Part shown: one piece after another, positions 1 through 64,000 of the stretch
How positions within the stretch are numbered: the first letter of the stretch is position 1
How the letters are laid out: the number at the start of each line of letters is the position of its first letter
Assembly: GCF_000337175.1 (NCBI RefSeq)
Contig: NZ_AOIJ01000086.1
Coordinates: 30,882 to 94,881, forward strand
Length of the DNA: 64,000 bases
From: Natrinema gari JCM 14663
Lineage (GTDB): Archaea > Halobacteriota > Halobacteria > Halobacteriales > Natrialbaceae
Reading direction: 5' to 3'
Program-made: the position numbers and the translations under genes
Notes under the pieces: model-generated
Seen by the model: the letters and a program-made list of their open reading frames with translations, nothing else
Database searches by the model: none
What the model was told of the DNA's origin: nothing

Positions 1-889
1 GGGCGTTCCAGACCCGGTCCGAGACGTGATACAGTCGACAGGGCAGCCCCTGGATGACGGCATCCAACAGGCGATGGAAGAGCGGATGGGTGATTCGTTC
101 GGCGACGTACGCATTCACGCCGGCGCGACTGCAGCGACCGCCTGCGAGGCAATCAATGCGCGGGCGTTCACCGTCGGGAACCACATCGCGTTCAATCACG
201 GCGAGTACGATCCCAAATCACCGGCGGGGCAGCACATCCTTGCCCACGAACTCGCCCACGTCCGCCAGCAGACCGGTGCGGACATCAGCATGATGCCCCA
301 AGACGATAGCGGACTCGCAATCGATCCAGATCCCTCTCTCGAGCGGGAAGCCGAGGACGCGGCCCAGCAGGCGCTGGCCGACGGGCCGGTGACGATCAAC
401 CGGAAAGGGACCGAGACGCATATTCAGCGATCCGCCAAGGGTAGCGGGAGTATGACCTACGAGGGGCTGGAGCACCTCTCAGAAGAGGTCGCTGAGCTCA
501 GGGAAACCGTTAGCCAGAATCAGCAGGCTATTCAGGAGACGCAGTCGAACGTAGGTGCGCTCGAAGACGAGGTCAACAGTGGGTTCGACGACAAAGCGAA
601 AGGGATTCTGGGTGGTGGCGCTGCTGCTGGAACGATTGCACTTGGCCGGGCGATGAGCGAACCTGCGCTTCAGGATGTCCTGCAAGATACGGCAGCCAAC
701 CCCGAAGTAGCTGCACCCGCCATCGCTGCTGCCGTGATGGCTGCTGGCGTGGGCACTGCCAGTGAAGGTCTGAAAAGTGCCCTCGGTGGAATCAGAGATC
801 GTCTCTTCAGCGCCGATGATGATGCGGAGGGGAACCGTGAGGAAGAGAATACCGATGGAGACGATGATAGTCGGTTAGGGATCTTCTAA
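1..889 (+). CDS. eCIS core-domain (DUF4157) protein, 5' end outside window
   Basis: The reading frame is open to the left edge, so the gene starts upstream; a GTG at 26 is only the first possible internal start. The N-terminal part matches the DUF4157 family that marks extracellular contractile injection systems (eCIS) and associated toxins: a 'GQPLDDGIQQAMEERMG' opening, then 'VRIHAG', then HELAH (residues 74-78 counted from 26) followed by VRQQ, the family's zincin-like HExxH signature. Residues about 150-195 look like a coiled coil, followed by a small-residue Ala/Gly-rich stretch that could contact membrane, and an acidic tail. The next gene starts 3 nt after the stop codon, so the two are surely co-transcribed. 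In eCIS loci such proteins are baseplate-linked or effector-like; which applies here depends on sequence to the left. Family assignment is firm, role is inferred. Confidence 0.85.
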   Translation, partial: GVPDPVRDVIQSTGQPLDDGIQQAMEERMGDSFGDVRIHAGATAATACEAINARAFTVGNHIAFNHGEYDPKSPAGQHILAHELAHVRQQTGADISMMPQDDSGLAIDPDPSLEREAEDAAQQALADGPVTINRKGTETHIQRSAKGSGSMTYEGLEHLSEEVAELRETVSQNQQAIQETQSNVGALEDEVNSGFDDKAKGILGGGAAAGTIALGRAMSEPALQDVLQDTAANPEVAAPAIAAAVMAAGVGTASEGLKSALGGIRDRLFSADDDAEGNREEENTDGDDDSRLGIF

Positions 890-892
890 AAT

Positions 893-1834
893 ATGACTGT
901 GTCTGTTGAAGAGGAAACAGAAGAGGGGATCGGAGTACGGGTTATCGATAATAGTGGCGCTGAGCATAAGATCGAGATGCTCTTCGATGGAGAAATTGTT
1001 TACCATTATCAGGATTCGTATCCTGACGACGCATCAAAGCGGACAAACCAAGAAGACGAAAGTGTCTCTCAAGCCCGCCGACTTGCCCGCTATCACGTCT
1101 ACCGGGAGCGGGGCTATGACACACTCCCGCCAATCGAGAACCCGGACCGAATCGCTGCGGTCTTGCTTGCACTGCTGGATCTCAGCGACGCACAGTTCGC
1201 GGGGTACTTCCAGACACTGTACGAGCAGGCGGCCAGCCACGACCGATCCGATATCGTTCCGCCACTCGAGTTGCCATCGGCGGTCTACAACGAGGAGTTC
1301 CTGCTCTACAAGCAGAATATCTACCTCGAGGAGGATCTCGAGGCGATACAGGAGCAACTCACCCGACCCGCGACGGAGGTCCTCGGGGAGCAGGATCTCG
1401 AGGAGGTAGCCACGGCGACGAGTGAGGGACTCGTCTCGAAAGCGACCTCCCTCGTTGGTGGTGGCGGCGAGTCCGATGGCGCTGGCGCTGCGCTCACGAT
1501 CGAGGGCGTGTCGGGAATCGACACCATGTATTACGAGGACACGAACGAGGACCGGACGATCGAAGGCGACGATCCGTTCGATCGCGACCCCGATGCCCGT
1601 CTCGAGATCGTGCCGACGAACTACGCCCAGGATCGGTTCCGCTATCACGTCGGCCACAATCTGGTCTGCCAGATCAGGGATTGTTTTATCGGGATGGGGC
1701 TGGAACCGCCTGAACCCTACCGCGTGCTCGGCCACGGCAAGTACAAATACACGGGGAAGTACCGCCACTTCGACTTCTACGAGCCGTACTTCGATCACGA
1801 GGCCGACATCGACGGGTACGTCGCTCCGGGCTAA
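893..1834 (+). CDS. Unknown protein in operon with DUF4157 gene
   Basis: This 313-residue acidic protein is not recognised. It begins 3 nt after the DUF4157 gene. The N-terminal third is charged, the middle (about residues 180-205) has a short Gly/Ser/Ala-rich linker ('GGGGESDG'), and the C-terminal ~110 residues are rich in Tyr, His and Phe ('YRVLGHGKYKYTGKYRH', 'FDFYEPYFDHEADIDGY'), with two nearby cysteines in a 'CQIRDC' motif. No signal peptide or membrane segment is visible. The change of composition after the linker suggests two modules. Because it is tightly linked to an eCIS-type protein it could be a structural partner, cargo or immunity protein; nothing in the sequence decides between these. 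Confidence 0.7.
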   Translation: MTVSVEEETEEGIGVRVIDNSGAEHKIEMLFDGEIVYHYQDSYPDDASKRTNQEDESVSQARRLARYHVYRERGYDTLPPIENPDRIAAVLLALLDLSDAQFAGYFQTLYEQAASHDRSDIVPPLELPSAVYNEEFLLYKQNIYLEEDLEAIQEQLTRPATEVLGEQDLEEVATATSEGLVSKATSLVGGGGESDGAGAALTIEGVSGIDTMYYEDTNEDRTIEGDDPFDRDPDARLEIVPTNYAQDRFRYHVGHNLVCQIRDCFIGMGLEPPEPYRVLGHGKYKYTGKYRHFDFYEPYFDHEADIDGYVAPG

Positions 1835-1975
1835 TCCGTTCTTGGGGAACCGACTCGCGGCGGTCTACACGAAAGCGGCTCACGGTCAGACCGACCGTGT
1901 TGTCCTCGCACCTCGTGAAACACGGGTCCGTTGACCGAACACAATCCTTTTCGACGCTGGCAAGTAGCTAGTGAC

Positions 1976-3052
1976 ATGGACGAAACCGCCGTTCGCGACC
2001 GGCTCCGGACGGTCGACGATCCGGAACTCGGCGATGACATCGTTTCGCTCGGGCTCGTCAACGAGATCGACATCGACGGCGAGCAGGTCGATGTCGATCT
2101 CGCGTTGGGTGCCCCGTACTCCCCCAGCGAGAGCGATATTGCCGCCGCGGTTCGCGAGGTCCTCACCGAGGCGGGCCTCGAGCCCGATCTCACCGCGAGC
2201 GTGCCCGATCGCGACGATCTCACCACCGAGGAACAGGTGCTGCCGAACGTCAAGAACGTCATCGCCGTCGCCTCCGGGAAGGGCGGCGTCGGCAAGTCGA
2301 CCGTCGCGGTCAATCTCGCGGCCGGGCTCTCACAACTGGGTGCTCGCGTCGGCCTGTTCGACGCCGACGTTTACGGGCCGAACGTCCCGCGGATGGTCGA
2401 CGCCGACGAGCCGCCGATGGCGACCGAGGACGAGACGCTCGTCCCGCCCGAGAAGTACGGCGTGAAGCTCATGAGCATGGCCTTCCTCACCGGCGAGGAT
2501 GACCCGGTCATCTGGCGCGGGCCGATGGTTCACAAGGTCATCACGCAACTGACTGAAGACGTCGAGTGGGGCCACCTCGATTACCTCGTGGTCGACCTGC
2601 CGCCGGGGACCGGCGACACCCAGCTGACGATGCTCCAGACCATGCCGGTCACCGGTGCGGTCATCGTCACGACCCCACAGGATGTCGCACTGGACGACGC
2701 TCGGAAGGGCCTCGAGATGTTCGCCAAACACGACACGGTCGTGCTGGGCATCGCCGAGAACATGTCGACGTTCGCCTGTCCCGACTGTGGCGGCGAACAC
2801 GACATCTTTGGCTCCGGCGGCGGCGAGGACTTCGCCGAGGAACACGAACTGCCGTTCCTCGGCTCGATTCCGCTCGACCCGGCCGTCCGTGAGGGCGGCG
2901 ACGGAGGCAAGCCAACGGTCCTCACAGACGGGGACGTGACCAGCGACGCCCTCCGGACGATCACCGAGAACGTGGCGAATAACACGGGTATCGTCCACCG
3001 ACAGGCCATCTCCCAGAGCCGACACAGCGAGACTACATCACCGGACCAATGA
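1976..3052 (+). CDS. mrp: Mrp/ApbC-type Fe-S cluster carrier P-loop ATPase
   Basis: The 358-residue product has an N-terminal MIP18/DUF59 domain (about residues 1-80) fused to a ParA/MinD-like ATPase. The deviant Walker A is GKGGVGKST at residues 101-109, followed by 'DADVYGPNVPRM'. A CPDC motif at residues 268-271 is the CxxC pair that bridges a labile 4Fe-4S cluster at the dimer interface in this family. The expected role is delivery of Fe-S clusters to apo-proteins in the cytoplasm. A TTG lies in frame at 1931, but the ATG at 1976 is preferred because homology to DUF59 begins there. The stop codon overlaps the start of the next gene (ATGA), indicating translational coupling. Confidence 0.95.
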   Translation: MDETAVRDRLRTVDDPELGDDIVSLGLVNEIDIDGEQVDVDLALGAPYSPSESDIAAAVREVLTEAGLEPDLTASVPDRDDLTTEEQVLPNVKNVIAVASGKGGVGKSTVAVNLAAGLSQLGARVGLFDADVYGPNVPRMVDADEPPMATEDETLVPPEKYGVKLMSMAFLTGEDDPVIWRGPMVHKVITQLTEDVEWGHLDYLVVDLPPGTGDTQLTMLQTMPVTGAVIVTTPQDVALDDARKGLEMFAKHDTVVLGIAENMSTFACPDCGGEHDIFGSGGGEDFAEEHELPFLGSIPLDPAVREGGDGGKPTVLTDGDVTSDALRTITENVANNTGIVHRQAISQSRHSETTSPDQ

Positions 3053-3324
3053 GCGACGACCAAGACGACACCGAGAGCGGAATCGCGGCGGCCGACACCG
3101 CCGACTCGGAGACCGGATTCGCGCCCGATCCCGAGCGCGTCGAGTCGCTCCGCGAGATCGCGGACGACGTACGCGGCGACACCAGCGAGAGCAAACAGCT
3201 CGCGAACATCCTGTATCGAACCAGCGACCTCTACGACGAGCGCGAGGAGACCTCTCCCGAGGAGATCGTCCGCAACGTGAAGTTCATTCTCGAGGTCAAC
3301 GAACGCGGCGGCCTCGGTCGCTGA
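3049..3324 (+). CDS. Small acidic haloarchaeal protein coupled to mrp
   Basis: This 91-residue, strongly acidic soluble protein starts inside the mrp stop codon (ATGA overlap), so it is almost certainly co-translated with mrp. The first ~30 residues are low-complexity and acidic, and the remainder is predicted helical ('VESLREIADDVRGDT', 'EEIVRNVKFILEVNE'). There are no cysteines. It looks like a conserved haloarchaeal protein of unknown function; the coupling hints at a helper role with the Fe-S carrier. Confidence 0.8.
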   Translation: MSDDQDDTESGIAAADTADSETGFAPDPERVESLREIADDVRGDTSESKQLANILYRTSDLYDEREETSPEEIVRNVKFILEVNERGGLGR

Positions 3325-3397
3325 GTCGAGCGGCTCGAGACCGATCGGCCGGCCGCCGGGGCGCGTCGCTTTTGCGTCTGCCCCTCGAGACACGAGT

Positions 3398-4039
3398 GTG
3401 GACGCGAATCAACGGTCTCGGGCGAACCCCTACGGCATGGACGAGGAGTGTCGGAACTGCCCGGCGCTCTGTGAGACGCGCAGTCGGGTCGTCCACGGCT
3501 ACGGCGATGTCGACGCCGACTTCCTGTTCGTCGGCGAGCGGCCGACGGCGCGCGCCGACGACACGGGCGTTCCGTTCGCCGGAGCGGGCGGCAGCGACGG
3601 CGACGGTGGACTGCGACGGATGCTCGAGCGGCTCGGTCTCTGTGACGTGACCTCGCCGGCCGATGCACCCACCCTCGAGAACGTCTACCTGACGAATCTC
3701 ACCCGCTGTCGCGATCCCGATCGGCGACCGACCGACGAGGAGATCGGTACCTGCGAGCCCTATCTCAACGCCGAGATCCGGATGATCAATCCGGAAATCC
3801 TCGTGCCGGTCGGCGAGCGCGCGCTGACGGAACTCGGCATCGAGTACACCACGACCCCGGTCGACGACCTCTCGCTGCCCGCCGACCATGCGACGCGGAT
3901 TCGGGGCCGCGGGTTCGAACTCGTCCCCATGATCGACCCGCAGGCGCAGACGACAGACCAGACACAGGCGTGGCTCGAGGCGTTCGTGGACCTGATGGCG
4001 TCGGACTATCGGCAGACGAAGGGACGGCAGGAACGGTGA
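3398..4039 (+). CDS. Uracil-DNA glycosylase-superfamily protein, Fe-S type, altered motif 2
   Basis: The 213-residue protein shows family 4/5-like UDG features: an N-terminal C18-x2-C21 pair, motif 1 'FLFVGERPTARADDTGVPF', and 'YLTNLTRCRDP' with a further cysteine about 14 residues later in 'EIGTCEPYL', giving four candidate 4Fe-4S ligands. The family would remove uracil arising from cytosine deamination. The C-terminal motif that normally reads HP (a catalytic-loop histidine) reads 'MIDPQAQT' here, so the usual His is replaced by Asp; activity or substrate may differ. The start is GTG 3398; ATG 3437 (residue 14) is an alternative that still keeps the cysteines. It is monocistronic and separated from the upstream genes by about 70 nt. 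Confidence 0.8.
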   Translation: MDANQRSRANPYGMDEECRNCPALCETRSRVVHGYGDVDADFLFVGERPTARADDTGVPFAGAGGSDGDGGLRRMLERLGLCDVTSPADAPTLENVYLTNLTRCRDPDRRPTDEEIGTCEPYLNAEIRMINPEILVPVGERALTELGIEYTTTPVDDLSLPADHATRIRGRGFELVPMIDPQAQTTDQTQAWLEAFVDLMASDYRQTKGRQER

Positions 4040-4068
4040 GAAAGCGGCGGTGACTGTGGCTCGAGCGG

Positions 4069-4287
4069 TTACCAGTACGGGTTCTCGCGCCAGCGTTTCG
4101 AGCCGACGCCGGAGGCGATCAACGCCGCGACGGTGAGGACCGCGACGGCGACAACGCCAATCGTCGGGGCGAAGAGGGGTCCGGGTGAGTTGAGTAGGTA
4201 GCCAGTGCTGAATCCGTACACGCCAAGCGCTGCCAGCGCGGCGATCACGAGCGTCGCGAGCAGTCCGGCGAGCGACCGTTCGTCCAT
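4069..4287 (-). CDS. Small two-helix membrane protein
   Basis: A 72-residue protein with two hydrophobic segments (about residues 6-28 and 38-60) joined by a short Pro/Gly loop, ending in a basic 'SKRWRENPYW' tail. It lies convergent to the UDG-like gene and divergent from the next gene. The size and pattern are common among uncharacterised haloarchaeal membrane proteins; no function can be assigned. Confidence 0.7.
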   Translation of the reverse strand: MDERSLAGLLATLVIAALAALGVYGFSTGYLLNSPGPLFAPTIGVVAVAVLTVAALIASGVGSKRWRENPYW

Positions 4288-4398
4288 ACCGTCCCGGAGG
4301 GGCTACACCGTTATAATTCATCTTCATTTCCCATCGGTTTCGGTCCCGCAACCCCCGAAAGCGCCGCGTTCAAGGACCGTGCGCTCGGAGGATGGGGC

Positions 4399-5139
4399 AT
4401 GATCGTCGTCGTCCCGATCGACCCGCCGCGCGACGGACTCGTCCTCCCGTCGCTCGTCGACGGATCGCCGTTGACCGAAGCCGAGGCCGCATCGCTCTAC
4501 GAGGCCGCCGTCGCCGACGTCTGCTGGGCCGTCACACGCAGCGGCGGCGACCTCCTGCTCAACTACCGCGACGCCGAGACTCTGCCAGAGGCACACGCGG
4601 ACGGGGACCCCGAAGCCGAGGTTCGGGCGCTCGCGCTCGACGCGCTCGGCGAGGACGCGGCGGTCCGGTTCGAACGGCAGGTCGGTTCGAACCGCGCTGC
4701 TCGCGTCGGCAACACCGTCACGCACCTGCTCGAGCAGGAGGGTGCCCAGAGCGTGGGCGTCCTCGAGCCGACGGTGCCGCTGGTCAACCGAACGGAAATC
4801 GACGGGGCGGCGATGTCGCTCCGGCGCCACGAGGTCGTGTTGGGGCCGTCGACAGAGGGGAGCAGTTACCTCGCCGGCTTTACCGCGCCGATCGATTTCA
4901 CTGACGCATACGCGACGCCGGAACTGTCGACGCTCGCGGAAAAAGCGGCGGCCGCGGGTCTCGGCGTCGGCTTCGCGCCGATGCTCCCGTCCGTCGCGAC
5001 GCCGGCCGGGTTGCGGGCGACCGTCGCCGGACTCGAGGCCCGACGGGCGGCCGACCGACCGGGTGCCGAGGCGACGGCCGCGTTCGTCGACGAGTTGGGA
5101 CTCACCGTCGGAGCCGACGGCTCGCTCGAGCGCGAATAG
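4399..5139 (+). CDS. DUF2064-like (GT-A fold) conserved haloarchaeal protein
   Basis: A 246-residue soluble acidic protein. The start 'MIVVVPIDPPRDGLVLP' and the later 'VLEPTVPLVNRTEIDGAAM' and 'VVLGPSTEGSSYLAGF' resemble the DUF2064 group of nucleotide-diphospho-sugar-transferase-like folds, where the central segment corresponds to the substrate loop. No strong catalytic DxD is evident. It is monocistronic and precedes tRNA-Ser. Family placement is from memory of the motif layout; the biochemical role is unknown. Confidence 0.6.
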   Translation: MIVVVPIDPPRDGLVLPSLVDGSPLTEAEAASLYEAAVADVCWAVTRSGGDLLLNYRDAETLPEAHADGDPEAEVRALALDALGEDAAVRFERQVGSNRAARVGNTVTHLLEQEGAQSVGVLEPTVPLVNRTEIDGAAMSLRRHEVVLGPSTEGSSYLAGFTAPIDFTDAYATPELSTLAEKAAAAGLGVGFAPMLPSVATPAGLRATVAGLEARRAADRPGAEATAAFVDELGLTVGADGSLERE

Positions 5140-5180
5140 ACCGACAACCCTTTTTGAACGTGCGGAGAACGTGCAGGTGA

Positions 5181-5264
5181 GGTGGGGTGGCAGAGCGGCC
5201 TAACGCGCCTGCCTTGAGAGCAGGTGGCTGTCAAGCCTCATGGGTTCAAATCCCATCCCCACCG
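5181..5264 (+). tRNA. trnS-UGA: tRNA-Ser(UGA)
   Basis: An 84-nt class II tRNA. The acceptor GGTGGGG pairs perfectly with CCCCACC, the anticodon stem CCTGC/GCAGG encloses the loop CTTGAGA with anticodon TGA (reads UCA, serine), a long variable arm follows, and the T arm is ATGGG-TTCAAAT-CCCAT. The discriminator base is G, as in archaeal tRNA-Ser. CCA is not encoded. Confidence 0.97.
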
Positions 5265-5303
5265 CTTCTGTGACGAACGGACGTGAGGAGCGAAGCGGAA
5301 ACA

Positions 5304-5363
5304 GTGGGATTTGAATCAGGGAGGAGCTTCGGTCCGACCGTGGTTCAAATCCCGTCCCCACTG
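5304..5363 (+). repeat. Inverted and direct partial copies of the tRNA-Ser 3' end
   Basis: Positions 5342-5361 repeat 19 of 20 bases of the tRNA 3' end (5243-5262), exactly 99 nt downstream. A complementary copy of the T-arm sequence lies at 5304-5315 in inverted orientation, so 5306-5315 can pair with 5344-5353 in a 10-bp stem. There is no complete tRNA cloverleaf. It could be a relic attachment site left by an integrated element, or a transcribed hairpin behind the tRNA. Confidence 0.7.
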
Positions 5364-5570
5364 TCTTCTTACGAGAACTACACGACGAGTACCATGAGGT
5401 GTCTCTCGAGCGGAAACCGAAACGGGTGGATTCGACCGGGGGGAGACGACCGATCGTGAGTGCAGCAAACGAGACGGGCTTCAGGAGGATGTCGGTCGGT
5501 TCGGAATCCGGATGCAGAGGTAATCTGCAGAGGGGGAACTATCTCGACAAAACGGGAGAGCCGTTTTGGA
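5364..5570. other. Gene-free spacer after tRNA repeat
   Basis: No convincing gene is seen in this stretch; together with the tRNA-like repeat the non-coding interval after tRNA-Ser is about 300 nt. A short open frame here has arginine-rich composition unlike haloarchaeal proteins. Confidence 0.6.
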
Positions 5571-6998
5571 TTACGCGAACGGGAAGAGCGTCGAGAAGAT
5601 GAGGGTCGTTAGCAGCCCCGAGATGGAGATGATCGTCGTCAAGACAGTCCACGTCTGGAGTGTCTCGGCCTGCGTTAGGCCGCCGATCTCCTTTACCAGC
5701 CAGAAGCCGGAGTCGTTGTACCACGAGAAGATGTTGGCACCCGCACCGATCACCATCACAAGGTAGGCGGGGTGGACGGCGAGTTGGCTAGTGAGCGGGG
5801 CCATGATACCGGCGGCGGTGAGCATCGCGGCCGTCGCCGATCCCTGTGCGATGCGAACGATCGCGGCGATAAGCCAGGCGGTGACCAGCAGGCCGATACC
5901 GACGCCCTCGAGGGCTCCTGCGAGATAGTCACCGATCCCCGAGGCCGCAAGGAGAGCACCGAAGGCACCACCGGCGGCGGTGATGGCAGCGATGTTCCCA
6001 CCGCTTTTCAGCGCCTCGGTAAGCTCGTCGGCCCACTCGCTACGTGAGAGGTCGTTGTGTCGCCTAAAGGAGTACGCCGCGGCGAGGGCGGCGACGGTAA
6101 GTGCGACATTCTTGTCCCCGAGGAAGGCGGCGATCGGCCGAATCGCTTCGATCGACGGCAAGACGTCCCCGAATCCCTCGACGATGGTCAACGACCCGAT
6201 GAGGACGACCGCCAGAATAATCGGTGCCGCGGACTCGAGCATGCCCGGCAGGGAGTTCGTCGGTTTGTCGGCGACATCCTCGAGTTCCTCGGTCGTTGTC
6301 GACATGGTGTCACGAAGCGGGATATCGAGCCTGGCGTTGATCCATCGGCCGTAGACGAGGCCAGCGAGGATCGCCGCCGGGAGCGCAGTAGCGATTCCGA
6401 TGGCGATCGTCATTCCCAGATCCGTCTCGAGCTCCGCTGCGACGGCCAGCGGTCCCGGCGTCGGGGGGACGAAGACGTGCGTGGTCGCTGCACCGGCTCC
6501 GACGACGACGAGGAACAGGGTATAATCTCGACCCACACGGGCTCGCATCGAACGCGCGAGGGGTGCCATGAGGTAGAAGACGCTGTCGAAGAAGACGGGG
6601 ACGGCGAGGAAGGTACTGCTTCCCAGCAGAGAGATGTCCGAGTTGGACTCGCCGAGAACGTTCTGGAAGCCCCGAACGATCCGCTGGGCCGCCCCGCTTT
6701 CGAGCATCGATTTGCCGATGACTGCGGCCATCAAGATCGGAATACCGATCCCGGCCATGTTGTCACCGAACGCGGTCGCGACTCGAGACCCGGCGTCCGC
6801 TGCGCCGAAGTCGGGGACGAAGACCGAGTTGACGACGCCGACGGTGAACGCAGCCATGATCAGCCCGACAAACGCCGGAAGATCGAGCCACACCAGCAAC
6901 GCGATGACTGCAATAAGGCCGATGATAAACGTGATTAATGGACTATACGAGAGCTTCACCGTCTGTAGCGGCACATACACCATGTGAATCGCACTCAA
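5571..6998 (-). CDS. GntP-family gluconate/organic-acid permease
   Basis: A 475-residue integral membrane protein with about 12-14 hydrophobic segments. It carries GntP-family hallmarks, including 'ILMAAVIGKSMLESGAAQR', 'VPVFFDSVFYLMAPLAR' and 'VFVPPTPGPLAVAAEL', and a conserved C-terminal 'GAGANIFSWYNDSGFW'. The family imports gluconate or related hydroxy/keto acids with protons at the cytoplasmic membrane. It lies on the same strand as, and downstream of, the methylaspartate cycle genes but is separated from them by about 390 nt of AT-rich DNA, so it probably has its own promoter. The substrate may be gluconate, glycerate or a C4-C5 acid; this cannot be told from sequence. Confidence 0.9.
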   Translation of the reverse strand: MSAIHMVYVPLQTVKLSYSPLITFIIGLIAVIALLVWLDLPAFVGLIMAAFTVGVVNSVFVPDFGAADAGSRVATAFGDNMAGIGIPILMAAVIGKSMLESGAAQRIVRGFQNVLGESNSDISLLGSSTFLAVPVFFDSVFYLMAPLARSMRARVGRDYTLFLVVVGAGAATTHVFVPPTPGPLAVAAELETDLGMTIAIGIATALPAAILAGLVYGRWINARLDIPLRDTMSTTTEELEDVADKPTNSLPGMLESAAPIILAVVLIGSLTIVEGFGDVLPSIEAIRPIAAFLGDKNVALTVAALAAAYSFRRHNDLSRSEWADELTEALKSGGNIAAITAAGGAFGALLAASGIGDYLAGALEGVGIGLLVTAWLIAAIVRIAQGSATAAMLTAAGIMAPLTSQLAVHPAYLVMVIGAGANIFSWYNDSGFWLVKEIGGLTQAETLQTWTVLTTIISISGLLTTLIFSTLFPFA

Positions 6999-7384
6999 TC
7001 ATTTCCTATTATTAGTATTTACGATTATAGTAAATTATCATAGTCTGCTTGTCAATGATGAACGACAATCAGTAGTCAGAACGAGTATGAGATGAGAGCG
7101 TCCTCTTGTCGGAATAGGACGCCCAAGATGCCCGTCTCGAACCGTCATACCGGACTCGATCCCCACCGATCATCCGAGTCGATACGAACTCTCGACCGAT
7201 GGAGATAATTGTTTGACATATACGTGGAAGTTCCAATCGGCGTATCCAGCACCATCTGTGAACGTCGGACAGCCTGGCCTCCCGCTCGATGAGTGAAAAA
7301 AAGTCGAACGCTGTCCGGTGATTCACCGGGGCCGAAACCGAAATCAGTCAGTCAACCGAACCGGTACAGCCTCGAGTCCGCAGT
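6999..7384. other. AT-rich intergenic region (promoter of the permease)
   Basis: The part near 7000-7060 is strongly AT-rich, with several TATA-like stretches on the minus strand just ahead of the permease start. The rest shows no gene I would support. Confidence 0.55.
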
Positions 7385-8428
7385 TCAGCGATACGACAGC
7401 TCGAGGTCGCGCGCTCGGTCGAGTAGCGCCGCGTCGTAGTATTCCTCGGTCTGTGCGGGTCGCATGTCGTCGATCGCGCGGACCTGCTGGACGGTGTTAC
7501 GGAAGTTCTTGAACGTAGCCTCGTCGACCATCTGGCCGTCGATGGTGACCGCGCCGGTCCCCTCGCGTTTGGCTTCGTTGAAGCGTTCGATCTTGTGCAC
7601 GTCGCGCTCGAGTTCGTCGGGCGTGGGCATGTGGACGGTGTTGGCCTGGATCGTTTGCTTGGGGTACAGCGACCAGGAGCCGTCGAGCCCGAGCTGGGCC
7701 TCGTGTTCGATCTGATCGGCGTACTCGTCGGCGTTGTAGTATGTCAGCCCGGCACGTTCCTTGAACAGGTCGTCGAAGGGGCCGCCGATCGAGAGCAGGC
7801 CGCCGGCGCTGGCCTCGTTCGAGAGGGCCTCGAGCAGGCCGTCCCACCGGGGCATGCCGTCGCCGAGATCGCGGCCGCCGAGTTCGGCGGCGTAGTCGAC
7901 GGGGCCGAAGACGAGCGCGGTGAGCCGGGAGTCCGTGCCGAATTTGGAGATGTCGCGCAGATCGGATCGGGCACGACCGGTTTCGACGATGACCGAGAGG
8001 CCGATCGAGCCGTCGTCGTAGCCGTGTTCGGCCTCCGCCTCGGCGACGACCTTGGCAGCGCGTTTCACGTCCTCGAGACGGCCGACCTTGGGGACGACGA
8101 CGCCGTCGATCTCGTCGCCGATCTCGGCGACGAGGCGGTCGATCTGGTCGCGGCCCTTCTCGCGGTACTCCGCGTCCTCGTAGCTCCACTCGACGCGGGG
8201 CCAGATCTCGCCGGGGAAGTCGTACTCGGGAACCGTCTCGATGGTGTTCTCGAGGCCCTCGGCTTTCATATCGGGTGCCGTTCCGTCCTCCATGTCGGGG
8301 ACGAGCCAGTCCGGGGCCTGGAACCCCTCCGCCTCGAGCGCGGAGGTGAGGTACTTCGCCGAGTCGTCTTTTGGAACGGCGGCCGGTGCAGTCTGGAACG
8401 TACGGCAGAGTCGAATGTCGTCGGTCAT
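7385..8428 (-). CDS. mcl: Malyl-CoA/beta-methylmalyl-CoA lyase (CitE-like)
   Basis: The 347-residue product belongs to the HpcH/HpaI-CitE aldolase superfamily, with 'LVPDMEDGTAPD' near the N-terminus (metal and CoA-ester binding acidic residues), 'GVVVPKVGRLEDV' and 'LSVIVETGRARSDL' (second metal-binding Glu) and 'WSLYPKQTIQAN'. In the methylaspartate cycle it cleaves beta-methylmalyl-CoA to glyoxylate and propionyl-CoA. It is the last gene of a minus-strand operon with mesaconyl-CoA hydratase (51-nt spacer), methylaspartate ammonia-lyase and glutamate mutase, which makes the methylmalyl-CoA specificity likely. Biochemical specificity is inferred from this context. Confidence 0.9.
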   Translation of the reverse strand: MTDDIRLCRTFQTAPAAVPKDDSAKYLTSALEAEGFQAPDWLVPDMEDGTAPDMKAEGLENTIETVPEYDFPGEIWPRVEWSYEDAEYREKGRDQIDRLVAEIGDEIDGVVVPKVGRLEDVKRAAKVVAEAEAEHGYDDGSIGLSVIVETGRARSDLRDISKFGTDSRLTALVFGPVDYAAELGGRDLGDGMPRWDGLLEALSNEASAGGLLSIGGPFDDLFKERAGLTYYNADEYADQIEHEAQLGLDGSWSLYPKQTIQANTVHMPTPDELERDVHKIERFNEAKREGTGAVTIDGQMVDEATFKNFRNTVQQVRAIDDMRPAQTEEYYDAALLDRARDLELSYR

Positions 8429-8479
8429 GTGTTGTATCGGTGTGTGTCTGTCTGTGGTCGTCTCCGATGGTGGTTCGTC

Positions 8480-9547
8480 TCAGTTCGAGCGCTTTCGAAT
8501 CTCGGCGGTTCGCGTCCCCGAGTAGACGGGTTCGTCGTGCTGGTTGAACGCGATGTGCTCGAAGGTGACCGTTCCCGCCCCGTCGCTCGAGGCGTCGTCG
8601 TCGGCCTCGAGAACGCGCGTGAAGGCGTAGACGGTGTCGCCGACGGCGACGAACGTGTGGAAGGATTCGTCGTCGAAGCCGACCTCGCGCCAGGTCCGCT
8701 CGTCCGAGCGGGCGTGGCCCAGCGCGGTCGAGCGGGTCACGTCACCGTAGGTGACGATGTTGCCCGACGGCGAGTCGGCCATGACGTCGACGTTGTGGTG
8801 TTGCTTGGCCGTGTTCAGCGTCGCCAACGGCAGCGAGGCGACGGTCACGTCGTCCTGGGTGCGGCCGCGCTCGTGCCGGTAGGCGACGGCCGCATCGCGG
8901 TCCGCGGCCTCCTCGAGCGCCACGACGAAGTCCTCGTAGTAGCCGCCCGCGGGGGCGACGAACTCCTCGGGGAGGTCGGGTTCGTCGTCGCCGTCCCCGT
9001 CGGCGGTTGCGGCTCCGCTCCCGTCCGTGGCCAGCGGCTCGCGGCGCGGGATCATATTCGTCCGCTCGTAGGAACAGAGGACGTCGCCGGTTTCGGCGTC
9101 CATGCCGCGGGTGCGCCAGGAGACGATACCGTACTCGGGTCGGGAACTCGAGGTCGCCGTGTTGACGACCTCGCTCTCGACGTGGAGTTCGGTGCCCGCG
9201 TAGACCGGTGCTCCGGGGAACCGAACGTCGGTTCGCCCGAGGAAGTAGCCGCCCTTCTCGCTCAAATCCTCGACGGTGATCCCGAGCGTCGCGGCAGTGA
9301 GATAGTCCGGGTGGATCGGCGGTTCGTCGAACCCGCGCGCGTCGGCGGCATCGGTGCGCCAGTAGGCGGGGTCGTGGTTCAAAGTCTGGCTCATCCACTG
9401 CTCGTTGCCCCACTCGGTGAGAGTGAGTCCGGGATCGTGTTCGACGAGGTCTCCCTCCTCGAAGTCCTCGAAGCAGTTGCCCTTCTCCTTGGTCTCGACG
9501 TCCTCGAGCGCCCGTGCGAACGTGTCCGGATCGGTCCACTCAGTCAT
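8480..9547 (-). CDS. mch: Mesaconyl-CoA hydratase (MaoC-like)
   Basis: A 355-residue double hot-dog MaoC-type dehydratase. N-terminal 'FEDFEEGDLVEHDPGLTLTE' and 'YLTAATLGITVEDLSEKGG' fit the mesaconyl-CoA hydratase group, and the second half has 'RGRTQDDVTVASLPLATLN' and 'NIVTYGDVTRSTALGHARSD'. It hydrates mesaconyl-CoA to beta-methylmalyl-CoA, the substrate of the lyase immediately downstream. Its start overlaps the end of the methylaspartate ammonia-lyase gene by 8 nt, so translation is coupled. An internal acidic insertion near residues 175-190 looks like a haloarchaeal linker. Confidence 0.93.
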   Translation of the reverse strand: MTEWTDPDTFARALEDVETKEKGNCFEDFEEGDLVEHDPGLTLTEWGNEQWMSQTLNHDPAYWRTDAADARGFDEPPIHPDYLTAATLGITVEDLSEKGGYFLGRTDVRFPGAPVYAGTELHVESEVVNTATSSSRPEYGIVSWRTRGMDAETGDVLCSYERTNMIPRREPLATDGSGAATADGDGDDEPDLPEEFVAPAGGYYEDFVVALEEAADRDAAVAYRHERGRTQDDVTVASLPLATLNTAKQHHNVDVMADSPSGNIVTYGDVTRSTALGHARSDERTWREVGFDDESFHTFVAVGDTVYAFTRVLEADDDASSDGAGTVTFEHIAFNQHDEPVYSGTRTAEIRKRSN

Positions 9548-10817
9548 CTGCGGTCACCTCGTCAGTGTCGGTTCGCTGCTGGTCCCGCTCGCGGCGGGCG
9601 ATCGTCCGCCGCATCTCGTTTTCGACGATCATGTATCCCTCGTCGAAGCCCATGCCGGGCTTGGCGAGCACCTGCGCGGCGTCGGTCGCGAGCGCGACGT
9701 GGGCACAGGCCCGCGCGGCGGTCTCCGTCTCGTTGCAGGTGCCGCCGAGGTAGGCGCGCGTGTCGGTCCCCTCGCAGTAGCGGACCGCCTGCCCGCTGCG
9801 GTGGATGCCGCCCAGATCGGGCGTCTTCACCTGCACGAGGTCAGCCGCGCCCGCGTCGACGAACGCCTGCACGTCCGCGAACGTGTTACACCACTCATCG
9901 GCGACGATATCGACGCCGACGCCCGCGTCGGCGAGCCCCTCGCGGAGCTCGACCATCGCCGCGATCTGCTCCTCGCGGTCGCCGACATCCATCGGCCCCT
10001 CGATCTGGATCGGGACGGGGTCGGCGGCGTCCTCGAGCGCGGCGAAGTAGTCGACGACCTCGTCGCGGTCGTAGGGCGCGCCGAAGAGTTCCCCGATCAT
10101 CCCGTACACGTCGATGTGGAATCGGGGGTCGTAGCCGTCCGGACCGAGCTCCTGCGAGCGCTCGACGAGCCACTCGACGTACTCGAGGAGGGTCTCGCCG
10201 TTCTCGCCGATCTTCTCGACGCTGTTGATGAGCGCATGGGGCAGGACGGGGACGCCCTTGACGAACATTTTCTCCGTGTTGGTGTAGCGATCGTCGCCGG
10301 ACTGGCCGAAGACAGGGACCGGCTCCGTGGCGGGCTCGGTGCCCAGCGCGTCGGCCAGCACGTCCGTTTTCGTGGTGTTTTCGGCCTCAGCTGCGGCGGC
10401 GAGTAAGGCCTGCGAAACGCCGTAGCGGATCGCCGTGTGGAGCCGGTCGCCGTCGACCTGCATCTCCTCGAGCAGTTCGGCGTTGGCGAGGAAGTCGGTC
10501 GCGTCCCGGCCCTCGAGCGCGTCGCCGACGGGGTCCTCGACGACGGGGGCGTACTCGTCAGCTTTGAACAGCGGGTCGCGCCCGCCGGCACCGGAGTACT
10601 GGACCGCGGCGCAGTCGCCCCGGACCACGGTCCCGTCGCCGAGTTCGATGTCGACGATGATCGACTCGCCGGCCTGGCGGATCTCGTCGAAGCCGGCGGT
10701 GACGGGGTCGCCCTCGTAGGTAAACCCGTCCTGTGTTGCTCCCTGTTTGATCGCGCGCTGGTCGTCGAAGAAGAACCCGGAGTAGCCGGGCGTGGCGTGT
10801 AGTCCTGTAATCTCCAT
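9540..10817 (-). CDS. mal: Methylaspartate ammonia-lyase
   Basis: A 425-residue enolase-superfamily enzyme that deaminates threo-3-methylaspartate to mesaconate and ammonia. Visible signatures include 'GYSGFFFDDQRAIKQGA' at the N-terminus, 'FHIDVYGMIGELF' and 'IQIEGPMDVGDREEQ' (metal-ligand strands), 'VADEWCNTFADVQAF' (third acidic ligand) and 'DLVQVKTPDLGGIH', which carries the catalytic lysine. Length and order match the family. It overlaps mch and follows glmE with no spacer (stop at 10818 and start at 10817 adjoin), which fixes its place in the methylaspartate operon. Confidence 0.96.
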   Translation of the reverse strand: MEITGLHATPGYSGFFFDDQRAIKQGATQDGFTYEGDPVTAGFDEIRQAGESIIVDIELGDGTVVRGDCAAVQYSGAGGRDPLFKADEYAPVVEDPVGDALEGRDATDFLANAELLEEMQVDGDRLHTAIRYGVSQALLAAAAEAENTTKTDVLADALGTEPATEPVPVFGQSGDDRYTNTEKMFVKGVPVLPHALINSVEKIGENGETLLEYVEWLVERSQELGPDGYDPRFHIDVYGMIGELFGAPYDRDEVVDYFAALEDAADPVPIQIEGPMDVGDREEQIAAMVELREGLADAGVGVDIVADEWCNTFADVQAFVDAGAADLVQVKTPDLGGIHRSGQAVRYCEGTDTRAYLGGTCNETETAARACAHVALATDAAQVLAKPGMGFDEGYMIVENEMRRTIARRERDQQRTDTDEVTADD

Positions 10818-12263
10818 TTAGACGTCACCCTGTGGCTGTGACTGCGGTCGGCCGATGAGCTTCCCGTCGCTGATCGCGTCGACGTCGTCCGCGACCATGC
10901 GGAACGACTGGTCGCGGCCCTCGGTCGTGGCGCGTTGCGAGAGCCGTGCCTTGTGAATCTCCTTGATGTCGTCATCCATCTCGAGGTCGGCCCACTCGAA
11001 GATGCGGACGCGACCGTCGTCGTCTCGAGCAGGCAGGACGGCCCCGGCCGCGCTGTCGCTGGGTGCGAAGGGCACGTCAAGGGCCCCGGAATCGAATGCC
11101 CTGAGCGTCCCCTGGACGACGTCGCCGTCGCCGTGCTCGAAGATGGTGTCCATCAGACAGCGGGTCTCGCGCTCGATGAGGTCCTGTTCCTCCGCGATGC
11201 CGTCGATGTCGATCTGTTGCTCGATGGCCATGTCGATGACCTGCCGCGTCGTACGCAGGCCGGCGGAGTTGGCCTCCTTGGTCGGGACGCCCTGGAACTC
11301 CTGTGGGGATTTGGTGATGACCTTGTCCGGCCGGGCGATGGCGGCGGTCATGCCGCCGAGGCTGATGACGCCGTTGGCGCGGGCCTCGTCCGGCGGGAAG
11401 CCGCCCATCCACTCGTGGAAGACCGTCGTGACCACGACCTCGTCGGGCAGGTACTCGTTGCCCAACTTCTTGAGGGCGTTCAGGGCAGCCACGTCCTGGA
11501 CGACGTTGCCGACCTGCCCGTAGCCGAGCGTGATCGAGCGCACGCCCTGGGTCGCGGCGAGTTTCCCCTCGACCAGCATGATCGCGATCGCGATCGACGG
11601 CGGGACCAGGGTCCCCGTGAGGGGCCCGAACGGCTCGCGGTTGATCCGCACGCCGCGTTCGGTGTAAGCCCCCGCCAGCCGGTCGACGAACTGCCACTTC
11701 TCGATGGTCTCCTCGAGCCCGTGGCGCTTCGTGTACGGGATGTTGTAGGAGATCGGGCCGCCCTCGAAGCTCTGGAAGCCGCCGGCGAAGGTGATCGCCG
11801 CCAGCAGGCGGGCATCGGGCGTCCCGTGGCGGACCTCGATCGGCGCGTCGATCGTGTCGATCAGTTCCCGGCAGCCATCGATGCCGTGATTGACCGCCGG
11901 GAAGCCGTTCAACGTATCGTCGCCCGTCTCGAGGGCTTTCTCGAGGCCTTGCTGGGCCTTCTCGTACTCGTTGTCGCGCGTGTACGAGTCGATCGTGGTC
12001 GGGAGGAGGTCCGCCTGCCCCTCCTCGTGGAGGTACTGCAGGAGTTCGATCTGGTCGTCGAGCCGCGGAACGCCGGCCCGTGGTTGGAGGAGCGGTTTCT
12101 CAGCCGACTCGAGGACGTCCGCGAATCGCTTGTGGTCGGGCAGCGACTCGTGATACTCGATCGCGTCCTCGAAGTCGACGTCCGCACCCGTCGGCCAATT
12201 CGACCGAATCTCCTCGTCGATACGCCGTAGCTCGTCGGATGGAATGCGTTCGTCTCGTATCAT
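10818..12263 (-). CDS. glmE: Glutamate mutase (methylaspartate mutase) catalytic subunit E
   Basis: The 481-residue protein matches the epsilon subunit of B12-dependent glutamate mutase: 'PLLQPRAGVPRLDDQIELLQ', 'RHGTPDARLLAAITFAGG', 'GPISYNIPYTKR' (substrate-binding barrel) and 'GVRSITLGYGQVGNVVQD'. With GlmS it rearranges L-glutamate to threo-3-methylaspartate through an adenosylcobalamin radical. It lies 8 nt downstream of glmS and abuts the ammonia-lyase gene, so all are one transcription unit. Confidence 0.95.
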   Translation of the reverse strand: MIRDERIPSDELRRIDEEIRSNWPTGADVDFEDAIEYHESLPDHKRFADVLESAEKPLLQPRAGVPRLDDQIELLQYLHEEGQADLLPTTIDSYTRDNEYEKAQQGLEKALETGDDTLNGFPAVNHGIDGCRELIDTIDAPIEVRHGTPDARLLAAITFAGGFQSFEGGPISYNIPYTKRHGLEETIEKWQFVDRLAGAYTERGVRINREPFGPLTGTLVPPSIAIAIMLVEGKLAATQGVRSITLGYGQVGNVVQDVAALNALKKLGNEYLPDEVVVTTVFHEWMGGFPPDEARANGVISLGGMTAAIARPDKVITKSPQEFQGVPTKEANSAGLRTTRQVIDMAIEQQIDIDGIAEEQDLIERETRCLMDTIFEHGDGDVVQGTLRAFDSGALDVPFAPSDSAAGAVLPARDDDGRVRIFEWADLEMDDDIKEIHKARLSQRATTEGRDQSFRMVADDVDAISDGKLIGRPQSQPQGDV

Positions 12264-12271
12264 CTAGCCAT

Positions 12272-12712
12272 CTAGGAGGTAATTGTGGCCCGCTCCGATT
12301 CGGTCGGCGAGAGCTGGAGATCCTCGCGGAGCGCGGCGATCGCGTCCTCGGGGTCGGTCTCGGAGTCGAAGACGCGGTCGAACCCGAGCTCTCGGAACGT
12401 TTTCCGGGTTTGCTCGAAGTCGTCCTGGCCGACGGCGAGGTTGCCGCCGATGTAGCTGACCGCGTCGACGCCCGCGTCCTCGAGAACGCTGTGGAATCCC
12501 TGGCAGTCCTGCTCGGCGTGGCCGTAGAGCGAGGAGACGAGTACAGCGCTTGCATCGTGGGCTTTGGCGGCCTCCGCGAACTCCTCCTGAGAGGTCTGAA
12601 CGCCGAGGTTCACGACATCGAAGCCGGCTGCACTGAAGGCTTGCTCTAAGATCGTGATGCCAACGACGTGGGCATCGGAGCCGATAACGCCGAGGACGAC
12701 CGTTTGGGACAT
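12272..12712 (-). CDS. glmS: Glutamate mutase B12-binding subunit S
   Basis: A 146-residue Rossmann-like cobalamin-binding protein. It has the signature D13-x-H15-x2-G18 (in 'GVIGSDAHVVGITIL') whose histidine replaces the dimethylbenzimidazole ligand of B12, plus 'VLVSSLYGHAEQDCQGF' and 'YIGGNLAVG'. It binds adenosylcobalamin for GlmE. An in-frame ATG at 12727 exists, but a TATA element at 12739-12746 would start transcription near 12717, favouring ATG 12712 as a nearly leaderless start. It is the first gene of the minus-strand operon. Confidence 0.95.
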   Translation of the reverse strand: MSQTVVLGVIGSDAHVVGITILEQAFSAAGFDVVNLGVQTSQEEFAEAAKAHDASAVLVSSLYGHAEQDCQGFHSVLEDAGVDAVSYIGGNLAVGQDDFEQTRKTFRELGFDRVFDSETDPEDAIAALREDLQLSPTESERATITS

Positions 12713-12738
12713 CGTATCCAAAACCATGAGGAACTCCG

Positions 12739-12746
12739 ATATAAAC
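12739..12746 (-). promoter_or_regulatory. TATA box of the methylaspartate operon
   Basis: On the minus strand the sequence reads GTTTATAT about 27 nt before the preferred glmS start, the normal archaeal spacing for a leaderless transcript. The 180-bp spacer from 12713 to 12892 must also contain the promoter of the divergent CoA-transferase gene, which allows joint control of the whole pathway. Confidence 0.6.
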
Positions 12747-12892
12747 CTAATGATCTTCCATGATAATACTCCTTAAGGATGTTAACAGCGTCTCTATGTC
12801 GGGTGCTCACAATCCTCGTGGCATACGGGAACATCTACATAATCGATGGTAAGGGTTTTGGTACTGGTTTCGGAAGGGGGGCATGCACACAC

Positions 12893-14065
12893 ATGGGAGC
12901 ACTCTCGAACCTTCGCGTGCTGGATCTGACCCAGGTGCTGGCCGGGCCGTACTGCACGATGTTGCTCGCGGATATGGGCGCGGACGTGGTCAAGATCGAG
13001 CGCCCGGGCGGGGACATGATCCGGTCGAACCCGCCGTTCGTCGACGACCCCGACGAGGAGGCCTACGGCGGCTACTTCCAGAGCGTCAACCGCGGTAAGA
13101 AGAGCATCGAGCTGGACTTAGGCGATGACGAGGACCGCGCGGACTTCCTCTCGCTCGTCGAGGAGGCCGACATCGTCATCGAGAACTACCGTGCCGGGAC
13201 GATGGAAAAGTACGATCTGGGGTACGAAACCCTCACGGAGTACAACGAAAACATCATCTACTCGTCGATTCGGGGCTTTGGCGACCCGCGGACCGGCGAG
13301 ACGCACCGACAGGGCCAGCCCTCGTTCGACCTCATCGCGCAGGCGCTTGGCGGCGTCATGGAAACCACCGGCCAGCCCGACGGCCCGCCGACCAAGACCG
13401 GCCCCGGCGTCGGCGATCTCTTTACGGCCACGCTGAACTGTATCGGCGTCCTCGCCGCCGTCAACCACCGCGAGCAGACCGGCGAGGGACAGTACGTCGA
13501 CACCGCGATGTACGACTCGATGCTCAGCTTCACCGAACGCGCCATCTACCAGCAATCCTACACTGGCGAGGCCCCCACCCGCCGGGGCAACTCCCACCCC
13601 ACGCTGTTTCCGTACAACGCCTTCGAGACCGCCGACGGCTACGCCGTCATCGCCGCGTTCAACAACAACCACTGGGCCGAACTCTGTGACGTGATGGACC
13701 GCCCGGACCTCGCCGAGGAGTATCCCACGACCGCCGACCGACTCGAGCACCGCGGGACGCTTCGCGAGGAGTTGGCCGACTGGGCGCTCGCGTTGTCCAA
13801 CGACGAACTCGTCGGGCGTCTCGAGGGCCGGGTCCCGGCCGCGCCGGTCCAGACCACGGAAGAGATCTTCGCCGACGAGCACGTCCATGCCCGGGACATG
13901 CTCGTCTCGGTCGACCAGCCGGGTGCCGAGCGGGACGTCGAGATCGCGGGCACCCCGATCAAGATGAGCGAGACCGAGCCCGAACCACGCGGTCGCGCCC
14001 CGCTGCTCGACGAGCACCGCGCGGAGGTGCTGGGCGAGCGGGCGGAGGAGACGGCCGACGACTGA
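12893..14065 (+). CDS. mct: Succinyl-CoA:mesaconate CoA-transferase (CaiB/BaiF family)
   Basis: A 390-residue class III CoA-transferase with 'VLDLTQVLAGPYCTMLLADM' (family opening), 'VNRGKKSIELDL', and 'QPSFDLIAQALGGVMETTG', whose Asp is the residue acylated in this family. It moves CoA from succinyl-CoA to mesaconate in the methylaspartate cycle. ATG 12893 is chosen because family homology starts directly there ('MGALSNLRVLDL'); upstream in-frame codons would add an unrelated Phe/Gly-rich leader. It is divergent from glmS and is the only plus-strand gene of the cluster. Confidence 0.92.
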   Translation: MGALSNLRVLDLTQVLAGPYCTMLLADMGADVVKIERPGGDMIRSNPPFVDDPDEEAYGGYFQSVNRGKKSIELDLGDDEDRADFLSLVEEADIVIENYRAGTMEKYDLGYETLTEYNENIIYSSIRGFGDPRTGETHRQGQPSFDLIAQALGGVMETTGQPDGPPTKTGPGVGDLFTATLNCIGVLAAVNHREQTGEGQYVDTAMYDSMLSFTERAIYQQSYTGEAPTRRGNSHPTLFPYNAFETADGYAVIAAFNNNHWAELCDVMDRPDLAEEYPTTADRLEHRGTLREELADWALALSNDELVGRLEGRVPAAPVQTTEEIFADEHVHARDMLVSVDQPGAERDVEIAGTPIKMSETEPEPRGRAPLLDEHRAEVLGERAEETADD

Positions 14066-14219
14066 GCGACCGGCTGCCGATCGCGTGTCCGGCGACAACT
14101 GCGCCATCGGCTCGCACACAGCGTGCTCTCCAGTTCGCTGTCCGCGTCGTGGCGTTCGGAGCCCGCCCGACACCCATGCTACCAGTGGATTCTTGGTGTG
14201 ACAATTCAAGGAGACAGGC

Positions 14220-17200
14220 ATGAGTCAGGCGACGCTATCGGACCGCCCGTACACGAACTCGAATCTCTTCTCCGGCTATTATCTCGACGAGCGGATTCAG
14301 GACCGCGAGGAATGGGACTGCGACGACGCCGCACGGGCGGCCATGGACGACCTCCAGGAGCTATACGACCTCGAGTCGGGGCTGGTCGACGGCTACAAGG
14401 AAGACCCGCTGATCGACAACTGGATCGACGAGGTGCTCGAGGTGTTGGGGTTCGGGACGAACGTCGAGACGACGCTGCCCGAGGGCGGGGGCTACGTCGA
14501 CGTGTTGCTGTTCGAGACCACCGAGGCGCGCCGTGACGCGGCGGAGGTCTATCTGAGTTCCGAGGACACGACCGACCTGTTCGAGCGGGGTGTCGGACTG
14601 GTCGAGGCCAAGCAGTGGGACGCCGACTTCACGACCCGATTCAGCGACCAGCGGCCGTATCGGAACGCCTCCCATCAGATCAAACACTACCTCGAGCGGA
14701 CGCCCGAGCGGATTCAGTGGGGCGTGTTGACCAACGGCCGCAAATGGCGACTCTACGGGACGAACGACTACGAGACCCAGACCTACTACGAGATCGATCT
14801 GCCGGAACTGCTCGAGCGCGGCGATCTCGAGGCGTTCAAGTACTTCTATACGTTCTTCCGGCCGGCGGCGTTCCGCGAGTCGGGAGGAACGACGTTTCTC
14901 GATTCGGTCTGGTCGGAGAGCGAGACGGTCGCGCAGGAACTCGGCGAAGACCTACAGGACAACGTCTTCACAGCGCTGCGGGTGCTTGGCCGTGGCTTTG
15001 CCGAGACGAACGATCTGGCGATCGAGCCGGACGACGATGCGGGGCTCGGGGAACTCAAGGAGCAATCGCTCGTGTTGCTCTATCGGTTGATGTTCGTCCT
15101 CTACGCCGAGTCGCGGGGGTTGATCCACCCGGAGGGTGGGGACGCGGTCGCGGAGTACGAGGAGAACTTCAGCCTCGACGAACTGCGCCTCGAGATTCAC
15201 GAGGAGATCGGCGAGGTCGACGCCGGATTCGACGACGCCTACAGCGAGCACTCCACGACAATGTGGAGTCGGCTCGAGGACCTGTTTCGCCTGATCGACG
15301 AGGGCGAGGAGTCACTGGGGATTCCGCCGTACAACGGCGGGCTGTTCAATCGGGAGACCCACGATTTCCTGGCCGAGCACGAGGTTAGCAACCGTTATCT
15401 CGCGGAGGTCATCTATCGGATTTCGACGACGGAGAACGACGAGGGGCGATACGTGCTGGCCGACTATGCCGATCTCGATACGCGCCATCTGGGCAGCGTC
15501 TACGAGGGGCTGCTCGAGCACCAGTTCCGGATCGCGCCGGAGGCGTACGCGGCGGTGGCGGCGGACGGCGGGCAGGTCTGGAAGCCGGCCACGGAGGTGT
15601 CCGTCGCGGAGGCGGTCGAAACGGTCGACGAGGGCGGACTGTACGTCGTCAACGACGAGGGCGAGCGGAAGGCCACGGGGGCGTACTACACGCCGGACTA
15701 CGTGGTGACCTACATCGTCGAGGAGACGGTGGGGCCGCTGGTCGACGAGATCAAAGCCGATCTCGAGGCACAGGGCCTCGAGCCGGGCACCCACGAGTAT
15801 CTCGGGGCCTTCTATCGGCGGGTGACGGACCTGAAGATTCTCGATCCGGCGATGGGGAGCGGACACTTCCTGACGCGGGCGACGGAGTACCTCGCACAGC
15901 AGGTGATGGAGGAGGTGCGCGAGATCGAGGGGGCGACGGCCTTCGACGAGCAGCGGGTGCGTCGGGACGTGGCCAAGGAGTGTATTTACGGCGTCGATCT
16001 GAACGGGATGGCCGTCGAACTCGCGAAGCTGTCGATGTGGCTCGAGACGCTCGCTGCGGATCAGCCGCTGGCCTTCCTCGATCACCACCTCAAGGCGGGG
16101 AACTCGTTGGTGGGGTCGGACGTGACCGACGTGCTCTCGAGCGAGAGCGCCGACGGCGACGGGCAGTTGACCCTCCACCAGGCGCTGGCGCGGGTCCGGC
16201 AGGACACGCTGGAACACGTCATGGAGCGGATGCAGGAGTTGCTCGAGATCGACAACGAGTCGCTCGCGGACGTGAAGTCGATGGAGGAGATTTACGACGA
16301 AGTGCGGGCTGACCCGTTCTACCAGCGGTTGTTCGAGGTGGCGAACGTCCACACCGCGGAGCGGTTCGACCTGGACGTGCCAGAGGGGGCGTACGAGCGG
16401 ATGGCGGGGGCGATCGACGACGCGGACGAGTGGGCCGACGTTCGCGAGGAGCCGTGGTTCCAGACGGCGCAGGCGATGAGCGAGGACGAGGCGTTCTTCC
16501 ACTGGGAACTGGAGTATCCCGAGGTGTTCTTCGATGATGATGGGGAGAAGCGTCCTGACTCAGGGTTTGATGCTGTAATTGGAAATCCACCTTGGGTCAA
16601 TGCTTGGGAGATGACTGATTCGGAGAAGGGTGATCTGGTCAGAGAAGCGATCGAAGCCCTTCGAGAGGACAATGAAATCCTTAAAGGGCATTGGGACCTC
16701 TATGTTCCATTTATTCTCCTATCTTCGGAGATATTAAGGGATGATGGGTTCTTTTCGTTTATAATTCCAAATGCATTCTGCAGAGAGAAGTATGCTGAAG
16801 AAATCCGAGAAAGGTATTTATCTAAGTACCAATTGCGGAGTGTAACTCCATCTGGTGCTAAAAACGTATTTACTGGGGTTAGTCGACAAACCGTTATTCC
16901 TGTGTTCAAAAAATCGAAGCCAGATCTCGAAACAGACTCAGTAACCGTTGATGAAAATTTCATTCAACAATCTGTTCGAAGTTCTAATCTTAAAAAAGTC
17001 ACTCAACAGGTGTTCTATGACACGCCAGGGTGTCAAATTCGATACGGATCGGGACTTCGTGAATTAGAACTTTTGGAAGAGATAGAACGTAAAGCTATTC
17101 GAGTTGGGGATATTTGTTATGTTAACTATGGTGCACAGATATCTAGTAAGCAAAAAGGTGGGTTTGGGAAAGAGAAATTTTTGTCTGAAGACGATAATGA

Positions 17201-18425
17201 AAACACAGTCAAGTTCTTTGAAGGGAAAAATATCGAACGATATCAGATCTCATGGCCAGGATTACATCTAGATTATCGACCGAATGAAATCTATGGTCCA
17301 CGACATCCCCAATTATTCGAATCGGAGAAGATAGCAGTCCGGTATGTATCTGATGATGATGATTCGTTACTTGCCGCATATGACGATGAAGGAATGTATA
17401 CAGACCATTTAGTCGTTCTTTGTACTCATTACGAGAATATTTCTGGAACCGGTTTACAAGATGAGTTTGATGGATTCTCCCAATTAAATAAGCCATATTC
17501 ATTAAGGTCAATACTTGCAATAATCAATTCCAGTTTGACTAATTTCTACTATGCTAACAGATTCGCCACAGGTAGTCTTCAAGGTAACTACTCTCACGTT
17601 TATCCACGTTCTGTCCGTAGATTCCCAATTCCAGACATCTCATTTTCATCTAATAGTGAACAGCGGGAGAATATCGATAGTATTGAAGATAGTAGTGATG
17701 AGAACTATTTTGAAGAAGTTCAAAGTGTATTAAAATCAAATGAGATGGTTGACGGAGAACAAGCACACGACTGTTTAGAAGAGCTCTGTAAAATTATGAT
17801 TAGAACTAAGCAAGAAAGAGAGAGTCTTAATCTTGTTCTTCGAGATCATATTGGTCCCTATTCTGATGGTCCCTCTCTCTCTGACGTTGGCCTCACACAA
17901 CCTCCAGAAGAATTAGCTGACTCGATCCTCAGCGACACAACTGAAGACTGGGAAAATCTCCGCATCGGTACTGTTAGGGTTATTCGTGAGTCCGCTACTT
18001 CCATCGAAATTCGCCAGACAGCCCGTTACAAACCGGAAAACGAGGATAAACACGAGACCGACCGTTGGGGTTACACCGAAACCGAGCCCCTGCCGGCGCT
18101 GAAAATTTCGGATCTCACGGAAACCGAGGCCGACCTGATCGAGGCCTTCGTCCCCGTCGCCGTCGACGAGGCCGGCGGCTTCGCGAACTTCCGCGAGAAC
18201 GCCACCAAAACTAACTCCCCTGTCGATCGGCTCCGAAAGCTCACCCTGCCCGCCGTCGACGACGTTCGGGACGGCCTCGAGAGCTACCTTGAGACGAAAG
18301 CGCGAGCCGAGGAACTCGAGGCGAAGATCGAAAAGACGGACGAGTTGATCGATGAAATCGTCTACGAACTGTACGGGCTGACTGAGGAGGAAATCGAGAT
18401 CGTTGAGGAAACCGTTGAGAACTGA
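14220..18425 (+). CDS. Type IIG restriction-modification enzyme (fused nuclease and methyltransferase)
   Basis: This 1401-residue protein combines all functions of a restriction system. An N-terminal PD-(D/E)xK nuclease shows D94 in 'YVDVLLFE' and E129-x-K131 in 'VEAKQWD'. A helical spacer with 'GAYYTPDYVV' (near residue 489) leads to a gamma-class N6-adenine methyltransferase with motif I 'DPAMGSGHFL' (D542) and motif IV NPPW (789-792). The C-terminal part should be the target recognition domain, ending in a coiled coil. From about 16530 to 17990 the DNA turns AT-rich with different codon use, then returns to haloarchaeal composition, so the motif IV/specificity region appears transferred. 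There is no separate S, M or R gene nearby, as expected for a Type IIG/IIL enzyme. No frameshift is visible, so it is likely active. Confidence 0.92.
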   Translation: MSQATLSDRPYTNSNLFSGYYLDERIQDREEWDCDDAARAAMDDLQELYDLESGLVDGYKEDPLIDNWIDEVLEVLGFGTNVETTLPEGGGYVDVLLFETTEARRDAAEVYLSSEDTTDLFERGVGLVEAKQWDADFTTRFSDQRPYRNASHQIKHYLERTPERIQWGVLTNGRKWRLYGTNDYETQTYYEIDLPELLERGDLEAFKYFYTFFRPAAFRESGGTTFLDSVWSESETVAQELGEDLQDNVFTALRVLGRGFAETNDLAIEPDDDAGLGELKEQSLVLLYRLMFVLYAESRGLIHPEGGDAVAEYEENFSLDELRLEIHEEIGEVDAGFDDAYSEHSTTMWSRLEDLFRLIDEGEESLGIPPYNGGLFNRETHDFLAEHEVSNRYLAEVIYRISTTENDEGRYVLADYADLDTRHLGSVYEGLLEHQFRIAPEAYAAVAADGGQVWKPATEVSVAEAVETVDEGGLYVVNDEGERKATGAYYTPDYVVTYIVEETVGPLVDEIKADLEAQGLEPGTHEYLGAFYRRVTDLKILDPAMGSGHFLTRATEYLAQQVMEEVREIEGATAFDEQRVRRDVAKECIYGVDLNGMAVELAKLSMWLETLAADQPLAFLDHHLKAGNSLVGSDVTDVLSSESADGDGQLTLHQALARVRQDTLEHVMERMQELLEIDNESLADVKSMEEIYDEVRADPFYQRLFEVANVHTAERFDLDVPEGAYERMAGAIDDADEWADVREEPWFQTAQAMSEDEAFFHWELEYPEVFFDDDGEKRPDSGFDAVIGNPPWVNAWEMTDSEKGDLVREAIEALREDNEILKGHWDLYVPFILLSSEILRDDGFFSFIIPNAFCREKYAEEIRERYLSKYQLRSVTPSGAKNVFTGVSRQTVIPVFKKSKPDLETDSVTVDENFIQQSVRSSNLKKVTQQVFYDTPGCQIRYGSGLRELELLEEIERKAIRVGDICYVNYGAQISSKQKGGFGKEKFLSEDDNENTVKFFEGKNIERYQISWPGLHLDYRPNEIYGPRHPQLFESEKIAVRYVSDDDDSLLAAYDDEGMYTDHLVVLCTHYENISGTGLQDEFDGFSQLNKPYSLRSILAIINSSLTNFYYANRFATGSLQGNYSHVYPRSVRRFPIPDISFSSNSEQRENIDSIEDSSDENYFEEVQSVLKSNEMVDGEQAHDCLEELCKIMIRTKQERESLNLVLRDHIGPYSDGPSLSDVGLTQPPEELADSILSDTTEDWENLRIGTVRVIRESATSIEIRQTARYKPENEDKHETDRWGYTETEPLPALKISDLTETEADLIEAFVPVAVDEAGGFANFRENATKTNSPVDRLRKLTLPAVDDVRDGLESYLETKARAEELEAKIEKTDELIDEIVYELYGLTEEEIEIVEETVEN

Positions 18426-18529
18426 TCCCCAGTAGTCTCCTGTAATCCTGTACAGAGCGTGGATGTATCAGTCCAGGGGGCATCGTTACACCTGTCGAAC
18501 AGCACTGTACGTACAGTTCAGCTGTTTTG

Positions 18530-18754
18530 CTATGAGATGAATGGCAGCCCGTTCCAACGCACCGCTCGCAGTATCATGGCAACGGCCATCATAACCCACA
18601 CAACAGCCCAAACGGTGTCCGGAACTGGGTCTTGAATAGTGTCGGTGAGAATTGCTCCAGCAGACACGACACTGACCACTACAAACCCGATTTTGATGCC
18701 CCAGGGAAGTCGAGTCAGCAGGCCGGTCCTTGAACCATTACTATTTTCCGACAT
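18530..18754 (-). CDS. Small membrane protein
   Basis: A 74-residue protein starting MSENSNGS, with two hydrophobic segments (about residues 23-40 and 48-67) and a few charged residues between. An in-frame ATG five codons upstream is also possible. It lies convergent to the restriction gene in a compositionally mixed stretch. It looks like an uncharacterised haloarchaeal two-helix membrane protein. Confidence 0.5.
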   Translation of the reverse strand: MSENSNGSRTGLLTRLPWGIKIGFVVVSVVSAGAILTDTIQDPVPDTVWAVVWVMMAVAMILRAVRWNGLPFIS

Positions 18755-18908
18755 ATCACTCAGTAACATGTCTACTCGTATACTTGTTCTGGTAGGATAG
18801 AATAGCTAACACCATGCGAACATACTCCTGTCACAAACTGTGGCGATGCCCGCTAACTGGCCCATTAGTAAACAAAATATATGGTAGATGGGTTAAAATA
18901 CCCACATA

Positions 18909-19064
18909 ATGAATGATAATTCGATTATTTTACGCCTCAATCTGATTATCGCACTTTTGCTTAGCAAGCTTGTGCTGCTGCTTACCTTTATTTTCCCTCT
19001 AGAACTGTTTCTTATGGGAGGGACTTTGATTGTATTCCTCAGTCCTTACTGGCTGTGCTACTGA
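18909..19064 (+). CDS. 51-residue hydrophobic peptide
   Basis: An ATG at 18909 opens a 51-codon frame ending TGA at 19064. The peptide is almost entirely hydrophobic after a short polar start (MNDNS), with segments 'LNLIIALLLSKLVLLLTF' and 'LMGGTLIVFLSP' compatible with two membrane helices. The AT-rich sequence just upstream could hold a promoter. Small size limits certainty. Confidence 0.35.
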   Translation: MNDNSIILRLNLIIALLLSKLVLLLTFIFPLELFLMGGTLIVFLSPYWLCY

Positions 19065-19287
19065 TCCGATTTCTTCGATAAGTTCGCAGGTCTGCTGAAC
19101 AGTTGGTTCAACACTAAGCGCTTGGAAGAAACAAAGTCGATCTGTTACAACTATCCTCTCTATTCAGCACGCGACTGCTACCAGAATCCGGACAGGTGGG
19201 GCCCGAGCTTGCTGAATAGAGGGCCCGTATCGAGTGAGTCAGGACTGGTTGATTCGTTTTATTTGACTGGCCTTCGACCAAACCAGT

Positions 19288-19506
19288 ATGGTCATCTCAA
19301 CCGAGTCAGCGTGGGAACAGGTTGCTGAGGAGTTCGCCCGGGAGTATCAAGATGCAGTCGTCTACGGCGACCGCCAACAGGAGGTCGTTCTCCACGACGG
19401 TGCCCTCCGGTTATTGATGAACGGGTGGGTCGAACTCCCGTCAGGTCGTCTGCTTTCTCCTGATGCCGTCCACCACGTCGACCCCGTCCCGGAGCAAGAG
19501 CCATAG
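19288..19506 (+). CDS. Small hypothetical protein (72 residues)
   Basis: An acidic 72-residue protein ('AWEQVAEEFAREYQDAVVYG', 'VELPSGRLLSPDAVHHVD') with haloarchaeal codon use, in contrast to the AT-rich surroundings. It has no signal peptide and no metal motif. It is probably a real orphan gene in the accessory stretch; no function is recognised. Confidence 0.55.
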   Translation: MVISTESAWEQVAEEFAREYQDAVVYGDRQQEVVLHDGALRLLMNGWVELPSGRLLSPDAVHHVDPVPEQEP

Positions 19507-19871
19507 AACGTCATTGCCTGCTAGATACAACTTCTATATTCAGCACGTCCTCCTCAAACTATCAGTAGTTGAGGATTTCAACAGAGCCCAGTTCGTATAC
19601 CTTTGCTGTGACTACTCGGCAAGCGGTACGTATCGGTGATACAGATATCGTTGTATTACGAATTTTCGGTCTGCAATTGGGTGCGGGAAACAGAACTACG
19701 GTGCCGACGGCGCACATGCGAAAACTGCTAGGAGAAATGGGGATGTATCGATCTCTCTCAGAAATTGTCCGTTCGGATGTTCCATATTCAAACTTGAATC
19801 CCCTTGGTTGTTGGGGTACATTTTGCAGCATTGACATCTCTTTTTCCTCTGGGTGCAGAAGATATGAACGC
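19507..19871. other. Gene-poor spacer holding one IS6-like end
   Basis: About 365 nt without a supportable gene. The frame of the downstream gene is open through part of it, but its translation is low-complexity and lacks haloarchaeal character. The only structure recognised is the IS6-like end at 19571-19588. Confidence 0.5.
19571..19588 (-). repeat. IS6-family-like end sequence, copy 1
   Basis: Read on the minus strand it is GGCTCTGTTGAAATCCTC. This resembles terminal inverted repeats of IS6-family elements, which typically open GGCTCTGTTG or GGCACTGTTGCAAA. An identical 18-bp copy in the same orientation lies at 20569-20586. No transposase is between them. Confidence 0.5.
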
Positions 19872-20501
19872 ATGCAACAAATTAGTGAAGTCCACTTTAC
19901 GACTCACGGCAAGACCGACAACCGACAACTCATCGACCGATACATCTTAGACGCAGTCGAGAGACTCCCGCAGCAGGAGTTCTGCGATCACGCGGCGTTC
20001 ATGCCCTTGACACACGACGCAGTCGGTGGCGGCAACGTCTGGATCACGGTTGCAGGCGACATGGAAACTCTCGTCGACCACGAGTCCGACGACTGGGACT
20101 ACCTTGTCGAGGAAGGGCTCGTGTCGGAGTGGGACGTGACCGAGGTGACGGAGGACTGGTACGAAATTGCAGGGGAACAGGGTGGAGAGTTACTACTCCA
20201 ACTCCATCGCGTTGCGAATCAGGCGACTAAGGCCGCTTTCGAGGAATTCGAGACCCCACCAGCGCCAGTTGACACCTATCCAGAAGAGGATGCAAAACAC
20301 CCGGTCGGGTGGTGGATGGTGCTTGACACTATGTCGGGGCATCAAGAGTATACCTTCGAGGAAAGAGTGGAAGCGTTCTTGCACGGCATTCGGCACAAGT
20401 ATAAGGATATTTCTAAGTTGGAATCGCCTGAAAAGGCGGCCCAGCAAATCGATGAGTGCATTCAATCACTCGAAACGTTCCGAAACGAGATCCAAGACTG
20501 A
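19872..20501 (+). CDS. Hypothetical acidic protein between IS6-like ends
   Basis: A 209-residue soluble acidic protein from ATG 19872; the open frame continues upstream, but that part is not protein-like. It has 'ILDAVERLPQQEFCDHAAF', 'WDYLVEEGLVSEWDVTEV' and a C-terminal helical 'FEERVEAFLHGIRHKYKD'. It is flanked by two identical 18-bp IS6-like end sequences, which suggests arrival on a composite or degenerate element. The function is unknown. Confidence 0.6.
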   Translation: MQQISEVHFTTHGKTDNRQLIDRYILDAVERLPQQEFCDHAAFMPLTHDAVGGGNVWITVAGDMETLVDHESDDWDYLVEEGLVSEWDVTEVTEDWYEIAGEQGGELLLQLHRVANQATKAAFEEFETPPAPVDTYPEEDAKHPVGWWMVLDTMSGHQEYTFEERVEAFLHGIRHKYKDISKLESPEKAAQQIDECIQSLETFRNEIQD

Positions 20502-20909
20502 CGACATCATCGCGATAAATTCGCACGTGTAGTGTACAGTAGATTCACGAGCACAAGTCTCTAAAGAAGAGGATTTCAACAGAGCCACTTCAGCGAAGAC
20601 TCCGCTCCACTTGTTGTTGCCCTTTGAGAGAGCGCTTCTCACTGTTTACTCGTCTCGAGCAGCGTCCTTCTGAACGTCTTCGCTTTGACTAGGCCGGTCG
20701 TCTGAATCGTTGTTGTTGGATATAGTATAAAATTAGTAATTCGACATAGGTCTGTTGCGGTCAATCCGTCTCTCCGACAGTTGCTTCAAAATATATCCAC
20801 TCGAGGCCCCGATTACAGCCCGGTCGACCGACGTGTGATGTCGACGTGGTGGTGGTTCCGAAGGCCCCCGCCGATCGACCGGGTGACTGTCGGGGCTCGA
20901 GCGAGCCCC
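20502..20909. other. Gene-free region with IS6-like end
   Basis: Contains the second IS6-like end and no supportable gene. The segment near 20720-20745 is AT-rich. Confidence 0.5.
20569..20586 (-). repeat. IS6-family-like end sequence, copy 2
   Basis: Identical over 18 bp to 19571-19588 and in the same orientation. Direct rather than inverted arrangement means the pair cannot be the two ends of one intact element; they are more likely remnants of separate insertions or solo ends after deletion. Confidence 0.5.
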
Positions 20910-21071
20910 TTAGTCGGTGTGGACGAGGTTCGGCGGCACGGTACAGCCACAGGGGCTCGCCAGAGCGGTCATGGGGCCGGAGACGGTGAGGAACCCGATG
21001 GGGGTGCCACAGCGCGGGCACTCCGGGGGCGGCGAGTCGGCGTCCGGATCGCCGTCGCGACCGCTAGGCAT
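20910..21071 (-). CDS. CPxCG-type zinc-ribbon microprotein
   Basis: A 53-residue protein (start MPSGRDGDPDAD) with a CPRCGTP knuckle and a second CGC pair near 'ASPCGCTVPPN', a plausible four-cysteine zinc site. Such small zinc-finger proteins are abundant in haloarchaea and act in regulation or as protein adaptors. A longer frame upstream is possible, but ATG 21071 gives haloarchaeal-like sequence throughout. It is alone on this strand. Confidence 0.65.
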   Translation of the reverse strand: MPSGRDGDPDADSPPPECPRCGTPIGFLTVSGPMTALASPCGCTVPPNLVHTD

Positions 21072-21377
21072 GGGTCGCACACCTCGAGCAAGCGAGCAGC
21101 GATGACACTCCTGCAGTGGGGCGATTCCGCGGTCGTGCGGGACGTTTATATCCCGGTAGAATGTACGCAATCATTGCTTGCAAATCCCGCCTGGGATTTG
21201 GAAGCGAGTCTCGAGTGCTGGTTCCACCCGGGACGTTTCGATACGTCCCCTTTCCTTTGGAGACTGCTTCCAGTATATCCGTTGACTCGTTGGCACTTAT
21301 ATCTACTGCAAGCGGCGCGAAATCGACCGTCGCCGCCCGCGCTCCTCGGCGCTCGAGCACCCCTTGCTTGCGGCGGG
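21072..21377. other. Gene-free region
   Basis: About 306 nt with no gene I can support. A TATA-like 'GTTTATATC' is present around 21145-21155 on the plus strand without a clear gene behind it. Confidence 0.4.
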
Positions 21378-21542
21378 TCACGGCCCGTGGCGCGACTCGA
21401 GGCCCGCCCTGCGGACGCGGCTGTGCGCCTCGGGGTTGATTTGGACGGGGTTCAGTCTCCGCTCAATAGAACGGATCTCGCCCTCTGTGAGAGTGTCCGG
21501 AACCGTCCTGTCTATGGTTCCGTCGAACGGTGAAGCAGTCAT
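21378..21542 (-). CDS. 54-residue hypothetical protein
   Basis: A short frame from ATG 21542 to TGA 21378. The translation has a credible helical segment ('TLTEGEIRSIERRLNPVQ') and a basic C-terminal end. No homolog is recognised; it could be the truncated front of a longer protein, since similar composition continues past the stop. Confidence 0.3.
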   Translation of the reverse strand: MTASPFDGTIDRTVPDTLTEGEIRSIERRLNPVQINPEAHSRVRRAGLESRHGP

Positions 21543-21747
21543 CGAATCGACTGTCAAATATTATTTCAGGTTCTAGTGGTAGCCACTGAAATACTGCACC
21601 CGGTTTCGTCTACCGATCCAATGAGGCCTCAGCACCTCTGTCTGCAAATAATATGGATTGTATTGTTGTACTAGAGGTTTCATGTAAGTAGTTGTAAGAT
21701 AAATACTCGTACCTGTCCCTAATTTTTACATTCAACAGGTTAGTAAA

Positions 21748-21755
21748 TTATATAT
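21748..21755 (+). promoter_or_regulatory. TATA box of the halocin-like gene
   Basis: TTATATAT lies 24-31 nt before the GTG at 21779, in an AT-rich leader. This is typical archaeal promoter spacing for a leaderless mRNA and supports the GTG as the start; an ATG four bases upstream runs into a stop codon after eight codons. Confidence 0.6.
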
Positions 21756-21778
21756 TGTTTCAGTTGAATGTCTAATGT

Positions 21779-23797
21779 GTGGCACCCAACAATACCAATA
21801 GCGATCCGACTAGGCGAAAAGTCCTTCAACGTACTGCAGCCGCAGGCACGGCGGTTATTGGCTCCTCAATCAGTGCAAGTGCGTCCTCGAACAGTCTTAA
21901 CGATATCAATGAACGGGGATCACCCGAATTAGATACCGGTAACGGTGATCGGACTGTCACGATCCGCTCGAATGAGACAGCGTCGTATACCTTCCAAGTG
22001 ACAGGAACGATAACGCCGACAGGGGCACCAAATAGGGCACTTGATCACGGCACAGCGTCGGTCACGCTGTCAAATGACACCCACGAATACACGTTCGCCG
22101 GTGAGTTCACTGAGTTTGAGGTCGAAGGAGAGGCAGCTGTCTTTGTCGACGGTGACCCCTTCGACGTTGAGGCATTCCCTCAAACCACCCTGTCAATTGT
22201 TCCTCAGGAACCGATAGAGGTGGATGTGTCTGCGAGCGGGAGACTCGAGACTGAATCCAACTCCCTCGACAAGCCGAATAAGCGAACCGTTCAAGGAACG
22301 ATTCGCAACCGAACGGTTCTCTCTTATGCTGGCGAACTCACACACTTCGATATCAACGGCCGTGCGGAAGTGCAGAAAAACGGCCACTCGGTCGATCCAT
22401 CCGAAGTTCTTCCATCGTCGCTCCCGGGCGAAGTATCTCTCACCGGTCCTGACATCGATGTGACCGTCGGTGTTTCGGGTGAAGCCGCTTCTGACCACCC
22501 CTCTGTTCATTCCAGCGACGGGAACATTACTGCGCCTGCGACCGGCTCCGGGACGACTGCTAGGTACGACGGCCGTGTCGAATCCATCGAACTCGAGAAC
22601 GGTGCCTCGGCGGAGATCGTCCCTGAGTCGAAGCGTGTGGTCTGTACGGCACCTGAAGAGCAGGCGATTACGTTCTCGACGCAGTCAACGGAAGCGTTCA
22701 TTTACAACGAGGAAGTCCACAAGAACCCAGAGGTCACGGTTGCTGCCGGGGAAACAGAACGAATACAGTACTTCGGTGATGTAACTACTGTTTCCATCAA
22801 CCAAGTTGAGGTGTCATTCGACTACGAACGCTACGAGGATGCGAAGTCGTCAGCACGCCTCCAGATGGCCGCGGAGTTCGAACGACAGGACGCTTATAAT
22901 CGCCTCCGTGCTGAGGTAGCAGGGCGGGTCCGCCACGACGCCGCTGGTATCTACGCTATCTCGGCAGACGCTGAGCCCCGTCCTGTTGATGCCGTGGTGT
23001 TCAAACTGACTGATGTTCACCACGGAAATGAGGGTTCAATGAGCATCACGAAACACCGAAACTCTGGGTCCATAGTCGCCGGGAAGAATACCTACCACTG
23101 GCGAACAGACGATGGTCTCCTCGAAAAGATGCAACTTGACACGCTTGAAGTTGGGTCGGCGACAACCATGTCGTCCGCGGGGCTTGCCACCGAAACGTTC
23201 GATTTCGACGTTCCACAAGGAGTGTCAACCCAGCAAGTGGAAACGCCGGATTTGGCTTCGAACGTTCAATGGAGTGACTGGATTGGAGACATCTACGATG
23301 AGCTGAAAGATGTCGCTTCCGGGATTGCCGGCGTCAGTGCCGATTATCTGGCCAGGGCGATCGAGTACGCCGAGATAACCGCCACAGAAATTGCGGTCAC
23401 CAGTGGGAAAATCCTGTGTAACACGCTTAACTCGTTCCAAGAACTGGCAACGAAGTTCATCGACGACGCTAACCTCAAAGCGTTTTGGAAAGTCCGTATT
23501 ACGGGTTATTCGTCGATGATTTCACTTATTGGGAGTGGAGTATTCGAAGCTATTGGTAATGAGAACTACGACTGTGGGGCTTGTGTCGCATTTATACGGT
23601 TATCGCTGGATGTTGGGCTTTGTGGAGGCGGGGTGAGCGCATTCTGCTCGGCCTTCTCATTAACGACACTCGGTCTCGGGACGGTTCCGTGCGTGGCTTT
23701 GGGTGAGGCGATCTGTTCGTATACCATCATGGCTCTCCCTGATGCAAAGGATATCTGTAGTGGCCATACAGAACCGGATGAAGCAGCCTTCTGTTAG
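21779..23797 (+). CDS. Tat-exported 672-residue precursor with C-terminal halocin C8-like domain
   Basis: The N-terminus has a twin-arginine signal (R12-R13-K-V-L) and an alanine-rich h-region, so the folded protein is exported. About 500 residues of beta-rich, Ser/Thr-rich repeats ('ASYTFQVTGTITPTG', 'SYAGELTHFDINGRAEV', 'TARYDGRVESIELENGASA') follow, then a helical linker. The last ~75 residues are hydrophobic and cysteine-rich: C599, C602, C615, C623, C638, C646, C660 and C672, the last being the final residue. The CxxC opening, the C-x7-C-x14-C-x7-C core and the terminal Cys closely follow halocin C8, an archaeal peptide antibiotic also released from a Tat-exported precursor whose N-terminal part gives immunity. 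The N-terminal part here is far larger. The gene is isolated in a low-GC accessory stretch. Halocin-like identity of the tail is strong by pattern; antibiotic activity is inference. Confidence 0.8.
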   Translation: MAPNNTNSDPTRRKVLQRTAAAGTAVIGSSISASASSNSLNDINERGSPELDTGNGDRTVTIRSNETASYTFQVTGTITPTGAPNRALDHGTASVTLSNDTHEYTFAGEFTEFEVEGEAAVFVDGDPFDVEAFPQTTLSIVPQEPIEVDVSASGRLETESNSLDKPNKRTVQGTIRNRTVLSYAGELTHFDINGRAEVQKNGHSVDPSEVLPSSLPGEVSLTGPDIDVTVGVSGEAASDHPSVHSSDGNITAPATGSGTTARYDGRVESIELENGASAEIVPESKRVVCTAPEEQAITFSTQSTEAFIYNEEVHKNPEVTVAAGETERIQYFGDVTTVSINQVEVSFDYERYEDAKSSARLQMAAEFERQDAYNRLRAEVAGRVRHDAAGIYAISADAEPRPVDAVVFKLTDVHHGNEGSMSITKHRNSGSIVAGKNTYHWRTDDGLLEKMQLDTLEVGSATTMSSAGLATETFDFDVPQGVSTQQVETPDLASNVQWSDWIGDIYDELKDVASGIAGVSADYLARAIEYAEITATEIAVTSGKILCNTLNSFQELATKFIDDANLKAFWKVRITGYSSMISLIGSGVFEAIGNENYDCGACVAFIRLSLDVGLCGGGVSAFCSAFSLTTLGLGTVPCVALGEAICSYTIMALPDAKDICSGHTEPDEAAFC

Positions 23798-23907
23798 CCG
23801 GTAGCTCGTCCAGCATCGGCTACTCTGCAGATATTTCGGCAATTGAATAAATGTGTTTCGTATAATGGCAAGTAAGTTTATTATAACTATGTCGCGGATA
23901 TGAGTCC

Positions 23908-25092
23908 ATGGGAAGTGACTCCCTCCGCCGTCGGCTGCCGGCCGTCCTGGCGATCGGAGCCACACTCAGTCCGGCCATCGGAATCGGCTGGTTCGGCTGG
24001 GACTTGCTCCCGCTCCTGGTCGTCTACTGGCTCGAGGCGGTCGTCTACGTCACCCGCTGTTCGCTCGAGTCGCTGTTTGCCGGTCGCCCCGTCGACGACG
24101 ACTACTACGGGCTCTTCCTCCCTCTCGAACGCCTCCGCGAGAAACGTGGGAGCGTGCGCGTTGTCGAGTGGCTCCCGCCGGTCTTCCCGCGAAACGTGCC
24201 GTTCGCGCTCAACGGCGGGTGGCTGCTCTTCGCGCTCGGGACGCTCGGGGCTCTTACCATGCTCTTCGCTCGTCCCCCGGGCACCCTCGAGCGAGGGACG
24301 TTGGTCGGCATCGGCGGCGCGACCGTGCTCGTCGTGGGCAGGCACGCGGCCACGCTCCTCGAGTCGATCCGCTCCGACCGGTACAAAACATGGACGGCAC
24401 TGTCGCCGTTCGCCCGTCGGCGCAGGCTTGCCGTCGGTATCGTCGCCGTTCTCGTCCCGATCGTGGGTCTCGGGGCCACCCGGACCGAGCTTGGGCTCAC
24501 GGCGACGGTCGGCCTGCTTCTCGCGACGAAACTCTGGTACGATCTCCTCGACCTCCGCACGCCCGACGACCAGCCGACCGACCCCCAGCGGGACGAGACC
24601 GCGATCGACGTGCCCGAGACTGCGCCACTCGCCGTCGGCCACACCGACGGACGCGGGATCGCCCTCGACGCGCTCGTCCTCGGCGCGATGCTGGCGCTGC
24701 TCCCGCCGGTCGGGTTCGTGATCCTGTTCTCGAGTGTCGCGGTTGGTCTCTGGGTCGGCCTTCCCGCGGGTGTCGCGACGGTCGTGCTCCTCGTCGCCGC
24801 CCGCGCGGCGTTGGAACTCCCGATCGCGTCTCTCAGGGTCGGTGCCGTGGAGTACCGCGTGTACGATGCCGCCGTGATTGCGTACGATACGAGGCTCGAC
24901 GCGCCGCAGTGGCGGCTGCCCCGATGCGAGATTACGGACGTCCGGACGGACACTGCGTTCATGAGCCCCCTCCTGTCCGGGGCCGTCGGCACCGTCCGGA
25001 TCGACTGTGCGGATGGCTCGTCGCGCTCGCTCTCACTGGTCCGGAACCCGGAGGCGGTCGGTCGGGCCCTCGCTGTCGGAGCGACCGCCTGA
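23908..25092 (+). CDS. Multi-pass membrane protein with C-terminal soluble domain (DUF6498-like)
   Basis: A 394-residue protein. Hydrophobic segments lie near residues 9-28, 27-47, 105-122, 128-147, 170-188, 195-212 and 255-300. The last ~80 residues form a soluble beta-rich domain ('AVEYRVYDAAVIAYDTRLD', 'ALSSG'-free acidic loops), reminiscent of bacterial PH-like domains. 'LLVVYWLEAVVYV' near the start fits the DUF6498 family known in haloarchaea. It is monocistronic. No transport or catalytic motif is seen. Confidence 0.7.
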   Translation: MGSDSLRRRLPAVLAIGATLSPAIGIGWFGWDLLPLLVVYWLEAVVYVTRCSLESLFAGRPVDDDYYGLFLPLERLREKRGSVRVVEWLPPVFPRNVPFALNGGWLLFALGTLGALTMLFARPPGTLERGTLVGIGGATVLVVGRHAATLLESIRSDRYKTWTALSPFARRRRLAVGIVAVLVPIVGLGATRTELGLTATVGLLLATKLWYDLLDLRTPDDQPTDPQRDETAIDVPETAPLAVGHTDGRGIALDALVLGAMLALLPPVGFVILFSSVAVGLWVGLPAGVATVVLLVAARAALELPIASLRVGAVEYRVYDAAVIAYDTRLDAPQWRLPRCEITDVRTDTAFMSPLLSGAVGTVRIDCADGSSRSLSLVRNPEAVGRALAVGATA

Positions 25093-25388
25093 ATCGATGC
25101 CGACCGGTTGTCGCCGCGCGCGGACCAAGCCTTAAGCACGTCACATCAGGAGCCACTCGAGACCTGGCGTCGCGAGCACCGCGGTCCCGTCGGCAGGTCG
25201 TCCCTCCCTCGGCCCGCCGATCGACTCGCGCCGCCGAACCCGCCGACGGCTCCCCGATCGACCCCGTTCGACGCGACGGTCGTTCGTTATCGAAAATGGG
25301 GAATGTCGGCGGCACGGACGCAATGGCCGCTGAAACGCGGGTCATGGTTGGCCCCAACGTATATCCCTGTGGTCCCGAGAGTCGAGCC

Positions 25389-27614
25389 ATGAGCATTCGA
25401 GACGACCCCCGGCGCGGGCGTGTCTCGATGGACCCGATTCGCGTCCTCCACGTCGATGCCGACCCGGCGTGGACGACTGCGGTCGCCGACTGCCTCGAGC
25501 GAGCGGCCGTCCCCATCGAGACGCTCAGTGTGGACAGCGCCAGCGACGCGCTCGAGCGGCTCGAGCACGCCGACATCGACTGTCTCGTCTCGGAGTACGA
25601 CCTGCCCGACACGGACGGGCTGTCGTTGTTCGATGCCGTCCGAGCGACCCACGACGCGCTGCCGTTCGTCCTGTGTCCCAGAGCGGGCTCGGAGGCCGTC
25701 GCGAGCGAGGCGATCGGTGCCGGGGTGACGGACTACGTCCCGAAAGGCGAGGGGGCCGCGACGCTTCGGGACCGCCTCGTCGAGGCCGTCAGCACGATCC
25801 GCGACCGCTCACGCCGCGAGCGCCAACTCTGTGCCGTCGAAACCGCACGGGAGGGCATCAGCCTGCTCGACGCTGAGGGGCGGTTTATCTACGTGAACCA
25901 GGCCTACGCCGACCTCTACGGCTACGAGCCGTCGACCCTGATCGGCGAACACTGGGAACGGCTCTACCCCGACGAGGACGTCGAGACCGTCCGCGAAGAG
26001 ATTATTCCGACGGTGCTGTCCGAGGGCGACTGGTTCGGCGAAACGACCGGCCTCCGGGCCGACGGCACCACCTTCGTCGAGGCCCACTCGCTGTCGATGA
26101 CCGGCAACGGCGATCTCATCTGTACGGTCCGGGACGTGACCGACCGCGAGGAACGCAAGCGCAACCTCGAGCGCTACGAGACGATCATCGACGCGCTGGG
26201 CGATCCGGTTTACACGGTCGATTCGGAAGGGCGGTACGCGTTCGTCAACGACGCCTACGCCGCGATGACGGGGTACGAGAAGGACGACATCGTCGGCCGC
26301 CACATCTCGTTTCTCCTCGACGAGCCGTCCGTAGCGCGCGGCGAGGACTGCGTCCGGTCGCTGCTCTCCGACGACACCGACGCCCGCCAGCGGACCTACG
26401 AGATCACCGTCGAAACGAGCGACGGCGAGCGGATTCGCTGTGAGGACAACGTCTCGCTGTTGCCCCTGGCGGACGGCCGCTACCGGGGCGTCGCCGGCGT
26501 CGTTCGCGACATCACCGAGCGCAAGGCCCGCGAACGCGAACTCGAGCGCTACGAGACGATCCTCGAGACGCTGCCGGACGAGGTGTACTCGCTGGACGCC
26601 GCGGGTGTCATTACCGAGATCATCCCCCCGATCAACGACGACGTGTCGACGACGGGCCACCGACCCGAGGAACTGGTCGGCGAGCACGTCTCGGTCATCA
26701 TGGACGCGGACGATATCGACACCGCCGAGTCGGAAATCCGGGCGCTGTTGCACGATGACGACCGCGAGCATGCGTCGTTCGAAATGGAGACGATCGCGAA
26801 AGACGGCGAGCGCCACCCCAACGAGAATCACATCGCGGCCCTGCCGCCGGACGAGGACGGCCGCTTCCGGGGCACCGTCGGCGTCCTGCGCAACATCGCC
26901 GACCGGAAAGCCCGCGAGCGCGAACTCAAAGCGCAGAACGAACGCCTCGACCGGTTCGCCGGCATCGTCTCCCACGACCTCCGGAACCCGCTGAACGTCG
27001 CGCAGGGCCACCTCGAGCGGGTCCGCGAGGCCGGCGACTGCGACGACGGCGATCTCGAAGCCATCGCGTGGGCCCACGATCGGATGGCGGTCCTGATCGA
27101 GAACCTCCTGACGATCGCACGCGAGCGCGATCCCGACCCGGACACCGAACCGGTCGATCTCGCGGCACTCACCGCGGACTGCTGGCGACACGTCGAAACG
27201 GACGACGCCACCGTCGCGATCGAAACGGACGCCGTCGTTCGGGCCGACCGCGCCCGCCTCGCCCAACTCCTCGAGAACCTCGTCAGCAACGCCGTCGAGC
27301 ACGGCTCGACGGACGCCGCCGACCACGACACCGCCGCGATCACGCTCACCGTCGGCGACCTCGACGGGGCGGCCGACGGGTTCTTCGTCGCCGACGACGG
27401 CCCCGGCATCCCGGCCGCCGAGCGCGACAAGATATTCGAAAGCGGCTACTCGAGCGACGGAGCCGGGACCGGACTCGGGCTCGCGATCGTCGAGCGGATC
27501 GCCGACGCCCACGGCTGGACGGTGACGGTTACCGAGGGCGACGACGGCGGGGCGCGGTTCGAACTGACCGGCGTCGAGCTGGTCGACCGGCCGGGACCCG
27601 GCGACGAGGAGTAA
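25389..27614 (+). CDS. Histidine kinase with degenerate receiver and three PAS domains
   Basis: A 741-residue cytoplasmic sensor kinase from ATG 25389 (ATG 25428 is also credible, as 'MDPIRVLHVDADP' starts the receiver). Order: receiver (~15-135), PAS 1 (~145-255), PAS 2 (~265-380), PAS 3 (~390-500), HisKA with phospho-acceptor H529 in 'GIVSHDLRNPLN', and an HATPase domain with N box 'LENLVSNAVEHG' and G boxes 'DDGPGIP' and 'GTGLGLAIVE'. The receiver has Glu (E69, in 'VSEYDLP') where the phosphorylated Asp should be, and an Ala in the acidic pair, while the lysine of 'YVPKG' is kept. It should therefore not accept phosphate normally. No transmembrane segment or cognate regulator is adjacent. 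Confidence 0.93.
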   Translation: MSIRDDPRRGRVSMDPIRVLHVDADPAWTTAVADCLERAAVPIETLSVDSASDALERLEHADIDCLVSEYDLPDTDGLSLFDAVRATHDALPFVLCPRAGSEAVASEAIGAGVTDYVPKGEGAATLRDRLVEAVSTIRDRSRRERQLCAVETAREGISLLDAEGRFIYVNQAYADLYGYEPSTLIGEHWERLYPDEDVETVREEIIPTVLSEGDWFGETTGLRADGTTFVEAHSLSMTGNGDLICTVRDVTDREERKRNLERYETIIDALGDPVYTVDSEGRYAFVNDAYAAMTGYEKDDIVGRHISFLLDEPSVARGEDCVRSLLSDDTDARQRTYEITVETSDGERIRCEDNVSLLPLADGRYRGVAGVVRDITERKARERELERYETILETLPDEVYSLDAAGVITEIIPPINDDVSTTGHRPEELVGEHVSVIMDADDIDTAESEIRALLHDDDREHASFEMETIAKDGERHPNENHIAALPPDEDGRFRGTVGVLRNIADRKARERELKAQNERLDRFAGIVSHDLRNPLNVAQGHLERVREAGDCDDGDLEAIAWAHDRMAVLIENLLTIARERDPDPDTEPVDLAALTADCWRHVETDDATVAIETDAVVRADRARLAQLLENLVSNAVEHGSTDAADHDTAAITLTVGDLDGAADGFFVADDGPGIPAAERDKIFESGYSSDGAGTGLGLAIVERIADAHGWTVTVTEGDDGGARFELTGVELVDRPGPGDEE

Positions 27615-27646
27615 TCCTTTTGCGGGACCCCTACACACGTCCGGGT

Positions 27647-27973
27647 ATGAGCAGCAACTGGCCGGTCGATCCCGACGGCGAGGAGGGCAGCGAGGGGATG
27701 CGCAAGTTCGACATGCGGATCATCGCGGACAAAGTCGACGAGGAGGAGGACTTCCCGATGGACCGCGACGAGTTCGTCGCGGAGTACGGCGACTACCCGA
27801 TCCGGATCAACTACGAGACGGTCGTCCCGATGAGCGATATCTTCGAGTACGTCGAACCCGCGGAGTTCGAGACGCTGCTCGACATGCACAAGGCCGTCGG
27901 CGCTGCCATGCGTGCGGGTGACTTCTGGACGTACCACCCGAAGGGCAGCGACCCCGAGAAGAAACACGCCTGA
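27647..27973 (+). CDS. DUF5785-type haloarchaeal protein
   Basis: A 108-residue acidic soluble protein ('WPVDPDGEEGSEGMRKFDM', 'MDRDEFVAEYGDYPIRINYE') with no cysteines or membrane segment, matching the haloarchaeal DUF5785 family. It starts 33 nt after the kinase gene. The function is unknown. Confidence 0.8.
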   Translation: MSSNWPVDPDGEEGSEGMRKFDMRIIADKVDEEEDFPMDRDEFVAEYGDYPIRINYETVVPMSDIFEYVEPAEFETLLDMHKAVGAAMRAGDFWTYHPKGSDPEKKHA

Positions 27974-28037
27974 GCGCTCCATCACGAATCTGGATTACGT
28001 ATCGCTTATACGACGCCGTTCGAAATGAACGTCCACA

Positions 28038-28808
28038 GTGACTAACACGCAGGTAACGCTCGTTCAGATCGACAACTACGGACCCTGGACCGTGACGCCG
28101 GAACCGCGTCGGGAGGCCGACCTCCAGACCATGCAATCCCGGCTGTTCGCCGAAATCTCGCAGTTCGTCGGCAACCGCGGCGGCTACGCCTTCTTCACGC
28201 GCTTCGACAACATGATCGCGGTGACGAACGGCTGCTCGCTCGAGGACCACGCGCTGTTACAGGAGTCGATCGGCAACCGGTATCCCGTCACGCTCAGTCT
28301 CGGCGTCGCGACGGGGACCAGCCCCGTCCAGGCGCTGGCCGACGCCACGGCCCGCCTGCAGGACGCCGGCAGCGCACAGGACGAGACCCGCCGCGAGTGT
28401 CTCGAAGGGCGAGGCATCGAAGACGGCTACCGGGCCGACGACGACGTCCAGATCGCCCACTTCGACGTGGTCAACGCGACCGGCAACTACACGGACGAAC
28501 TCAACGCCTTCGACACCTTCATCGAGATCGAGCAGGGGTACGCCGAACTCATGCGCCACATGCGCTACACCCACGACAGTCTCTCCTTTTTCGTCGGCGG
28601 CGACAACGTCATCGTCGTCTGTCCCGATCTCGAGGCCGCCGACTACGAGGAGGCCACTGCCCACGTCGAGGACGCCGTCGATGTCGAGATGCAGGTCGGC
28701 GTCGGTCGCGGGGCGAGCGCCCACGAGGCCGGCTTCGCGGCGAAACACGCCCTCGAGACCTGTCGGGCCGACGGCACTCGTGTCGAACTCGAGTGGGAGA
28801 TGGCCTGA
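28038..28808 (+). CDS. arfA: GTP cyclohydrolase III (archaeal, ArfA type)
   Basis: The 256-residue protein matches archaeal GTP cyclohydrolase IIa/III throughout: 'VTLVQIDNYGPWTVTPEPRR' opening, 'GGYAFFTRFDNMIAVTNG', 'NRYPVTLSLGVATGTSP' and a duplicated half with 'LSFFVGGDNVIVVCPD'. The enzyme opens GTP to 2-amino-5-formylamino-6-ribosylaminopyrimidinone 5'-phosphate, the first step to archaeal riboflavin and F420. The start is GTG 28038 (M T N T Q), which gives the family N-terminus. A creatininase-family enzyme that may do the next step lies about 20 kb away at 48828. Confidence 0.95.
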   Translation: MTNTQVTLVQIDNYGPWTVTPEPRREADLQTMQSRLFAEISQFVGNRGGYAFFTRFDNMIAVTNGCSLEDHALLQESIGNRYPVTLSLGVATGTSPVQALADATARLQDAGSAQDETRRECLEGRGIEDGYRADDDVQIAHFDVVNATGNYTDELNAFDTFIEIEQGYAELMRHMRYTHDSLSFFVGGDNVIVVCPDLEAADYEEATAHVEDAVDVEMQVGVGRGASAHEAGFAAKHALETCRADGTRVELEWEMA

Positions 28809-28893
28809 AAACGGTGAATTAGGGAACTTCGCTGCCGGCTTGCTTAAGTGTGACGGGAGTAGCTTTTAGCCCGTTCGTGGGCATCGTTCAGCT

Positions 28894-29502
28894 ATGGAAT
28901 CGGAACTGTCCGTCAGGGATGTCCTGACGTCCGACTACGTCGGCGTCAGCGAGTCCGACACCGTTCGTGAGGTCGTTCGACTCATGCGCGAGGAACGGAC
29001 GAGTTGTGCGCTCGTCGTCCGGGGCGCGGAGCCGGTCGGCATCGTGACCGAGTGGGACGTGCTCGGACTCGTCGCCGACGACCGCGATCCGTCGACGACG
29101 ACCGTCGGCGACGCGATGACGACGCCGGTCATCACGGTCGGTCCCGATCGATCGCTCACCGACGTTGCGACCACGATGGCCCGCCAGAACATCCGCAACG
29201 TCGTCGTCGAAGCCGCCGACGGCATCGTCGGTCTGGTCACCCAGCGCGACGTCATCGCCGCCGCTGGCTCGTTCCAGGCGACGATGACGCCCTCCCGCTC
29301 GAGCGAGCCGCCGGTCGATCGCGACCGCGACGCCGCCGACCCCGCAGCGGCCCGGACGACCGAAGGGGACGATACCCAACTGCTCCCCAACGGTGGCGAC
29401 GAGTACACCACGCAGGGCATCTGCGAGGCCTGCGGCTCGCTCGCCGACGCACTCTGGGATGCCAACGGCCAACTCGTCTGTACGGACTGTCGGACGGTGT
29501 GA
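28894..29502 (+). CDS. CBS-domain pair with C-terminal zinc ribbon
   Basis: A 202-residue protein with two CBS motifs (about residues 7-60 and 70-125; 'VRDVLTSDYVGVSESDTVRE' and 'VGDAMTTPVITVGPDRSLTD'), which usually bind adenine nucleotides. An acidic linker leads to a zinc knuckle of CxxC pairs ('CEACGSLADAL', 'VCTDCRTV'). This arrangement is common in haloarchaea and suggests an energy-sensing regulator. It is monocistronic. Confidence 0.9.
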   Translation: MESELSVRDVLTSDYVGVSESDTVREVVRLMREERTSCALVVRGAEPVGIVTEWDVLGLVADDRDPSTTTVGDAMTTPVITVGPDRSLTDVATTMARQNIRNVVVEAADGIVGLVTQRDVIAAAGSFQATMTPSRSSEPPVDRDRDAADPAAARTTEGDDTQLLPNGGDEYTTQGICEACGSLADALWDANGQLVCTDCRTV

Positions 29503-29603
29503 TCGGCCGTCGGTCCCGTCTCGGCAGGCGTCGTGTCAGCGGCTCCCGATCCGTATCTCTCCGATAGAAAGACCTTTCGGGTGTCGCGGTGGACAGGTCG
29601 ATA

Positions 29604-30827
29604 ATGATCGCGACCCTCGACGACCTGGACGTCGAAGGGACTACCGTCGGTGTTCGCGTCGACGTCAATAGTCCGATCGACGACGATGACACGCTCGCGG
29701 ACGATGCCCGACTGCGCGCACACGTCGATACCCTGTCGGAACTGCTCGAACGCGGCGGTCAGGTCGCCGTCCTCGCCCATCAAGGTCGGCCCGGCGGCGA
29801 CGACTTCGTCTCGCTTGCCTCCCACGCCGACCGCCTCTCGACACTGCTCGACCAGCCCGTCGACTACGTCGATGCGACCTTCTCCGAGGCCGCCCGCGAG
29901 GCCGTCAGGGACCTCTCGAACGGCGGGTGCGTCGTCCTCGAGAACACGCGCTTCTACAGCGAGGAGTACATGGAGTTCGACCCCGAACGAGCCGCCCGAA
30001 CCCACCTCGTCGAGGGGCTCGAGCCCGTCCTTGACGCCTACGTCAACGACGCCTTCGCCGCGGCCCACCGCTCACAGCCCTCCCTCGTCGGGCTCCCGTC
30101 CGTCCTCCCCAGCTACGCCGGCCGCGTGATGGAATCCGAACTCGACGTGTTGGGCTCGATCGAGGAGACCGACACCCCCCGCGTCTACGTCCTCGGCGGC
30201 GCGAAGGTCTCCGACTCGATCGACGTCGCCTGGTCCGTCCTCGAGAAGGGGCTGGCCGATCACGTCCTCACCGCGGGCGTCGTCGGCAACGTCTTTCTCA
30301 TCGCCGACGGCGTCGATCTCGGCGACGCCAGTTCCGATTTCATCTACGACCAGGGCTACTGGGACGAGATCGATCGCGCCGCCGATCTGCTCGACGCGTA
30401 CGGCGACCGGATCGCACTCCCGCGGGACGTCGCCGTCGCCCGGGACGACGACCGCCACGAACTCGGCGTCAACGCCTTGCCCCCCGGCGACGGCGAGGCT
30501 GCAATGGACATCGGCAACTCGACGCTTGACTACTACCGGCGGATACTCTCGGATGCGGAGACCGTCATCCTCAACGGCCCCGCCGGCGTCTTCGAGGACG
30601 AGCGCTTCCAGACGGGCACCCAGGAACTCTACGGTGTCGCGACCGATATCCCGACGAGCATCGTCGGCGGCGGCGATACGGCCGCTGCCCTGCGAACGCT
30701 CGGTGTCGAGGGCTTTTCCCACGTCAGTACCGGCGGCGGTGCTGCGTTGCGGATGCTCACCGCCGAATCGCTTCCCGCCGTGACGGCACTCGAGAATGCA
30801 CCCCAACGACCCGCAGCCGACGATTGA
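29604..30827 (+). CDS. pgk: Phosphoglycerate kinase
   Basis: A 407-residue glycolytic/gluconeogenic enzyme catalysing 1,3-bisphosphoglycerate + ADP to 3-phosphoglycerate + ATP. Family marks are 'GVRVDVNSPI', 'VLAHQGRPGG', 'LENTRFYSEE', 'DAYVNDAFAAAHRSQPS', 'LGGAKVSDSI', 'NGPAGVFEDERF' and the C-terminal 'GGGDTAAAL..STGGGAAL' nucleotide loops. ATG 29604 is chosen over a TTG-type start five codons upstream. Its last 32 nt overlap the start of the GNAT gene in another frame. Confidence 0.96.
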   Translation: MIATLDDLDVEGTTVGVRVDVNSPIDDDDTLADDARLRAHVDTLSELLERGGQVAVLAHQGRPGGDDFVSLASHADRLSTLLDQPVDYVDATFSEAAREAVRDLSNGGCVVLENTRFYSEEYMEFDPERAARTHLVEGLEPVLDAYVNDAFAAAHRSQPSLVGLPSVLPSYAGRVMESELDVLGSIEETDTPRVYVLGGAKVSDSIDVAWSVLEKGLADHVLTAGVVGNVFLIADGVDLGDASSDFIYDQGYWDEIDRAADLLDAYGDRIALPRDVAVARDDDRHELGVNALPPGDGEAAMDIGNSTLDYYRRILSDAETVILNGPAGVFEDERFQTGTQELYGVATDIPTSIVGGGDTAAALRTLGVEGFSHVSTGGGAALRMLTAESLPAVTALENAPQRPAADD

Positions 30828-31311
30828 GCTCGCGTCTCGCGACGACATCGCCCCCCTCACGGACCGCTGGGTCCGCCTCGCGCGCGATCAGCGCCAGTAC
30901 GGGTCGGCGATCCGCGCCGACGCGAACCGCGAGCCCATGCGGGAGACGCTCGGGGCCTATCAGGTCAGCGACGGCCTGTTCGTCGCCCGTCTCGAGGGCT
31001 CAATCGTCGGATTCGCCACGGTCTCGGTCGAACGCGGCTCCCTCGAACTCGACGAGACCCGAGGCATGCTGTCGAATATCTACGTCGACCCCCCCTATCG
31101 GGATCGCGGCATCGGCACGGCGCTGCTCGAGGCCGCCGAGGCGTCGCTGGCCGACCGCGGCGTCGACACGATGCTGCTCGAGGTGATGGCAGCCAACGAG
31201 TCCGCCCGGCGGTTTTACCGTCACAAGGGGTACGACGCACGCCGGGTGACCATGAGCCGGTCGCTCGAGAACCGGGCGGAAAACGATACACATTCAAAGG
31301 AGGACGGCTAA
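30796..31311 (+). CDS. GNAT N-acetyltransferase
   Basis: The 171-residue product has the GNAT core: 'GFATVSVERGSLEL', 'GMLSNIYVDPPYRDRGIGTA' with the acetyl-CoA-binding R-x2-G-x-G loop, and 'NESARRFYRHKGYDARRV'. It starts 32 nt inside pgk, so translation is probably coupled, an unusual partner for a glycolytic gene. The substrate is unknown; small molecule or protein N-acetylation are both possible. tRNA-Thr begins 12 nt after its stop. Confidence 0.92.
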   Translation: MHPNDPQPTIELASRDDIAPLTDRWVRLARDQRQYGSAIRADANREPMRETLGAYQVSDGLFVARLEGSIVGFATVSVERGSLELDETRGMLSNIYVDPPYRDRGIGTALLEAAEASLADRGVDTMLLEVMAANESARRFYRHKGYDARRVTMSRSLENRAENDTHSKEDG

Positions 31312-31323
31312 CCAACGGCCTGC

Positions 31324-31397
31324 GCCAGGGGAGCATGGGCGGTTCATGCACTCGACTTGTAATCGAGACTTCGTGGGTTCAAATCCCACCCCTGGCT
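31324..31397 (+). tRNA. trnT-UGU: tRNA-Thr(UGU)
   Basis: A 74-nt tRNA. The acceptor GCCAGGG pairs with CCCTGGC, the D stem is GCAT/ATGC, the anticodon stem CTCGA/TCGAG holds loop CTTGTAA with anticodon TGT (reads ACA, threonine), and the T arm is GTGGG-TTCAAAT-CCCAC. The discriminator is T. CCA is not encoded. Confidence 0.97.
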
Positions 31398-31770
31398 TGA
31401 ATCCTTAGGTTCAAAGCTTCTACCTGCAGGTATCTGCAACTCCCAACGTTCTGGAGAGAGCAGTAATTCAGCATGAGCACCGCGGCCGATGGGTCCGGCC
31501 CTTCTGCGGAGCACTCGGCGAGACCGAGGACGGCGAGTCCGTCATCGCCCAGTCGAAACACGGTGAGCGAACGGTCTGTGCCAGCTGGACCGCGGATGAC
31601 GAGGGGAGTTGCGTTGTCCGACGACACGTCACAGGTTTGGGAACGCAACTGATTCACCGAACCGAATCCCTCTCGGAGCCGATCCTGACAGCCCGTCTCC
31701 CCGGCCGTAGCTGAGCGAGGAAGCGCCGGTAGCTGCAAAAAGGAGTGAATGCCCCGGGTTCGTGGCCGAA
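31398..31770. other. Gene-free region after tRNA-Thr
   Basis: About 370 nt. A plus-strand frame near 31490-31710 has some protein-like stretches but no start codon and no recognisable family, so it may be a decayed gene. Nothing else is seen. Confidence 0.4.
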
Positions 31771-32115
31771 TTAGACCTTCTCAACCCCGTGTTCAGACTC
31801 CCAGCCGGCTCCCTTGCCGAAATCGAGTTCGACGAACTGCTCGCCCGACGACTCGTAGATGCTGAGCACTTCCGTTTCCCACCCACGGCACGCGTGGGGC
31901 CCGGTCCGACTCCAGTCTCCGTTCGGCGGATCCTCCATCAGCTGATAGCAGTCGTCACAGTCACTACAGGGACTGTACTTGACCGTATCGCCGACGGAGA
32001 GATGGGTCGCCGAAGCGCTTCCGGCTGCCATCGCGACGCCACCGACGCTGGCGAGTCCGATACCGGTTTTTCGAAGGACGCTACGTCGATCAATACCTGA
32101 ACCATTACCTGACAT
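31771..32115 (-). CDS. Small Tat-exported protein
   Basis: A 114-residue protein with a twin-arginine signal ('IDRRSVLRKTGIGLA', R10-R11), an alanine-rich core and an ASA-T cleavage region. The mature ~75 residues hold four cysteines, three of them in 'YSPCSDCDDCYQL', and read 'VGDTVKYSPC...VLSIYESSGEQFVELDFG', reminiscent of a small SH3-like beta barrel. It is secreted and its role is unknown. The upstream region (32116-32250) is AT-rich and contains its promoter. Confidence 0.75.
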   Translation of the reverse strand: MSGNGSGIDRRSVLRKTGIGLASVGGVAMAAGSASATHLSVGDTVKYSPCSDCDDCYQLMEDPPNGDWSRTGPHACRGWETEVLSIYESSGEQFVELDFGKGAGWESEHGVEKV

Positions 32116-32322
32116 ATCTACATCTGATACACATCGACAATAGTAATAAATCTTTACTAGAATTAGCTTTACCTTATATATATTCTCAACTTATTAAAGG
32201 TAGTAAAGTCCACGGTATAGGACCATCTCTCTCGAGTCGCCCCCTCGAAGTGGTGACGCGCCGGCGCGGAGCCACCGGATTGAAACGACCGGTCATCGAA
32301 CGGTCACATACTGACAGCGCCG

Positions 32323-33336
32323 ATGACAGACTCCGACCAGCCGCCACCACCGGACCGCTTGCCCGCTCTGCTCGACGACGAAGACCACAACAAGGTGCTT
32401 GCGGGCCTCGAGCGGATCGACGCGGCAGACGCTGAGGCTCGCAAGCGAGCGTTGCGGGCGGTTCGGACGGATGCCGAAGAGCGTCCAGGCGCGTTCGACG
32501 GACTCGCTGCCCCGCTCGCGACGTTCCTTATCGATGATGACCGCGCGGTCAGATTGACCTGCGCCAAACTGTTCGTCGCCCTCGCAGCGTCGGACCCGAG
32601 TGTCGCCCTGGCTGCTATCGATCCGCTTGCGGAGCGACTGGCGGACGACGAGGAGTTTTACTATGTCCGAGCACGGTGTGCCGAAGCACTCGGCTACGTC
32701 GCGCTCGAGTTCCCCGCGGCGGTCAGCGACCCGGAGATACTGGCGGACCTTCGCATCGGACTGTCGTTCGACGACCCGGCAGTGAAAACGAAACTCGCGA
32801 AGGCGCTGGCGTGCGTGGCGCTCGGAGACTCGAGTCGGCTCCGCCATCGGGTCCCGTCGCTGGCCAAGCAGCTCGATGACGACACTGAACTCGTCCGGTA
32901 TCATCTCTGTACGGCGCTTGTCGCGGTCGGGTGTGAGCATCCTGAGCGGATGTCCGAAGCGGCGAGTGATCTGCGAGAGCGATTGGACGACGAAAGCCCC
33001 TACGTCAGGGGCCGAGCAGCGGAAGGCCTCGCGTTGAGCAGACGGTCGGACGCATCGAGTGAGCCGAGCCTCGACCTCGGCAGGGTCGTCTCCGAGGATG
33101 ACGATCCGCCGGCGTTCCTCACCGACCGTGTGCGGTTCCTCCGAGCGTCGCTGGCGGACGACGAGGAGTCCGAGGGGACACGAACCGGTCTCGGGACTGT
33201 CGAGTCGATCCGGGATGGGCTGGACGACGTCGTCGAGGCGATCACGTCGCCCGACGGTGCCGAATGTCAGCACTGCGGGCTCGATTTGCCCGAGGGCGGT
33301 CCGCCGATGTGTCCGCGCTGTGGCGCGCCACACTGA
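32323..33336 (+). CDS. HEAT-repeat protein with C-terminal zinc ribbon
   Basis: The 337-residue product has repeated two-helix units over residues ~10-225 ('SDPSVALAAIDPLAERLADD', 'LGYVALEFPAAVSDPEILAD', 'LVRYHLCTALVAVG'), typical of HEAT or PBS-lyase-like repeats used for protein binding. The extreme C-terminus is a zinc ribbon, CQHCG near residue 313 and CPRCG near 331. It likely acts as a scaffold or adaptor. It is followed by the iron-controlled lipoprotein but separated from it by that gene's operator. Confidence 0.85.
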   Translation: MTDSDQPPPPDRLPALLDDEDHNKVLAGLERIDAADAEARKRALRAVRTDAEERPGAFDGLAAPLATFLIDDDRAVRLTCAKLFVALAASDPSVALAAIDPLAERLADDEEFYYVRARCAEALGYVALEFPAAVSDPEILADLRIGLSFDDPAVKTKLAKALACVALGDSSRLRHRVPSLAKQLDDDTELVRYHLCTALVAVGCEHPERMSEAASDLRERLDDESPYVRGRAAEGLALSRRSDASSEPSLDLGRVVSEDDDPPAFLTDRVRFLRASLADDEESEGTRTGLGTVESIRDGLDDVVEAITSPDGAECQHCGLDLPEGGPPMCPRCGAPH

Positions 33337-33376
33337 CTGATTTCGGCTGGCCGACTATTCGGAATCGTTTTGTGGT

Positions 33377-33392
33377 TTTAGGCTAGCCTAAA
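33377..33392 (+). promoter_or_regulatory. Iron box: perfect 16-bp palindrome before siderophore-binding gene
   Basis: TTTAGGCTAGCCTAAA is a perfect palindrome ending 3 nt before the ATG at 33396. It matches the TTAGG..CCTAA operators bound by DtxR/SirR/Idr-type iron repressors, including those of haloarchaea. At this position repression in iron-replete cells is expected. Confidence 0.85.
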
Positions 33393-33395
33393 CAC

Positions 33396-34592
33396 ATGGA
33401 GAACGACGCCACTGAGCACGAGGCACCGACGCGACGTGAGTACGTGAAGTACGGCGGCACAGTCGTTGGCGGAGGGTTGCTTGCGGGGTGTGCGGGTCTG
33501 TCCGACTCCGATTCGACGCCGGAGGGTGGGAGTTATTCCGTGACGATGGCACCCATGGGTGAGGTTACGTTCGACGAAATCCCACAGGACATCTTCACGA
33601 TACTGGGCCATCACGCGGACATGTTGCTAGCACTCGGGCGGGGCGATGACATCAACGCGATGCACGCCCCTGAATATCACCAGTCGCTGTACCGGAAATT
33701 CCTGCAGCGCCTCGACGGGGTTTCGGTCGACTGGGAGGGACTGTACTCCTCGTGGCCGCCGACGGAGGAGAAGCTGTACGAACTGGACAGCGACGTTCAT
33801 ATCGCCGACCCTGCGAAGATCGCGACGGCCAGTGGATGGGATGACAGCGACATCAGCAAGATCGATGAAAACGTCGGACCGTGGTTCGGGAACACCCTCA
33901 GCGGGACCCATCGGGAACCGCCGGCGGGCTGGGCCGACGACTACGAATACTACACGTTGTGGGATATTTTCGGCAAGCTCGCGCAGGTGTTTCAGGAGAC
34001 CGACCGGTACGAAGCGCTCGCCTCGGTCCACGAGTCGATGCTGGCGACTATCGAATCGAACCTTCCGCCGGAGAGCGACCGGCCGAGCGCGGCGCTGGTC
34101 ACGTTCTCGTCGGACGAAAAGAAGGCGTGGGGCTACAAAATGAACTACCCAGGCTACTACGCCGCACACACTCGGCCGATGGGCGTCACCGACGCGCTGG
34201 CCGACGCCACTGGGGACGGGTACGGCGAGGACGGCCGGAACGTCACGCTCGACTCCGAACTCCTCCTCGAAGCGGACCCGGACGTGTTGCTCGTCCTCGG
34301 TCCGATGACGGCGTACTACGACCTCGACGAGATCCGGACGAATCTGGAGGACGACGCCGCCACAAGCGATCTCACGGCCGTGGACGAAGGCACCGTCTAC
34401 GCACAGGGGGCGCGTCGACAGGGACCGATCCTCAACCTCTTCCAGACGGAAATGACCGCAAAGCAGTTGTATCCCGACCAGTTCGGCGAGTGGCCCGGCT
34501 ACGTCGACGGCGAACCGTACCCGGAGATCCCCGAGGACGAACGGTTGTTCGATCGTCAGCGAGTCGCGAACATCATCACCGGTGACATCTGA
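33396..34592 (+). CDS. Iron-siderophore ABC transporter substrate-binding lipoprotein
   Basis: A 398-residue exported protein with a Tat motif (R14-R15-E-Y), hydrophobic core and lipobox 'LLAGC', so it is lipid-anchored outside the membrane. The body follows the FecB/FepB-like periplasmic binding protein fold ('FTILGHHADMLLALGRGDDI', 'NPDVLLVLGP'-like 'LEADPDVLLVLGPMTAYYD', 'AVDEGTVYAQGA'). It should bind ferric siderophores or haem-like chelates for import. Control by iron is shown by the palindrome directly upstream. No permease or ATPase gene follows, so the transporter partner must be elsewhere. Confidence 0.88.
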   Translation: MENDATEHEAPTRREYVKYGGTVVGGGLLAGCAGLSDSDSTPEGGSYSVTMAPMGEVTFDEIPQDIFTILGHHADMLLALGRGDDINAMHAPEYHQSLYRKFLQRLDGVSVDWEGLYSSWPPTEEKLYELDSDVHIADPAKIATASGWDDSDISKIDENVGPWFGNTLSGTHREPPAGWADDYEYYTLWDIFGKLAQVFQETDRYEALASVHESMLATIESNLPPESDRPSAALVTFSSDEKKAWGYKMNYPGYYAAHTRPMGVTDALADATGDGYGEDGRNVTLDSELLLEADPDVLLVLGPMTAYYDLDEIRTNLEDDAATSDLTAVDEGTVYAQGARRQGPILNLFQTEMTAKQLYPDQFGEWPGYVDGEPYPEIPEDERLFDRQRVANIITGDI

Positions 34593-34797
34593 GCGACGAT
34601 CGTCGACTGTCCGAGGTCACCCCACGCCGGTCGGGAGACCGATCGTCGACCCAGCGATAGTACACCTGACACGGTTCGCGCGCTGAGCGCACAGCGGTCG
34701 TGCGATCAGCGCTGCAGTGACGTCCAGTGGCTCCGATAGCTCAAACGACTGTTTGACCGTGCCCAAATCATATATCACGTGTCCGAGAGTGTTCGAT

Positions 34798-35655
34798 ATG
34801 GATCGGCGGACACTCCTCGTGGCGGGCGGGGTCTCCTTTACCACCCTTGCGGGTGGCTGTCTCAGCGACTCGAGCACCCCGAATCGGAGCACCGACGACC
34901 CCGACAACGGAACTGAGAGACCGCACTCGTCGTCTCCGGATGCCGGGATTTCGGTGACCGATATCGTCGTGCGAAAGGCCGTCACGTACGAATCTATGAT
35001 GGGGTCGGGTGGTGTCTATGCCGAAGACGGGACACAGTATCTCGTCGCCTCGGTGCAGGCCGATGAAGATCTCCAGGCATCGGACTTCACGTTCGAGACG
35101 GCTGGGGAGTCCTGGGCACCGGGACTTCCCGAGGGGAGGGGCGGGACGAACTTCGCGGTTGCGGGCCACGGGGGCGGATCGGTCGGTCGACACAGCGGTG
35201 GCGAAGGCTCGTATCTCGCGTTCACGGTCCCGGCACCGCTCTCGGCATCGAACCCACGTATTCGATACGCGGACGCCGACACCACGTGGCCGCTTACCGC
35301 AGCAGGCCGGGAGCGGTTAGCTGCGCCCGCTCCCAGTTTCGAACTGCTGTCGCTGACCGTCGCGGAGACGGTGTCCCGGGGAGAGCCGCTTCCGGTGTCG
35401 CTGACCGTGACGAACACCTCGGAAACCGACGGCCGGTTTCTCGCAGCCCTGTATTGGCCGACGAAACGCATCGCGGACGACGACGAAGCGACAATCCTCG
35501 AGCGCGAGGTGTCCGCCGCCGACGACGCGACGTTCTCCCTCGACCTCGATACGGAGTACACGACCGAGACACCGGACTCGGTGCCGCTGTCGATTCGGGG
35601 GTATGTTACCGCCGACCGGGAGGTCGCGGTTCGCGAGCGGTCCGCACAGAACTAA
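34798..35655 (+). CDS. Tat/lipobox secreted protein of unknown function
   Basis: A 285-residue protein starting MDRRTLLVAGG (twin arginine at 3-4) with lipobox 'LAGGC' at about residue 21, so it is an exported lipoprotein. After a Ser/Thr/Pro/Asp linker the mature part is beta-rich ('FELLSLTVAETVSRGEPLPV', 'SLTVTNTSETDGRF') and resembles an Ig-like extracellular domain. TATA-like 'CATATATCA' at 34767-34776 fits the ATG 34798. No operon partner is apparent. Confidence 0.8.
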   Translation: MDRRTLLVAGGVSFTTLAGGCLSDSSTPNRSTDDPDNGTERPHSSSPDAGISVTDIVVRKAVTYESMMGSGGVYAEDGTQYLVASVQADEDLQASDFTFETAGESWAPGLPEGRGGTNFAVAGHGGGSVGRHSGGEGSYLAFTVPAPLSASNPRIRYADADTTWPLTAAGRERLAAPAPSFELLSLTVAETVSRGEPLPVSLTVTNTSETDGRFLAALYWPTKRIADDDEATILEREVSAADDATFSLDLDTEYTTETPDSVPLSIRGYVTADREVAVRERSAQN

Positions 35656-36412
35656 GCTCGTCGGCTGTACCTGTCGTCCAACCGACCGTCAACTCGCGTC
35701 CATCGAGACCGCGGCGCGCTCGAGGTCGCGTCAACGCGTCGGACGGGAGCCGGGTATCGGCTCGCCGCGTGGGCCCCTGATACGCATGTGCGGCGATTGG
35801 CCGAGGCCGAGCCACCGCCCCGTCGGGCGCTGTCTCACTGAGTGGCCGCCGACCCGGCCGGTATCGGGGTGACGAACTGCGTCCGATCTCGTTAGGGAAC
35901 GGACTGTTCGAAACAGCTACATGACTCCGGGACGTATCCGACGGTAGGACGTTCGTCCCGCCCCCGGCGGAATAAAAGGCACCCCGTAGCGGTTGCCGCC
36001 GAAAGCGACTGGCAATACGCACACGACCGAGCCCGGGACGGCCGAGGACACGGCTGTCGTGGGTGATGTCCGAGCCAAAGCCGGTCGCTGACAGGTGGTT
36101 TCCGCCGGTGTGTCACGAGACGAAGCCCCCTGGGGGCTACGCGCGATCTCGAGGCCTGGCGACGAAGCCCTGCGCTTAAGCCGGTCGAAGAGGTCGCGCG
36201 GATGCGTTCGAACGCGGACCCCCGTCTGCTCAAGGGTGCCGGTATCGACTTCTCCGTCCGAACGGGCCGATTCCCGGACGCCGATCGCTCGCACGAGCAG
36301 CACCGAGACCGATTCACTCGCGAGCGTGCGTGTCGGTCCTCGCTCTCCGAAGCGACGCCGACACGCGATGTCGCTGGAGACTCCACTCCGCCGGCCGGAC
36401 GGCCAGCCACAG
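35656..36412. other. Long gene-free region
   Basis: About 757 nt. Several open frames cross on both strands, but all translate into Arg/Ser/Pro-rich sequence that contrasts with the acidic proteins of the window, so none is accepted. Either a decayed gene or non-coding DNA. Confidence 0.4.
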
Positions 36413-36538
36413 CTACCGGCCGTCGGTCGCCCGGTTTGTCCAGCCACAGTTGAGACACGGACTGAGCCGGAGCGGTTCGCCACACCGCTGACAGTGGCCG
36501 TTCGGATACTGTCTCCCGGTCTCATCCCCGTTAGTCAT
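36413..36538 (-). CDS. 41-residue zinc-ribbon microprotein
   Basis: A frame from ATG 36538 to TAG 36413. The peptide has CQRCG at residues 16-20 and CLNCGW at 28-33, an exact two-knuckle zinc ribbon with 8 residues between, in a short polar protein (start MTNGDETGRQYPNG). This is typical of haloarchaeal CPxCG-related small zinc fingers. It stands alone in an otherwise gene-poor stretch. Confidence 0.65.
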   Translation of the reverse strand: MTNGDETGRQYPNGHCQRCGEPLRLSPCLNCGWTNRATDGR

Positions 36539-36819
36539 TCGAACACTCCATGCGCTGCTATCGGAGCTGATACATATAAAATATCGGTCCAGAACGCCTC
36601 ATTTAGGCGTTCGGCTGGGTCGGTATTTCGACAGCGGCCGGTCGATGATTCACCGATCGGACGGATGGTGACAGCGCGACGGACTCGAGGTCGGGGACGA
36701 GAGGTCGTCGGCAGCAGCCGGAACGAGTAAGACTGCTCCCGAATGCGCGAGAAGCCGCCGGCTCGAGGCTGAGTAGATGGTCGCCGACAAGCGAGGCGAA
36801 CGCGGATCGGCCGAGCCCT

Positions 36820-36990
36820 TCACCAGAACCCGAGCAGGTTCCCCGTGACGACGACGGCGAACAGCAGCAACGCGAGCGCCACGAGCACGACCGACTCGGG
36901 CGAACCGGACGAGTGGAAAACGCGCGTGAGTCGTCTCGGTCCCATCCTCTCCCCGCTGACGATCAATCGCTCACCCTCCTTGCTTGCCAT
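36820..36990 (-). CDS. 56-residue single-helix membrane protein
   Basis: A frame from ATG 36990 to TGA 36820 gives a 56-residue peptide with a charged front ('ASKEGERLIVSGERMGPRR') and one C-terminal transmembrane helix ('SVVLVALALLLFAVVVTG'), ending 'NLLGFW'. It is unrecognised but has normal haloarchaeal codon use. Confidence 0.55.
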   Translation of the reverse strand: MASKEGERLIVSGERMGPRRLTRVFHSSGSPESVVLVALALLLFAVVVTGNLLGFW

Positions 36991-37389
36991 GCGATATCAT
37001 GGGTTGTCTTTCACTAAAAGTTGTTTGTAGCGCGCCTGTCATTCCGGACTGAGCACCGGACGAGGTGACTATCAGGACACACCAAATCGCACTGTCAGCG
37101 GAGTCGAACGAGGGATTCGTATCGAGCGTCGATGGATGCGGGTAGTCTCGATGTGGGCAGTTTTATCATCGTGCACCGCTCCCGTGTAACTGTCCGCGGG
37201 GTCCCTCGAAACCACCACCTACCGCCCCCGTGGGCGACGCTTTCCGGGGAGTGGACGGCGTGTTCTCCGTGACCGACGACGCGACGGACCGTCGGGGCTC
37301 GACGCCTCCGAACCGGGGTGTACCGATCGATATCGAAGCCACGACACGGTGACGATCCGTTTGGGTGATCACTCGAGCGCCGGCGGCCC
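36991..37389. other. Gene-free region
   Basis: About 400 nt between the single-helix protein and UspA. It begins with an AT-rich stretch that is the likely promoter of the membrane protein. No gene is supported. Confidence 0.4.
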
Positions 37390-38010
37390 CTATTCGGTTT
37401 CCGGCCCCTTCGCAACGCGGGCCTCGCTCGTCAGGGCGTCGACGTGGGCGTGGAGCGATCCCGAATCGGTCTCGAGCGGGACGATCCAGGAGGCACTGGT
37501 CCGATGTGGCGTCTCGCGAACGGTCACGTCGTCGTACCCCTCCCGTTCCGCCGTCGTTCGGGCGATCCGTGCGGCCTCGTCCGCGTCTTGGATCCGGATT
37601 TCGTCGTTCAGACGAACGGTTACGACCGGCACGTCCGCCATCCGGACGATCCGTTCGGTGACACTCCCGACCAGGACCCGATCGAGACCGGTCCGACCCT
37701 GGGTCCCCATGACGATCATGTCGATGTCGTGGTCGGCGGTGTACTCGAGGATCTCCTCGTGGGGGACGCCCCGTTCGACGGCCGCCACAGCGTCGACCCC
37801 TTCCCGCGTCGCTTCGGCCGCGACGCGCTCGACTGCCCGCTCGGCGGCCGGAATCGCTTCGTCGGTCTGCAGCGTGCCGAGTGGTCCCTCCGGAACGATC
37901 GACAGCGCGTGGACCGTCGCGTCGAAGCGATCCGCGATCGTCAACCCGTGCGTGATCGACCGACGAGTGCCGTCGCTCCCGTCCGTTGGAACGAGGATGT
38001 CCTGATACAT
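37390..38010 (-). CDS. UspA-family universal stress protein with C-terminal extension
   Basis: The 206-residue product starts with a UspA domain ('YQDILVPTDGSDGTRRSI') and ends it with the ATP-binding motif 'MGTQGRTGLDRVLVGSV'. About 65 further residues ('VTVRLNDEIRIQDADEAARI', 'YDDVTVRETPHRTSASW') form an extra module not found in the minimal 140-residue family. It is cytoplasmic and probably binds ATP. It is divergent from the acyl-CoA ligase gene. Confidence 0.9.
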   Translation of the reverse strand: MYQDILVPTDGSDGTRRSITHGLTIADRFDATVHALSIVPEGPLGTLQTDEAIPAAERAVERVAAEATREGVDAVAAVERGVPHEEILEYTADHDIDMIVMGTQGRTGLDRVLVGSVTERIVRMADVPVVTVRLNDEIRIQDADEAARIARTTAEREGYDDVTVRETPHRTSASWIVPLETDSGSLHAHVDALTSEARVAKGPETE

Positions 38011-38196
38011 GCTACGGCGGAACTAGGTGGCACGGTCGTAAATACCCTCGAGTCGGAGCCGAGCCGTTGCAAGCGGTGCCATCACTCTGTGAGGTCGAGA
38101 CGCTATCGGACCGATTATCGCTGGAAGGGAAAGTGGCCGTGTTCTCCGAACGATGTAAATCTTTTTTACGTCACGCGAAAACGTGTGACACGGACT

Positions 38197-39765
38197 ATGA
38201 CAAATCTTGTCACTCACGTCGCGGACGCCGTCGCGGAACACGGCGACAACACCGCGATCGGGTTCCAGGGGGCCGAGACGAGTTACGAGGAGTTCTGGGG
38301 GCAAACCGGGGCCTTCGCGACCGCGCTTGAGGAACGGGGGCTCGGCCAGGACGACCGGGTCGCGCTCTATCTGCCGAACGTGCCGCCCTTCCTGATCGCG
38401 TTCCACGGGACGCTTCGGGCCGGTGGGGTCGTCGTCCCGATGAACCCCCAGTACAAGGCCCGTGAGATCGGCCACCTACTGGAGGACAGCGGGGCGAACG
38501 TCGTCGTCGCACTAGCCGATCTCGTCCCGTTCGTGACGGCGGTACAAGACGAGACGAGCGTCGACCACATCGTGAGCGTCGGCGGCGACGCCGAGGGTGC
38601 GAGCACGCTCGCGGAGTTCCTCGAGCCCGGGGAGCCGGAGATCGCCGAGCGTGCTGACGACGAGGACGCGGTCCAGCCGTATACGTCGGGGACGACCGGT
38701 CAACCGAAGGGGGTCCAGCTCACGCACGGCAACCTCGCGTCGAACGCGAACGCGGCGTCGGAACTCGTTCCGGGCGGCATCCGACCGGACGACAAACAGC
38801 TGGGGGCCCTCCCGCTGTTCCACATCTACGGGATGACCGTCGTGATGAACACGGCGCTGTTCAACGGTGCCGCGTACTACCCGCTGCCCGAATGGGACGC
38901 CCAGGAGGCCGTGTCGCTGATCGAGGACGAGGAACTGACGATCATGCACGGGGTCCCGGCCATGTACAACGACGTCATCAATCAGCCGAACGCCGAGACG
39001 TTCGACCTGTCGTCGGTACGGCTCTGTGGCGTCGGCGGCTCGGGCATTCCGGTCGAGGTGCTACGCCAGTTCGAGGCCCTCTACGAACCGACGATCTACG
39101 AGGGGTACGGGCTCACGGAGACCAGTCCGATCACGCACTTCAACAGCCCGATCGAGGGTCGCCGCGTCGGCAGCATCGGGAAGCCCGTTCCCGATGTCGA
39201 CTCGAGGGTCGTCGACGACGACTTCGGTGCGGTTCCACCGGTCGATGAGGGCCCGATCGACGAGGACGAAGCCGACCTCCACGAGATCACCGGCGAGATC
39301 GTCGTCGCCGGGCCGAACGTGATGAAAGGCTACTACGGCCTGCCCGACGCCAACGAGGCGGCGTTCACCGAGGCGGACGGGCGACGCTGGTTCCACACCG
39401 GCGACATCGGCTACCACGACGAGGACGGCTTCTTCTACGTCGTCGATCGCGAGAAACACATGATCGTCACGGGCGGGTACAACGTCTATCCGCGCGAGGT
39501 CGAGGAATTACTCTTCGAGCACGAGGACGTCGCTGACGCCGCCGTCGTCGGGATTCCGGACGACCGCCGCGGCGAGACCGTCAAGGCCTTTATCGTCCGT
39601 ACGCCCGACGGCGATGTCACGGCAAAAGAGATCACCGACTACTGCCTGACCAACCTCGCGGAGTACAAACACCCGCGTGAGGTTGACTTCGTCGACGAAC
39701 TCCCCCGGACGACGACCGGGAAGGTCCAGAAGTTCAAACTCCGCGAGCAGGAGGGGGACGCATAA
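38197..39765 (+). CDS. Acyl-CoA synthetase (fatty-acid--CoA ligase, AMP-forming)
   Basis: The 522-residue ANL-superfamily enzyme carries the AMP loop 'YTSGTTGQPKGVQLTHGN', 'YEGYGLTETSPITHFNSP', 'WFHTGDIGYHDEDGFFYVVD' and the C-terminal lysine region 'ELPRTTTGKVQKFKLRE'. It activates carboxylic acids to acyl-CoA. The ATG at 38197 begins family homology; the frame stays open far upstream, but that overlaps UspA on the other strand. Its stop codon overlaps the start of the enoyl-CoA hydratase gene (TAATG), so both are co-translated, consistent with fatty-acid beta-oxidation. Confidence 0.93.
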   Translation: MTNLVTHVADAVAEHGDNTAIGFQGAETSYEEFWGQTGAFATALEERGLGQDDRVALYLPNVPPFLIAFHGTLRAGGVVVPMNPQYKAREIGHLLEDSGANVVVALADLVPFVTAVQDETSVDHIVSVGGDAEGASTLAEFLEPGEPEIAERADDEDAVQPYTSGTTGQPKGVQLTHGNLASNANAASELVPGGIRPDDKQLGALPLFHIYGMTVVMNTALFNGAAYYPLPEWDAQEAVSLIEDEELTIMHGVPAMYNDVINQPNAETFDLSSVRLCGVGGSGIPVEVLRQFEALYEPTIYEGYGLTETSPITHFNSPIEGRRVGSIGKPVPDVDSRVVDDDFGAVPPVDEGPIDEDEADLHEITGEIVVAGPNVMKGYYGLPDANEAAFTEADGRRWFHTGDIGYHDEDGFFYVVDREKHMIVTGGYNVYPREVEELLFEHEDVADAAVVGIPDDRRGETVKAFIVRTPDGDVTAKEITDYCLTNLAEYKHPREVDFVDELPRTTTGKVQKFKLREQEGDA

Positions 39766-40565
39766 TGGCGCTCGGCGACGACGTCCTCCTCGAGATCGAT
39801 TCCGAGGGGGGTGCGACGATCACGCTCAACCAGCCCGAGCGGCGCAACGCGCTCTCGACAGATATCAGCGACGGCATCTCGGCGGCGCTCGCGGAAATTG
39901 AAGCGAGCGACGCCCGCTGTGTCGTTCTCGAGGGGGCGGGCGGCGCGTTCTCGGCCGGCGGCGATATCGAATCGATGGTCGAGGGCATCGAAAACGACGT
40001 CCCCGCCGACGAGCGGGTCCGCGCACTCCAGCGGTCGACGAACGATCTGATACGGACGCTGATCGACTTCCCGGTGCCGACGGTCGCGTTGATCGACGGC
40101 CCCGCGGTGGGGGCCGGCGCGAACCTCGCGCTGGCCTGTGACATGCAACTCGCCAGCGAGGACGCCGTCTTCGGCTTCGTCTTCCGGCAGGTCGGCCTGA
40201 GCGTCGACGCGGGGACCTCCTATCTGCTCCCCCGGGTCGTCGGGGAGAACGTCGCGAAGGAACTCGTCCTCACCGGCGATATCGTCGACGCCGACCGGGC
40301 GAAGGAACTCGGCCTCGTCAACCACGTCTACGGACGCGACGAACTCGAGGACCGGGTCGACGAGTTCGTCGACACGATCGTCTCCGGCCCGCCGATCGCG
40401 CTTCGCCACGCCAACCGACTCATCGGCGAGGGCCTGGAGAAATCCCTCGAGCAAGCCCTGACCGACGAGGCGACGGCACAGGGCATCGTCTTCGAGACCG
40501 CCGACCACGAGGAGGGCGTCGACGCCTTCTTCGAGGACCGCGAGCCCGAGTACAAGGGCCGGTAA
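39765..40565 (+). CDS. Enoyl-CoA hydratase/isomerase
   Basis: A 266-residue crotonase-fold protein: 'TLNQPERRNALSTDISDGI', 'GAGGAFSAGGDIESMVEGIE' (oxyanion hole) and 'DGPAVGAGANLALACDMQLA' are the family marks. It probably hydrates 2-enoyl-CoA in beta-oxidation. It overlaps the acyl-CoA ligase stop by one base. The catalytic Glu positions cannot be placed with certainty by eye. Confidence 0.93.
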   Translation: MALGDDVLLEIDSEGGATITLNQPERRNALSTDISDGISAALAEIEASDARCVVLEGAGGAFSAGGDIESMVEGIENDVPADERVRALQRSTNDLIRTLIDFPVPTVALIDGPAVGAGANLALACDMQLASEDAVFGFVFRQVGLSVDAGTSYLLPRVVGENVAKELVLTGDIVDADRAKELGLVNHVYGRDELEDRVDEFVDTIVSGPPIALRHANRLIGEGLEKSLEQALTDEATAQGIVFETADHEEGVDAFFEDREPEYKGR

Positions 40566-40768
40566 TCGACCGCGTTCCTGTCGATGGTTCGGTTCTCCCG
40601 TGTCGCGTGGTCGTGGGCAGCGAACGATTGCTCTTGACCGTCCTGCCGCTCGGTCTCACGGGCTCGATCGGTCTCCTGCTTCGTTGTGCCGTCGAACACA
40701 TCGCCTTCGGTCGGCCTGAAACGAGTCCCGAGAGGGTGACCGGCCTAGTCGACCTGCCGGGACTCGGT

Positions 40769-41200
40769 TCAGATCGGGACCACCGTCGACACCCGCGCGT
40801 TCTCCTTGAGTTTGAGTCCGCCGTCGGTCACCGACAGCGGGATCAACGGCAGGTGGTCTCGGACCTGCATCGAGGGATGCGAGCCGCCGCGAGCCAGCAG
40901 TTCGTTGCGCGGCTGGAGGTGGACCGGCTCCGTGAGGTCGGTCAGGAACTCGTTGTGTTGGATGACGTACTGACCGCCCTCGAGGTGCCACCAGCCGAAC
41001 TCGTCGTGGGGTGACTCGAGTTCCGTCGGGACGGGCTCGAGGTCGGCGTCCGTGAGTTCGTCGCCGCCGAAGTCGAGACGGCCGGAGGCGGCCACCTCGT
41101 AGACGGCGCTGACCGTCAGATCGACGCCATGGTCCGTGACCTGTACCGGTTCGTACACCAGGTTGTCGATCGACTCGGCGAGGGGTTGGTCGGTGGACAT
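40769..41200 (-). CDS. dUTPase/dCTP deaminase-like protein
   Basis: A 143-residue protein with the trimeric dUTPase/dCTP deaminase fold pattern: 'WWHLEGGQYVIQHNEFL' and 'RNELLARGGSHPSMQVRDHL' (phosphate-binding Arg/Ser region) and 'GGLKLKENARVSTVVPI'. It would lower dUTP or convert dCTP, which fits uracil repair elsewhere in the window. A longer frame exists, but MSTDQPL at 41200 gives the family N-terminus. Confidence 0.75.
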   Translation of the reverse strand: MSTDQPLAESIDNLVYEPVQVTDHGVDLTVSAVYEVAASGRLDFGGDELTDADLEPVPTELESPHDEFGWWHLEGGQYVIQHNEFLTDLTEPVHLQPRNELLARGGSHPSMQVRDHLPLIPLSVTDGGLKLKENARVSTVVPI

Positions 41201-41355
41201 CTCGAGCGAGATGACGGCTCCGAGCGTGAAAATAGTACTGTCGGTGAGGGGCCGACGGCACTCGGTCACCGAGCCGCCGACGAGCCGCTCCCGATCGGGA
41301 CCGCCGGCGCGTCGGACACCCCGAACCCTATGTGCTGGCGACCGTAGCCTCGAGT

Positions 41356-42024
41356 ATGACCGACGTTCTCGCAGACGGGATCGCTCGCTTCGTTCGCGCG
41401 GTCGGCCCGGACCCCGACGAGACGCTGAGCGAGATGGACGAGTACGCCGCCGCCGCGGGATTCCCCCACGTCGGCCCCGAGGTCGGGGCCTTCCTTCGCT
41501 TCGTCGCCCGCCTGAACGACGCCGAGCGCGTCTTCGAGTTCGGGTCGGGCTATGGCTACTCGGCCTACTGGTTCGCCGATGCGCTCCCCGACGACGGCGA
41601 GCTCGTCCTCACGGAGGTCGACGACGACGAGCTCGAACTCGCTCGCGAGTACATGACCGCGGGCGGCTACGACGACATCGCGCGGTACGAACTCGGCGAC
41701 GCGATGGCGACGATCGACCGCTACGACGGCCCGTTCGACGTCGTGCTGATCGACCATCAGAAGAGTTCCTACGCCGACGCGTTCGAGGCCGTTCGGTCGG
41801 ACGTGCCCGTTGGCGGCGTCGTCGTCGCCGACAACGCGATCACGGCCGGCGCCATCGAGTTCGATGCCCTCCTCGAGTGGGCCGAGGGCGGCACCCCGAC
41901 GGACACCACCGAACACACGCAGGGCATCATCGACTACCTCGAGACGGTACGGGCCGATCCGGCCTTCGAGACGATCGTCGTGCCGCTGGGCGAGGGCATC
42001 GCGGTGAGTTATCGCGTCGAGTAG
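41356..42024 (+). CDS. SAM-dependent O-methyltransferase-like protein
   Basis: The 222-residue protein contains SAM motif I 'RVFEFGSGYGYSAYWF', an acidic 'VLTEVDDDELELA' and 'FDVVLIDHQKSSYADAF', like COMT-type O-methyltransferases. ATG 41356 is preferred to an upstream in-frame ATG. Its 3' end overlaps the convergent membrane-protein gene by 16 nt. The substrate is unknown. Confidence 0.88.
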   Translation: MTDVLADGIARFVRAVGPDPDETLSEMDEYAAAAGFPHVGPEVGAFLRFVARLNDAERVFEFGSGYGYSAYWFADALPDDGELVLTEVDDDELELAREYMTAGGYDDIARYELGDAMATIDRYDGPFDVVLIDHQKSSYADAFEAVRSDVPVGGVVVADNAITAGAIEFDALLEWAEGGTPTDTTEHTQGIIDYLETVRADPAFETIVVPLGEGIAVSYRVE

Positions 42025-42467
42025 TCGGTCGTCTCACCGTCGAACACCTGTTCGTCGAGTTCCTCGGCCGGCGTCGAGGCCCCGTACTCCCGGAAGCCGA
42101 GGAAAATCGTCGTCCCGGCGGCGGCAAGCAGCGTCGCCCACGTGATCGCAGCGAGTCCGATGACCGTCACCCGCGCGGGCCCCGGCACGCTCGAGCCGAC
42201 GGTCTCGAGGCCGATGGCATGAGCGCCGGAGACTCCGAGAAACGAGAGCCACAGTCCCAACGCGGTGGCCGCGAGGCGTTTCCGCGTGACCGCGCGAGCG
42301 TAGCGAGCGAGACACGCGACGCCACCGACGGCGACTCCCGTCGCTCCGATGGTGAGAGCGACGTGGTCGACGGCGACGGTCGCGACGCCGGCGACGGCGA
42401 AACAGCCGAGCGCGGCAGCCAACGAGGATCGGTCCGAGCCGTGTCTTGTCGAGATCACGTCGTGCAC
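42009..42467 (-). CDS. Four-helix membrane protein
   Basis: A 152-residue protein with hydrophobic segments near residues 14-31, 34-51, 65-83 and 98-120 and an acidic C-terminal tail. The start is taken as GTG 42467 because a TATATA box lies 30 nt upstream (42497-42502); longer frames run into Arg-rich non-protein sequence. It is convergent with the methyltransferase gene. The function is unknown. Confidence 0.65.
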   Translation of the reverse strand: MHDVISTRHGSDRSSLAAALGCFAVAGVATVAVDHVALTIGATGVAVGGVACLARYARAVTRKRLAATALGLWLSFLGVSGAHAIGLETVGSSVPGPARVTVIGLAAITWATLLAAAGTTIFLGFREYGASTPAEELDEQVFDGETTDYSTR

Positions 42468-42496
42468 CGCTTTGCCGGGTTGAGTCGGTGGGCGAA

Positions 42497-42502
42497 TATA
42501 TA
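42497..42502 (-). promoter_or_regulatory. TATA box of the four-helix membrane protein gene
   Basis: TATATA on the minus strand, 30 nt before the GTG at 42467. The spacing fits a short-leader or leaderless transcript and decides the start. Confidence 0.6.
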
Positions 42503-42616
42503 GCTGTTGGCTGACTGCGGGCCGCTCGCATCGCCCGCTCGAGTCGGGGCTCGAACCCGGGACCGGATCGGGGATCGATGGGGCCGCTGGCCGGCCGCAC
42601 CGACGACCGACGGCGG

Positions 42617-45600
42617 TCAGTCCGTCGCCGTGTCGGCGGCCGGGAGGGTAAACGAGAACGTCGAGCCCTCGCCGGGCGTGGAGTCGACCCACATCTCGCC
42701 GCCGTGGCGCTCGATGATCCGGTGACAGAGCGCGAGCCCGATGCCCGTACCCGCGTGTTCCTCGTGGCTGTGAAGGCGCTGGAACACCTGGAAGATCCGG
42801 TCTTGCTCCTCGGCGTCGATCCCGATCCCCTCGTCGTGGACCGAAATCTCCCACTTCCATCCGGTCCGCTCGGCGCTGACGTGCACCCGCGGCGGCTCGT
42901 CCCCGCTGTACTCGATCGCGTTCGAGAGCAGGTTCTGGAGCACTTGTCGGAGTTGGCTCGCATCGCCCGCGACGCGAGGCAGGGGGTCCGTCGTGATCTC
43001 GGCGTCCCGTTCGTCGATACGGACCTGGAGGTCCTCGCGAACGTCCGCCAGCACCGCATCGAGAGCGACCGGTTCCAACGGCTCGCCCTTCGTCTCCACC
43101 CGAGAGTACTGGAGGAGGCCGTCGATCATCTCACGCATGCGTTCGGCTCCGTCGACGGCGTAGTCGATGAACTCCCGGCCGTCCGCGTCGAGATCGTCGG
43201 CATAGCGCCCCTCGATCAACTGGAGGTAGCTGGTGATCATTCGCAGGGGCTCCTGTAAGTCATGCGAGGCGGCGTAGGCGAACTGTTCCAGACGCTCGTT
43301 CGACTCCTCGAGTTTGCGCCGGGAGGCCGTTCGTTCGGTGATATCCTGGATGACCAGCATTCCGGCGGTCACCTCGTCACCGGTCCGGACGGGAAGGGTG
43401 GTGGCACGGAGGTCCCGACCGCGATAGGTCACCTCGAAGGTGCGCTCGTTGCCGTCGAGAGCGGCCCGGAAATGCGGTTCGACCTCGGCGAGTAGCTCGT
43501 CGGAATAGCGCTCGTGGATCGTCTGGCCGAGCGCGCCCTCGCGATCGAGCCCGATCTCGCCGAGGAGTTGACCGCCGGCGGCGGTGTACCGCAGTTCGTC
43601 GTCGAAGAGGGCGACGACGCCGTTCGGGAAGTTCTCGGCGAGGGTGCGGTAGCGCTGTTCGCTCGCCTCGAGCCGGCGCTGTCGTTCCTGTCGCTCCGTG
43701 ACATCCCGAACGACGCCGATCCGTTCGGGACCAGCGTCCGCGGTCGCGATCGACGTCACTGTCGCCTCCACCGGGACCTGGGTGCCGGATTTCGTCTCGA
43801 CCGACGCCTCGATGGTCGGATCATCGCTCTCGGCGGCGATTCGCTGGGCGAGGGTCATCACCTGTTCGTCGGCGACGAGCGAGGCGTGGCTGCCGAGTAA
43901 CTCGTCGCGATCGTACCCGGTGAGGTCGGCGTACGCCTCGTTGACCATCGAAAACCGGTCGTTTTCGTCGAGGACGTAAATCCCGTCTTCGATGGTCTCG
44001 ATGATCCGTTCGTACTGCTCGAGGTGACGCTCGCGTCGTTTCCGGTCCGTGATGTCCTGGAAGTACACCGATAGTCCCGTCTCGGAGGGGTAGGTCCTGA
44101 TCTCCATCCAGATGTCGAGCGAGTCGGAGTACCGCTGCCACGAGACGGGTTGCTGTGTCTCCATGGCCGTCTGATAGCGCTCGAGGAGATCGGACCTCGC
44201 GCCGCCGGGGAACGTCTCCCAGATGTTCTCGCCGACCAGGGCCGCCGGATCGTACCCCAGCAGTTCCCCGGCGCGGTCGTTGACGTGCGTAAACCGCCAG
44301 TCGTCGTCGAGCGCGTAGAACGCGTCCGAGACGCGCCCGAGGATCTCGCTCAGTTCGGTCTCGAGTTCGTGCTTACGACGCTGGAGGCGGCGCTCGTGCT
44401 CTTTGAGTGCGGTAATATCCTCGCCGGCCGAAATAACTCGCTCGAGGTCCCCGTCGGTCCCGAACACGGGGACGGCGGTGACGGAGAACCACAGCGAATC
44501 GCCCGTTGGCCCCTCGATCATGAGTTCCTCGTCGAAGACCGGCTCGCCGGTCTCCCTGACGCGCGCCGACGGGCCGCGGTCGGGGACGACCGGGTCGCCG
44601 TCGGCGTCGACGACGGTCCCTTCGGCGAGCAGTTCCGTCTCCCCAAGCGGCCCACGGTCGCCGAGTCCGAGCGCCGTCTGTGCGTGTCGGTTCGCCAATA
44701 CGGTCTCGCCGTCGGCGTCCTCGACCGAAATGGCGACCGGCGTGGTCCGGAGGATCGTTTCGGTCTGGGACCGCTCGCGCTCGAGGGACCGCTCGTGGCT
44801 GATCCGATCGACGGTCGCCTCGAGACTCGACGCGGCGACTTTCACGAGCGACCGGTCGCCCTCGTCGAACGCGTCGGCGGTTTCGGACCCGATGACGACG
44901 ACGCCGTGGTCCCCGATCGGGAGTCCGATCGCGCTCCGAATCGGCACCGCGGGGTCGTCGACCTCGACGGGCACGTCGTCGACCACCGGTTCGCCGGAGT
45001 CGAAGACGCGCCGGGCGATCTCCGCTCCCGCCGCGAACGTCGGGCGTTCGTCGAACGGGGTCGTTTCGGGCTCCGACCAGGCGACCGGCTCGAGGGTCGT
45101 CCCCGAAGCGTCGGAGAGGAACACACCGTTGAAATCCGGATCCAGGATCTCGGAGAGATGATGGCAGGCCTGTTCGGCGACGGCCTCGCGCGTCCCGGTC
45201 CCCAGCCACTCGCGGACGGCCTCGGTTAGCTGTCTGAGCTGGGCGGCCCGCCGGTGCTGTTCGGTCACGTCGTAGTAGAGTTCGACCCTGCCGCCCGCGT
45301 ACGGACCCGATGAGATCGGTTTGCTCCGGTGCTCGAGCCAGCGCTCCTCGCGGCCGTCGCCGGGTGTAATTCGACACTCGAAGCGCTCGGTGTTGCCGTT
45401 GTCGTCGTAGGTCGCCTCGAGGACATCGGCGAACGCGTCGGGATCGCCGACCCGGTCGCGGATCGTTTCGTCGATCACGGTCGCCTTGTCACGGCCGACC
45501 ACGTCCGCCGCGTCGAGCCCGAAGTATCGCTCGGTAGCCGCGTTGATCCACGCGACGTCGAACGCCTCGTCGAGCACGAAGACGCCGACGTCGGCCTCCT

Positions 45601-46060
45601 CGAGCACTGTCGTGATCGATTCGAACGGCTGCGGTCGGATCGATTCGGCGTCCGACGCCGCTCGAGGCCCGTCGTCGGGTTCGGTGACGACGCCGATCGA
45701 GCCCCGACGGCCGTCGCTGCCGGGGACCGTTCCGAGCCGTAGTTCGCAGGGAATCGCGGTGCCGTCGGCCGTCCGGACCGAGCCCTCGCGTTCGGTCACG
45801 CCGGTCGCGGACGCCGCCTCGAACGATTCACCGCCGGAGTCACCGAGGAGGACCGTGACGTGCTCGCCGGAGAGCGCGTCGCGGGTATGGCCCGTCAACT
45901 CCAGGAGCGTGTCGTCGACGCCGACGATGCGATCGGCCGCGTCGAGCTGGAACACCCCGCCCGCAACCGTCTCGACGACCGTCCGGTACCACTGCTGTGC
46001 CGCCGGCTCGTCACCGTCGCCCCAGGGGGCCGACACCGCCGGCTCCGCCTGTTCGGTCAT
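42617..46060 (-). CDS. Large soluble histidine kinase with six PAS domains and one GAF domain
   Basis: This 1147-residue cytoplasmic sensor has no membrane segment. Rough order: PAS (25-125), PAS (145-265), GAF (275-415; 'VVVIGSETADAFDEGDRSLV'), PAS (430-545), PAS (560-670), PAS (680-790), PAS (800-910), HisKA with phospho-acceptor H933 in 'YAASHDLQEPLRM', and HATPase with 'LQNLLSNAIEYSG', 'DEGIGID' and 'GTGIGLALCHRIIE'. The GAF-PAS stack suggests detection of light, redox or small ligands. No response regulator is adjacent, so the partner is elsewhere, as often in haloarchaea. Confidence 0.95.
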   Translation of the reverse strand: MTEQAEPAVSAPWGDGDEPAAQQWYRTVVETVAGGVFQLDAADRIVGVDDTLLELTGHTRDALSGEHVTVLLGDSGGESFEAASATGVTEREGSVRTADGTAIPCELRLGTVPGSDGRRGSIGVVTEPDDGPRAASDAESIRPQPFESITTVLEEADVGVFVLDEAFDVAWINAATERYFGLDAADVVGRDKATVIDETIRDRVGDPDAFADVLEATYDDNGNTERFECRITPGDGREERWLEHRSKPISSGPYAGGRVELYYDVTEQHRRAAQLRQLTEAVREWLGTGTREAVAEQACHHLSEILDPDFNGVFLSDASGTTLEPVAWSEPETTPFDERPTFAAGAEIARRVFDSGEPVVDDVPVEVDDPAVPIRSAIGLPIGDHGVVVIGSETADAFDEGDRSLVKVAASSLEATVDRISHERSLERERSQTETILRTTPVAISVEDADGETVLANRHAQTALGLGDRGPLGETELLAEGTVVDADGDPVVPDRGPSARVRETGEPVFDEELMIEGPTGDSLWFSVTAVPVFGTDGDLERVISAGEDITALKEHERRLQRRKHELETELSEILGRVSDAFYALDDDWRFTHVNDRAGELLGYDPAALVGENIWETFPGGARSDLLERYQTAMETQQPVSWQRYSDSLDIWMEIRTYPSETGLSVYFQDITDRKRRERHLEQYERIIETIEDGIYVLDENDRFSMVNEAYADLTGYDRDELLGSHASLVADEQVMTLAQRIAAESDDPTIEASVETKSGTQVPVEATVTSIATADAGPERIGVVRDVTERQERQRRLEASEQRYRTLAENFPNGVVALFDDELRYTAAGGQLLGEIGLDREGALGQTIHERYSDELLAEVEPHFRAALDGNERTFEVTYRGRDLRATTLPVRTGDEVTAGMLVIQDITERTASRRKLEESNERLEQFAYAASHDLQEPLRMITSYLQLIEGRYADDLDADGREFIDYAVDGAERMREMIDGLLQYSRVETKGEPLEPVALDAVLADVREDLQVRIDERDAEITTDPLPRVAGDASQLRQVLQNLLSNAIEYSGDEPPRVHVSAERTGWKWEISVHDEGIGIDAEEQDRIFQVFQRLHSHEEHAGTGIGLALCHRIIERHGGEMWVDSTPGEGSTFSFTLPAADTATD

Positions 46061-46119
46061 TGAACGTAGGAGGCCGCTCGAACGGATAAGTCCAGCGCCG
46101 ATTCCGCACTCGCGTGTGG

Positions 46120-46572
46120 CTACTCGTCGCCGCCGTCGGCGAGGACGCGCTCCTCGGGCGTCTGGCGGCCCGGGTGGATGCCGTACCAGGCGAACCCGTA
46201 GAGGACCGTCATCGACACCGCACAGAGGACGGTCGCGCCGGCGATCGACTCGAGCGCGAGGGAGACGGCCGGACCGGCGAACGCGTCGCCGACGGCGGCC
46301 GCCGATTCGCCGTCAGGGGCCGTCGCGAGCGCGTAGGGGAGGAAGGTCACGAACGCGAGCAGCCACCATCGCTTCGCGGTGCGTCGAAGCCGTGCCGTCC
46401 CATGCTCTCTGGCGGTGCTCGTGACGCCGGCGATGCCGAGGGCGATCAACACGAACGCCGGCAGCGTTCGAAGCGGGGAGTCAAAGAGGAGATTAACCGC
46501 GACACCGGTCGCGACGATCGCGACGAAACCGGTGAGGAGCGGACGCGAAGGATTGGACCCTGTACGAGGCAT
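46120..46572 (-). CDS. Four-helix membrane protein
   Basis: A 150-residue protein (start MPRTGSNPSRPLL) with hydrophobic segments near residues 11-28, 33-50, 67-85 and 103-130, and a charged C-terminal tail. A longer in-frame start would add a basic leader of non-haloarchaeal character. Unknown function. Confidence 0.65.
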   Translation of the reverse strand: MPRTGSNPSRPLLTGFVAIVATGVAVNLLFDSPLRTLPAFVLIALGIAGVTSTAREHGTARLRRTAKRWWLLAFVTFLPYALATAPDGESAAAVGDAFAGPAVSLALESIAGATVLCAVSMTVLYGFAWYGIHPGRQTPEERVLADGGDE

Positions 46573-46711
46573 GCTGCCGTCGGGTAGCAACCTATTGTAC
46601 AAAACTCTCGCGGACCGTCGACGGCCGGCGTCGCGCGTCTCGAGTGCCGGCCAGCATCGCGCCACAACAAAGGACGTATTACCGATGCCCGCAACTCGAA
46701 CGTGAGAACGA

Positions 46712-47233
46712 ATGAGGGAACGCGATCGACCTGTCCCCGTGGCGGCCCTCCGACGACGGGTCTCGGCCGCGGCTGATCGAGCGACTCACATCGCATCGGC
46801 AGTGCCTGGCGGCGGGACGGCGCGGCGACTGGGACGGCTCTGGCAGCGCCACGTTCGAGACCGGCCCGACCAGTATCAGGCGTCGATCACTTTCCCGACC
46901 GCGCCCGACCGGCCGACGGTCGGCGAGATCCACGACTGGATCGAAGCCCTCGAGTACGCGTTCGACGGCCGTCTCGACGTCTACGCCAGACGGGGGAGCG
47001 TCGCGGTCGAGACGGATCCGGTCTCGGCCGCCCTGTTCGACGAAGACGAGTTCGGCGCGATCTGCAAGCGGATCGAGAAGGGGTACGACGGCTCGCACGC
47101 GGTCGCCCACCTCCAAAAGTGGCGGCGAAACGACGGACGACTCGTGCGGGCCCACGTGATCGTGCCGGTCAAGCCGCTCTTCCCGCGCGGCGACGCCGAC
47201 GGGCCGGACGCGGAGCGAGCCGCGGCCGACTGA
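46712..47233 (+). CDS. Conserved hypothetical haloarchaeal protein
   Basis: A 173-residue soluble protein, basic at the N-terminus ('ALRRRVSAAADRATHIASA') and acidic later, with 'TVGEIHDWIEALEYAFDGRL' and 'DGSHAVAHLQKWRRNDGRLV'. No known domain is recognised and no metal motif is seen. It is monocistronic. Confidence 0.7.
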   Translation: MRERDRPVPVAALRRRVSAAADRATHIASAVPGGGTARRLGRLWQRHVRDRPDQYQASITFPTAPDRPTVGEIHDWIEALEYAFDGRLDVYARRGSVAVETDPVSAALFDEDEFGAICKRIEKGYDGSHAVAHLQKWRRNDGRLVRAHVIVPVKPLFPRGDADGPDAERAAAD

Positions 47234-47299
47234 GCGGCGCGAGGCCGACATCATCCTCGCAGCGTCACGGGCGGCCGTGATCGCGACCAGATCCCGAGG

Positions 47300-48112
47300 T
47301 TAGTCGTCGTCGCTCGGTCCGGGGCCGGGCTCCGAGCCGGGGTCGCGGTCGGTGCTCGAATTCGTTCCGGGTCGGTCACTGCTCCGGGAGCGGCCGGTCG
47401 CCGACTCCCCCTCGCTGGGCGTGACGTTGCTCGTTCGGTTCATCCACCTGTCGATGTTTTCGGCGACGTAGTCCTTGCCACCCCAGCCGAACGCGACGCC
47501 AGCGCCGATAGCGATGGCCGCACCGAGACCCCACGCGATCGCTCGGGCGAACACGTAGAGGATGCCGACATCGATCCCCATCGTGTCGAGCCCGATGACG
47601 ATCGCCGTGAAGTAGAGGAACATCCGCGCGCCGTTGGCGAACCAGCTCGTGTAAGCGGTCTCGGTCGCCGCGCGGGTCCGCTCGATGGTATCGCCGATGA
47701 AGTCGGCGACGACGAACCCGAAGGTAATCACGAGCAGCCCCGCGACGAACGCCGGCAGGTACGAGACCGCCGTCGAGACCCACTGCGACAGCGTCGCGAT
47801 CGCGAGCGCGTTCGCGGCCGCGAGGATCGCGAGACCGTAGACGAACCACTTCGCCAGCGTCCCGAAGGCGTTCGAAACCGCCCGCTCGGTGCCGCCGAGT
47901 ATGCGACCGAGCGGCGTCTCGAGGACCATCCGATCGAGTTCGATGCCGTCGGCGAGCCGTCGGACCACGCCCGCTGCGACGCGGCCGATGACCCACCCGA
48001 TCGCCAGGATGATCAACGCGCCGATCAGCCGCGGGAGGAACGTGACCAGTTCCGCGACGGGATCTTGCAGCCAGTCGGGCACCTGTGCCTGGGCAGGATA
48101 CGGTGGTACCAT
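47300..48112 (-). CDS. Mechanosensitive-channel-like (CmpX/TM-helix repeat) membrane protein
   Basis: The 270-residue protein starts 'VPDWLQDPVAELVTFLPRL' and has repeated conserved-helix units 'LIGALIILAIGWVIGRV' and 'LPAFVAGLLVITFGFVVADF', typical of the small-conductance mechanosensitive-channel-related CmpX family, with five hydrophobic segments. 'GAAIAIGAGVAFGWGGKDYV' resembles the MscS pore helix. The C-terminal 45 residues are a disordered Ser/Asp/Pro-rich tail. It is likely an osmotic-stress channel or related membrane organiser. Confidence 0.82.
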   Translation of the reverse strand: MVPPYPAQAQVPDWLQDPVAELVTFLPRLIGALIILAIGWVIGRVAAGVVRRLADGIELDRMVLETPLGRILGGTERAVSNAFGTLAKWFVYGLAILAAANALAIATLSQWVSTAVSYLPAFVAGLLVITFGFVVADFIGDTIERTRAATETAYTSWFANGARMFLYFTAIVIGLDTMGIDVGILYVFARAIAWGLGAAIAIGAGVAFGWGGKDYVAENIDRWMNRTSNVTPSEGESATGRSRSSDRPGTNSSTDRDPGSEPGPGPSDDD

Positions 48113-48827
48113 ACACGACGCCGGTTGGTATCGTCCGTGCTTTGTAATTGAGTCCGTATCGACCAGTCATGAAACCAACCGTTCTCGACCGGCCAACGCG
48201 GGTCGATTGAAGTGTCCGTTACGGGGAATTGTGCGACGGCCGTACCGTGACCGCTCGAGACGGGTTCCGAACGGACCGACGAGCGGGCTCGGCCTCGAGA
48301 CCGAGACGAGCCTCGAGCCGGCGGGCGATAAACCCGTATTGTGTCCGGATCCGAAACCGCGTCGGTGACGGCGGGGAATCGGGTTCGAATCGCCGCCGTC
48401 GCCGGCTCGCCGAACGTGTCCAGTTTCACTCATGGGACGCAGTGTGGTGTCGAACGCGGACAGGACGCGGTAGGTTCGACCGCTCGCGTTCGACGGAGGG
48501 GTGTGGAGCCGTGGTTCGCTCTCGACGGGATCACAGCGGGGCGAGAACGCGGAATCGTGTTCGAACCGTCGAACTTTCGCCCGGCCTCGGACACGCTGTC
48601 GAACCCCGTGCAGTGTGTCCGGTTGTCGACGGACCGCCGGTCGGGACCCCCGGATCAGTGTGATGGCTACTCGATCCGGTAAAACGGTATTACCGGGTAG
48701 CGTCTCGTCGGTCCGACGCCGGCCGGGACGAGCGGGTGCGACCGGTGTCGGCGCTGTCGCCGCGGTCGCGTATCGACTGTGCGCCGCGCGCGTCGGCACT
48801 ACGCTATTGATGCTCCGCATACGAGGG
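48113..48827. other. Long gene-free region
   Basis: About 715 nt with no supported gene. Open frames here are Arg/Pro/Ser-rich. The sequence contains many scattered TCGAAC/TTCGAA-type words but no ordered repeat that I can define. Confidence 0.4.
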
Positions 48828-49604
48828 ATGGCCATGTATCTCGGCGACGAGGCATGGCCGGACCTCGAGACGTACTTCGAATCGGAATCGCTCGCGCTCG
48901 TGCCGCTCGGATCGACGGAACAGCACGGGCCACATCTGCCGGAGGCGACCGATCATCTGATCGCGGAGGCGTTCGCGCACGAGGCGGCCGACCGAACGGG
49001 CTTTCTCCGTACCCCGACGATCGACATCGGCGTCAGCGGTCACCACCGCCAGTTCCACGGGACGATGTGGGTCGACCCACCGGCGTTCAGGGAGTACGTG
49101 GCGTCGCTGACGCGGAACCTCACCGCTCACGGCATCGATCGGGTGATCTACGTGAACGCTCACGGCGGGAACGTGCCGCATCTCCGGGAGGTGGGGGCAC
49201 AGCTCCGGCAGGACGAGGTCGCGTACGCCATCGAGTGGATGTGGAACGACTCGATTCCGACCCTCGTCGACGATCTCTTCGAGCAGAACGGCCCCCACGG
49301 CGGGCCGAAAGAGACCTCGATGATTCAGTATCTCGAACCGGACCTCGTCCACGACGACCGGCTCGAGGAGGCCAGGGAGACCGGAGTCCCGAGCGTCGAG
49401 GCGGCGGAGACGGTCAAACACGGCTCGCGGACGTTCTACGATGCGGCCGACAACACCGCCAACGGCGTCCTGGGCGATCAGACGGACGCCTCGGCCGAGA
49501 AAGGCGAGCGACTGTTCGAGGCCGCGAGCGATCAACTCGTCCGGCTCTGTGAGTGGCTCGCCGCCCAGCCGTTCGAGGCCCTACTGCCCGCGGATCACGT
49601 CTAG
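48828..49604 (+). CDS. Creatininase-family hydrolase (possible ArfB deformylase)
   Basis: A 258-residue metal-dependent amidohydrolase. Family marks are 'VPLGSTEQHGPHLPEATDHL' (Glu, His and Asp ligands), 'VIYVNAHGGNVPHLREV' and 'GPHGGPKETSMI'. In archaea this family includes ArfB, which removes the formyl group after GTP cyclohydrolase III in riboflavin/F420 synthesis; creatinine hydrolysis is less likely. ATG 48828 (MAMYLGDE) and 48834 are both possible. The genome pair with arfA at 28038 is suggestive only. Confidence 0.82.
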   Translation: MAMYLGDEAWPDLETYFESESLALVPLGSTEQHGPHLPEATDHLIAEAFAHEAADRTGFLRTPTIDIGVSGHHRQFHGTMWVDPPAFREYVASLTRNLTAHGIDRVIYVNAHGGNVPHLREVGAQLRQDEVAYAIEWMWNDSIPTLVDDLFEQNGPHGGPKETSMIQYLEPDLVHDDRLEEARETGVPSVEAAETVKHGSRTFYDAADNTANGVLGDQTDASAEKGERLFEAASDQLVRLCEWLAAQPFEALLPADHV

Positions 49605-49670
49605 ATCAGCGGGCCGACCCGCGCCGACGATGATGATAATCCTTAATAGATACTGCTGTTACCTTGTTAT

Positions 49671-50096
49671 ATGGCAGTCGTCAGCGTCTCGATGCCGGAC
49701 GAACTCCTCGCGCGGCTCGACCAGTTCGCCGAGGAGCACGGCTATACCGGTCGGAGCGAAGTCGTCAGGGAAGCATCGCGGAACCTGCTCGGGGAGTTCG
49801 AGGACACCCGACTCGAGGAGCGGGACCTGATGGGGATCGTCACCGTGTTGTTCGACTACGAGACCACCAGCGTCGAGGAGCGGATGATGCACCTGCGCCA
49901 CGAACACGAACACCTCGTCGCCTCGAACTTCCACAGCCACGTCGGCGATCACTACTGTATGGAACTGTTCGTCCTCGAAGGCGAACTCGAGGATATCTCG
50001 GCGTTCGTCGGCAAGATCAGGGCGACCAAGGACGCGTTGACAGTCGATTACTCCGTCATTCCGGTCGATAGTTTCGATCCGCTCGCACAGGGATAG
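49671..50096 (+). CDS. nikR: NikR-family nickel-responsive regulator
   Basis: The 141-residue protein joins an N-terminal ribbon-helix-helix DNA-binding domain ('[17 protein letters not shown]', '[14 protein letters not shown]') to an ACT-like metal-binding domain. The nickel ligands are visible: '[10 protein letters not shown]' gives the H-x-H-x5-C spacing of the family, with an upstream histidine in 'HLRHEHEH'. In Ni-loaded form it would repress nickel uptake. A TATA-like CTTAATAG 26 nt before the ATG fits a leaderless start. No nickel transporter is adjacent. Confidence 0.93.
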
Positions 50097-50212
50097 CGCC
50101 GCCGTGTGACGGAGCCAGTGTCGCCCGCGTTCACTCCTCGAAGACACAGTGGCTGTCTCGCTTACCGATCCGTTCGATCGTCCCGCCGCTTCCCATCGGA
50201 CAGCCGAACGCG

Positions 50213-51364
50213 CTACTCGTGTCGCTCCTTGACGACGCCGACGTTTAGCGTCCGCACCCGTACGATCGCGCCGCGCAACCGGCGTCCCCACGGCGACCCC
50301 TCGCGGGCCGCGAGTTCGCGGCGGAGCCGCTCGGTTTCGGCCTCGAGGTCGCGGTTCGTCGCTTCCAGATGCTCGACCCGGTCGTCGAGGGCGGCGACCC
50401 GATCCTCGAGTCGGTAGCGGCGCGCCCGCTCGGCGTCGCGATCGTTCCGGAGCTGATCGCGTTCGCGCTGGAGGGTGTCGAGTCGCGCCGCGAGTCGCTC
50501 GCGTTCGCGCCGATCCGCATCGACGAAGGGGTCGCGATCCGGGTCCGCAGGAATGCCCGCGAGCGTGTCGGATTCGATATCGATGTGTCCCGAGCGGGTG
50601 GCGTTGACGACGGCTCCGACGAGCAGTATGAGGCCGCCGAAGTACAACCAGGTCACCAGGAGGAGGATCGCACCGATCGGTCCCGCCGACTCCGAACTGC
50701 TCGAGAGGGCGACGTAGACCTGAAAGAGCGACTGTAGCGCCGCCCAGCCGATGGCGGCGACGAGGACCCCCGGCAGTACCTCGCGGACTGAAACGTCGAC
50801 ATCGGGGAAGAAGTAATACATCGGCAGGAAGGCGATCGTCAGCCCGACGACAAGCACCAGCGGGTTCACAAGTCCGACGACGAGATTGGTCGGGAAGAAC
50901 GCGAAGACGATGCTGGTCGCCCCGGTCGCCGCGAGCGCGACCCCGATCGCCCCGAAGACGACGGCCCCGTCGCGGACCTGATCGACCAACGAGTTGTCCT
51001 CGGTCGACGCGTAGATTTCCGAGAACGCGGTGTCGAGTCCCCGAAAGATCTTCAACGACCCCCAAAAGAGGACGAGGAGGCCGATGATCGACGTTCCGGC
51101 GTTCCCGGTCGACCCCTCGATTCCGTCCTCGAGAACGATGCGGCCGCTCTCGGGGAGGAAGCCTTCGGTCGCCGACGACACCTGTTGGGCGAGCCCCTCG
51201 CCGCCGAGAACCGAGACGAGAAAGAAGACCAACACGAGCAGCGGAAGCAGCGAGATGAAGGCCTGATACGCGATGCCGGCTGCCATGAACGTCACGTTCT
51301 TCTCCTGTATCCCCGCCACCACCGCGTTCGCGAACGACGGCACACCACGGTCCGTGCGACCCAT
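50213..51364 (-). CDS. YihY/BrkB-type membrane protein with coiled-coil tail
   Basis: A 383-residue protein. The N-terminal ~270 residues carry six hydrophobic segments and YihY-family motifs ('MAAGIAYQAFISLLPLLVLV', 'FWGSLKIFRGLDTAFSEIYA', 'LLLVTWLYFGGLILLVGA'). The last ~100 residues are a highly charged coiled coil ('RLDTLQRERDQLRNDRDAER', 'EHLEATNRDLEAETERLRRE') in the cytoplasm, not part of the family core. ATG 51364 starts homology; the frame continues upstream without protein-like character. The historic RNase BN label for this family is obsolete. Confidence 0.88.
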   Translation of the reverse strand: MGRTDRGVPSFANAVVAGIQEKNVTFMAAGIAYQAFISLLPLLVLVFFLVSVLGGEGLAQQVSSATEGFLPESGRIVLEDGIEGSTGNAGTSIIGLLVLFWGSLKIFRGLDTAFSEIYASTEDNSLVDQVRDGAVVFGAIGVALAATGATSIVFAFFPTNLVVGLVNPLVLVVGLTIAFLPMYYFFPDVDVSVREVLPGVLVAAIGWAALQSLFQVYVALSSSSESAGPIGAILLLVTWLYFGGLILLVGAVVNATRSGHIDIESDTLAGIPADPDRDPFVDADRRERERLAARLDTLQRERDQLRNDRDAERARRYRLEDRVAALDDRVEHLEATNRDLEAETERLRRELAAREGSPWGRRLRGAIVRVRTLNVGVVKERHE

Positions 51365-51419
51365 ACGTACTGTCCGTTGCAGGTCCTGATAGCGCTCCGG
51401 CTTGCAACCACACGGCCCG

Positions 51420-52391
51420 TCAGTCGCTGTCAGACTCCCGTTCGAGCAGTGTAGTCGCCGCCTCACGGGTCGGGAGCGCCGCCATCGCGCCTGCGTCGGT
51501 CGTCGCCGTCGCCGCGACGGCGTTCGCGAACGCGACCACGGCTGCGAGTCCGCGGCCGTCCCGCAGGGCGGTGATCGCTCCGGCGACGAAGGCGTCACCG
51601 GCACCCGTCGTATCGACCGTCTCGACCGCAACGCCGGGCCGATCGACCGCGGCTGCGGGCCAGGGTGCATCGTCGGCCGCGACCGCGACGGCACCCTCCG
51701 CGCCGCGCGTGACGAAGACCGTGTGCGGCCCGCCGGCATCGATCGCCCGTCGAGCGCTTGCCAGTGGGGTCTCGCCGCCGACTCCGAGCGCCTCGAGTTC
51801 GGCGACCGTCGCGAAACAGACGTCGACGTGTGCGAGCGCATCGCCGACCACGCGCGCGAACGTCTCGTCGTCGGCCCACAGTTCGGGCCGGACGTTGGGA
51901 TCGAACGAGACCGTACAGCCCGCGGCCGCGGCCCGCTCGAGCACGTCCAGCGTCGCCTCGCGCGCCGGCCCGCTCGACAGCGTCACGCCGCCGGCGTGGA
52001 CCCATTCGCAGTCCGCGAGGGTCGCGTCGTCGATCCGGCCGGGTTCGAGGCGCGTGTCCGCGGTCCCGTCCCGGTAGAAGGTAAACTCGCGGTCGCCGGT
52101 CTCGTCATGGGTGACGAACGCGAGGGTCGTCTTCGCGTCGGCGTCGCGTTCGACGAATTCGTCCGGGACGCCGTACTCGGCGAGGGCACCCTCGAGAAAG
52201 CGGCCGAACGGATCGTCGCCGACGCGGGTCCAGAACAGCGGCGGGGTCTCGAGTCTGGCGAGCGCGACGGCGACGTTCGCGGGCGCACCGCCGGGGCGGC
52301 GCTCGAACCCGTCTACGGTTTCGAGCGGGCCCGATCGCTCGGGCACCCAGTCGATGAGCGTTTCGCCGACGACGAGCACGTCGCGAGACAT
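51420..52391 (-). CDS. PfkB-family carbohydrate kinase
   Basis: A 323-residue ribokinase/PfkB-type kinase: 'VLVVGETLIDWVPE' opening, 'RRPGGAPANVAVALARL' (first PfkB signature), 'CTVSFDPNVRPELWADDE' and 'VDTTGAGDAFVAGAI' with the catalytic Asp and anion hole. It phosphorylates a sugar or keto-sugar; fructose and 2-keto-3-deoxygluconate are candidates in haloarchaea. ATG 52391 is chosen since family homology starts there. It is monocistronic, 55 nt after the YihY-type gene. Confidence 0.9.
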   Translation of the reverse strand: MSRDVLVVGETLIDWVPERSGPLETVDGFERRPGGAPANVAVALARLETPPLFWTRVGDDPFGRFLEGALAEYGVPDEFVERDADAKTTLAFVTHDETGDREFTFYRDGTADTRLEPGRIDDATLADCEWVHAGGVTLSSGPAREATLDVLERAAAAGCTVSFDPNVRPELWADDETFARVVGDALAHVDVCFATVAELEALGVGGETPLASARRAIDAGGPHTVFVTRGAEGAVAVAADDAPWPAAAVDRPGVAVETVDTTGAGDAFVAGAITALRDGRGLAAVVAFANAVAATATTDAGAMAALPTREAATTLLERESDSD

Positions 52392-52505
52392 GGTCGATCC
52401 TCCCCCGGCAACGACGGTAGTTCTATCGACGATCTCCCGCTCGAGAGCGGTACCGATCAGGACAGTGAATTTATATCTTCGAGGTTTCAACCAGCAAGTA
52501 ACAGT

Positions 52506-53651
52506 ATGAATGACGTTTCGAGGCGCGAACTCCTCGCGACTACGGGAGCGGGAACGAGCGGGATCGTGCTTACTGCAGGCTGTCTCGATCAACTGTCCGA
52601 GAACGGTACCGACGGGACCGAGGACACCGACGAATCGAACGCCACGGACGATGAGACCGCGACCGGCATGTCGCCACTCGAGCGCTGGGTTCCCGCATCG
52701 GGCAGCGAGAACCTGCGCTTTCACGTCCGGGACCTCGCTGCGATCCGTCGGTCCGCGGACGATCTCCGCGCGGCCGTCGCCGAGGACGTGCCACGGTTGC
52801 CGACAGGCGACAGTCGCGAGATCGTCGAGAAGGTAGCAGACGACGACTCGGCGGTCGCGTCCGTTTGCAGGTTCGGGTCCGAAGGCGTCGCCGGGAACGT
52901 CGTCGTCACCGGGACATTTGATCCCGGCGCGGTCGACGCCGAACGCGAGTCGTCGATCGGCGAGTTCGCGGTTCTCGAGCGCGACGGCGTCTCGGCCGCC
53001 GTCTCCGCGGAGACGTTCGTCGTGAGCTCTGCCGACAGCGCAGCCCTCGAGACGATCCTGTCGGCGGGCGTCGAGGGAACGGATCGCCGCGTCGACGAGC
53101 ACGACCACTTCGCGCAGTTGCTCGAGCGCGTCGGTGTCGACGAACGCGCGGTTCTGTGGGGCGAATACGAGGGCGACGCGGCGGGGACCGGTAGGGCGTA
53201 TTCGTGGTCGTTCGGGGCCGACACGTCGACTTACAGGGCGGTGGCCGTCTACGCCGACCCTGAGCGGACGGCTGACTTCGAGGCGGGGATGACGGACCAG
53301 TTCGACGACGTGACGGTCACGGTCGACGGCAATGTCGGCGTGGCGACGCGGACCGTTCCGACCGAAGAATACGAATACCGTAATCTGTTCGCCAACTCTG
53401 GACCGGCGGTGAGAGCTGGGGCGTCCATCGAAGTCGATCAGTCGTCGCGGACCGTCACGGTCACGTATACCGCTAGCAGTAACGCCGACCGAATCGAAGT
53501 GCGCGCGGACGGCGAGACACGGGAAACCCTGACCGATGTCGGACAGCAGGCGACGCTCGAGTACGATGCCGGCGCGTCGGGGACCGTTCAGGTCGTCGCC
53601 GTCAGTGGCGACACCGAGACACAAGTAGCCAGGAAGTCGGTCTCGTTTTGA
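52506..53651 (+). CDS. Tat-exported lipoprotein, unknown
   Basis: The 381-residue product starts with a twin-arginine motif (R6-R7-E-L-L) and lipobox 'LTAGC' near residue 26. An acidic Thr/Asp/Glu linker follows ('GTDGTEDTDESNATDDETAT'). The mature part of about 320 residues is beta-rich with three subdomains and a C-terminal Ig-like segment ('SRTVTVTYTASSNADRIEVR'). No enzymatic motif is seen. It is divergent from the PfkB kinase gene. Confidence 0.8.
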   Translation: MNDVSRRELLATTGAGTSGIVLTAGCLDQLSENGTDGTEDTDESNATDDETATGMSPLERWVPASGSENLRFHVRDLAAIRRSADDLRAAVAEDVPRLPTGDSREIVEKVADDDSAVASVCRFGSEGVAGNVVVTGTFDPGAVDAERESSIGEFAVLERDGVSAAVSAETFVVSSADSAALETILSAGVEGTDRRVDEHDHFAQLLERVGVDERAVLWGEYEGDAAGTGRAYSWSFGADTSTYRAVAVYADPERTADFEAGMTDQFDDVTVTVDGNVGVATRTVPTEEYEYRNLFANSGPAVRAGASIEVDQSSRTVTVTYTASSNADRIEVRADGETRETLTDVGQQATLEYDAGASGTVQVVAVSGDTETQVARKSVSF

Positions 53652-53693
53652 TCGTCACCGCTCGAGCGACGGCGCTGCACCGAGTCGGTCGGG

Positions 53694-55163
53694 TTAGAGG
53701 ATGATGCTCTTTTCGCGCATCATCGCGTGGATCGAGGCATCGAGGCCCTCGCGGCCGATCCCCGAGTCCTTGTTGCCGCCGAACGGAACGTCGCCCAGCC
53801 CGTGGCTCGGCGCGCCGTTGATCCGGACCGCGCCGGCGTCGACGCGCTCGGCCAGTCGCATCGCGCGTTTGTAGTCGTTCGTGAAGACCGCCGCGTCGAG
53901 CGCGAGATCGGAGCCGTTCGCGATCTCGAGGGCTTCGGCTTCGTCCTCGAAGGTCGTGATCGCGGCGATGGGGCCGAACTGTTCTTCGTCGACGATGCGG
54001 GCGTTGCGGGGGACGTTCGCGAGCAGCGTCGGCTCGAAGAACTGATCGGCGAGTTCGTCCGGAACACCGTCGGGGGCGCGTCGTTCGCCGCCGCGGACGA
54101 TCTCCGCGCCCTTCTCGACGGCGTCTTCGACGAGCGTCTCGACCCAGTCGGCCTGCTCTTCGCTGATCAGCGGGCCGAGGGCGGTGTCGTCCGCGAAGAG
54201 GTCCCCGACCTGCCAGGCATCCATCTGTCCGTCGATCAGGTCGACGAGGTCGTCGTGAATCGATTCGTGGGCGAGCACGCGCGAAATCGCCGAGCAGCGC
54301 TGCCCGGCGTACTTGAACGACCCCTTCGCGCAGTTAGCCGCGACATCGGTGAGGTCGGCGTCGTCGAAGACGATCGCCGGGGCGTTGCCGCCGAGTTCCA
54401 TGTGCAGGTTGACCATCCCGCTCTCCCGGGCAACGTGTTTGCCCGCGCCCGAGGAGCCGGTCATCGCGATCGCGTTGACGCGGTCGTCGCCCGAAAGGAC
54501 GTCGCCGATCTCGCTGGCGTCGCCGGGGACGAAGTTGAACGCGCCGTCCGGAATGCCGTCGACGTCGGCGATGACGTCGGCGAGGATCGCCGCCGAGATG
54601 GGAGTCTTGCTGGCGGGCTTGAGCAGGACGCTGTTCCCGGCCGCGAGCGCGGGTGCGACTTGCAGCGCCGTCGTCGCTAGCGGATAGTTGTACGGCGTGA
54701 TACACAGCACCGCGCCGATCGGTTCGTGTTTGACGATCGCCTGCCAGCCCTCGTGGCCGTCGGTCGAGCCCTCGCGGTACTCGCCTTTGCTGACGATTGT
54801 GCGGGCTTCCTCGGCTGCTCGATCGAAGCGTTCGGCGGCCTGGCCGACCTCGCCGCGAGCCGAGGAGATCGGTTTGCCGGCTTCCCGGACGATGACCTCG
54901 GCGATCTCTTCTTCGCGTTCGCGGAGTCGATCGGCGATCGTCTCACACCACTCGGCCCGCTCGACGACGGTCGTCTGGCGTAATTCGGGTTTGATCTCGT
55001 GGGCGGCAGCCAGTGCAGTGCGGGCCTCCGTCGGCCCTGCGGCGGCGACGTGTGCGAACGTCCCCCCCTCGGCGAGGTCAGAGACCGACAACTCGCCTTC
55101 GGTCTCGAGCCACTCGCCGTCGACGTAGATCCGCTCCCGCCGCTGTGCGATTCTCGTTGCCAT
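53694..55163 (-). CDS. Aldehyde dehydrogenase (GapN/lactaldehyde dehydrogenase-like)
   Basis: A 489-residue NAD(P)-dependent aldehyde dehydrogenase. The catalytic Cys is in 'YAGQRCSAISRV' and the general base Glu in 'NLHMELGGNAPAIVFDD'; 'FGGNKDSGIGREGL' closes the family pattern. These resemble the GapN/ALDH11 group, which oxidises glyceraldehyde-3-phosphate without phosphorylation or lactaldehyde. ATG 55163 is used. The substrate cannot be fixed without structure modelling. Confidence 0.9.
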   Translation of the reverse strand: MATRIAQRRERIYVDGEWLETEGELSVSDLAEGGTFAHVAAAGPTEARTALAAAHEIKPELRQTTVVERAEWCETIADRLREREEEIAEVIVREAGKPISSARGEVGQAAERFDRAAEEARTIVSKGEYREGSTDGHEGWQAIVKHEPIGAVLCITPYNYPLATTALQVAPALAAGNSVLLKPASKTPISAAILADVIADVDGIPDGAFNFVPGDASEIGDVLSGDDRVNAIAMTGSSGAGKHVARESGMVNLHMELGGNAPAIVFDDADLTDVAANCAKGSFKYAGQRCSAISRVLAHESIHDDLVDLIDGQMDAWQVGDLFADDTALGPLISEEQADWVETLVEDAVEKGAEIVRGGERRAPDGVPDELADQFFEPTLLANVPRNARIVDEEQFGPIAAITTFEDEAEALEIANGSDLALDAAVFTNDYKRAMRLAERVDAGAVRINGAPSHGLGDVPFGGNKDSGIGREGLDASIHAMMREKSIIL

Positions 55164-55297
55164 ACTAGTCCCTTGGGTCCCCTCATTGAAAATGTTTACT
55201 CAGGCTCGAAAAAACAAAGAGAATAGTGACGGTGTCGTCCGACAACACGTTCTCTGTGGTTGATACCCAAAATGATGGACGAATAGCAGAACTATTC

Positions 55298-55313
55298 TTT
55301 AGGCATACCAAAG
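55298..55313 (+). promoter_or_regulatory. Possible imperfect iron box upstream of dpsA
   Basis: TTTAGGCATACCAAAG lies 56-71 nt before the dpsA start and keeps the left half (TTTAGGC) of the perfect palindrome at 33377 but has a weak right half. It is flanked by TTC and AAAGAA, giving extra symmetry. A role in iron control is plausible because Dps genes are often regulated this way. Confidence 0.35.
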
Positions 55314-55368
55314 AAAAGTTCTCGCATGGGAAGGTTTTAAGTGGAATGCGCGCGTATCGATGGATAGG

Positions 55369-55914
55369 ATGAGCACCCAACAGACCGTCCGCCAATCGGC
55401 AGACAGCGTCGAGGAGAACGCGCTTCGCCTCGAGCAGGACAAGGCCGAGCAGATCGTCGACGCGCTGAACACGGAACTGGCCAACTCGTACGTCCTCTAC
55501 CACCAGCTGAAGAAACACCACTGGGTCGTCGAGGGTGCGGAGTTCCTGCCCCTCCACGAGTTCCTGGAAGAGGCGTACGAACACGTCGAGGAAGGCGCTG
55601 ACGAAATCGCCGAGCGCGCCCAGGCGCTCGGCGGCGTCCCGGTCTCCGGGCCGTCGAACCAGGAAGAGCGCGCGACCGTCGAGTTCGAGGGCGAAGACGT
55701 CTACGACGTCCGCACGATGTTCGAAAACGACCTCGAGATCTACGGCGACATCATCGAGTCGATGCGCGACAGCATCGAACTCGCGGAGAACCTCGGCGAC
55801 CACGCGACCGCCGAGATCCTGCGCGATATCCTCGTCGAACTCGAGGAGGACGGCCACCACTTCGAGCACTACCTCGAGGACGACACCCTGGTGCTCGAGG
55901 AAGCGACTCACTGA
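55369..55914 (+). CDS. dpsA: DpsA ferritin-like DNA protection protein
   Basis: A 181-residue haloarchaeal DpsA: 'ALNTELANSYVLYHQLKKHH' (ferroxidase histidines and helix A), 'FLPLHEFLEEAYEHVEEGAD' and 'EIAERAQALGGVPVSGPS' are diagnostic. It stores iron and protects DNA from hydroxyl radicals. MSTQQTV at 55369 matches the family start; an ATG nine bases upstream is possible. A TATA-like GTTTTAAG lies about 30 nt before the ATG. A T6 tract after the gene (55971-55976) is a likely terminator. Confidence 0.96.
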   Translation: MSTQQTVRQSADSVEENALRLEQDKAEQIVDALNTELANSYVLYHQLKKHHWVVEGAEFLPLHEFLEEAYEHVEEGADEIAERAQALGGVPVSGPSNQEERATVEFEGEDVYDVRTMFENDLEIYGDIIESMRDSIELAENLGDHATAEILRDILVELEEDGHHFEHYLEDDTLVLEEATH

Positions 55915-55970
55915 GCACGTCGGCGAGCGGGTCCAAAACGGGCCCGTCGACGATCCAAGACGGCAGACAG

Positions 55971-55976
55971 TTTTTT
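55971..55976 (+). terminator. T-tract terminator after dpsA
   Basis: Six thymines on the coding strand 57 nt after the dpsA stop, in otherwise GC-rich DNA. Archaeal termination commonly uses such tracts. Weak evidence alone. Confidence 0.35.
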
Positions 55977-56049
55977 GCCGAGCACGCGCGACGGCGTCGT
56001 TCGTGGTCGGAACCGATCGTGCACTCGCGGCCTACGAGTCCCGACGTAG

Positions 56050-56217
56050 TTACCGCTCGAGGTCGACGGTGTGATCGGTCGCGATCCACCCGTCGCTGTT
56101 GTTTCGTTCAGTAAAGACGGTCTTTCCGGGGCGGGTCTCGTGACTGCTTACGACCGCCGTCGGCTCCTCGAGTTCCTCGTCGAGTTCGGGCTCTTCCCTA
56201 CGGGCGGGTACGTCCAT
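56050..56217 (-). CDS. 55-residue acidic protein behind tandem iron boxes (DUF7331-like)
   Basis: A frame from ATG 56217 to TAA 56050 encodes a small protein with an acidic front ('EEPELDEELEEP') and the motif 'GKTVFTERNNSDGWIATD', characteristic of small haloarchaeal proteins of the DUF7331 type. Two iron-box-like palindromes sit directly before it (56227-56240 and 56253-56266), so it should be strongly iron-regulated. It has no cysteines and is cytoplasmic. The function is unknown; a regulator or RNA/protein-binding micro-factor in iron starvation is possible. Confidence 0.7.
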   Translation of the reverse strand: MDVPARREEPELDEELEEPTAVVSSHETRPGKTVFTERNNSDGWIATDHTVDLER

Positions 56218-56226
56218 CAGGTGGAG

Positions 56227-56240
56227 TTAGGCGAGCCTAA
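56227..56240 (-). promoter_or_regulatory. Iron box 1 before the 55-residue gene
   Basis: TTAGGCGAGCCTAA shows inverted symmetry with TTAGGC/GCCTAA arms and matches the DtxR/SirR/Idr-type operator; the same arms occur at 33377-33392. It ends 9 nt before the ATG, covering the transcription start. Confidence 0.75.
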
Positions 56241-56252
56241 TTCTAAAAAGGT

Positions 56253-56266
56253 TTTGGTCGACCTAA
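56253..56266 (-). promoter_or_regulatory. Iron box 2 before the 55-residue gene
   Basis: TTTGGTCGACCTAA contains a palindromic core GGTCGACC and one TTAGG-type half (minus strand). Its centre is 26 bp from that of iron box 1, which places the two sites on the same helix face for cooperative binding. The match is weaker than box 1. Confidence 0.5.
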
Positions 56267-56455
56267 GACTCCGCGAGGCGGAGATACCACTGGCCGGACA
56301 AATGCTGTTGGCGTCCCTCGATTTCCCGTGGTCGCGATCGTTTACGGAGCCGACCGCTGCGCCGTCCGGTTTGCCACCTTTCGCCGTCCCGGCGTGCGAG
56401 AGCGGCCCATACGAATATAGCATCTTTTTTCGGGGCTCAGTGACATCGTTCCAGT

Positions 56456-56779
56456 ATGAGTTCACACGAGAACCGGTCACAGGGGGCACTAGGCCGACAC
56501 GGTCGGAGCCTGATCGCGTCCCTGTTCGGTGTCGAGCGGGGCCACGTCGAATCCCTCAGCTGGTCGCTCGGTAACCGCGTGACCGCCGACGCGGACGCGA
56601 ATCAGCTCTTCCGATTCGCCCATCAGCGGTCCGCCCGCTCGGTGACTGCCTTCGAGGTAACCGACTACACCTGCGTCCTCCGGCTTCGCACGCCGGTCGG
56701 CCGCGAGAAGTTCTACGGGATCGCGAACGCCGATATCGAGGCCCGGCCGGTTCCGGACGACTGGGTCAGAACGAACTGA
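56456..56779 (+). CDS. Hypothetical haloarchaeal protein (107 residues)
   Basis: A soluble 107-residue protein ('RHGRSLIASLFGVERGHVES', 'FEVTDYTCVLRLRTPVGREK') with one cysteine and no membrane segment. An AATATAGC element about 40 nt upstream (56413-56421) is a possible TATA box. It is followed 57 nt later by the macrodomain gene on the same strand; a functional link is possible but not shown. Confidence 0.65.
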   Translation: MSSHENRSQGALGRHGRSLIASLFGVERGHVESLSWSLGNRVTADADANQLFRFAHQRSARSVTAFEVTDYTCVLRLRTPVGREKFYGIANADIEARPVPDDWVRTN

Positions 56780-56835
56780 GCCGACGACATCAGCCGCCGG
56801 ACAGCTTCATTGGCCTCGATCGGGAAGCGGCGCAT

Positions 56836-57369
56836 ATGGAGTACGACATCGTTCAGGGCGACATTGCTGCACAGTCCGCCGACGCGCTCGTCAACGCGGC
56901 CAATACCAGCCTTCGGATGGGGGCCGGCGTCGCCGGCGCGCTCCGCCGCGGTGCGGGCGAGGGGATCGCCGCGGAGGCGATGGCAACGGGGCCGATCGAC
57001 CTCGGGGCGGTCGCGGTCACCGACGCCTACGATCTCGAGGCCGACCACGTCATCCACGCCGCAGCGATGCCCCATGCCGGCGAGGCGACGGCGGACAGCA
57101 TTCGAGACGCGACGCGACACATGCTCGAGCGGGCGGACGAACTCGGTTGCGAGTCGCTCGTCCTCCCGGCGCTTGGCTGTGGGATCGCCGGCTTCGACCT
57201 CGCGGCGGGGGCCGAGATCATCGGCGCGGAACTCGAGCGGTACGAGCCCGAGACGCTCTCAACCGTCCAGTTGATCGCCTACAGCGACGAGGAGTACGAT
57301 GTCCTTCGAGCGGCGGCCGGGAACGCCGAGGAGGCGACGCTATCCGAGGAGCGCAATCCGGATCGGTGA
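56836..57369 (+). CDS. Macrodomain protein (ADP-ribose/O-acetyl-ADP-ribose hydrolase-like)
   Basis: The 177-residue product is a single macrodomain: 'MEYDIVQGDIAAQSADALVN', 'AANTSLRMGAGVAGALRR' and 'HVIHAAAMPHAGEATADSIR', then 'LVLPALGCGIAGFDL'. These line the ADP-ribose pocket in the MacroD/YmdB group. It probably removes ADP-ribose from proteins or nucleic acids or deacetylates O-acetyl-ADP-ribose. No ADP-ribosyltransferase gene is nearby. Confidence 0.93.
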   Translation: MEYDIVQGDIAAQSADALVNAANTSLRMGAGVAGALRRGAGEGIAAEAMATGPIDLGAVAVTDAYDLEADHVIHAAAMPHAGEATADSIRDATRHMLERADELGCESLVLPALGCGIAGFDLAAGAEIIGAELERYEPETLSTVQLIAYSDEEYDVLRAAAGNAEEATLSEERNPDR

Positions 57370-57414
57370 ACGGAACCGACGGCACGAGCGGTCGACCGAC
57401 AGCGAGCGGTCGCC

Positions 57415-57546
57415 TCAGACGACGAGTTCCCACGTGTGACCACAGCGGCCGCACTCGAACGTTCGGTTGATCTCCGGGCCCAGCAGTTCCCCGTCGACCT
57501 CGGTTCCGGTGTCCCCCTTGCAGTTCGGACAGCGTCTCCCTTTCAT
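57415..57546 (-). CDS. 43-residue zinc-ribbon microprotein
   Basis: A frame from ATG 57546 gives 43 residues with 'CPNCKGD' and 'CGRCGHTWELVV', two CxxC knuckles in the pattern of TFIIS-like or rubredoxin-like zinc ribbons. Longer in-frame starts add a Gly/Ser leader without conservation value. It is a typical haloarchaeal small zinc finger, convergent with the macrodomain gene. Confidence 0.75.
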   Translation of the reverse strand: MKGRRCPNCKGDTGTEVDGELLGPEINRTFECGRCGHTWELVV

Positions 57547-57812
57547 GCTCGAGCCGTGGCTGCTACCGGGAGTTCCCGATGCGAACCCCCCACCGCTACC
57601 GGATGCTGTGCTCCAGGTTCGCATGTTGTTCTCGTTTCGTCACACGATCGCTGCAACTGCACCTCGGTGTCCACCTGCTCGCACGACGGCGTTGCGATGG
57701 CTGACCGATCGGTTCAGTAGCGACTCTCTGTCGGTCCAATCCGACCGGACCGACGGTCTCGGTCGCCGTGCGGTCGGCTCCGTCTCGAGAAAGCACGGAG
57801 CATCGCTCGGGG

Positions 57813-58808
57813 TCAGGACAGCGAGAGCCCGCGGATCTCGACCGTCTCGCCCGCCGTGACGTGTCCGATGACCTGCCCGTCGGTCGCCGCGGCCAACTCC
57901 TCGGCACGGTCCTCGGGCAGCGCGACGACGAACCCAGTCCCCATGTTGAACGTCCGGTGCATCTCCGCGTCGGTCACGCTCCCCTCCGCCTGGACGAACT
58001 CGAAGATCGGCTGGGCCGGCAGCGGGTCATCGATGACGTACTCGTGATCGCCCATCCGCAGCAGGTTCGTCCATCCGCCGCCCGTGACGTGAGCCGCCGC
58101 GTGGACCTCGTGGTCGCGCAGCGACTCGAGCAGGGCCGTGTAGATCCGGGTCGGTCGCAGCAGTTCCTCGCCGATCGTTTTCTCCGGGTCCAGCGGGAAC
58201 TCGTCCGTATAGTCGTGGTTCCGCGTCACCGCCTCGCGAGCGAGGGTCAACCCGTTCGAGTGGATCCCGTTCGATGGGAACCCGACGAGCGCGTCGCCGA
58301 CCCGCGCGTCGCCGTCGAAAATGTCGTCTTTTTCGGCGAGTCCGACACAGGTGCCCGCAAGGTCGAACCCCTTCACGACCTCGGGCATGACCGCCGTCTC
58401 GCCGCCGAGCATGGTGAGATCGGCCTGCTCGAGTCCCACCGCGAGCCCCTCCCCGATCTGGTTGGTCAGCTCCTCGTCGGGGTCGTCGATCGCGAGGTAA
58501 TCGACGAAGGCGACGGGTTCGACGCCCGCCGCGACGAGATCGTTGACGTTCATCGCGATGCAGTCGATCCCGATCGTCGAGAAGTCCCCGGTCGCTTCGG
58601 CGACCAGCAGTTTCGTCCCGACGCCGTCGGTCGCCAGCGCGAGATACCGGTCGCCGATGTCGAGCAGCCCCGCGTACTCGGTCCGCAGATCGCTGCCGAA
58701 CGCCTCGAGCAGCGCTGCCGTCGCGTCCTCGCTGGCGTCGATATCGACGCCGGTCTCGGCGTAGGTGAGTCCCTCCGCGTTGCCTCTCTCGTCGTCCGTG
58801 TCGGTCAT
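57813..58808 (-). CDS. purM: Phosphoribosylformylglycinamidine cyclo-ligase
   Basis: The 331-residue AIR synthetase: 'YAETGVDIDASEDATAAL', 'LATDGVGTKLLVAEATGD', 'GIDCIAMNVNDLVAAGVEP', 'LLGGETAVMP'-type 'LTMLGGETAVMPEVVKGFD' and 'VGFPSNGIHSNGLTLAR' are the family marks. It closes the imidazole ring in purine biosynthesis using ATP. ATG 58808 (MTDTDDERG) gives the normal length. Confidence 0.97.
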   Translation of the reverse strand: MTDTDDERGNAEGLTYAETGVDIDASEDATAALLEAFGSDLRTEYAGLLDIGDRYLALATDGVGTKLLVAEATGDFSTIGIDCIAMNVNDLVAAGVEPVAFVDYLAIDDPDEELTNQIGEGLAVGLEQADLTMLGGETAVMPEVVKGFDLAGTCVGLAEKDDIFDGDARVGDALVGFPSNGIHSNGLTLAREAVTRNHDYTDEFPLDPEKTIGEELLRPTRIYTALLESLRDHEVHAAAHVTGGGWTNLLRMGDHEYVIDDPLPAQPIFEFVQAEGSVTDAEMHRTFNMGTGFVVALPEDRAEELAAATDGQVIGHVTAGETVEIRGLSLS

Positions 58809-58896
58809 ACTCGAAGCACCTCCCGGCGCGAGCAAAAGGTCACCGGTCCGTCCGGGACGCCCGCGGGACCGAAATGAGCGACCGCAGCGGCCGGCG

Positions 58897-59529
58897 TTAC
58901 CTGAACGGGCCGACGAACACGATCACGTACGCCGCGAGCAGCACCGTCGGGACGAAGACGATGGCGAAGACCCCCTTGTGCCACTCGAGGACGGACTTCC
59001 CGTCCAGCGGGCCGAAGGGGATCATGTTGAACGCGGCCAGAACGAGGTTGATCCAGATCCCCATCTGGCCGATCGTCCCGAACGGCTCGGGGACGATCAC
59101 CAACGGGAGGAACAGCAGCGCTAACAGGAGGTTCGTCACCGGGCCCGCGAGCGCGATCAGGCCGTTCTCGCGTTGGGTTACCCGCCCGCGGTGGTAGACG
59201 GCTCCGGGTGCGGCAAAGAGGAAGCCGACGAGCGCCATCATAATCGCCAAGAAGAGCATTTGATAGTCGGCCCGGAACTCGGCGATCTGGCCGTGTTCGA
59301 TCGCGACCACCTTGTGTGCGATTTCGTGGAGGAGGAAGCCGACGCCGACGGTGACGAAACTCAGCCCGACCATCGTCAGAAAGTTGCTGACGCTGTCGCC
59401 GCGATGGACTGGCACGATCAACAGTGCGAATGCAATGCTGAGCGTGATCCAAGCAATGGCGAGATCTCGGATCTCGGTGTTGCTGAATGTCAGTTTCCGA
59501 TTAGAGTTTCGGTCCACGCGGTAGCTCAT
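58897..59529 (-). CDS. Site-2-protease-family (M50) membrane metalloprotease
   Basis: A 210-residue membrane protein with HEIAH at residues 68-72 inside a hydrophobic segment and the second M50 motif 'NMIPFGPLDG' near residue 168, which supplies the Asp ligand. About six hydrophobic segments are present. It would cut membrane-embedded substrates. Its start overlaps the stop of the TraB-family gene by 4 nt, so it is translated with that gene. Confidence 0.92.
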   Translation of the reverse strand: MSYRVDRNSNRKLTFSNTEIRDLAIAWITLSIAFALLIVPVHRGDSVSNFLTMVGLSFVTVGVGFLLHEIAHKVVAIEHGQIAEFRADYQMLFLAIMMALVGFLFAAPGAVYHRGRVTQRENGLIALAGPVTNLLLALLFLPLVIVPEPFGTIGQMGIWINLVLAAFNMIPFGPLDGKSVLEWHKGVFAIVFVPTVLLAAYVIVFVGPFR

Positions 59530-61295
59530 AGCAGCCCCCAGAGTAGCTCGAGGCTATTTCGTGCACCCTCCAGTAACTGCCCCATGAGTGCGTCGACACC
59601 GCCGATATCGGGTGCTAGAAACTTCAACACGACGAAGGGAAACAACCCCGTCGCGATCATGCTTCCGATGTTCGTCAGCGCAACGATCATGATGAGTCGG
59701 AACAGTGGAACGCTGAACATGTCCTCGACGGCCTCACCCAGCGGCCGCTCGGTGTCGCCGACGATTTCGTTCAGCGTCTGAATGTCTCGGACGTTGACCG
59801 GCCGATGTCTGAGTTCGACGTAGCCAGCGAACCACCCCGGCGCGAGCAGCGGATTGATACTCGTCAGCCAGGCGACCGCGCCACCGACGCCCGCGCTGGT
59901 CCAGCGCGCGCCGGCCAGCCGCGCCAGCGTGAACGCGAAGATCCCGTTGAACAGGAACCAGGCCGCGAACAGCTTCAGCAGGAACACGTTCCTGGCTCCC
60001 GCCATGATCAGCAGGAAGAAGAATCCGAAGAACCCGACCATCACCAGATAACCGACGATCTTCAGCGGCGAGAACCGGCGACTCGAGGCGGTTCCGGAGA
60101 GCGACTCGAGCGTCGGGATCTCCTCGGGCTGTTGCAAGTGGCGTTCGATCCCGGCTTTGTGGCCGGCACCGACGACGGCGAGCACGTCGTACCCCTGTTC
60201 ACGGAGTTCGTGGAGGTTGTGCGCGATGTACGCGTCCCGTTCGTCGATCAGGGCGTTCGCACCGCCCGGGCTGAACTGGCGGAACTCCTCCATCATCGCG
60301 TCGACGACGTTGCCGTCGGTCATCTCCTCGATGTCGACCTCCTCGATCTCCTCGACGTCACCACCGAGCCCATCGAGTGCGAATCCAAGGACGGCACCGA
60401 GCGTAACACCGACGCCGAGGCCGGCCAGCGTTCCGGCCGTGCCCCGCACCGCATAGACGCCGGCGCTTTCGACGGTTGCAGCCGAGAACGGCCCGACGAA
60501 GGTTCCGGTTGCGATCAGCGTGAGACAGCCACCGATACCGAGTGCAATCCCCGCGAGGATCCGCGTCGAAAACCCGGAGAGATAGCCGCCGGTGTATCGG
60601 CCGGCGGACTCGAGGGAGGGGAAAAAGAGGAGGCCGACGAACGCGCCGCCGAGCGTACCGAGTGCGCCGCCGCCGATATACTGGAGGATCGTAGGATCGG
60701 TGAGCCCGACTAACAGGAGGTCGCCGACGCCGAGCAGCGGGGCGAGAAAGGCGGCGACGAGAAAGCCGAGCAACGTGCCGGTGACGGCACCCACGGTGAG
60801 CCCGAGCGTGCGGGGGTCGGTGATTCCGAGCGCGAGCCCGCCGACCATCTTCAGTTTCTCCAGGAACGATAGTCGGCTCCAGAATCGCTGGATCGTTACC
60901 TGAATGTCCCGATCGACCAGGGCAACGCCGCTGCCGTTCGTTTCGGCGGCCTCGATGGCGGCCCGCATGTCGGCACCGGGTTCGATGTCGAACTGATCGC
61001 CGAGCCGCGACTGGACGTACGATAGCATCCAGTAGGCCAGAAACTGGAAGACGGTGTTGCCGGAGAGGAGATCCCCCGCTTCGATGTCGTCCGGCGTCCC
61101 GCCCTGCATCTGGCGGTAACGCCCTTCGTCGAGTTCGACCGCAACGACGTCCGGGTCCTCTCGGGCGACCGTCTCGCGGACCTCGTCGACACTCGCCTGC
61201 GAGACGTGTGCCGTGCCGAGGACCTCGACGGAGCCGCCGTCGCCGTCGGGTGGTGCTGGCGGCTCCGGCACGTCGGCCTCGCCTGCATCGCTCAT
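59526..61295 (-). CDS. TraB/PrgY-family membrane protein
   Basis: The 589-residue product has an N-terminal TraB domain ('EVLGTAHVSQASVDEVRE', 'VAVELDEGRYRQM' and, after the first helix bundle, 'AVVGAGHKAGIERHL'), the GTAHVS, ELD and GAGH signatures of the family. The rest consists of repeated membrane helices interrupted by an acidic loop. TraB-like proteins are proposed peptide-binding or proteolytic factors; PrgY limits pheromone signals in enterococci. ATG 61295 (MSDAGEADV) is chosen. It overlaps the M50 protease gene, a link that suggests joint membrane proteolysis. Confidence 0.9.
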   Translation of the reverse strand: MSDAGEADVPEPPAPPDGDGGSVEVLGTAHVSQASVDEVRETVAREDPDVVAVELDEGRYRQMQGGTPDDIEAGDLLSGNTVFQFLAYWMLSYVQSRLGDQFDIEPGADMRAAIEAAETNGSGVALVDRDIQVTIQRFWSRLSFLEKLKMVGGLALGITDPRTLGLTVGAVTGTLLGFLVAAFLAPLLGVGDLLLVGLTDPTILQYIGGGALGTLGGAFVGLLFFPSLESAGRYTGGYLSGFSTRILAGIALGIGGCLTLIATGTFVGPFSAATVESAGVYAVRGTAGTLAGLGVGVTLGAVLGFALDGLGGDVEEIEEVDIEEMTDGNVVDAMMEEFRQFSPGGANALIDERDAYIAHNLHELREQGYDVLAVVGAGHKAGIERHLQQPEEIPTLESLSGTASSRRFSPLKIVGYLVMVGFFGFFFLLIMAGARNVFLLKLFAAWFLFNGIFAFTLARLAGARWTSAGVGGAVAWLTSINPLLAPGWFAGYVELRHRPVNVRDIQTLNEIVGDTERPLGEAVEDMFSVPLFRLIMIVALTNIGSMIATGLFPFVVLKFLAPDIGGVDALMGQLLEGARNSLELLWGLL

Positions 61296-61448
61296 TATAC
61301 CCCCCAACTCGGCGGCGACTTTTACCAGTATCGGACCGGGAAGGAATGTCAAATACCGAGACAGTATCGCCGTCGAGCCAGCGGGGCCGTCAGTCGACGC
61401 CGACCGGTGAAAGCAAGACTGATTGGTGCCGTCGGGTAAGACGGGTCA

Positions 61449-61898
61449 ATGACGGCCCTACGGGAGACGGTTATCGAGAACCGCGAGATGGTCCAGCCGA
61501 ACCACGCCAACATGCTCGACGTGGCCCACGGCGGCAACGTGATGAAGTGGATGGACGAAGTGGGCGCGATGAGCGCGATGCGGTTTGCCGGCGAGATGTG
61601 TGTCACCGCGCGGGTCAATCAGATGAACTTCGAGCGGCCGATCCCCGTCGGCGACACGGCGTACATCACCGCCTACGTGTACGATGCGGGCACCTCGAGC
61701 GTGAAAGTCCGTCTGATCGCCGAGCGGGAGAACCTCCAGACCCACGAGCGCGAGCGGACCACCGAATCGTATTTCGTCTACGTCGCGATCGACGAGGACA
61801 ACACCCCGACGACGGTGCCCGAGTTGACCGTCGACACCGAGGAGGGTGAACGGCTTCGACGGGAGGCGCTCGCGGACGACCTGGGGCGGGCCGACTGA
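61449..61898 (+). CDS. Acyl-CoA thioesterase (hot-dog fold)
   Basis: A 149-residue hot-dog protein of the acyl-CoA hydrolase type: 'QPNHANMLDVAHGGNVMKWM' carries the conserved N-H and D-x-A residues, followed by 'FAGEMCVTARVNQMNFERPI' and 'YITAYVYDAGTSSVKVRL'. It hydrolyses acyl-CoA to free acid and CoA. It is monocistronic, upstream of an HxlR regulator. Confidence 0.92.
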   Translation: MTALRETVIENREMVQPNHANMLDVAHGGNVMKWMDEVGAMSAMRFAGEMCVTARVNQMNFERPIPVGDTAYITAYVYDAGTSSVKVRLIAERENLQTHERERTTESYFVYVAIDEDNTPTTVPELTVDTEEGERLRREALADDLGRAD

Positions 61899-62166
61899 TC
61901 GATTCGACGCAGGCGTCACAAGCATTACCATCGGAAACCGCGGACAACAGTGTGTCATCCGACGCGGATCGGCGTTTTCACTGCGGTGCTGTCGCCGCTG
62001 GCTGGCGTCCGGTTTCGGTCCTGTTTTTGTCTCGAGCCCCGCTATAGTGGCCGGTCCACGACTGGGATCGGCTCGAGTCCTGCCGAACGCCGCTAACACG
62101 ATGTTATCCGGTTCGGATGAGAACTACTATACCGGTTCACGAAGTAGGGAGTACATAGACCGACAG

Positions 62167-62517
62167 ATGTCCTCTCCGCAAGCGAAAGCCCGCGAACAAC
62201 ACGACGACGCCTGTCCCGTCATCGCCTCCCTCGAGCAGATCGGCTCCAAGTGGCGGCTGGCGGTACTCCACGAACTGCTGGACGGCGAACAGCGGTTTAA
62301 CGAACTCAAGCGATCGACCGACGCGAACGCCCGCACCCTCTCGCGCGTGCTCGACGACCTCGGCGAGATGGGGTTCGTCGAACGCCGCATCGAGGAGGAC
62401 GCTCCCATCGCGACCTACTACAGCCTCACCGACAAGGGCGAGTCCCTCGAGCCGGTCTTCGGCGAAATCGAGTGCTGGGCGGGAAGCTGGCTCGAAGAAA
62501 GCGCGCTCGAGGTCTGA
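62167..62517 (+). CDS. HxlR-family winged-helix transcriptional regulator
   Basis: The 116-residue product is an HxlR-type regulator: 'DACPVIASLEQIGSKWRLAV', 'ELLDGEQRFNELKRSTDANA', 'RVLDDLGEMGFVERRIEED' and 'YSLTDKGESLEPVF' trace the winged helix. The start MSSPQAKA at 62167 follows a TATA-like ACTATACC about 36 nt upstream. Repeated CCGGTTC and an ACTAC/GTAGG pair in the leader (62109-62155) could be an operator; this is a guess. HxlR regulators often respond to redox or electrophiles. Confidence 0.9.
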   Translation: MSSPQAKAREQHDDACPVIASLEQIGSKWRLAVLHELLDGEQRFNELKRSTDANARTLSRVLDDLGEMGFVERRIEEDAPIATYYSLTDKGESLEPVFGEIECWAGSWLEESALEV

Positions 62518-62566
62518 GAGACGGCCATACCGCTCGGTGAACTACCGGGAATGGATCGGACAGCTC

Positions 62567-62586
62567 TGGTGAATCGCTGTACGGCG
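62567..62586. repeat. Direct repeat, left copy, before AT-rich lipoprotein gene
   Basis: Matches 63138-63157 at 19 of 20 positions (TGGTGAATCGCTG-x-ACGGCG), 571 bp away in the same orientation. The pair brackets the compositionally different lipoprotein gene. Confidence 0.55.
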
Positions 62587-62757
62587 TGTAACGGCCGAGA
62601 TGACTGCAGGGTGGGATCGTGGATATTACGTAATCAAAACTACTAGGAGTGGGCGGGAAACGTTGTACACTCGTGATGAAGGACAAACATTTGATCTTGA
62701 TGTTGATGTCACTCCATTGAACGACAGATAGAAGTAGGATCGAAAACACCGTTTTAT

Positions 62758-63129
62758 ATGAATCGAAGAAGAACAATCAAAAAAATAAGTTCGATATCAG
62801 TATGCTCTCTTTTCGGTGGATGCGGTTATTTTGATCAGAGTTCCGTATCTATTGTAATAATGAATAGATCAGGCGAGGAGATCAGTCTGCAGATATCACT
62901 ATCTCATGAAGGAGGAGAAGTTTATTCGAACAATTATAGTTTAGAACCCGGTAGTGAAATACGCGAAAATAGTATTGCCACTGGAAGACGTTATACTGTA
63001 ACTGCAACTGTAAATGAGTCCGAGTGGTACACGCATACATTAGAAATGCAAGGATGTGAGGAACAGCTGCTTACAGTCAGTATTCTCAGAGATAAATCCG
63101 TAGATTTCGGGAATAACGTCTGTAGTTGA
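62758..63129 (+). CDS. AT-rich small lipoprotein
   Basis: A 123-residue protein with a basic start (MNRRRTIKK), hydrophobic segment and lipobox-like 'SLFGGCG', so it is probably a Tat- or Sec-exported lipoprotein. The mature part is beta-rich ('EEISLQISLSHEGGEVYSN', 'SEWYTHTLEMQGCEEQ') with two further cysteines. Codon use and low GC differ sharply from all neighbours, and 20-bp direct repeats flank it, so it was probably acquired. The function is unknown. Confidence 0.65.
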   Translation: MNRRRTIKKISSISVCSLFGGCGYFDQSSVSIVIMNRSGEEISLQISLSHEGGEVYSNNYSLEPGSEIRENSIATGRRYTVTATVNESEWYTHTLEMQGCEEQLLTVSILRDKSVDFGNNVCS

Positions 63130-63137
63130 TTTGGTTT

Positions 63138-63157
63138 TGGTGAATCGCTGGACGGCG
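63138..63157. repeat. Direct repeat, right copy, after AT-rich lipoprotein gene
   Basis: Partner of 62567-62586 with one mismatch. Beyond the repeat the similarity is lost. Confidence 0.55.
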
Positions 63158-63266
63158 GAGATCTTCGGTGAGAAACTACGCTGCTTGAGGCGTCATACTG
63201 GGATGATTTGACTGTGACGTAGAAGATTTCGGCAGTGACGAAGCAGATAGACGCTCTCACAATGCC

Positions 63267-64000
63267 TCAGAACACTATAGTAAGCGTTAGAAATAATTGC
63301 CCACTTTTGGAATCGAAAAGTTGGTCTAGAGCGGTATCGATCGCGGTGGTTAGTTGCTCAAGCGAGTCAAAGAATCGGTTGCTGAGAGCGTTTTGGAGTT
63401 GTCGCCAGCACTCTTCGACCGGATTGAGTTGCGGCGAATACGACGGTAACGTGACGAAGGCGAGGTCGTCACGGGCCGCCAGGTCCGTGACGGCCGACGC
63501 CTGGAAATACGGCGCACCATCTAGCACGACGATCAAGTCTTCTCTGAATTCGTTGCATAACGCGAGAATGAAATGTTTCGTGTGATCGGCGGTAACGTAC
63601 TCGGTGAATCGTGAAAAGAAGCACCCGCCGTCTTCGGTGATCGCGCCGAGCAGACACGTCCAGTCGCGTTGACCGGAGAGTTCGACGCTCGACCGCGTGC
63701 CGCGTGGTTTCCGCGCGGCACGCGACCGAGCGGGACGGATTTCTTGGTTTGGTCGATGCAGACTATTTTGACGTCCATCTCCGATCGCTTTTTTGATCTC
63801 GTCGTAGAATCCCTCTTGGTCGGATTCTTCGGCTTTGGCGGCTCTACGGCGTTGTTTTTGATAGCTTAGTCCAGCTTCTTTGAGCAACCGCCGACAACTC
63901 GGGTAGGAGTACTCGACATCGTAGATATCTTCAAGAAACTCCTGGACGAGCGCCGGCGTCCACGCCGGCGCGTCAATCCCGACCTCTTCGGGCGGTTGGT
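63267..64000 (-). pseudogene. IS630-family transposase, 5' end outside window, frameshifted and locally inverted
   Basis: The minus strand encodes an IS630-type DDE transposase that runs off the right edge ('EFLEDIYDVEYSYPSC', 'RRLLKEAGLSYQKQRRRAA', then 'GAPYFQASAVTDLAARDDLA' and 'SPQLNPVEECWRQLQNALS', holding the later Asp/Glu). The first catalytic Asp ('VCIDQTKKSV') is readable only in the +1 frame, between a T6 tract at 63789-63794 and about 63735; compensating shifts return to the main frame, leaving a long frame with about 15 wrong residues and no first Asp. Just after this a hairpin (63687-63731) appears inverted, turning the expected WF into RK. The C-terminus is also altered. The copy is probably inactive. 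Confidence 0.85.

Follow-up and report, generated by a model that had tools for sequence, protein, structure and literature searches.

A divergent long halocin C8-like precursor with beta-repeats and a DUF6498 neighbour in Natrinema gari JCM 14663

To our knowledge, few halocins are known at the gene level, and HalI is the only halocin immunity factor that has been described. The 283-aa precursor ProC8 is exported by the Tat pathway and matures into HalI and the 76-aa peptide HalC8 (PMC11509114), under which sensitive rods are reported to round up and lyse (PMC6759562). For halocin H4, cleavage by halolysin frees the active C-terminal part (PMC12893001). In the enterocin DD14 system, export depends on the PH-domain membrane proteins DdE and DdF; when either is lost, the enterocin is not exported and its accumulation is harmful to the producing cell (PMC8657885). 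We analysed a stretch of 64,000 nucleotides of contig NZ_AOIJ01000086.1 of Natrinema gari JCM 14663 (the window, to whose first letter all positions refer), which contains the gene of a long halocin C8-like precursor.

Kinship of the precursor with halocin C8

The precursor gene lies at 21779..23797 on the plus strand; it begins with GTG and codes for 672 residues, as supported by full-length homologues and their alignment (A1). Haloarchaeal promoters follow a rule of spacing between TATA box and start, behind our reading of the TATA-box-like TTATATAT (21748..21755, plus strand), whose centre is about 27 nt before the GTG; this spacing would fit a leaderless transcript of the precursor gene. 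The open reading frame begins with a twin-arginine motif (RRKVL), and positions 5-41 of the long-family profile align the predicted Tat signal region (residues 1-37; 21779..21889, plus strand) with that of the canonical HalC8 precursor; the match to TIGR01409 is weak. The Tat export proposed in an earlier note on this DNA is thus supported by the motif and by a colinear Tat block. At the usual threshold, a search of the precursor for transmembrane anchors gave none.

Ten other long homologues were found among 391 haloarchaeal genomes and one further in Halorussus ruber, so that the long set comprises 12 proteins including that of the window; alignment A1 contains 11 of them, without Halorussus ruber. 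Where complete, they have about 670-710 residues, compared with about 270-320 in canonical precursors, and the reading frame of one (G361) is broken near the N-terminus. A single-sequence scan of genome contigs gave no relatives and an alignment-based scan gave six named ones, with carriers in Halomicrobium katesii, Haloferax larsenii, Halorussus amylolyticus and Natrinema salsiterrestre. One contig of Haloferax larsenii JCM 13917 encodes two halocin C8-like precursors, one long and one short (L095/L154, L103), and the unassigned 13-14 kDa halocins HA1, HA3 and HA4 come from other strains of this species (PMC11509114).

The Tat signal is followed by a PF22862 domain, an arrangement expected of the halocin C8 family. 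PF22862 (Hac8_like_N) matched residues 359-451 in hmmscan (E 2.2e-5, 25.4 bits), and when the genomes were searched it scored 29.3 bits, above its cut-off of 27. The HalI-like immunity domain that we assign to residues 353-456 (22835..23146, plus strand) opens with a helix-loop-helix, with helices at 353-368 and 371-378 in the predicted structure. With the profile of the 12 long proteins, a canonical HalC8 precursor of 283 aa was recovered at E 1.7e-16; the match consists of three colinear blocks, namely the Tat region, the HalI domain and the C-terminal peptide.

The C-terminal peptide spans residues 599-672 (23573..23794, plus strand) and is hydrophobic, 66% of its residues being A, V, I, L, M, F, W, C or G. 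The eight cysteines noted earlier are indeed present at residues 599, 602, 615, 623, 638, 646, 660 and 672, against ten in canonical HalC8, the missing ones being HalC8 cysteines 3 and 8. The claimed halocin C8-like order and spacing is borne out by the gaps, which are 2,12,7,14,7,13,11 in the window and 2,11,7,13,7,17,5 in canonical HalC8 with cysteines 3 and 8 omitted, and six of the cysteines are invariant across the 11 homologues of A1. Two further cysteines are found at residues 289 and 547. The lone C289 (~22643-22645) belongs to the beta part, which would be exported, and all 11 proteins of A1 share it although it has no evident partner; the long precursor of Halorussus ruber is without a corresponding cysteine.

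The halocin C8 domain that a profile search had been expected to reveal in the peptide was recovered in part: in addition to the PF22862 match, TIGR04449 (halocin_C8_dom) aligned residues 599-661 with model positions 1-64 of 69, but at 9.5 bits, under its curated cut-off of 24 bits, which the full-length homologue G182 (Actinarchaeum) exceeds at 24.1 bits. For this reason the protein is filed as a divergent long variant and not as a TIGR04449 member. Against a profile of canonical precursors only, its last 88 residues scored 12.6 bits, a value reached by 2 of 5000 composition shuffles and by 18 of 2000 shuffles with the cysteines fixed in place, and HHalign of the long against the canonical precursors assigned probabilities of 96.5% (C-terminal part) and 98.7% (whole protein). 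Taken alone, the peptide score is above chance yet modest, and it is the sequence evidence from the family that makes the kinship with halocin C8 firm. Given the shared blocks, the profile matches and the sub-cut-off peptide, we therefore place the window protein, on sequence grounds, in the halocin C8 family as a long and divergent form that falls outside the curated peptide-domain definition. The kinship with halocin C8 precursors put forward in the earlier note is supported in both the immunity-domain part and the peptide part; its suggestion of a new class of archaeal antimicrobial is too strong for a long variant of a known family.

Comparison of 40 peptide domains, from long and short forms in related rows, revealed no domain with only one of HalC8 cysteines 3 and 8, and cysteines 4 and 7 are coupled in the same way (r=1.00 each); since the rows are related, these values represent few independent loss events. 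Cysteines 3 and 8 are absent from the long forms, and cysteines 4 and 7, which correspond to C615 and C646 of the window protein, are additionally absent in G126, G361, G307 and a few short forms. Because the members of each pair are lost together, this comparison predicts the bonds C3-C8 and C4-C7, the latter as C615-C646 in the window protein, and the halocin C8 fold gains a specific, testable disulfide prediction. Metal binding by the cysteines is not favoured, as pairwise co-loss and Tat export would fit disulfides better. The peptide part of the predicted structure is unreliable (pLDDT ~36-62), and neither sequence relatives nor a solved structure for the halocin C8 fold were found in the PDB.

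Beta-repeats and helical segment

The earlier note described about 500 residues of beta-rich repeats. A beta part with repeats does lie between the signal and the HalI-like domain, but in the predicted structure it covers about 300 residues (56-350). After it come the HalI-like domain, with an alpha/beta structure (353-456), and then a helical segment (500-597). Two copies of a ~90-aa repeat, at residues 56-140 and 134-216 (21944..22426, plus strand), are supported by the predicted structure and by a profile built exclusively on the repeats of further exported, enzyme-like haloarchaeal proteins (E 4.6e-18 and 6.1e-11). One or two degenerate copies, not significant in the window protein, follow up to about residue 350, and some homologues have a third copy (best E 2.9e-5). 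The other carriers are Tat-exported and combine the repeat with subtilase and GH26 domains or with a right-handed beta-helix. On such proteins of many haloarchaea (L178-L195) it occurs in up to seven copies, and no Pfam family was found for it. Since the repeats are common to exported enzyme-like proteins, their distribution suggests a polymer- or surface-binding role.

The helical segment ahead of the peptide (23276..23569, plus strand) is placed by a model of moderate to low confidence and by a gap in the profile comparison, and canonical precursors lack an equivalent. When the precursor model was compared with known folds, nothing matched clearly (no Foldseek E < 0.001; VIA Z <= 5.5). This should not be read as a sign of a new fold, and in its peptide part the model was too uncertain.

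The DUF6498 gene and the accessory setting

Directly downstream, on the same strand, lies the gene of a 394-aa DUF6498 membrane protein (23908..25092, plus strand). Of the 12 long loci, 11 keep this arrangement, the two genes being 53-174 nt apart (in the window, 110 nt). PF20108 (DUF6498) matched the window protein at 36.8 bits (cut-off 23.7) and 27 of its 28 aligned relatives. In the model a helical, probably polytopic membrane part is followed by a C-terminal domain of seven strands and a helix, which may be PH-like: Foldseek gave PH/PTB domains with probability 1.00 and rmsd ~2.5-3.7 A over ~80 residues, but at E 0.04-0.3; weak bPH_2 matches were obtained in 4 of the 28 relatives (best E 0.0047). 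No DUF6498 gene was found beside short or truncated precursors in 21 loci, apart from one sub-threshold match (E 0.067), and none in the genome of Halorussus ruber, which has a long precursor. Just downstream of the latter, on the opposite strand, an 86-aa protein with two hydrophobic stretches is encoded (L155, 8118-8378).

The trees of the precursor and of DUF6498 have one topology, grouping members of different families; as it does not follow the families, this points to transfer or inheritance of the two genes as a pair. Matches to DUF6498 occur in 224 of the 391 genomes, widely without a precursor, and the tree rejects the partner proteins as one clade, close kin without a precursor being present. 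Beside 20 of the closest DUF6498 genes that lack a long precursor, a search for another precursor gave none that matched that of the window. DUF6498 might be an unrelated resident gene upstream of which the precursor merely tends to insert, a reading that agrees with the scattered partners and precursor-free kin, with the lack of DUF6498 in Halorussus ruber and with the GC content of the window gene (~70%, host-like, unlike the precursor). We consider it unlikely, given that order, strand and spacing shared by 11 of 12 loci are hard to obtain by repeated chance insertion and that the common tree topology does not follow family labels.

The GC profile and the annotation agree with the earlier description of a low-GC accessory stretch beside a restriction gene: GC content is 50-57% at 18-24 kb and mostly 60-70% around it. 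The syntenic locus of genome G034 (L158) is 93.7% identical in DNA over 23925 to 31417 and keeps DUF6498, the protein being 91% identical. In place of window positions 21436..23924 (~2.5 kb) it has about 90 nt, and the precursor is absent (blastn). From this presence/absence polymorphism we conclude that the precursor with its flanking spacer is gained or lost independently at this locus. The two genomes also differ at 16595-17844 and 18796-20799, which indicates that the whole 16-24 kb stretch is variable. A large single-gene Eco57I/MmeI-like restriction-methylase is encoded at 14220-18425; its start is 92% identical to that of G034, and its low-GC middle (16595-17844) is unaligned, as if the specificity part had been swapped. 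No relatives were found in viral contigs or PLSDB plasmids, and thus there is no sign there of phage or plasmid carriage; a search for DNA repeats around the precursor gene gave nothing beyond the ordinary. Further along, at 31771-32115 on the minus strand, the window encodes a protein of 114 aa, in which we noted a Tat-like signal and the motif CSDCDDC.

Short precursors were also observed in the survey. The same genome contains a HalC8-type gene (G000:C52:23253-23798; L101, ~9753-10298, minus strand) whose 10-Cys peptide is intact but whose precursor is shortened at the 5' end to a 194-residue open frame with no Tat signal seen. In several other loci (L110, L114-L121) the short precursor is often followed by a same-strand protein of 61-127 aa with two to four hydrophobic helices. 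Such neighbours accompany 9 of 20 short precursors (6 of 14 without near-copies) against 5 of 282 other genes, and they are possible small immunity proteins.

Proposed mode of action and comparison with known systems

On balance we lean, by a small degree, towards a surface- or glycan-directed long-form halocin precursor, to which DUF6498 would be a further partner in immunity or processing. We infer the following course for export, targeting, cleavage and killing, and for the part of DUF6498. The precursor would be exported folded via the Tat pathway, the beta-repeats would tether it to a layer of polysaccharide or of the cell surface, or target it there, and the HalI-like domain would mask the C-terminal peptide as long as the two are joined. 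Outside the cell, a protease of the halolysin type would free the hydrophobic, disulfide-locked peptide of ~75 residues, or alternatively a longer piece including the helical segment, and the freed peptide would damage the membrane of related haloarchaea. The export and release steps are proposed by analogy with ProC8 (PMC11509114) and with halocin H4 activation (PMC12893001). DUF6498, with its putative PH-like domain, may add self-protection in the producer membrane to that given by the HalI-like domain, or may have a role in processing or release; relatives that lack the precursor could keep it. A broader proposal, which we hold only tentatively, is that the locus represents a second halocin architecture, in which a disulfide peptide, directed to glycans or surfaces and set free by a protease, has DUF6498 as its own PH-domain membrane immunity protein. 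The two genes would form a module that is passed between genera and of which non-producers also keep DUF6498 as protection.

The precursor could instead be a surface- or matrix-binding protein of halocin ancestry without antimicrobial action, its tail serving as a membrane anchor or assembly part. The large binding-type N-terminus and a peptide with eight rather than ten cysteines, under the curated cut-off, would suit such a protein, but the HalI-like domain and the peptide are retained together in 12 divergent proteins, six cysteines do not vary in 11 of these, and the gene is patchy and accessory, as bacteriocins are; we give this explanation a low probability. Still less probable is a contact-acting toxin that is not released, whose repeats, typical of exported and probably polymer-bound proteins, would hold it on the producer surface or matrix as its hydrophobic, disulfide-rich end inserts into neighbouring cells, since the homologous ProC8 is cut into a free peptide (PMC11509114) and the precursor has no transmembrane anchor at the usual threshold.

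DUF6498, a family of otherwise unknown function, gains a candidate immunity or processing role, and the long subfamily is a concrete candidate antimicrobial in named strains. In a literature search with little coverage of subscription papers, 'halocin C8-like' gave only one paper, on silver stress, and no mention of DUF6498 was found. In our view the most useful parts of this analysis are the link with DUF6498 and the predicted disulfides.

Among known systems, DdE and DdF are membrane proteins encoded alongside a bacteriocin, as DUF6498 is alongside a candidate one, and they carry PH-type domains, as DUF6498 may do; they are bacterial, however, their bacteriocin is leaderless and DUF6498 has its own polytopic N-terminus, so that the likeness is one of analogy and not of kinship. 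Halocin H4 and HFX_0892 likewise have exported precursors thought to require an extracellular protease (PMC12893001), but HFX_0892 yields an N-terminal peptide and the window precursor would yield a C-terminal one. The subtilase-GH26 and beta-helix proteins have the homologous ~90-residue repeat in common with the window precursor, which carries an immunity domain and a peptide in place of their enzyme-type domains. The window precursor shares with ProC8 a Tat signal, a HalI-type domain and a C-terminal cysteine-rich hydrophobic peptide in the same order, as well as the CxxC start, the C-x7-C-x13/14-C-x7-C core and the terminal cysteine of HalC8. It differs from ProC8 in its length (672 against ~283 residues), in the inserted beta-repeats and helical segment and in a peptide with 8 of the 10 cysteines that scores below the curated cut-off, and from the short precursors in having DUF6498 downstream, where these have other genes or small membrane proteins.

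Follow-up and report, generated by a model that had tools for sequence, protein, structure and literature searches.

A small gene behind paired iron boxes and its genomic link to dpsA in haloarchaea

A gene of 55 codons adjoins dpsA in the 64,000-nucleotide stretch of the Natrinema gari JCM 14663 genome that we analyzed as a whole (hereafter, the window), and immediately ahead of it lie two boxes that resemble iron operators. This arrangement raises the question of whether the gene is controlled by iron and, if so, what its product does next to the gene of a mini-ferritin. To our knowledge, small iron-responsive proteins of archaea have been little studied, and the exit of iron from Dps mini-ferritins is poorly understood.

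Iron boxes around the promoter

A first, sequence-only reading of the window had placed two iron boxes 26 bp apart, center to center, directly before a tiny acidic protein. We recovered this arrangement, with TTAGGCGAGCCTAA as an exact palindrome and TTTGGTCGACCTAA carrying one mismatch:

56050 to 56217 (stop codon included), minus strand: gene of the 55-aa acidic small protein, DUF7331-like, with relatives in 125 of 125 genomes of its family
56227 to 56240, minus strand: proximal iron (DtxR-type) box TTAGGCGAGCCTAA, -23 to -10 from the ATG
56241 to 56249, minus strand: TATA-like element TTTTTAGAA, a putative promoter element, -32 to -24
56253 to 56266, minus strand: distal iron box TTTGGTCGACCTAA (minus strand: TTAGGTCGACCAAA), -49 to -36

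On the minus strand, the promoter has the order TTAGGTCGACCAAA-ACC-TTTTTAGAA-TTAGGCTCGCCTAA-CTCCACCTG-ATG, with the distal box upstream of the TATA-like element, the proximal box between that element and the start codon, and the right half of the distal box covering the usual place of the BRE. The short distance from boxes and promoter to the ATG would fit a leaderless transcript. We counted the operator as TTAGGN4CCTAA, which we take to be the box consensus of the haloarchaeal DtxR-family regulon and which we checked by genome counts. Allowing one mismatch at most, we counted four sites in the window against 0.29 expected, a number that none of 100 shuffles reached. The looser pattern of up to two mismatches yields six sites against 5.28 expected, which is chance level, and it therefore carries no evidence. 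In the whole genome, we found 25 exact and 11 one-mismatch sites, where about 1.5 exact sites are expected from base composition. A coincidence of loose motifs is thus ruled out, given that exact and one-mismatch sites are above chance. The pair is indeed the densest iron operator in the window, as had been claimed, yet a tandem pair as such is ordinary in this genome because six others exist, spaced at 34 or 36 bp. The 26-bp spacing around a TATA-like element is the single instance in this genome and is kept in relatives.

Conservation of the boxes in related genomes, which the sequence-only reading had expected of a true iron operator, was found throughout the family. The proximal box is exact in 110 of 110 family loci and starts at -23 in 108 of them (-26 and -28 in the remaining two), the distal box is found with up to two mismatches in 97, and the TTTTAG columns of the TATA-like element are near-invariant. 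These 110 loci come from the 125 family genomes; the 15 omitted have mostly weaker matches but include some stronger ones, such as G042, G121, and G036. The end of the distal box in the family is mostly ACCAAA, not CCTAA, and is often retained where the left half of the box is gone; we read this end as a probable compromise with the BRE. Relatives of the gene are present in 353 of the 392 genomes of the order, and in a draw of 120 genomes from the phylum all 14 with a match belong to the order. Among 40 loci of the same order outside the family, chosen among the better matches and thus non-random, 38 have an exact proximal box and 26 a distal one. The earlier reading had also proposed looking for the box-plus-gene arrangement in other haloarchaea: an unbiased search with a strict DNA pattern of box, start, and ORF, blind to 47-aa forms and to Halorubrum copies with the distal box only, located it in 222 of 392 genomes and 69 of 95 genera (control pattern, 0). 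In 80 named loci, which overlap with the earlier ones and span Natrinema, Natrialba, Halorubrum, Haloarcula, Natronomonas, Haloplanus, and Haladaptatus species, the box is exact in 49, has one mismatch in 30, and is absent at that level in one. Among the named genomes, those of Natrinema hold the closest relatives. Start codons in these analyses were picked by a script, and those of L225, L241, L248, and L253 are probably mis-set. Several Halorubrum loci (e.g. L229, L253, and L262) contain a second boxed type, starting with STGDRIE or TTGDRIE, that has the distal box only and mostly no dpsA nearby.

The same box precedes genes with Peripla_BP_2, FecCD, and SBP_bac_6 domains, mostly 3 to 14 bp before the start codon. 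Specifically, the genes adjoining a box encode three Peripla_BP_2 proteins, two FecCD permeases, an SBP_bac_6 protein, and an ABC ATPase, as well as a class-III aminotransferase at least 72 bp from its box. One box lies upstream of a Fe_dep_repress (DtxR-family) gene, more than 75 bp from the start chosen for it. Other neighbors have no evident role in iron metabolism (glycosyltransferases, DUF5059, and DUF7551/7552). Within the window, a gene for a Peripla_BP_2 lipoprotein has an exact box (33378 to 33391) 4 bp ahead of its ATG. Elsewhere, at L138 (G000:C43:49800-65000), boxes ahead of glycosyltransferase, RGP, and Gluconate_2-dh3 genes cluster with an SBP_bac_6 transporter gene, possibly reflecting a response of surface sugars to iron.

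The operator occurs above chance, covers the promoter at a conserved position, and is found ahead of iron-uptake genes and of one DtxR gene in this genome, all of which is expected of a DtxR-type iron regulon. Because the operator is fixed and conserved across family and order, repression of the small gene by iron is very likely. We thus infer iron-dependent repression in vivo, alongside the computed coding status, operator places, and regulon membership. The excerpted text of one source names Idr, SirR, and TroR as haloarchaeal iron regulators of the DtxR family and describes palindromic boxes at the promoters of iron-uptake genes, as seen here (PMC11349517). Our literature searches found no paper under the name DUF7331 (the gene may figure under a locus tag in the main haloarchaeal or archaeal papers on DtxR regulons), none on haloarchaeal small proteins under iron starvation, none tying DtxR, haloarchaea, and iron to a TTAGG motif, and, for HVO_0536 to HVO_0538, a mention of HVO_0538 only.

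The neighboring dpsA gene and a possible target

The neighbor of the small gene is dpsA, as the sequence-only reading had noted; the two genes are convergent, and a one-mismatch box precedes dpsA:

55366 to 55914, plus strand: dpsA, mini-ferritin and proposed target (NCBIfam DpsA, NF041388, 293 bits; Ferritin, PF00210)
55299 to 55312, plus strand: iron box with one mismatch, some 70 bp ahead of the chosen start of dpsA and further upstream than its TATA-like element (an activator-like place)

In the fetched flanks, dpsA is convergent with the small gene in 93 of 110 family loci. Of the 40 six-kb loci outside the family, 33 contain it (convergent in 27, on the same strand in 4, and divergent in 2), compared with 5 loci for a DtxR homologue, 4 for a macro-domain gene, and 1 each for a 107-aa ORF and an aldehyde dehydrogenase gene. 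When all ORFs of these outside loci were clustered, what look like dpsA and frames overlapping it made up the top three groups (33, 32, and 24 loci), followed by a group of 16 loci. Among the named loci, dpsA lies within 3 kb in 43 of 80, and the Halorubrum 'STGDRIE' type is mostly without it. A distance of about 250 kb separates the two genes in one genome (G084).

We then compared the presence of the two genes across the 392 genomes of the order. Both are present in 349 and neither in 23, while 16 have DpsA only and 4 the small gene only (Fisher p = 6e-23, kinship ignored); in the 345 better genomes, the numbers are 316 with both, 16 with neither, and 12 and 1 discordant. A single deletion could remove both adjacent genes and thereby inflate this co-occurrence. 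A safer statement than p-values that ignore kinship is that seven genera (g48, g52, g54, g56, g70, g73, and g81) contain species with both genes and species with neither. Three of the four genomes with the small gene only are 70 to 88% complete. The genomes with DpsA only belong to one family in 15 of 16 cases (f17; the other to f4), and their DpsA is 52 to 61% identical to that of the window (7 loci, six genomes), against 61 to 70% where the small gene is present (8 loci); none of the seven DpsA-only loci that were read has an iron box with up to one mismatch. In five of these seven loci (L272 to L278; family f17, g45), an aldehyde dehydrogenase gene adjoins the diverged DpsA gene. Three DpsA-type genes lie in tandem in five genomes (G240, at L281, 2143 to 3792; G193, G257, G302, and G232), and in G240 and G302 they are right next to the boxed small gene. 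Overall, gene content and gene order speak for DpsA as the candidate partner of the small protein.

Two known systems help to frame what such a partner might do. MntR is a member of the DtxR family. In E. coli, the 42-aa protein MntS is repressed by metal-loaded MntR and made when manganese falls, and, according to the part of the source available, it is proposed to block the exporter MntP that is left over at that point (PMC4361602). The wiring proposed there, as far as that excerpt describes it, is the one that we propose here: a metal-repressed small protein that counters a product of high-metal conditions. The likeness is in this wiring and not based on alignment, since MntS concerns manganese and an exporter and is hydrophobic, whereas here we deal with iron, a storage protein, and an acidic protein. 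Bacterioferritin-associated ferredoxin (Bfd) is likewise small, made at low iron, and encoded beside a ferritin-type gene, whose product it relieves of its iron. In Bfd, cysteines hold a [2Fe-2S] cluster, whereas the small protein contains no cysteine and so fails as a ferredoxin; DpsA, for its part, is a mini-ferritin of the Dps type and no bacterioferritin. Even so, a small gene beside an iron-storage gene and co-present with it (93/110 and 33/40 loci; of 392 genomes, 349 with both and 23 with neither) supports a Bfd-like way of working, not membership of the Bfd group.

The excerpt of a review reports that DpsA of H. salinarum is downregulated under iron deficiency (PMC3600143). Because DpsA falls in this way and a one-mismatch box lies ahead of dpsA, control of both genes by one regulator in a reciprocal manner is suggested. 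From this hint and from the MntS/MntP wiring for manganese, we favor, tentatively, a role directed at DpsA, in which the small protein would be an iron-starvation antagonist of DpsA or its partner in iron release. When iron is plentiful, a DtxR-family repressor would sit on both sides of the TATA-like element and block initiation of the leaderless small gene. When iron falls, the repressor would leave and the 55-aa protein would be made, which may then target the DpsA built in times of plenty, either halting further iron uptake or aiding release of the store. The two genes would thus be wired reciprocally: at high iron, dpsA would be on while the small protein is off, and at low iron, the small protein would be on and leftover DpsA disarmed or emptied. 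Binding to DpsA and the direction of the effect are predicted parts of this scheme; the linkage and co-occurrence with dpsA are computed. We count against the DpsA-directed role the named loci that have no dpsA within 3 kb, the wide separation of the two genes in G084, the low confidence of the structural model, the 16 genomes with DpsA in which no relative of the small gene is detectable, and a dpsA box that is clear, with up to one mismatch, in only 38 of 126 readable upstream regions. More tentatively still, haloarchaea as a whole may keep a small protein dedicated to opposing a Dps mini-ferritin or to freeing its iron, wired reciprocally to that ferritin under one DtxR switch. With 353 of 392 genomes of the order carrying the gene, near-invariant operators, and the tie to dpsA, the idea offers itself to a direct test in model haloarchaea.

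The small protein may instead be an iron-starvation protein aimed elsewhere, for example at the DtxR repressor in a feedback loop or at an iron transporter, with its adjacency to dpsA being inherited gene order. We take this possibility seriously while considering it somewhat less likely: DtxR homologues near the gene in 12 of 80 named loci (mostly Halorubrum, and mostly 0.5 to 1.5 kb upstream on the same strand) and in the five outside loci, together with many boxed Halorubrum copies that have no dpsA within 3 kb, have to be set against a dpsA gene that is by far the commonest neighbor in the outside loci, occurs there in three different orientations, and co-occurs with the small gene in the genomes compared.

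The encoded protein

The small protein is acidic (15 D+E versus 6 K+R, pI 4.4), as had been read from the sequence. Its assignment to the DUF7331 type held in part. DUF7331 (PF24018) is its sole Pfam match and is matched at E ≤ 0.01 by 55 of 64 relatives, yet the window protein scores 25.1 bits, below the curated cut-off of 27. The unambiguous member of that family that the genome does contain (C82, 92.8 bits) lacks an iron box in the 120 bp searched, and we would place the boxed proteins in a group apart from DUF7331. The related remark that the gene is too small for routine annotation is true of one relative, which lacks an annotated feature, but not of a relative on a Haladaptatus plasmid, which is annotated as a hypothetical protein.

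V34, N40, and W44 are invariant in 64 sequences, and the C-terminal half as a whole is strongly conserved. This conservation and the tie to dpsA make it unlikely that the protein is an iron-sparing or general starvation protein without a single partner, such as a chaperone-like or metal-buffering acidic peptide, although the N-terminal half is acidic, variable, and poorly ordered in the model as such a peptide might be. The AlphaFold models are of low confidence (pLDDT 65.6 and 70.4) and depict a floppy N-terminus and a short hairpin, without a helix; a sequence search of the PDB gave one match at E 0.93.

Of the initial proposal of an iron-starvation micro-regulator, control by iron is strongly supported by the conserved boxes and the shared regulon, while the regulator part has fared poorly. 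A small protein that alters the expression of iron genes through DNA or a transcription factor would agree with the iron control and the small size, and with nothing more specific; Pfam (DUF7331 only) reveals no DNA-binding motif or known DNA-binding domain, the protein is acidic, and its model is free of helices, so that we regard this role as very improbable. The lack of cysteines rules out a zinc-finger or ferredoxin-like identity.

The ORF itself is coding. In a sample of 66 family genes of equal length, all 65 comparisons with the window gene gave a dN/dS below 1 (median 0.257, maximum 0.695), and codons differing by a single change do so 8,559, 4,542, and 29,096 times at codon positions 1, 2, and 3, with 25,302 synonymous and 16,895 non-synonymous changes. 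A non-coding ORF is ruled out by these counts. They also leave hardly any room for the view that the ORF is incidental, or that an RNA is what matters, and that the boxes serve a plus-strand gene (at 56456 or 56836), which we reject since the distance from box to small ORF is fixed (108 of 110 at -23) whereas the plus-strand genes lie at varying distances and, outside the family, are mostly absent, even if a macro-domain gene is divergent in 89 of 110 family loci. The plus-strand ORF at 56456 to 56779 encodes 107 aa, has no Pfam match, and is present in 32 of the 110 family loci.
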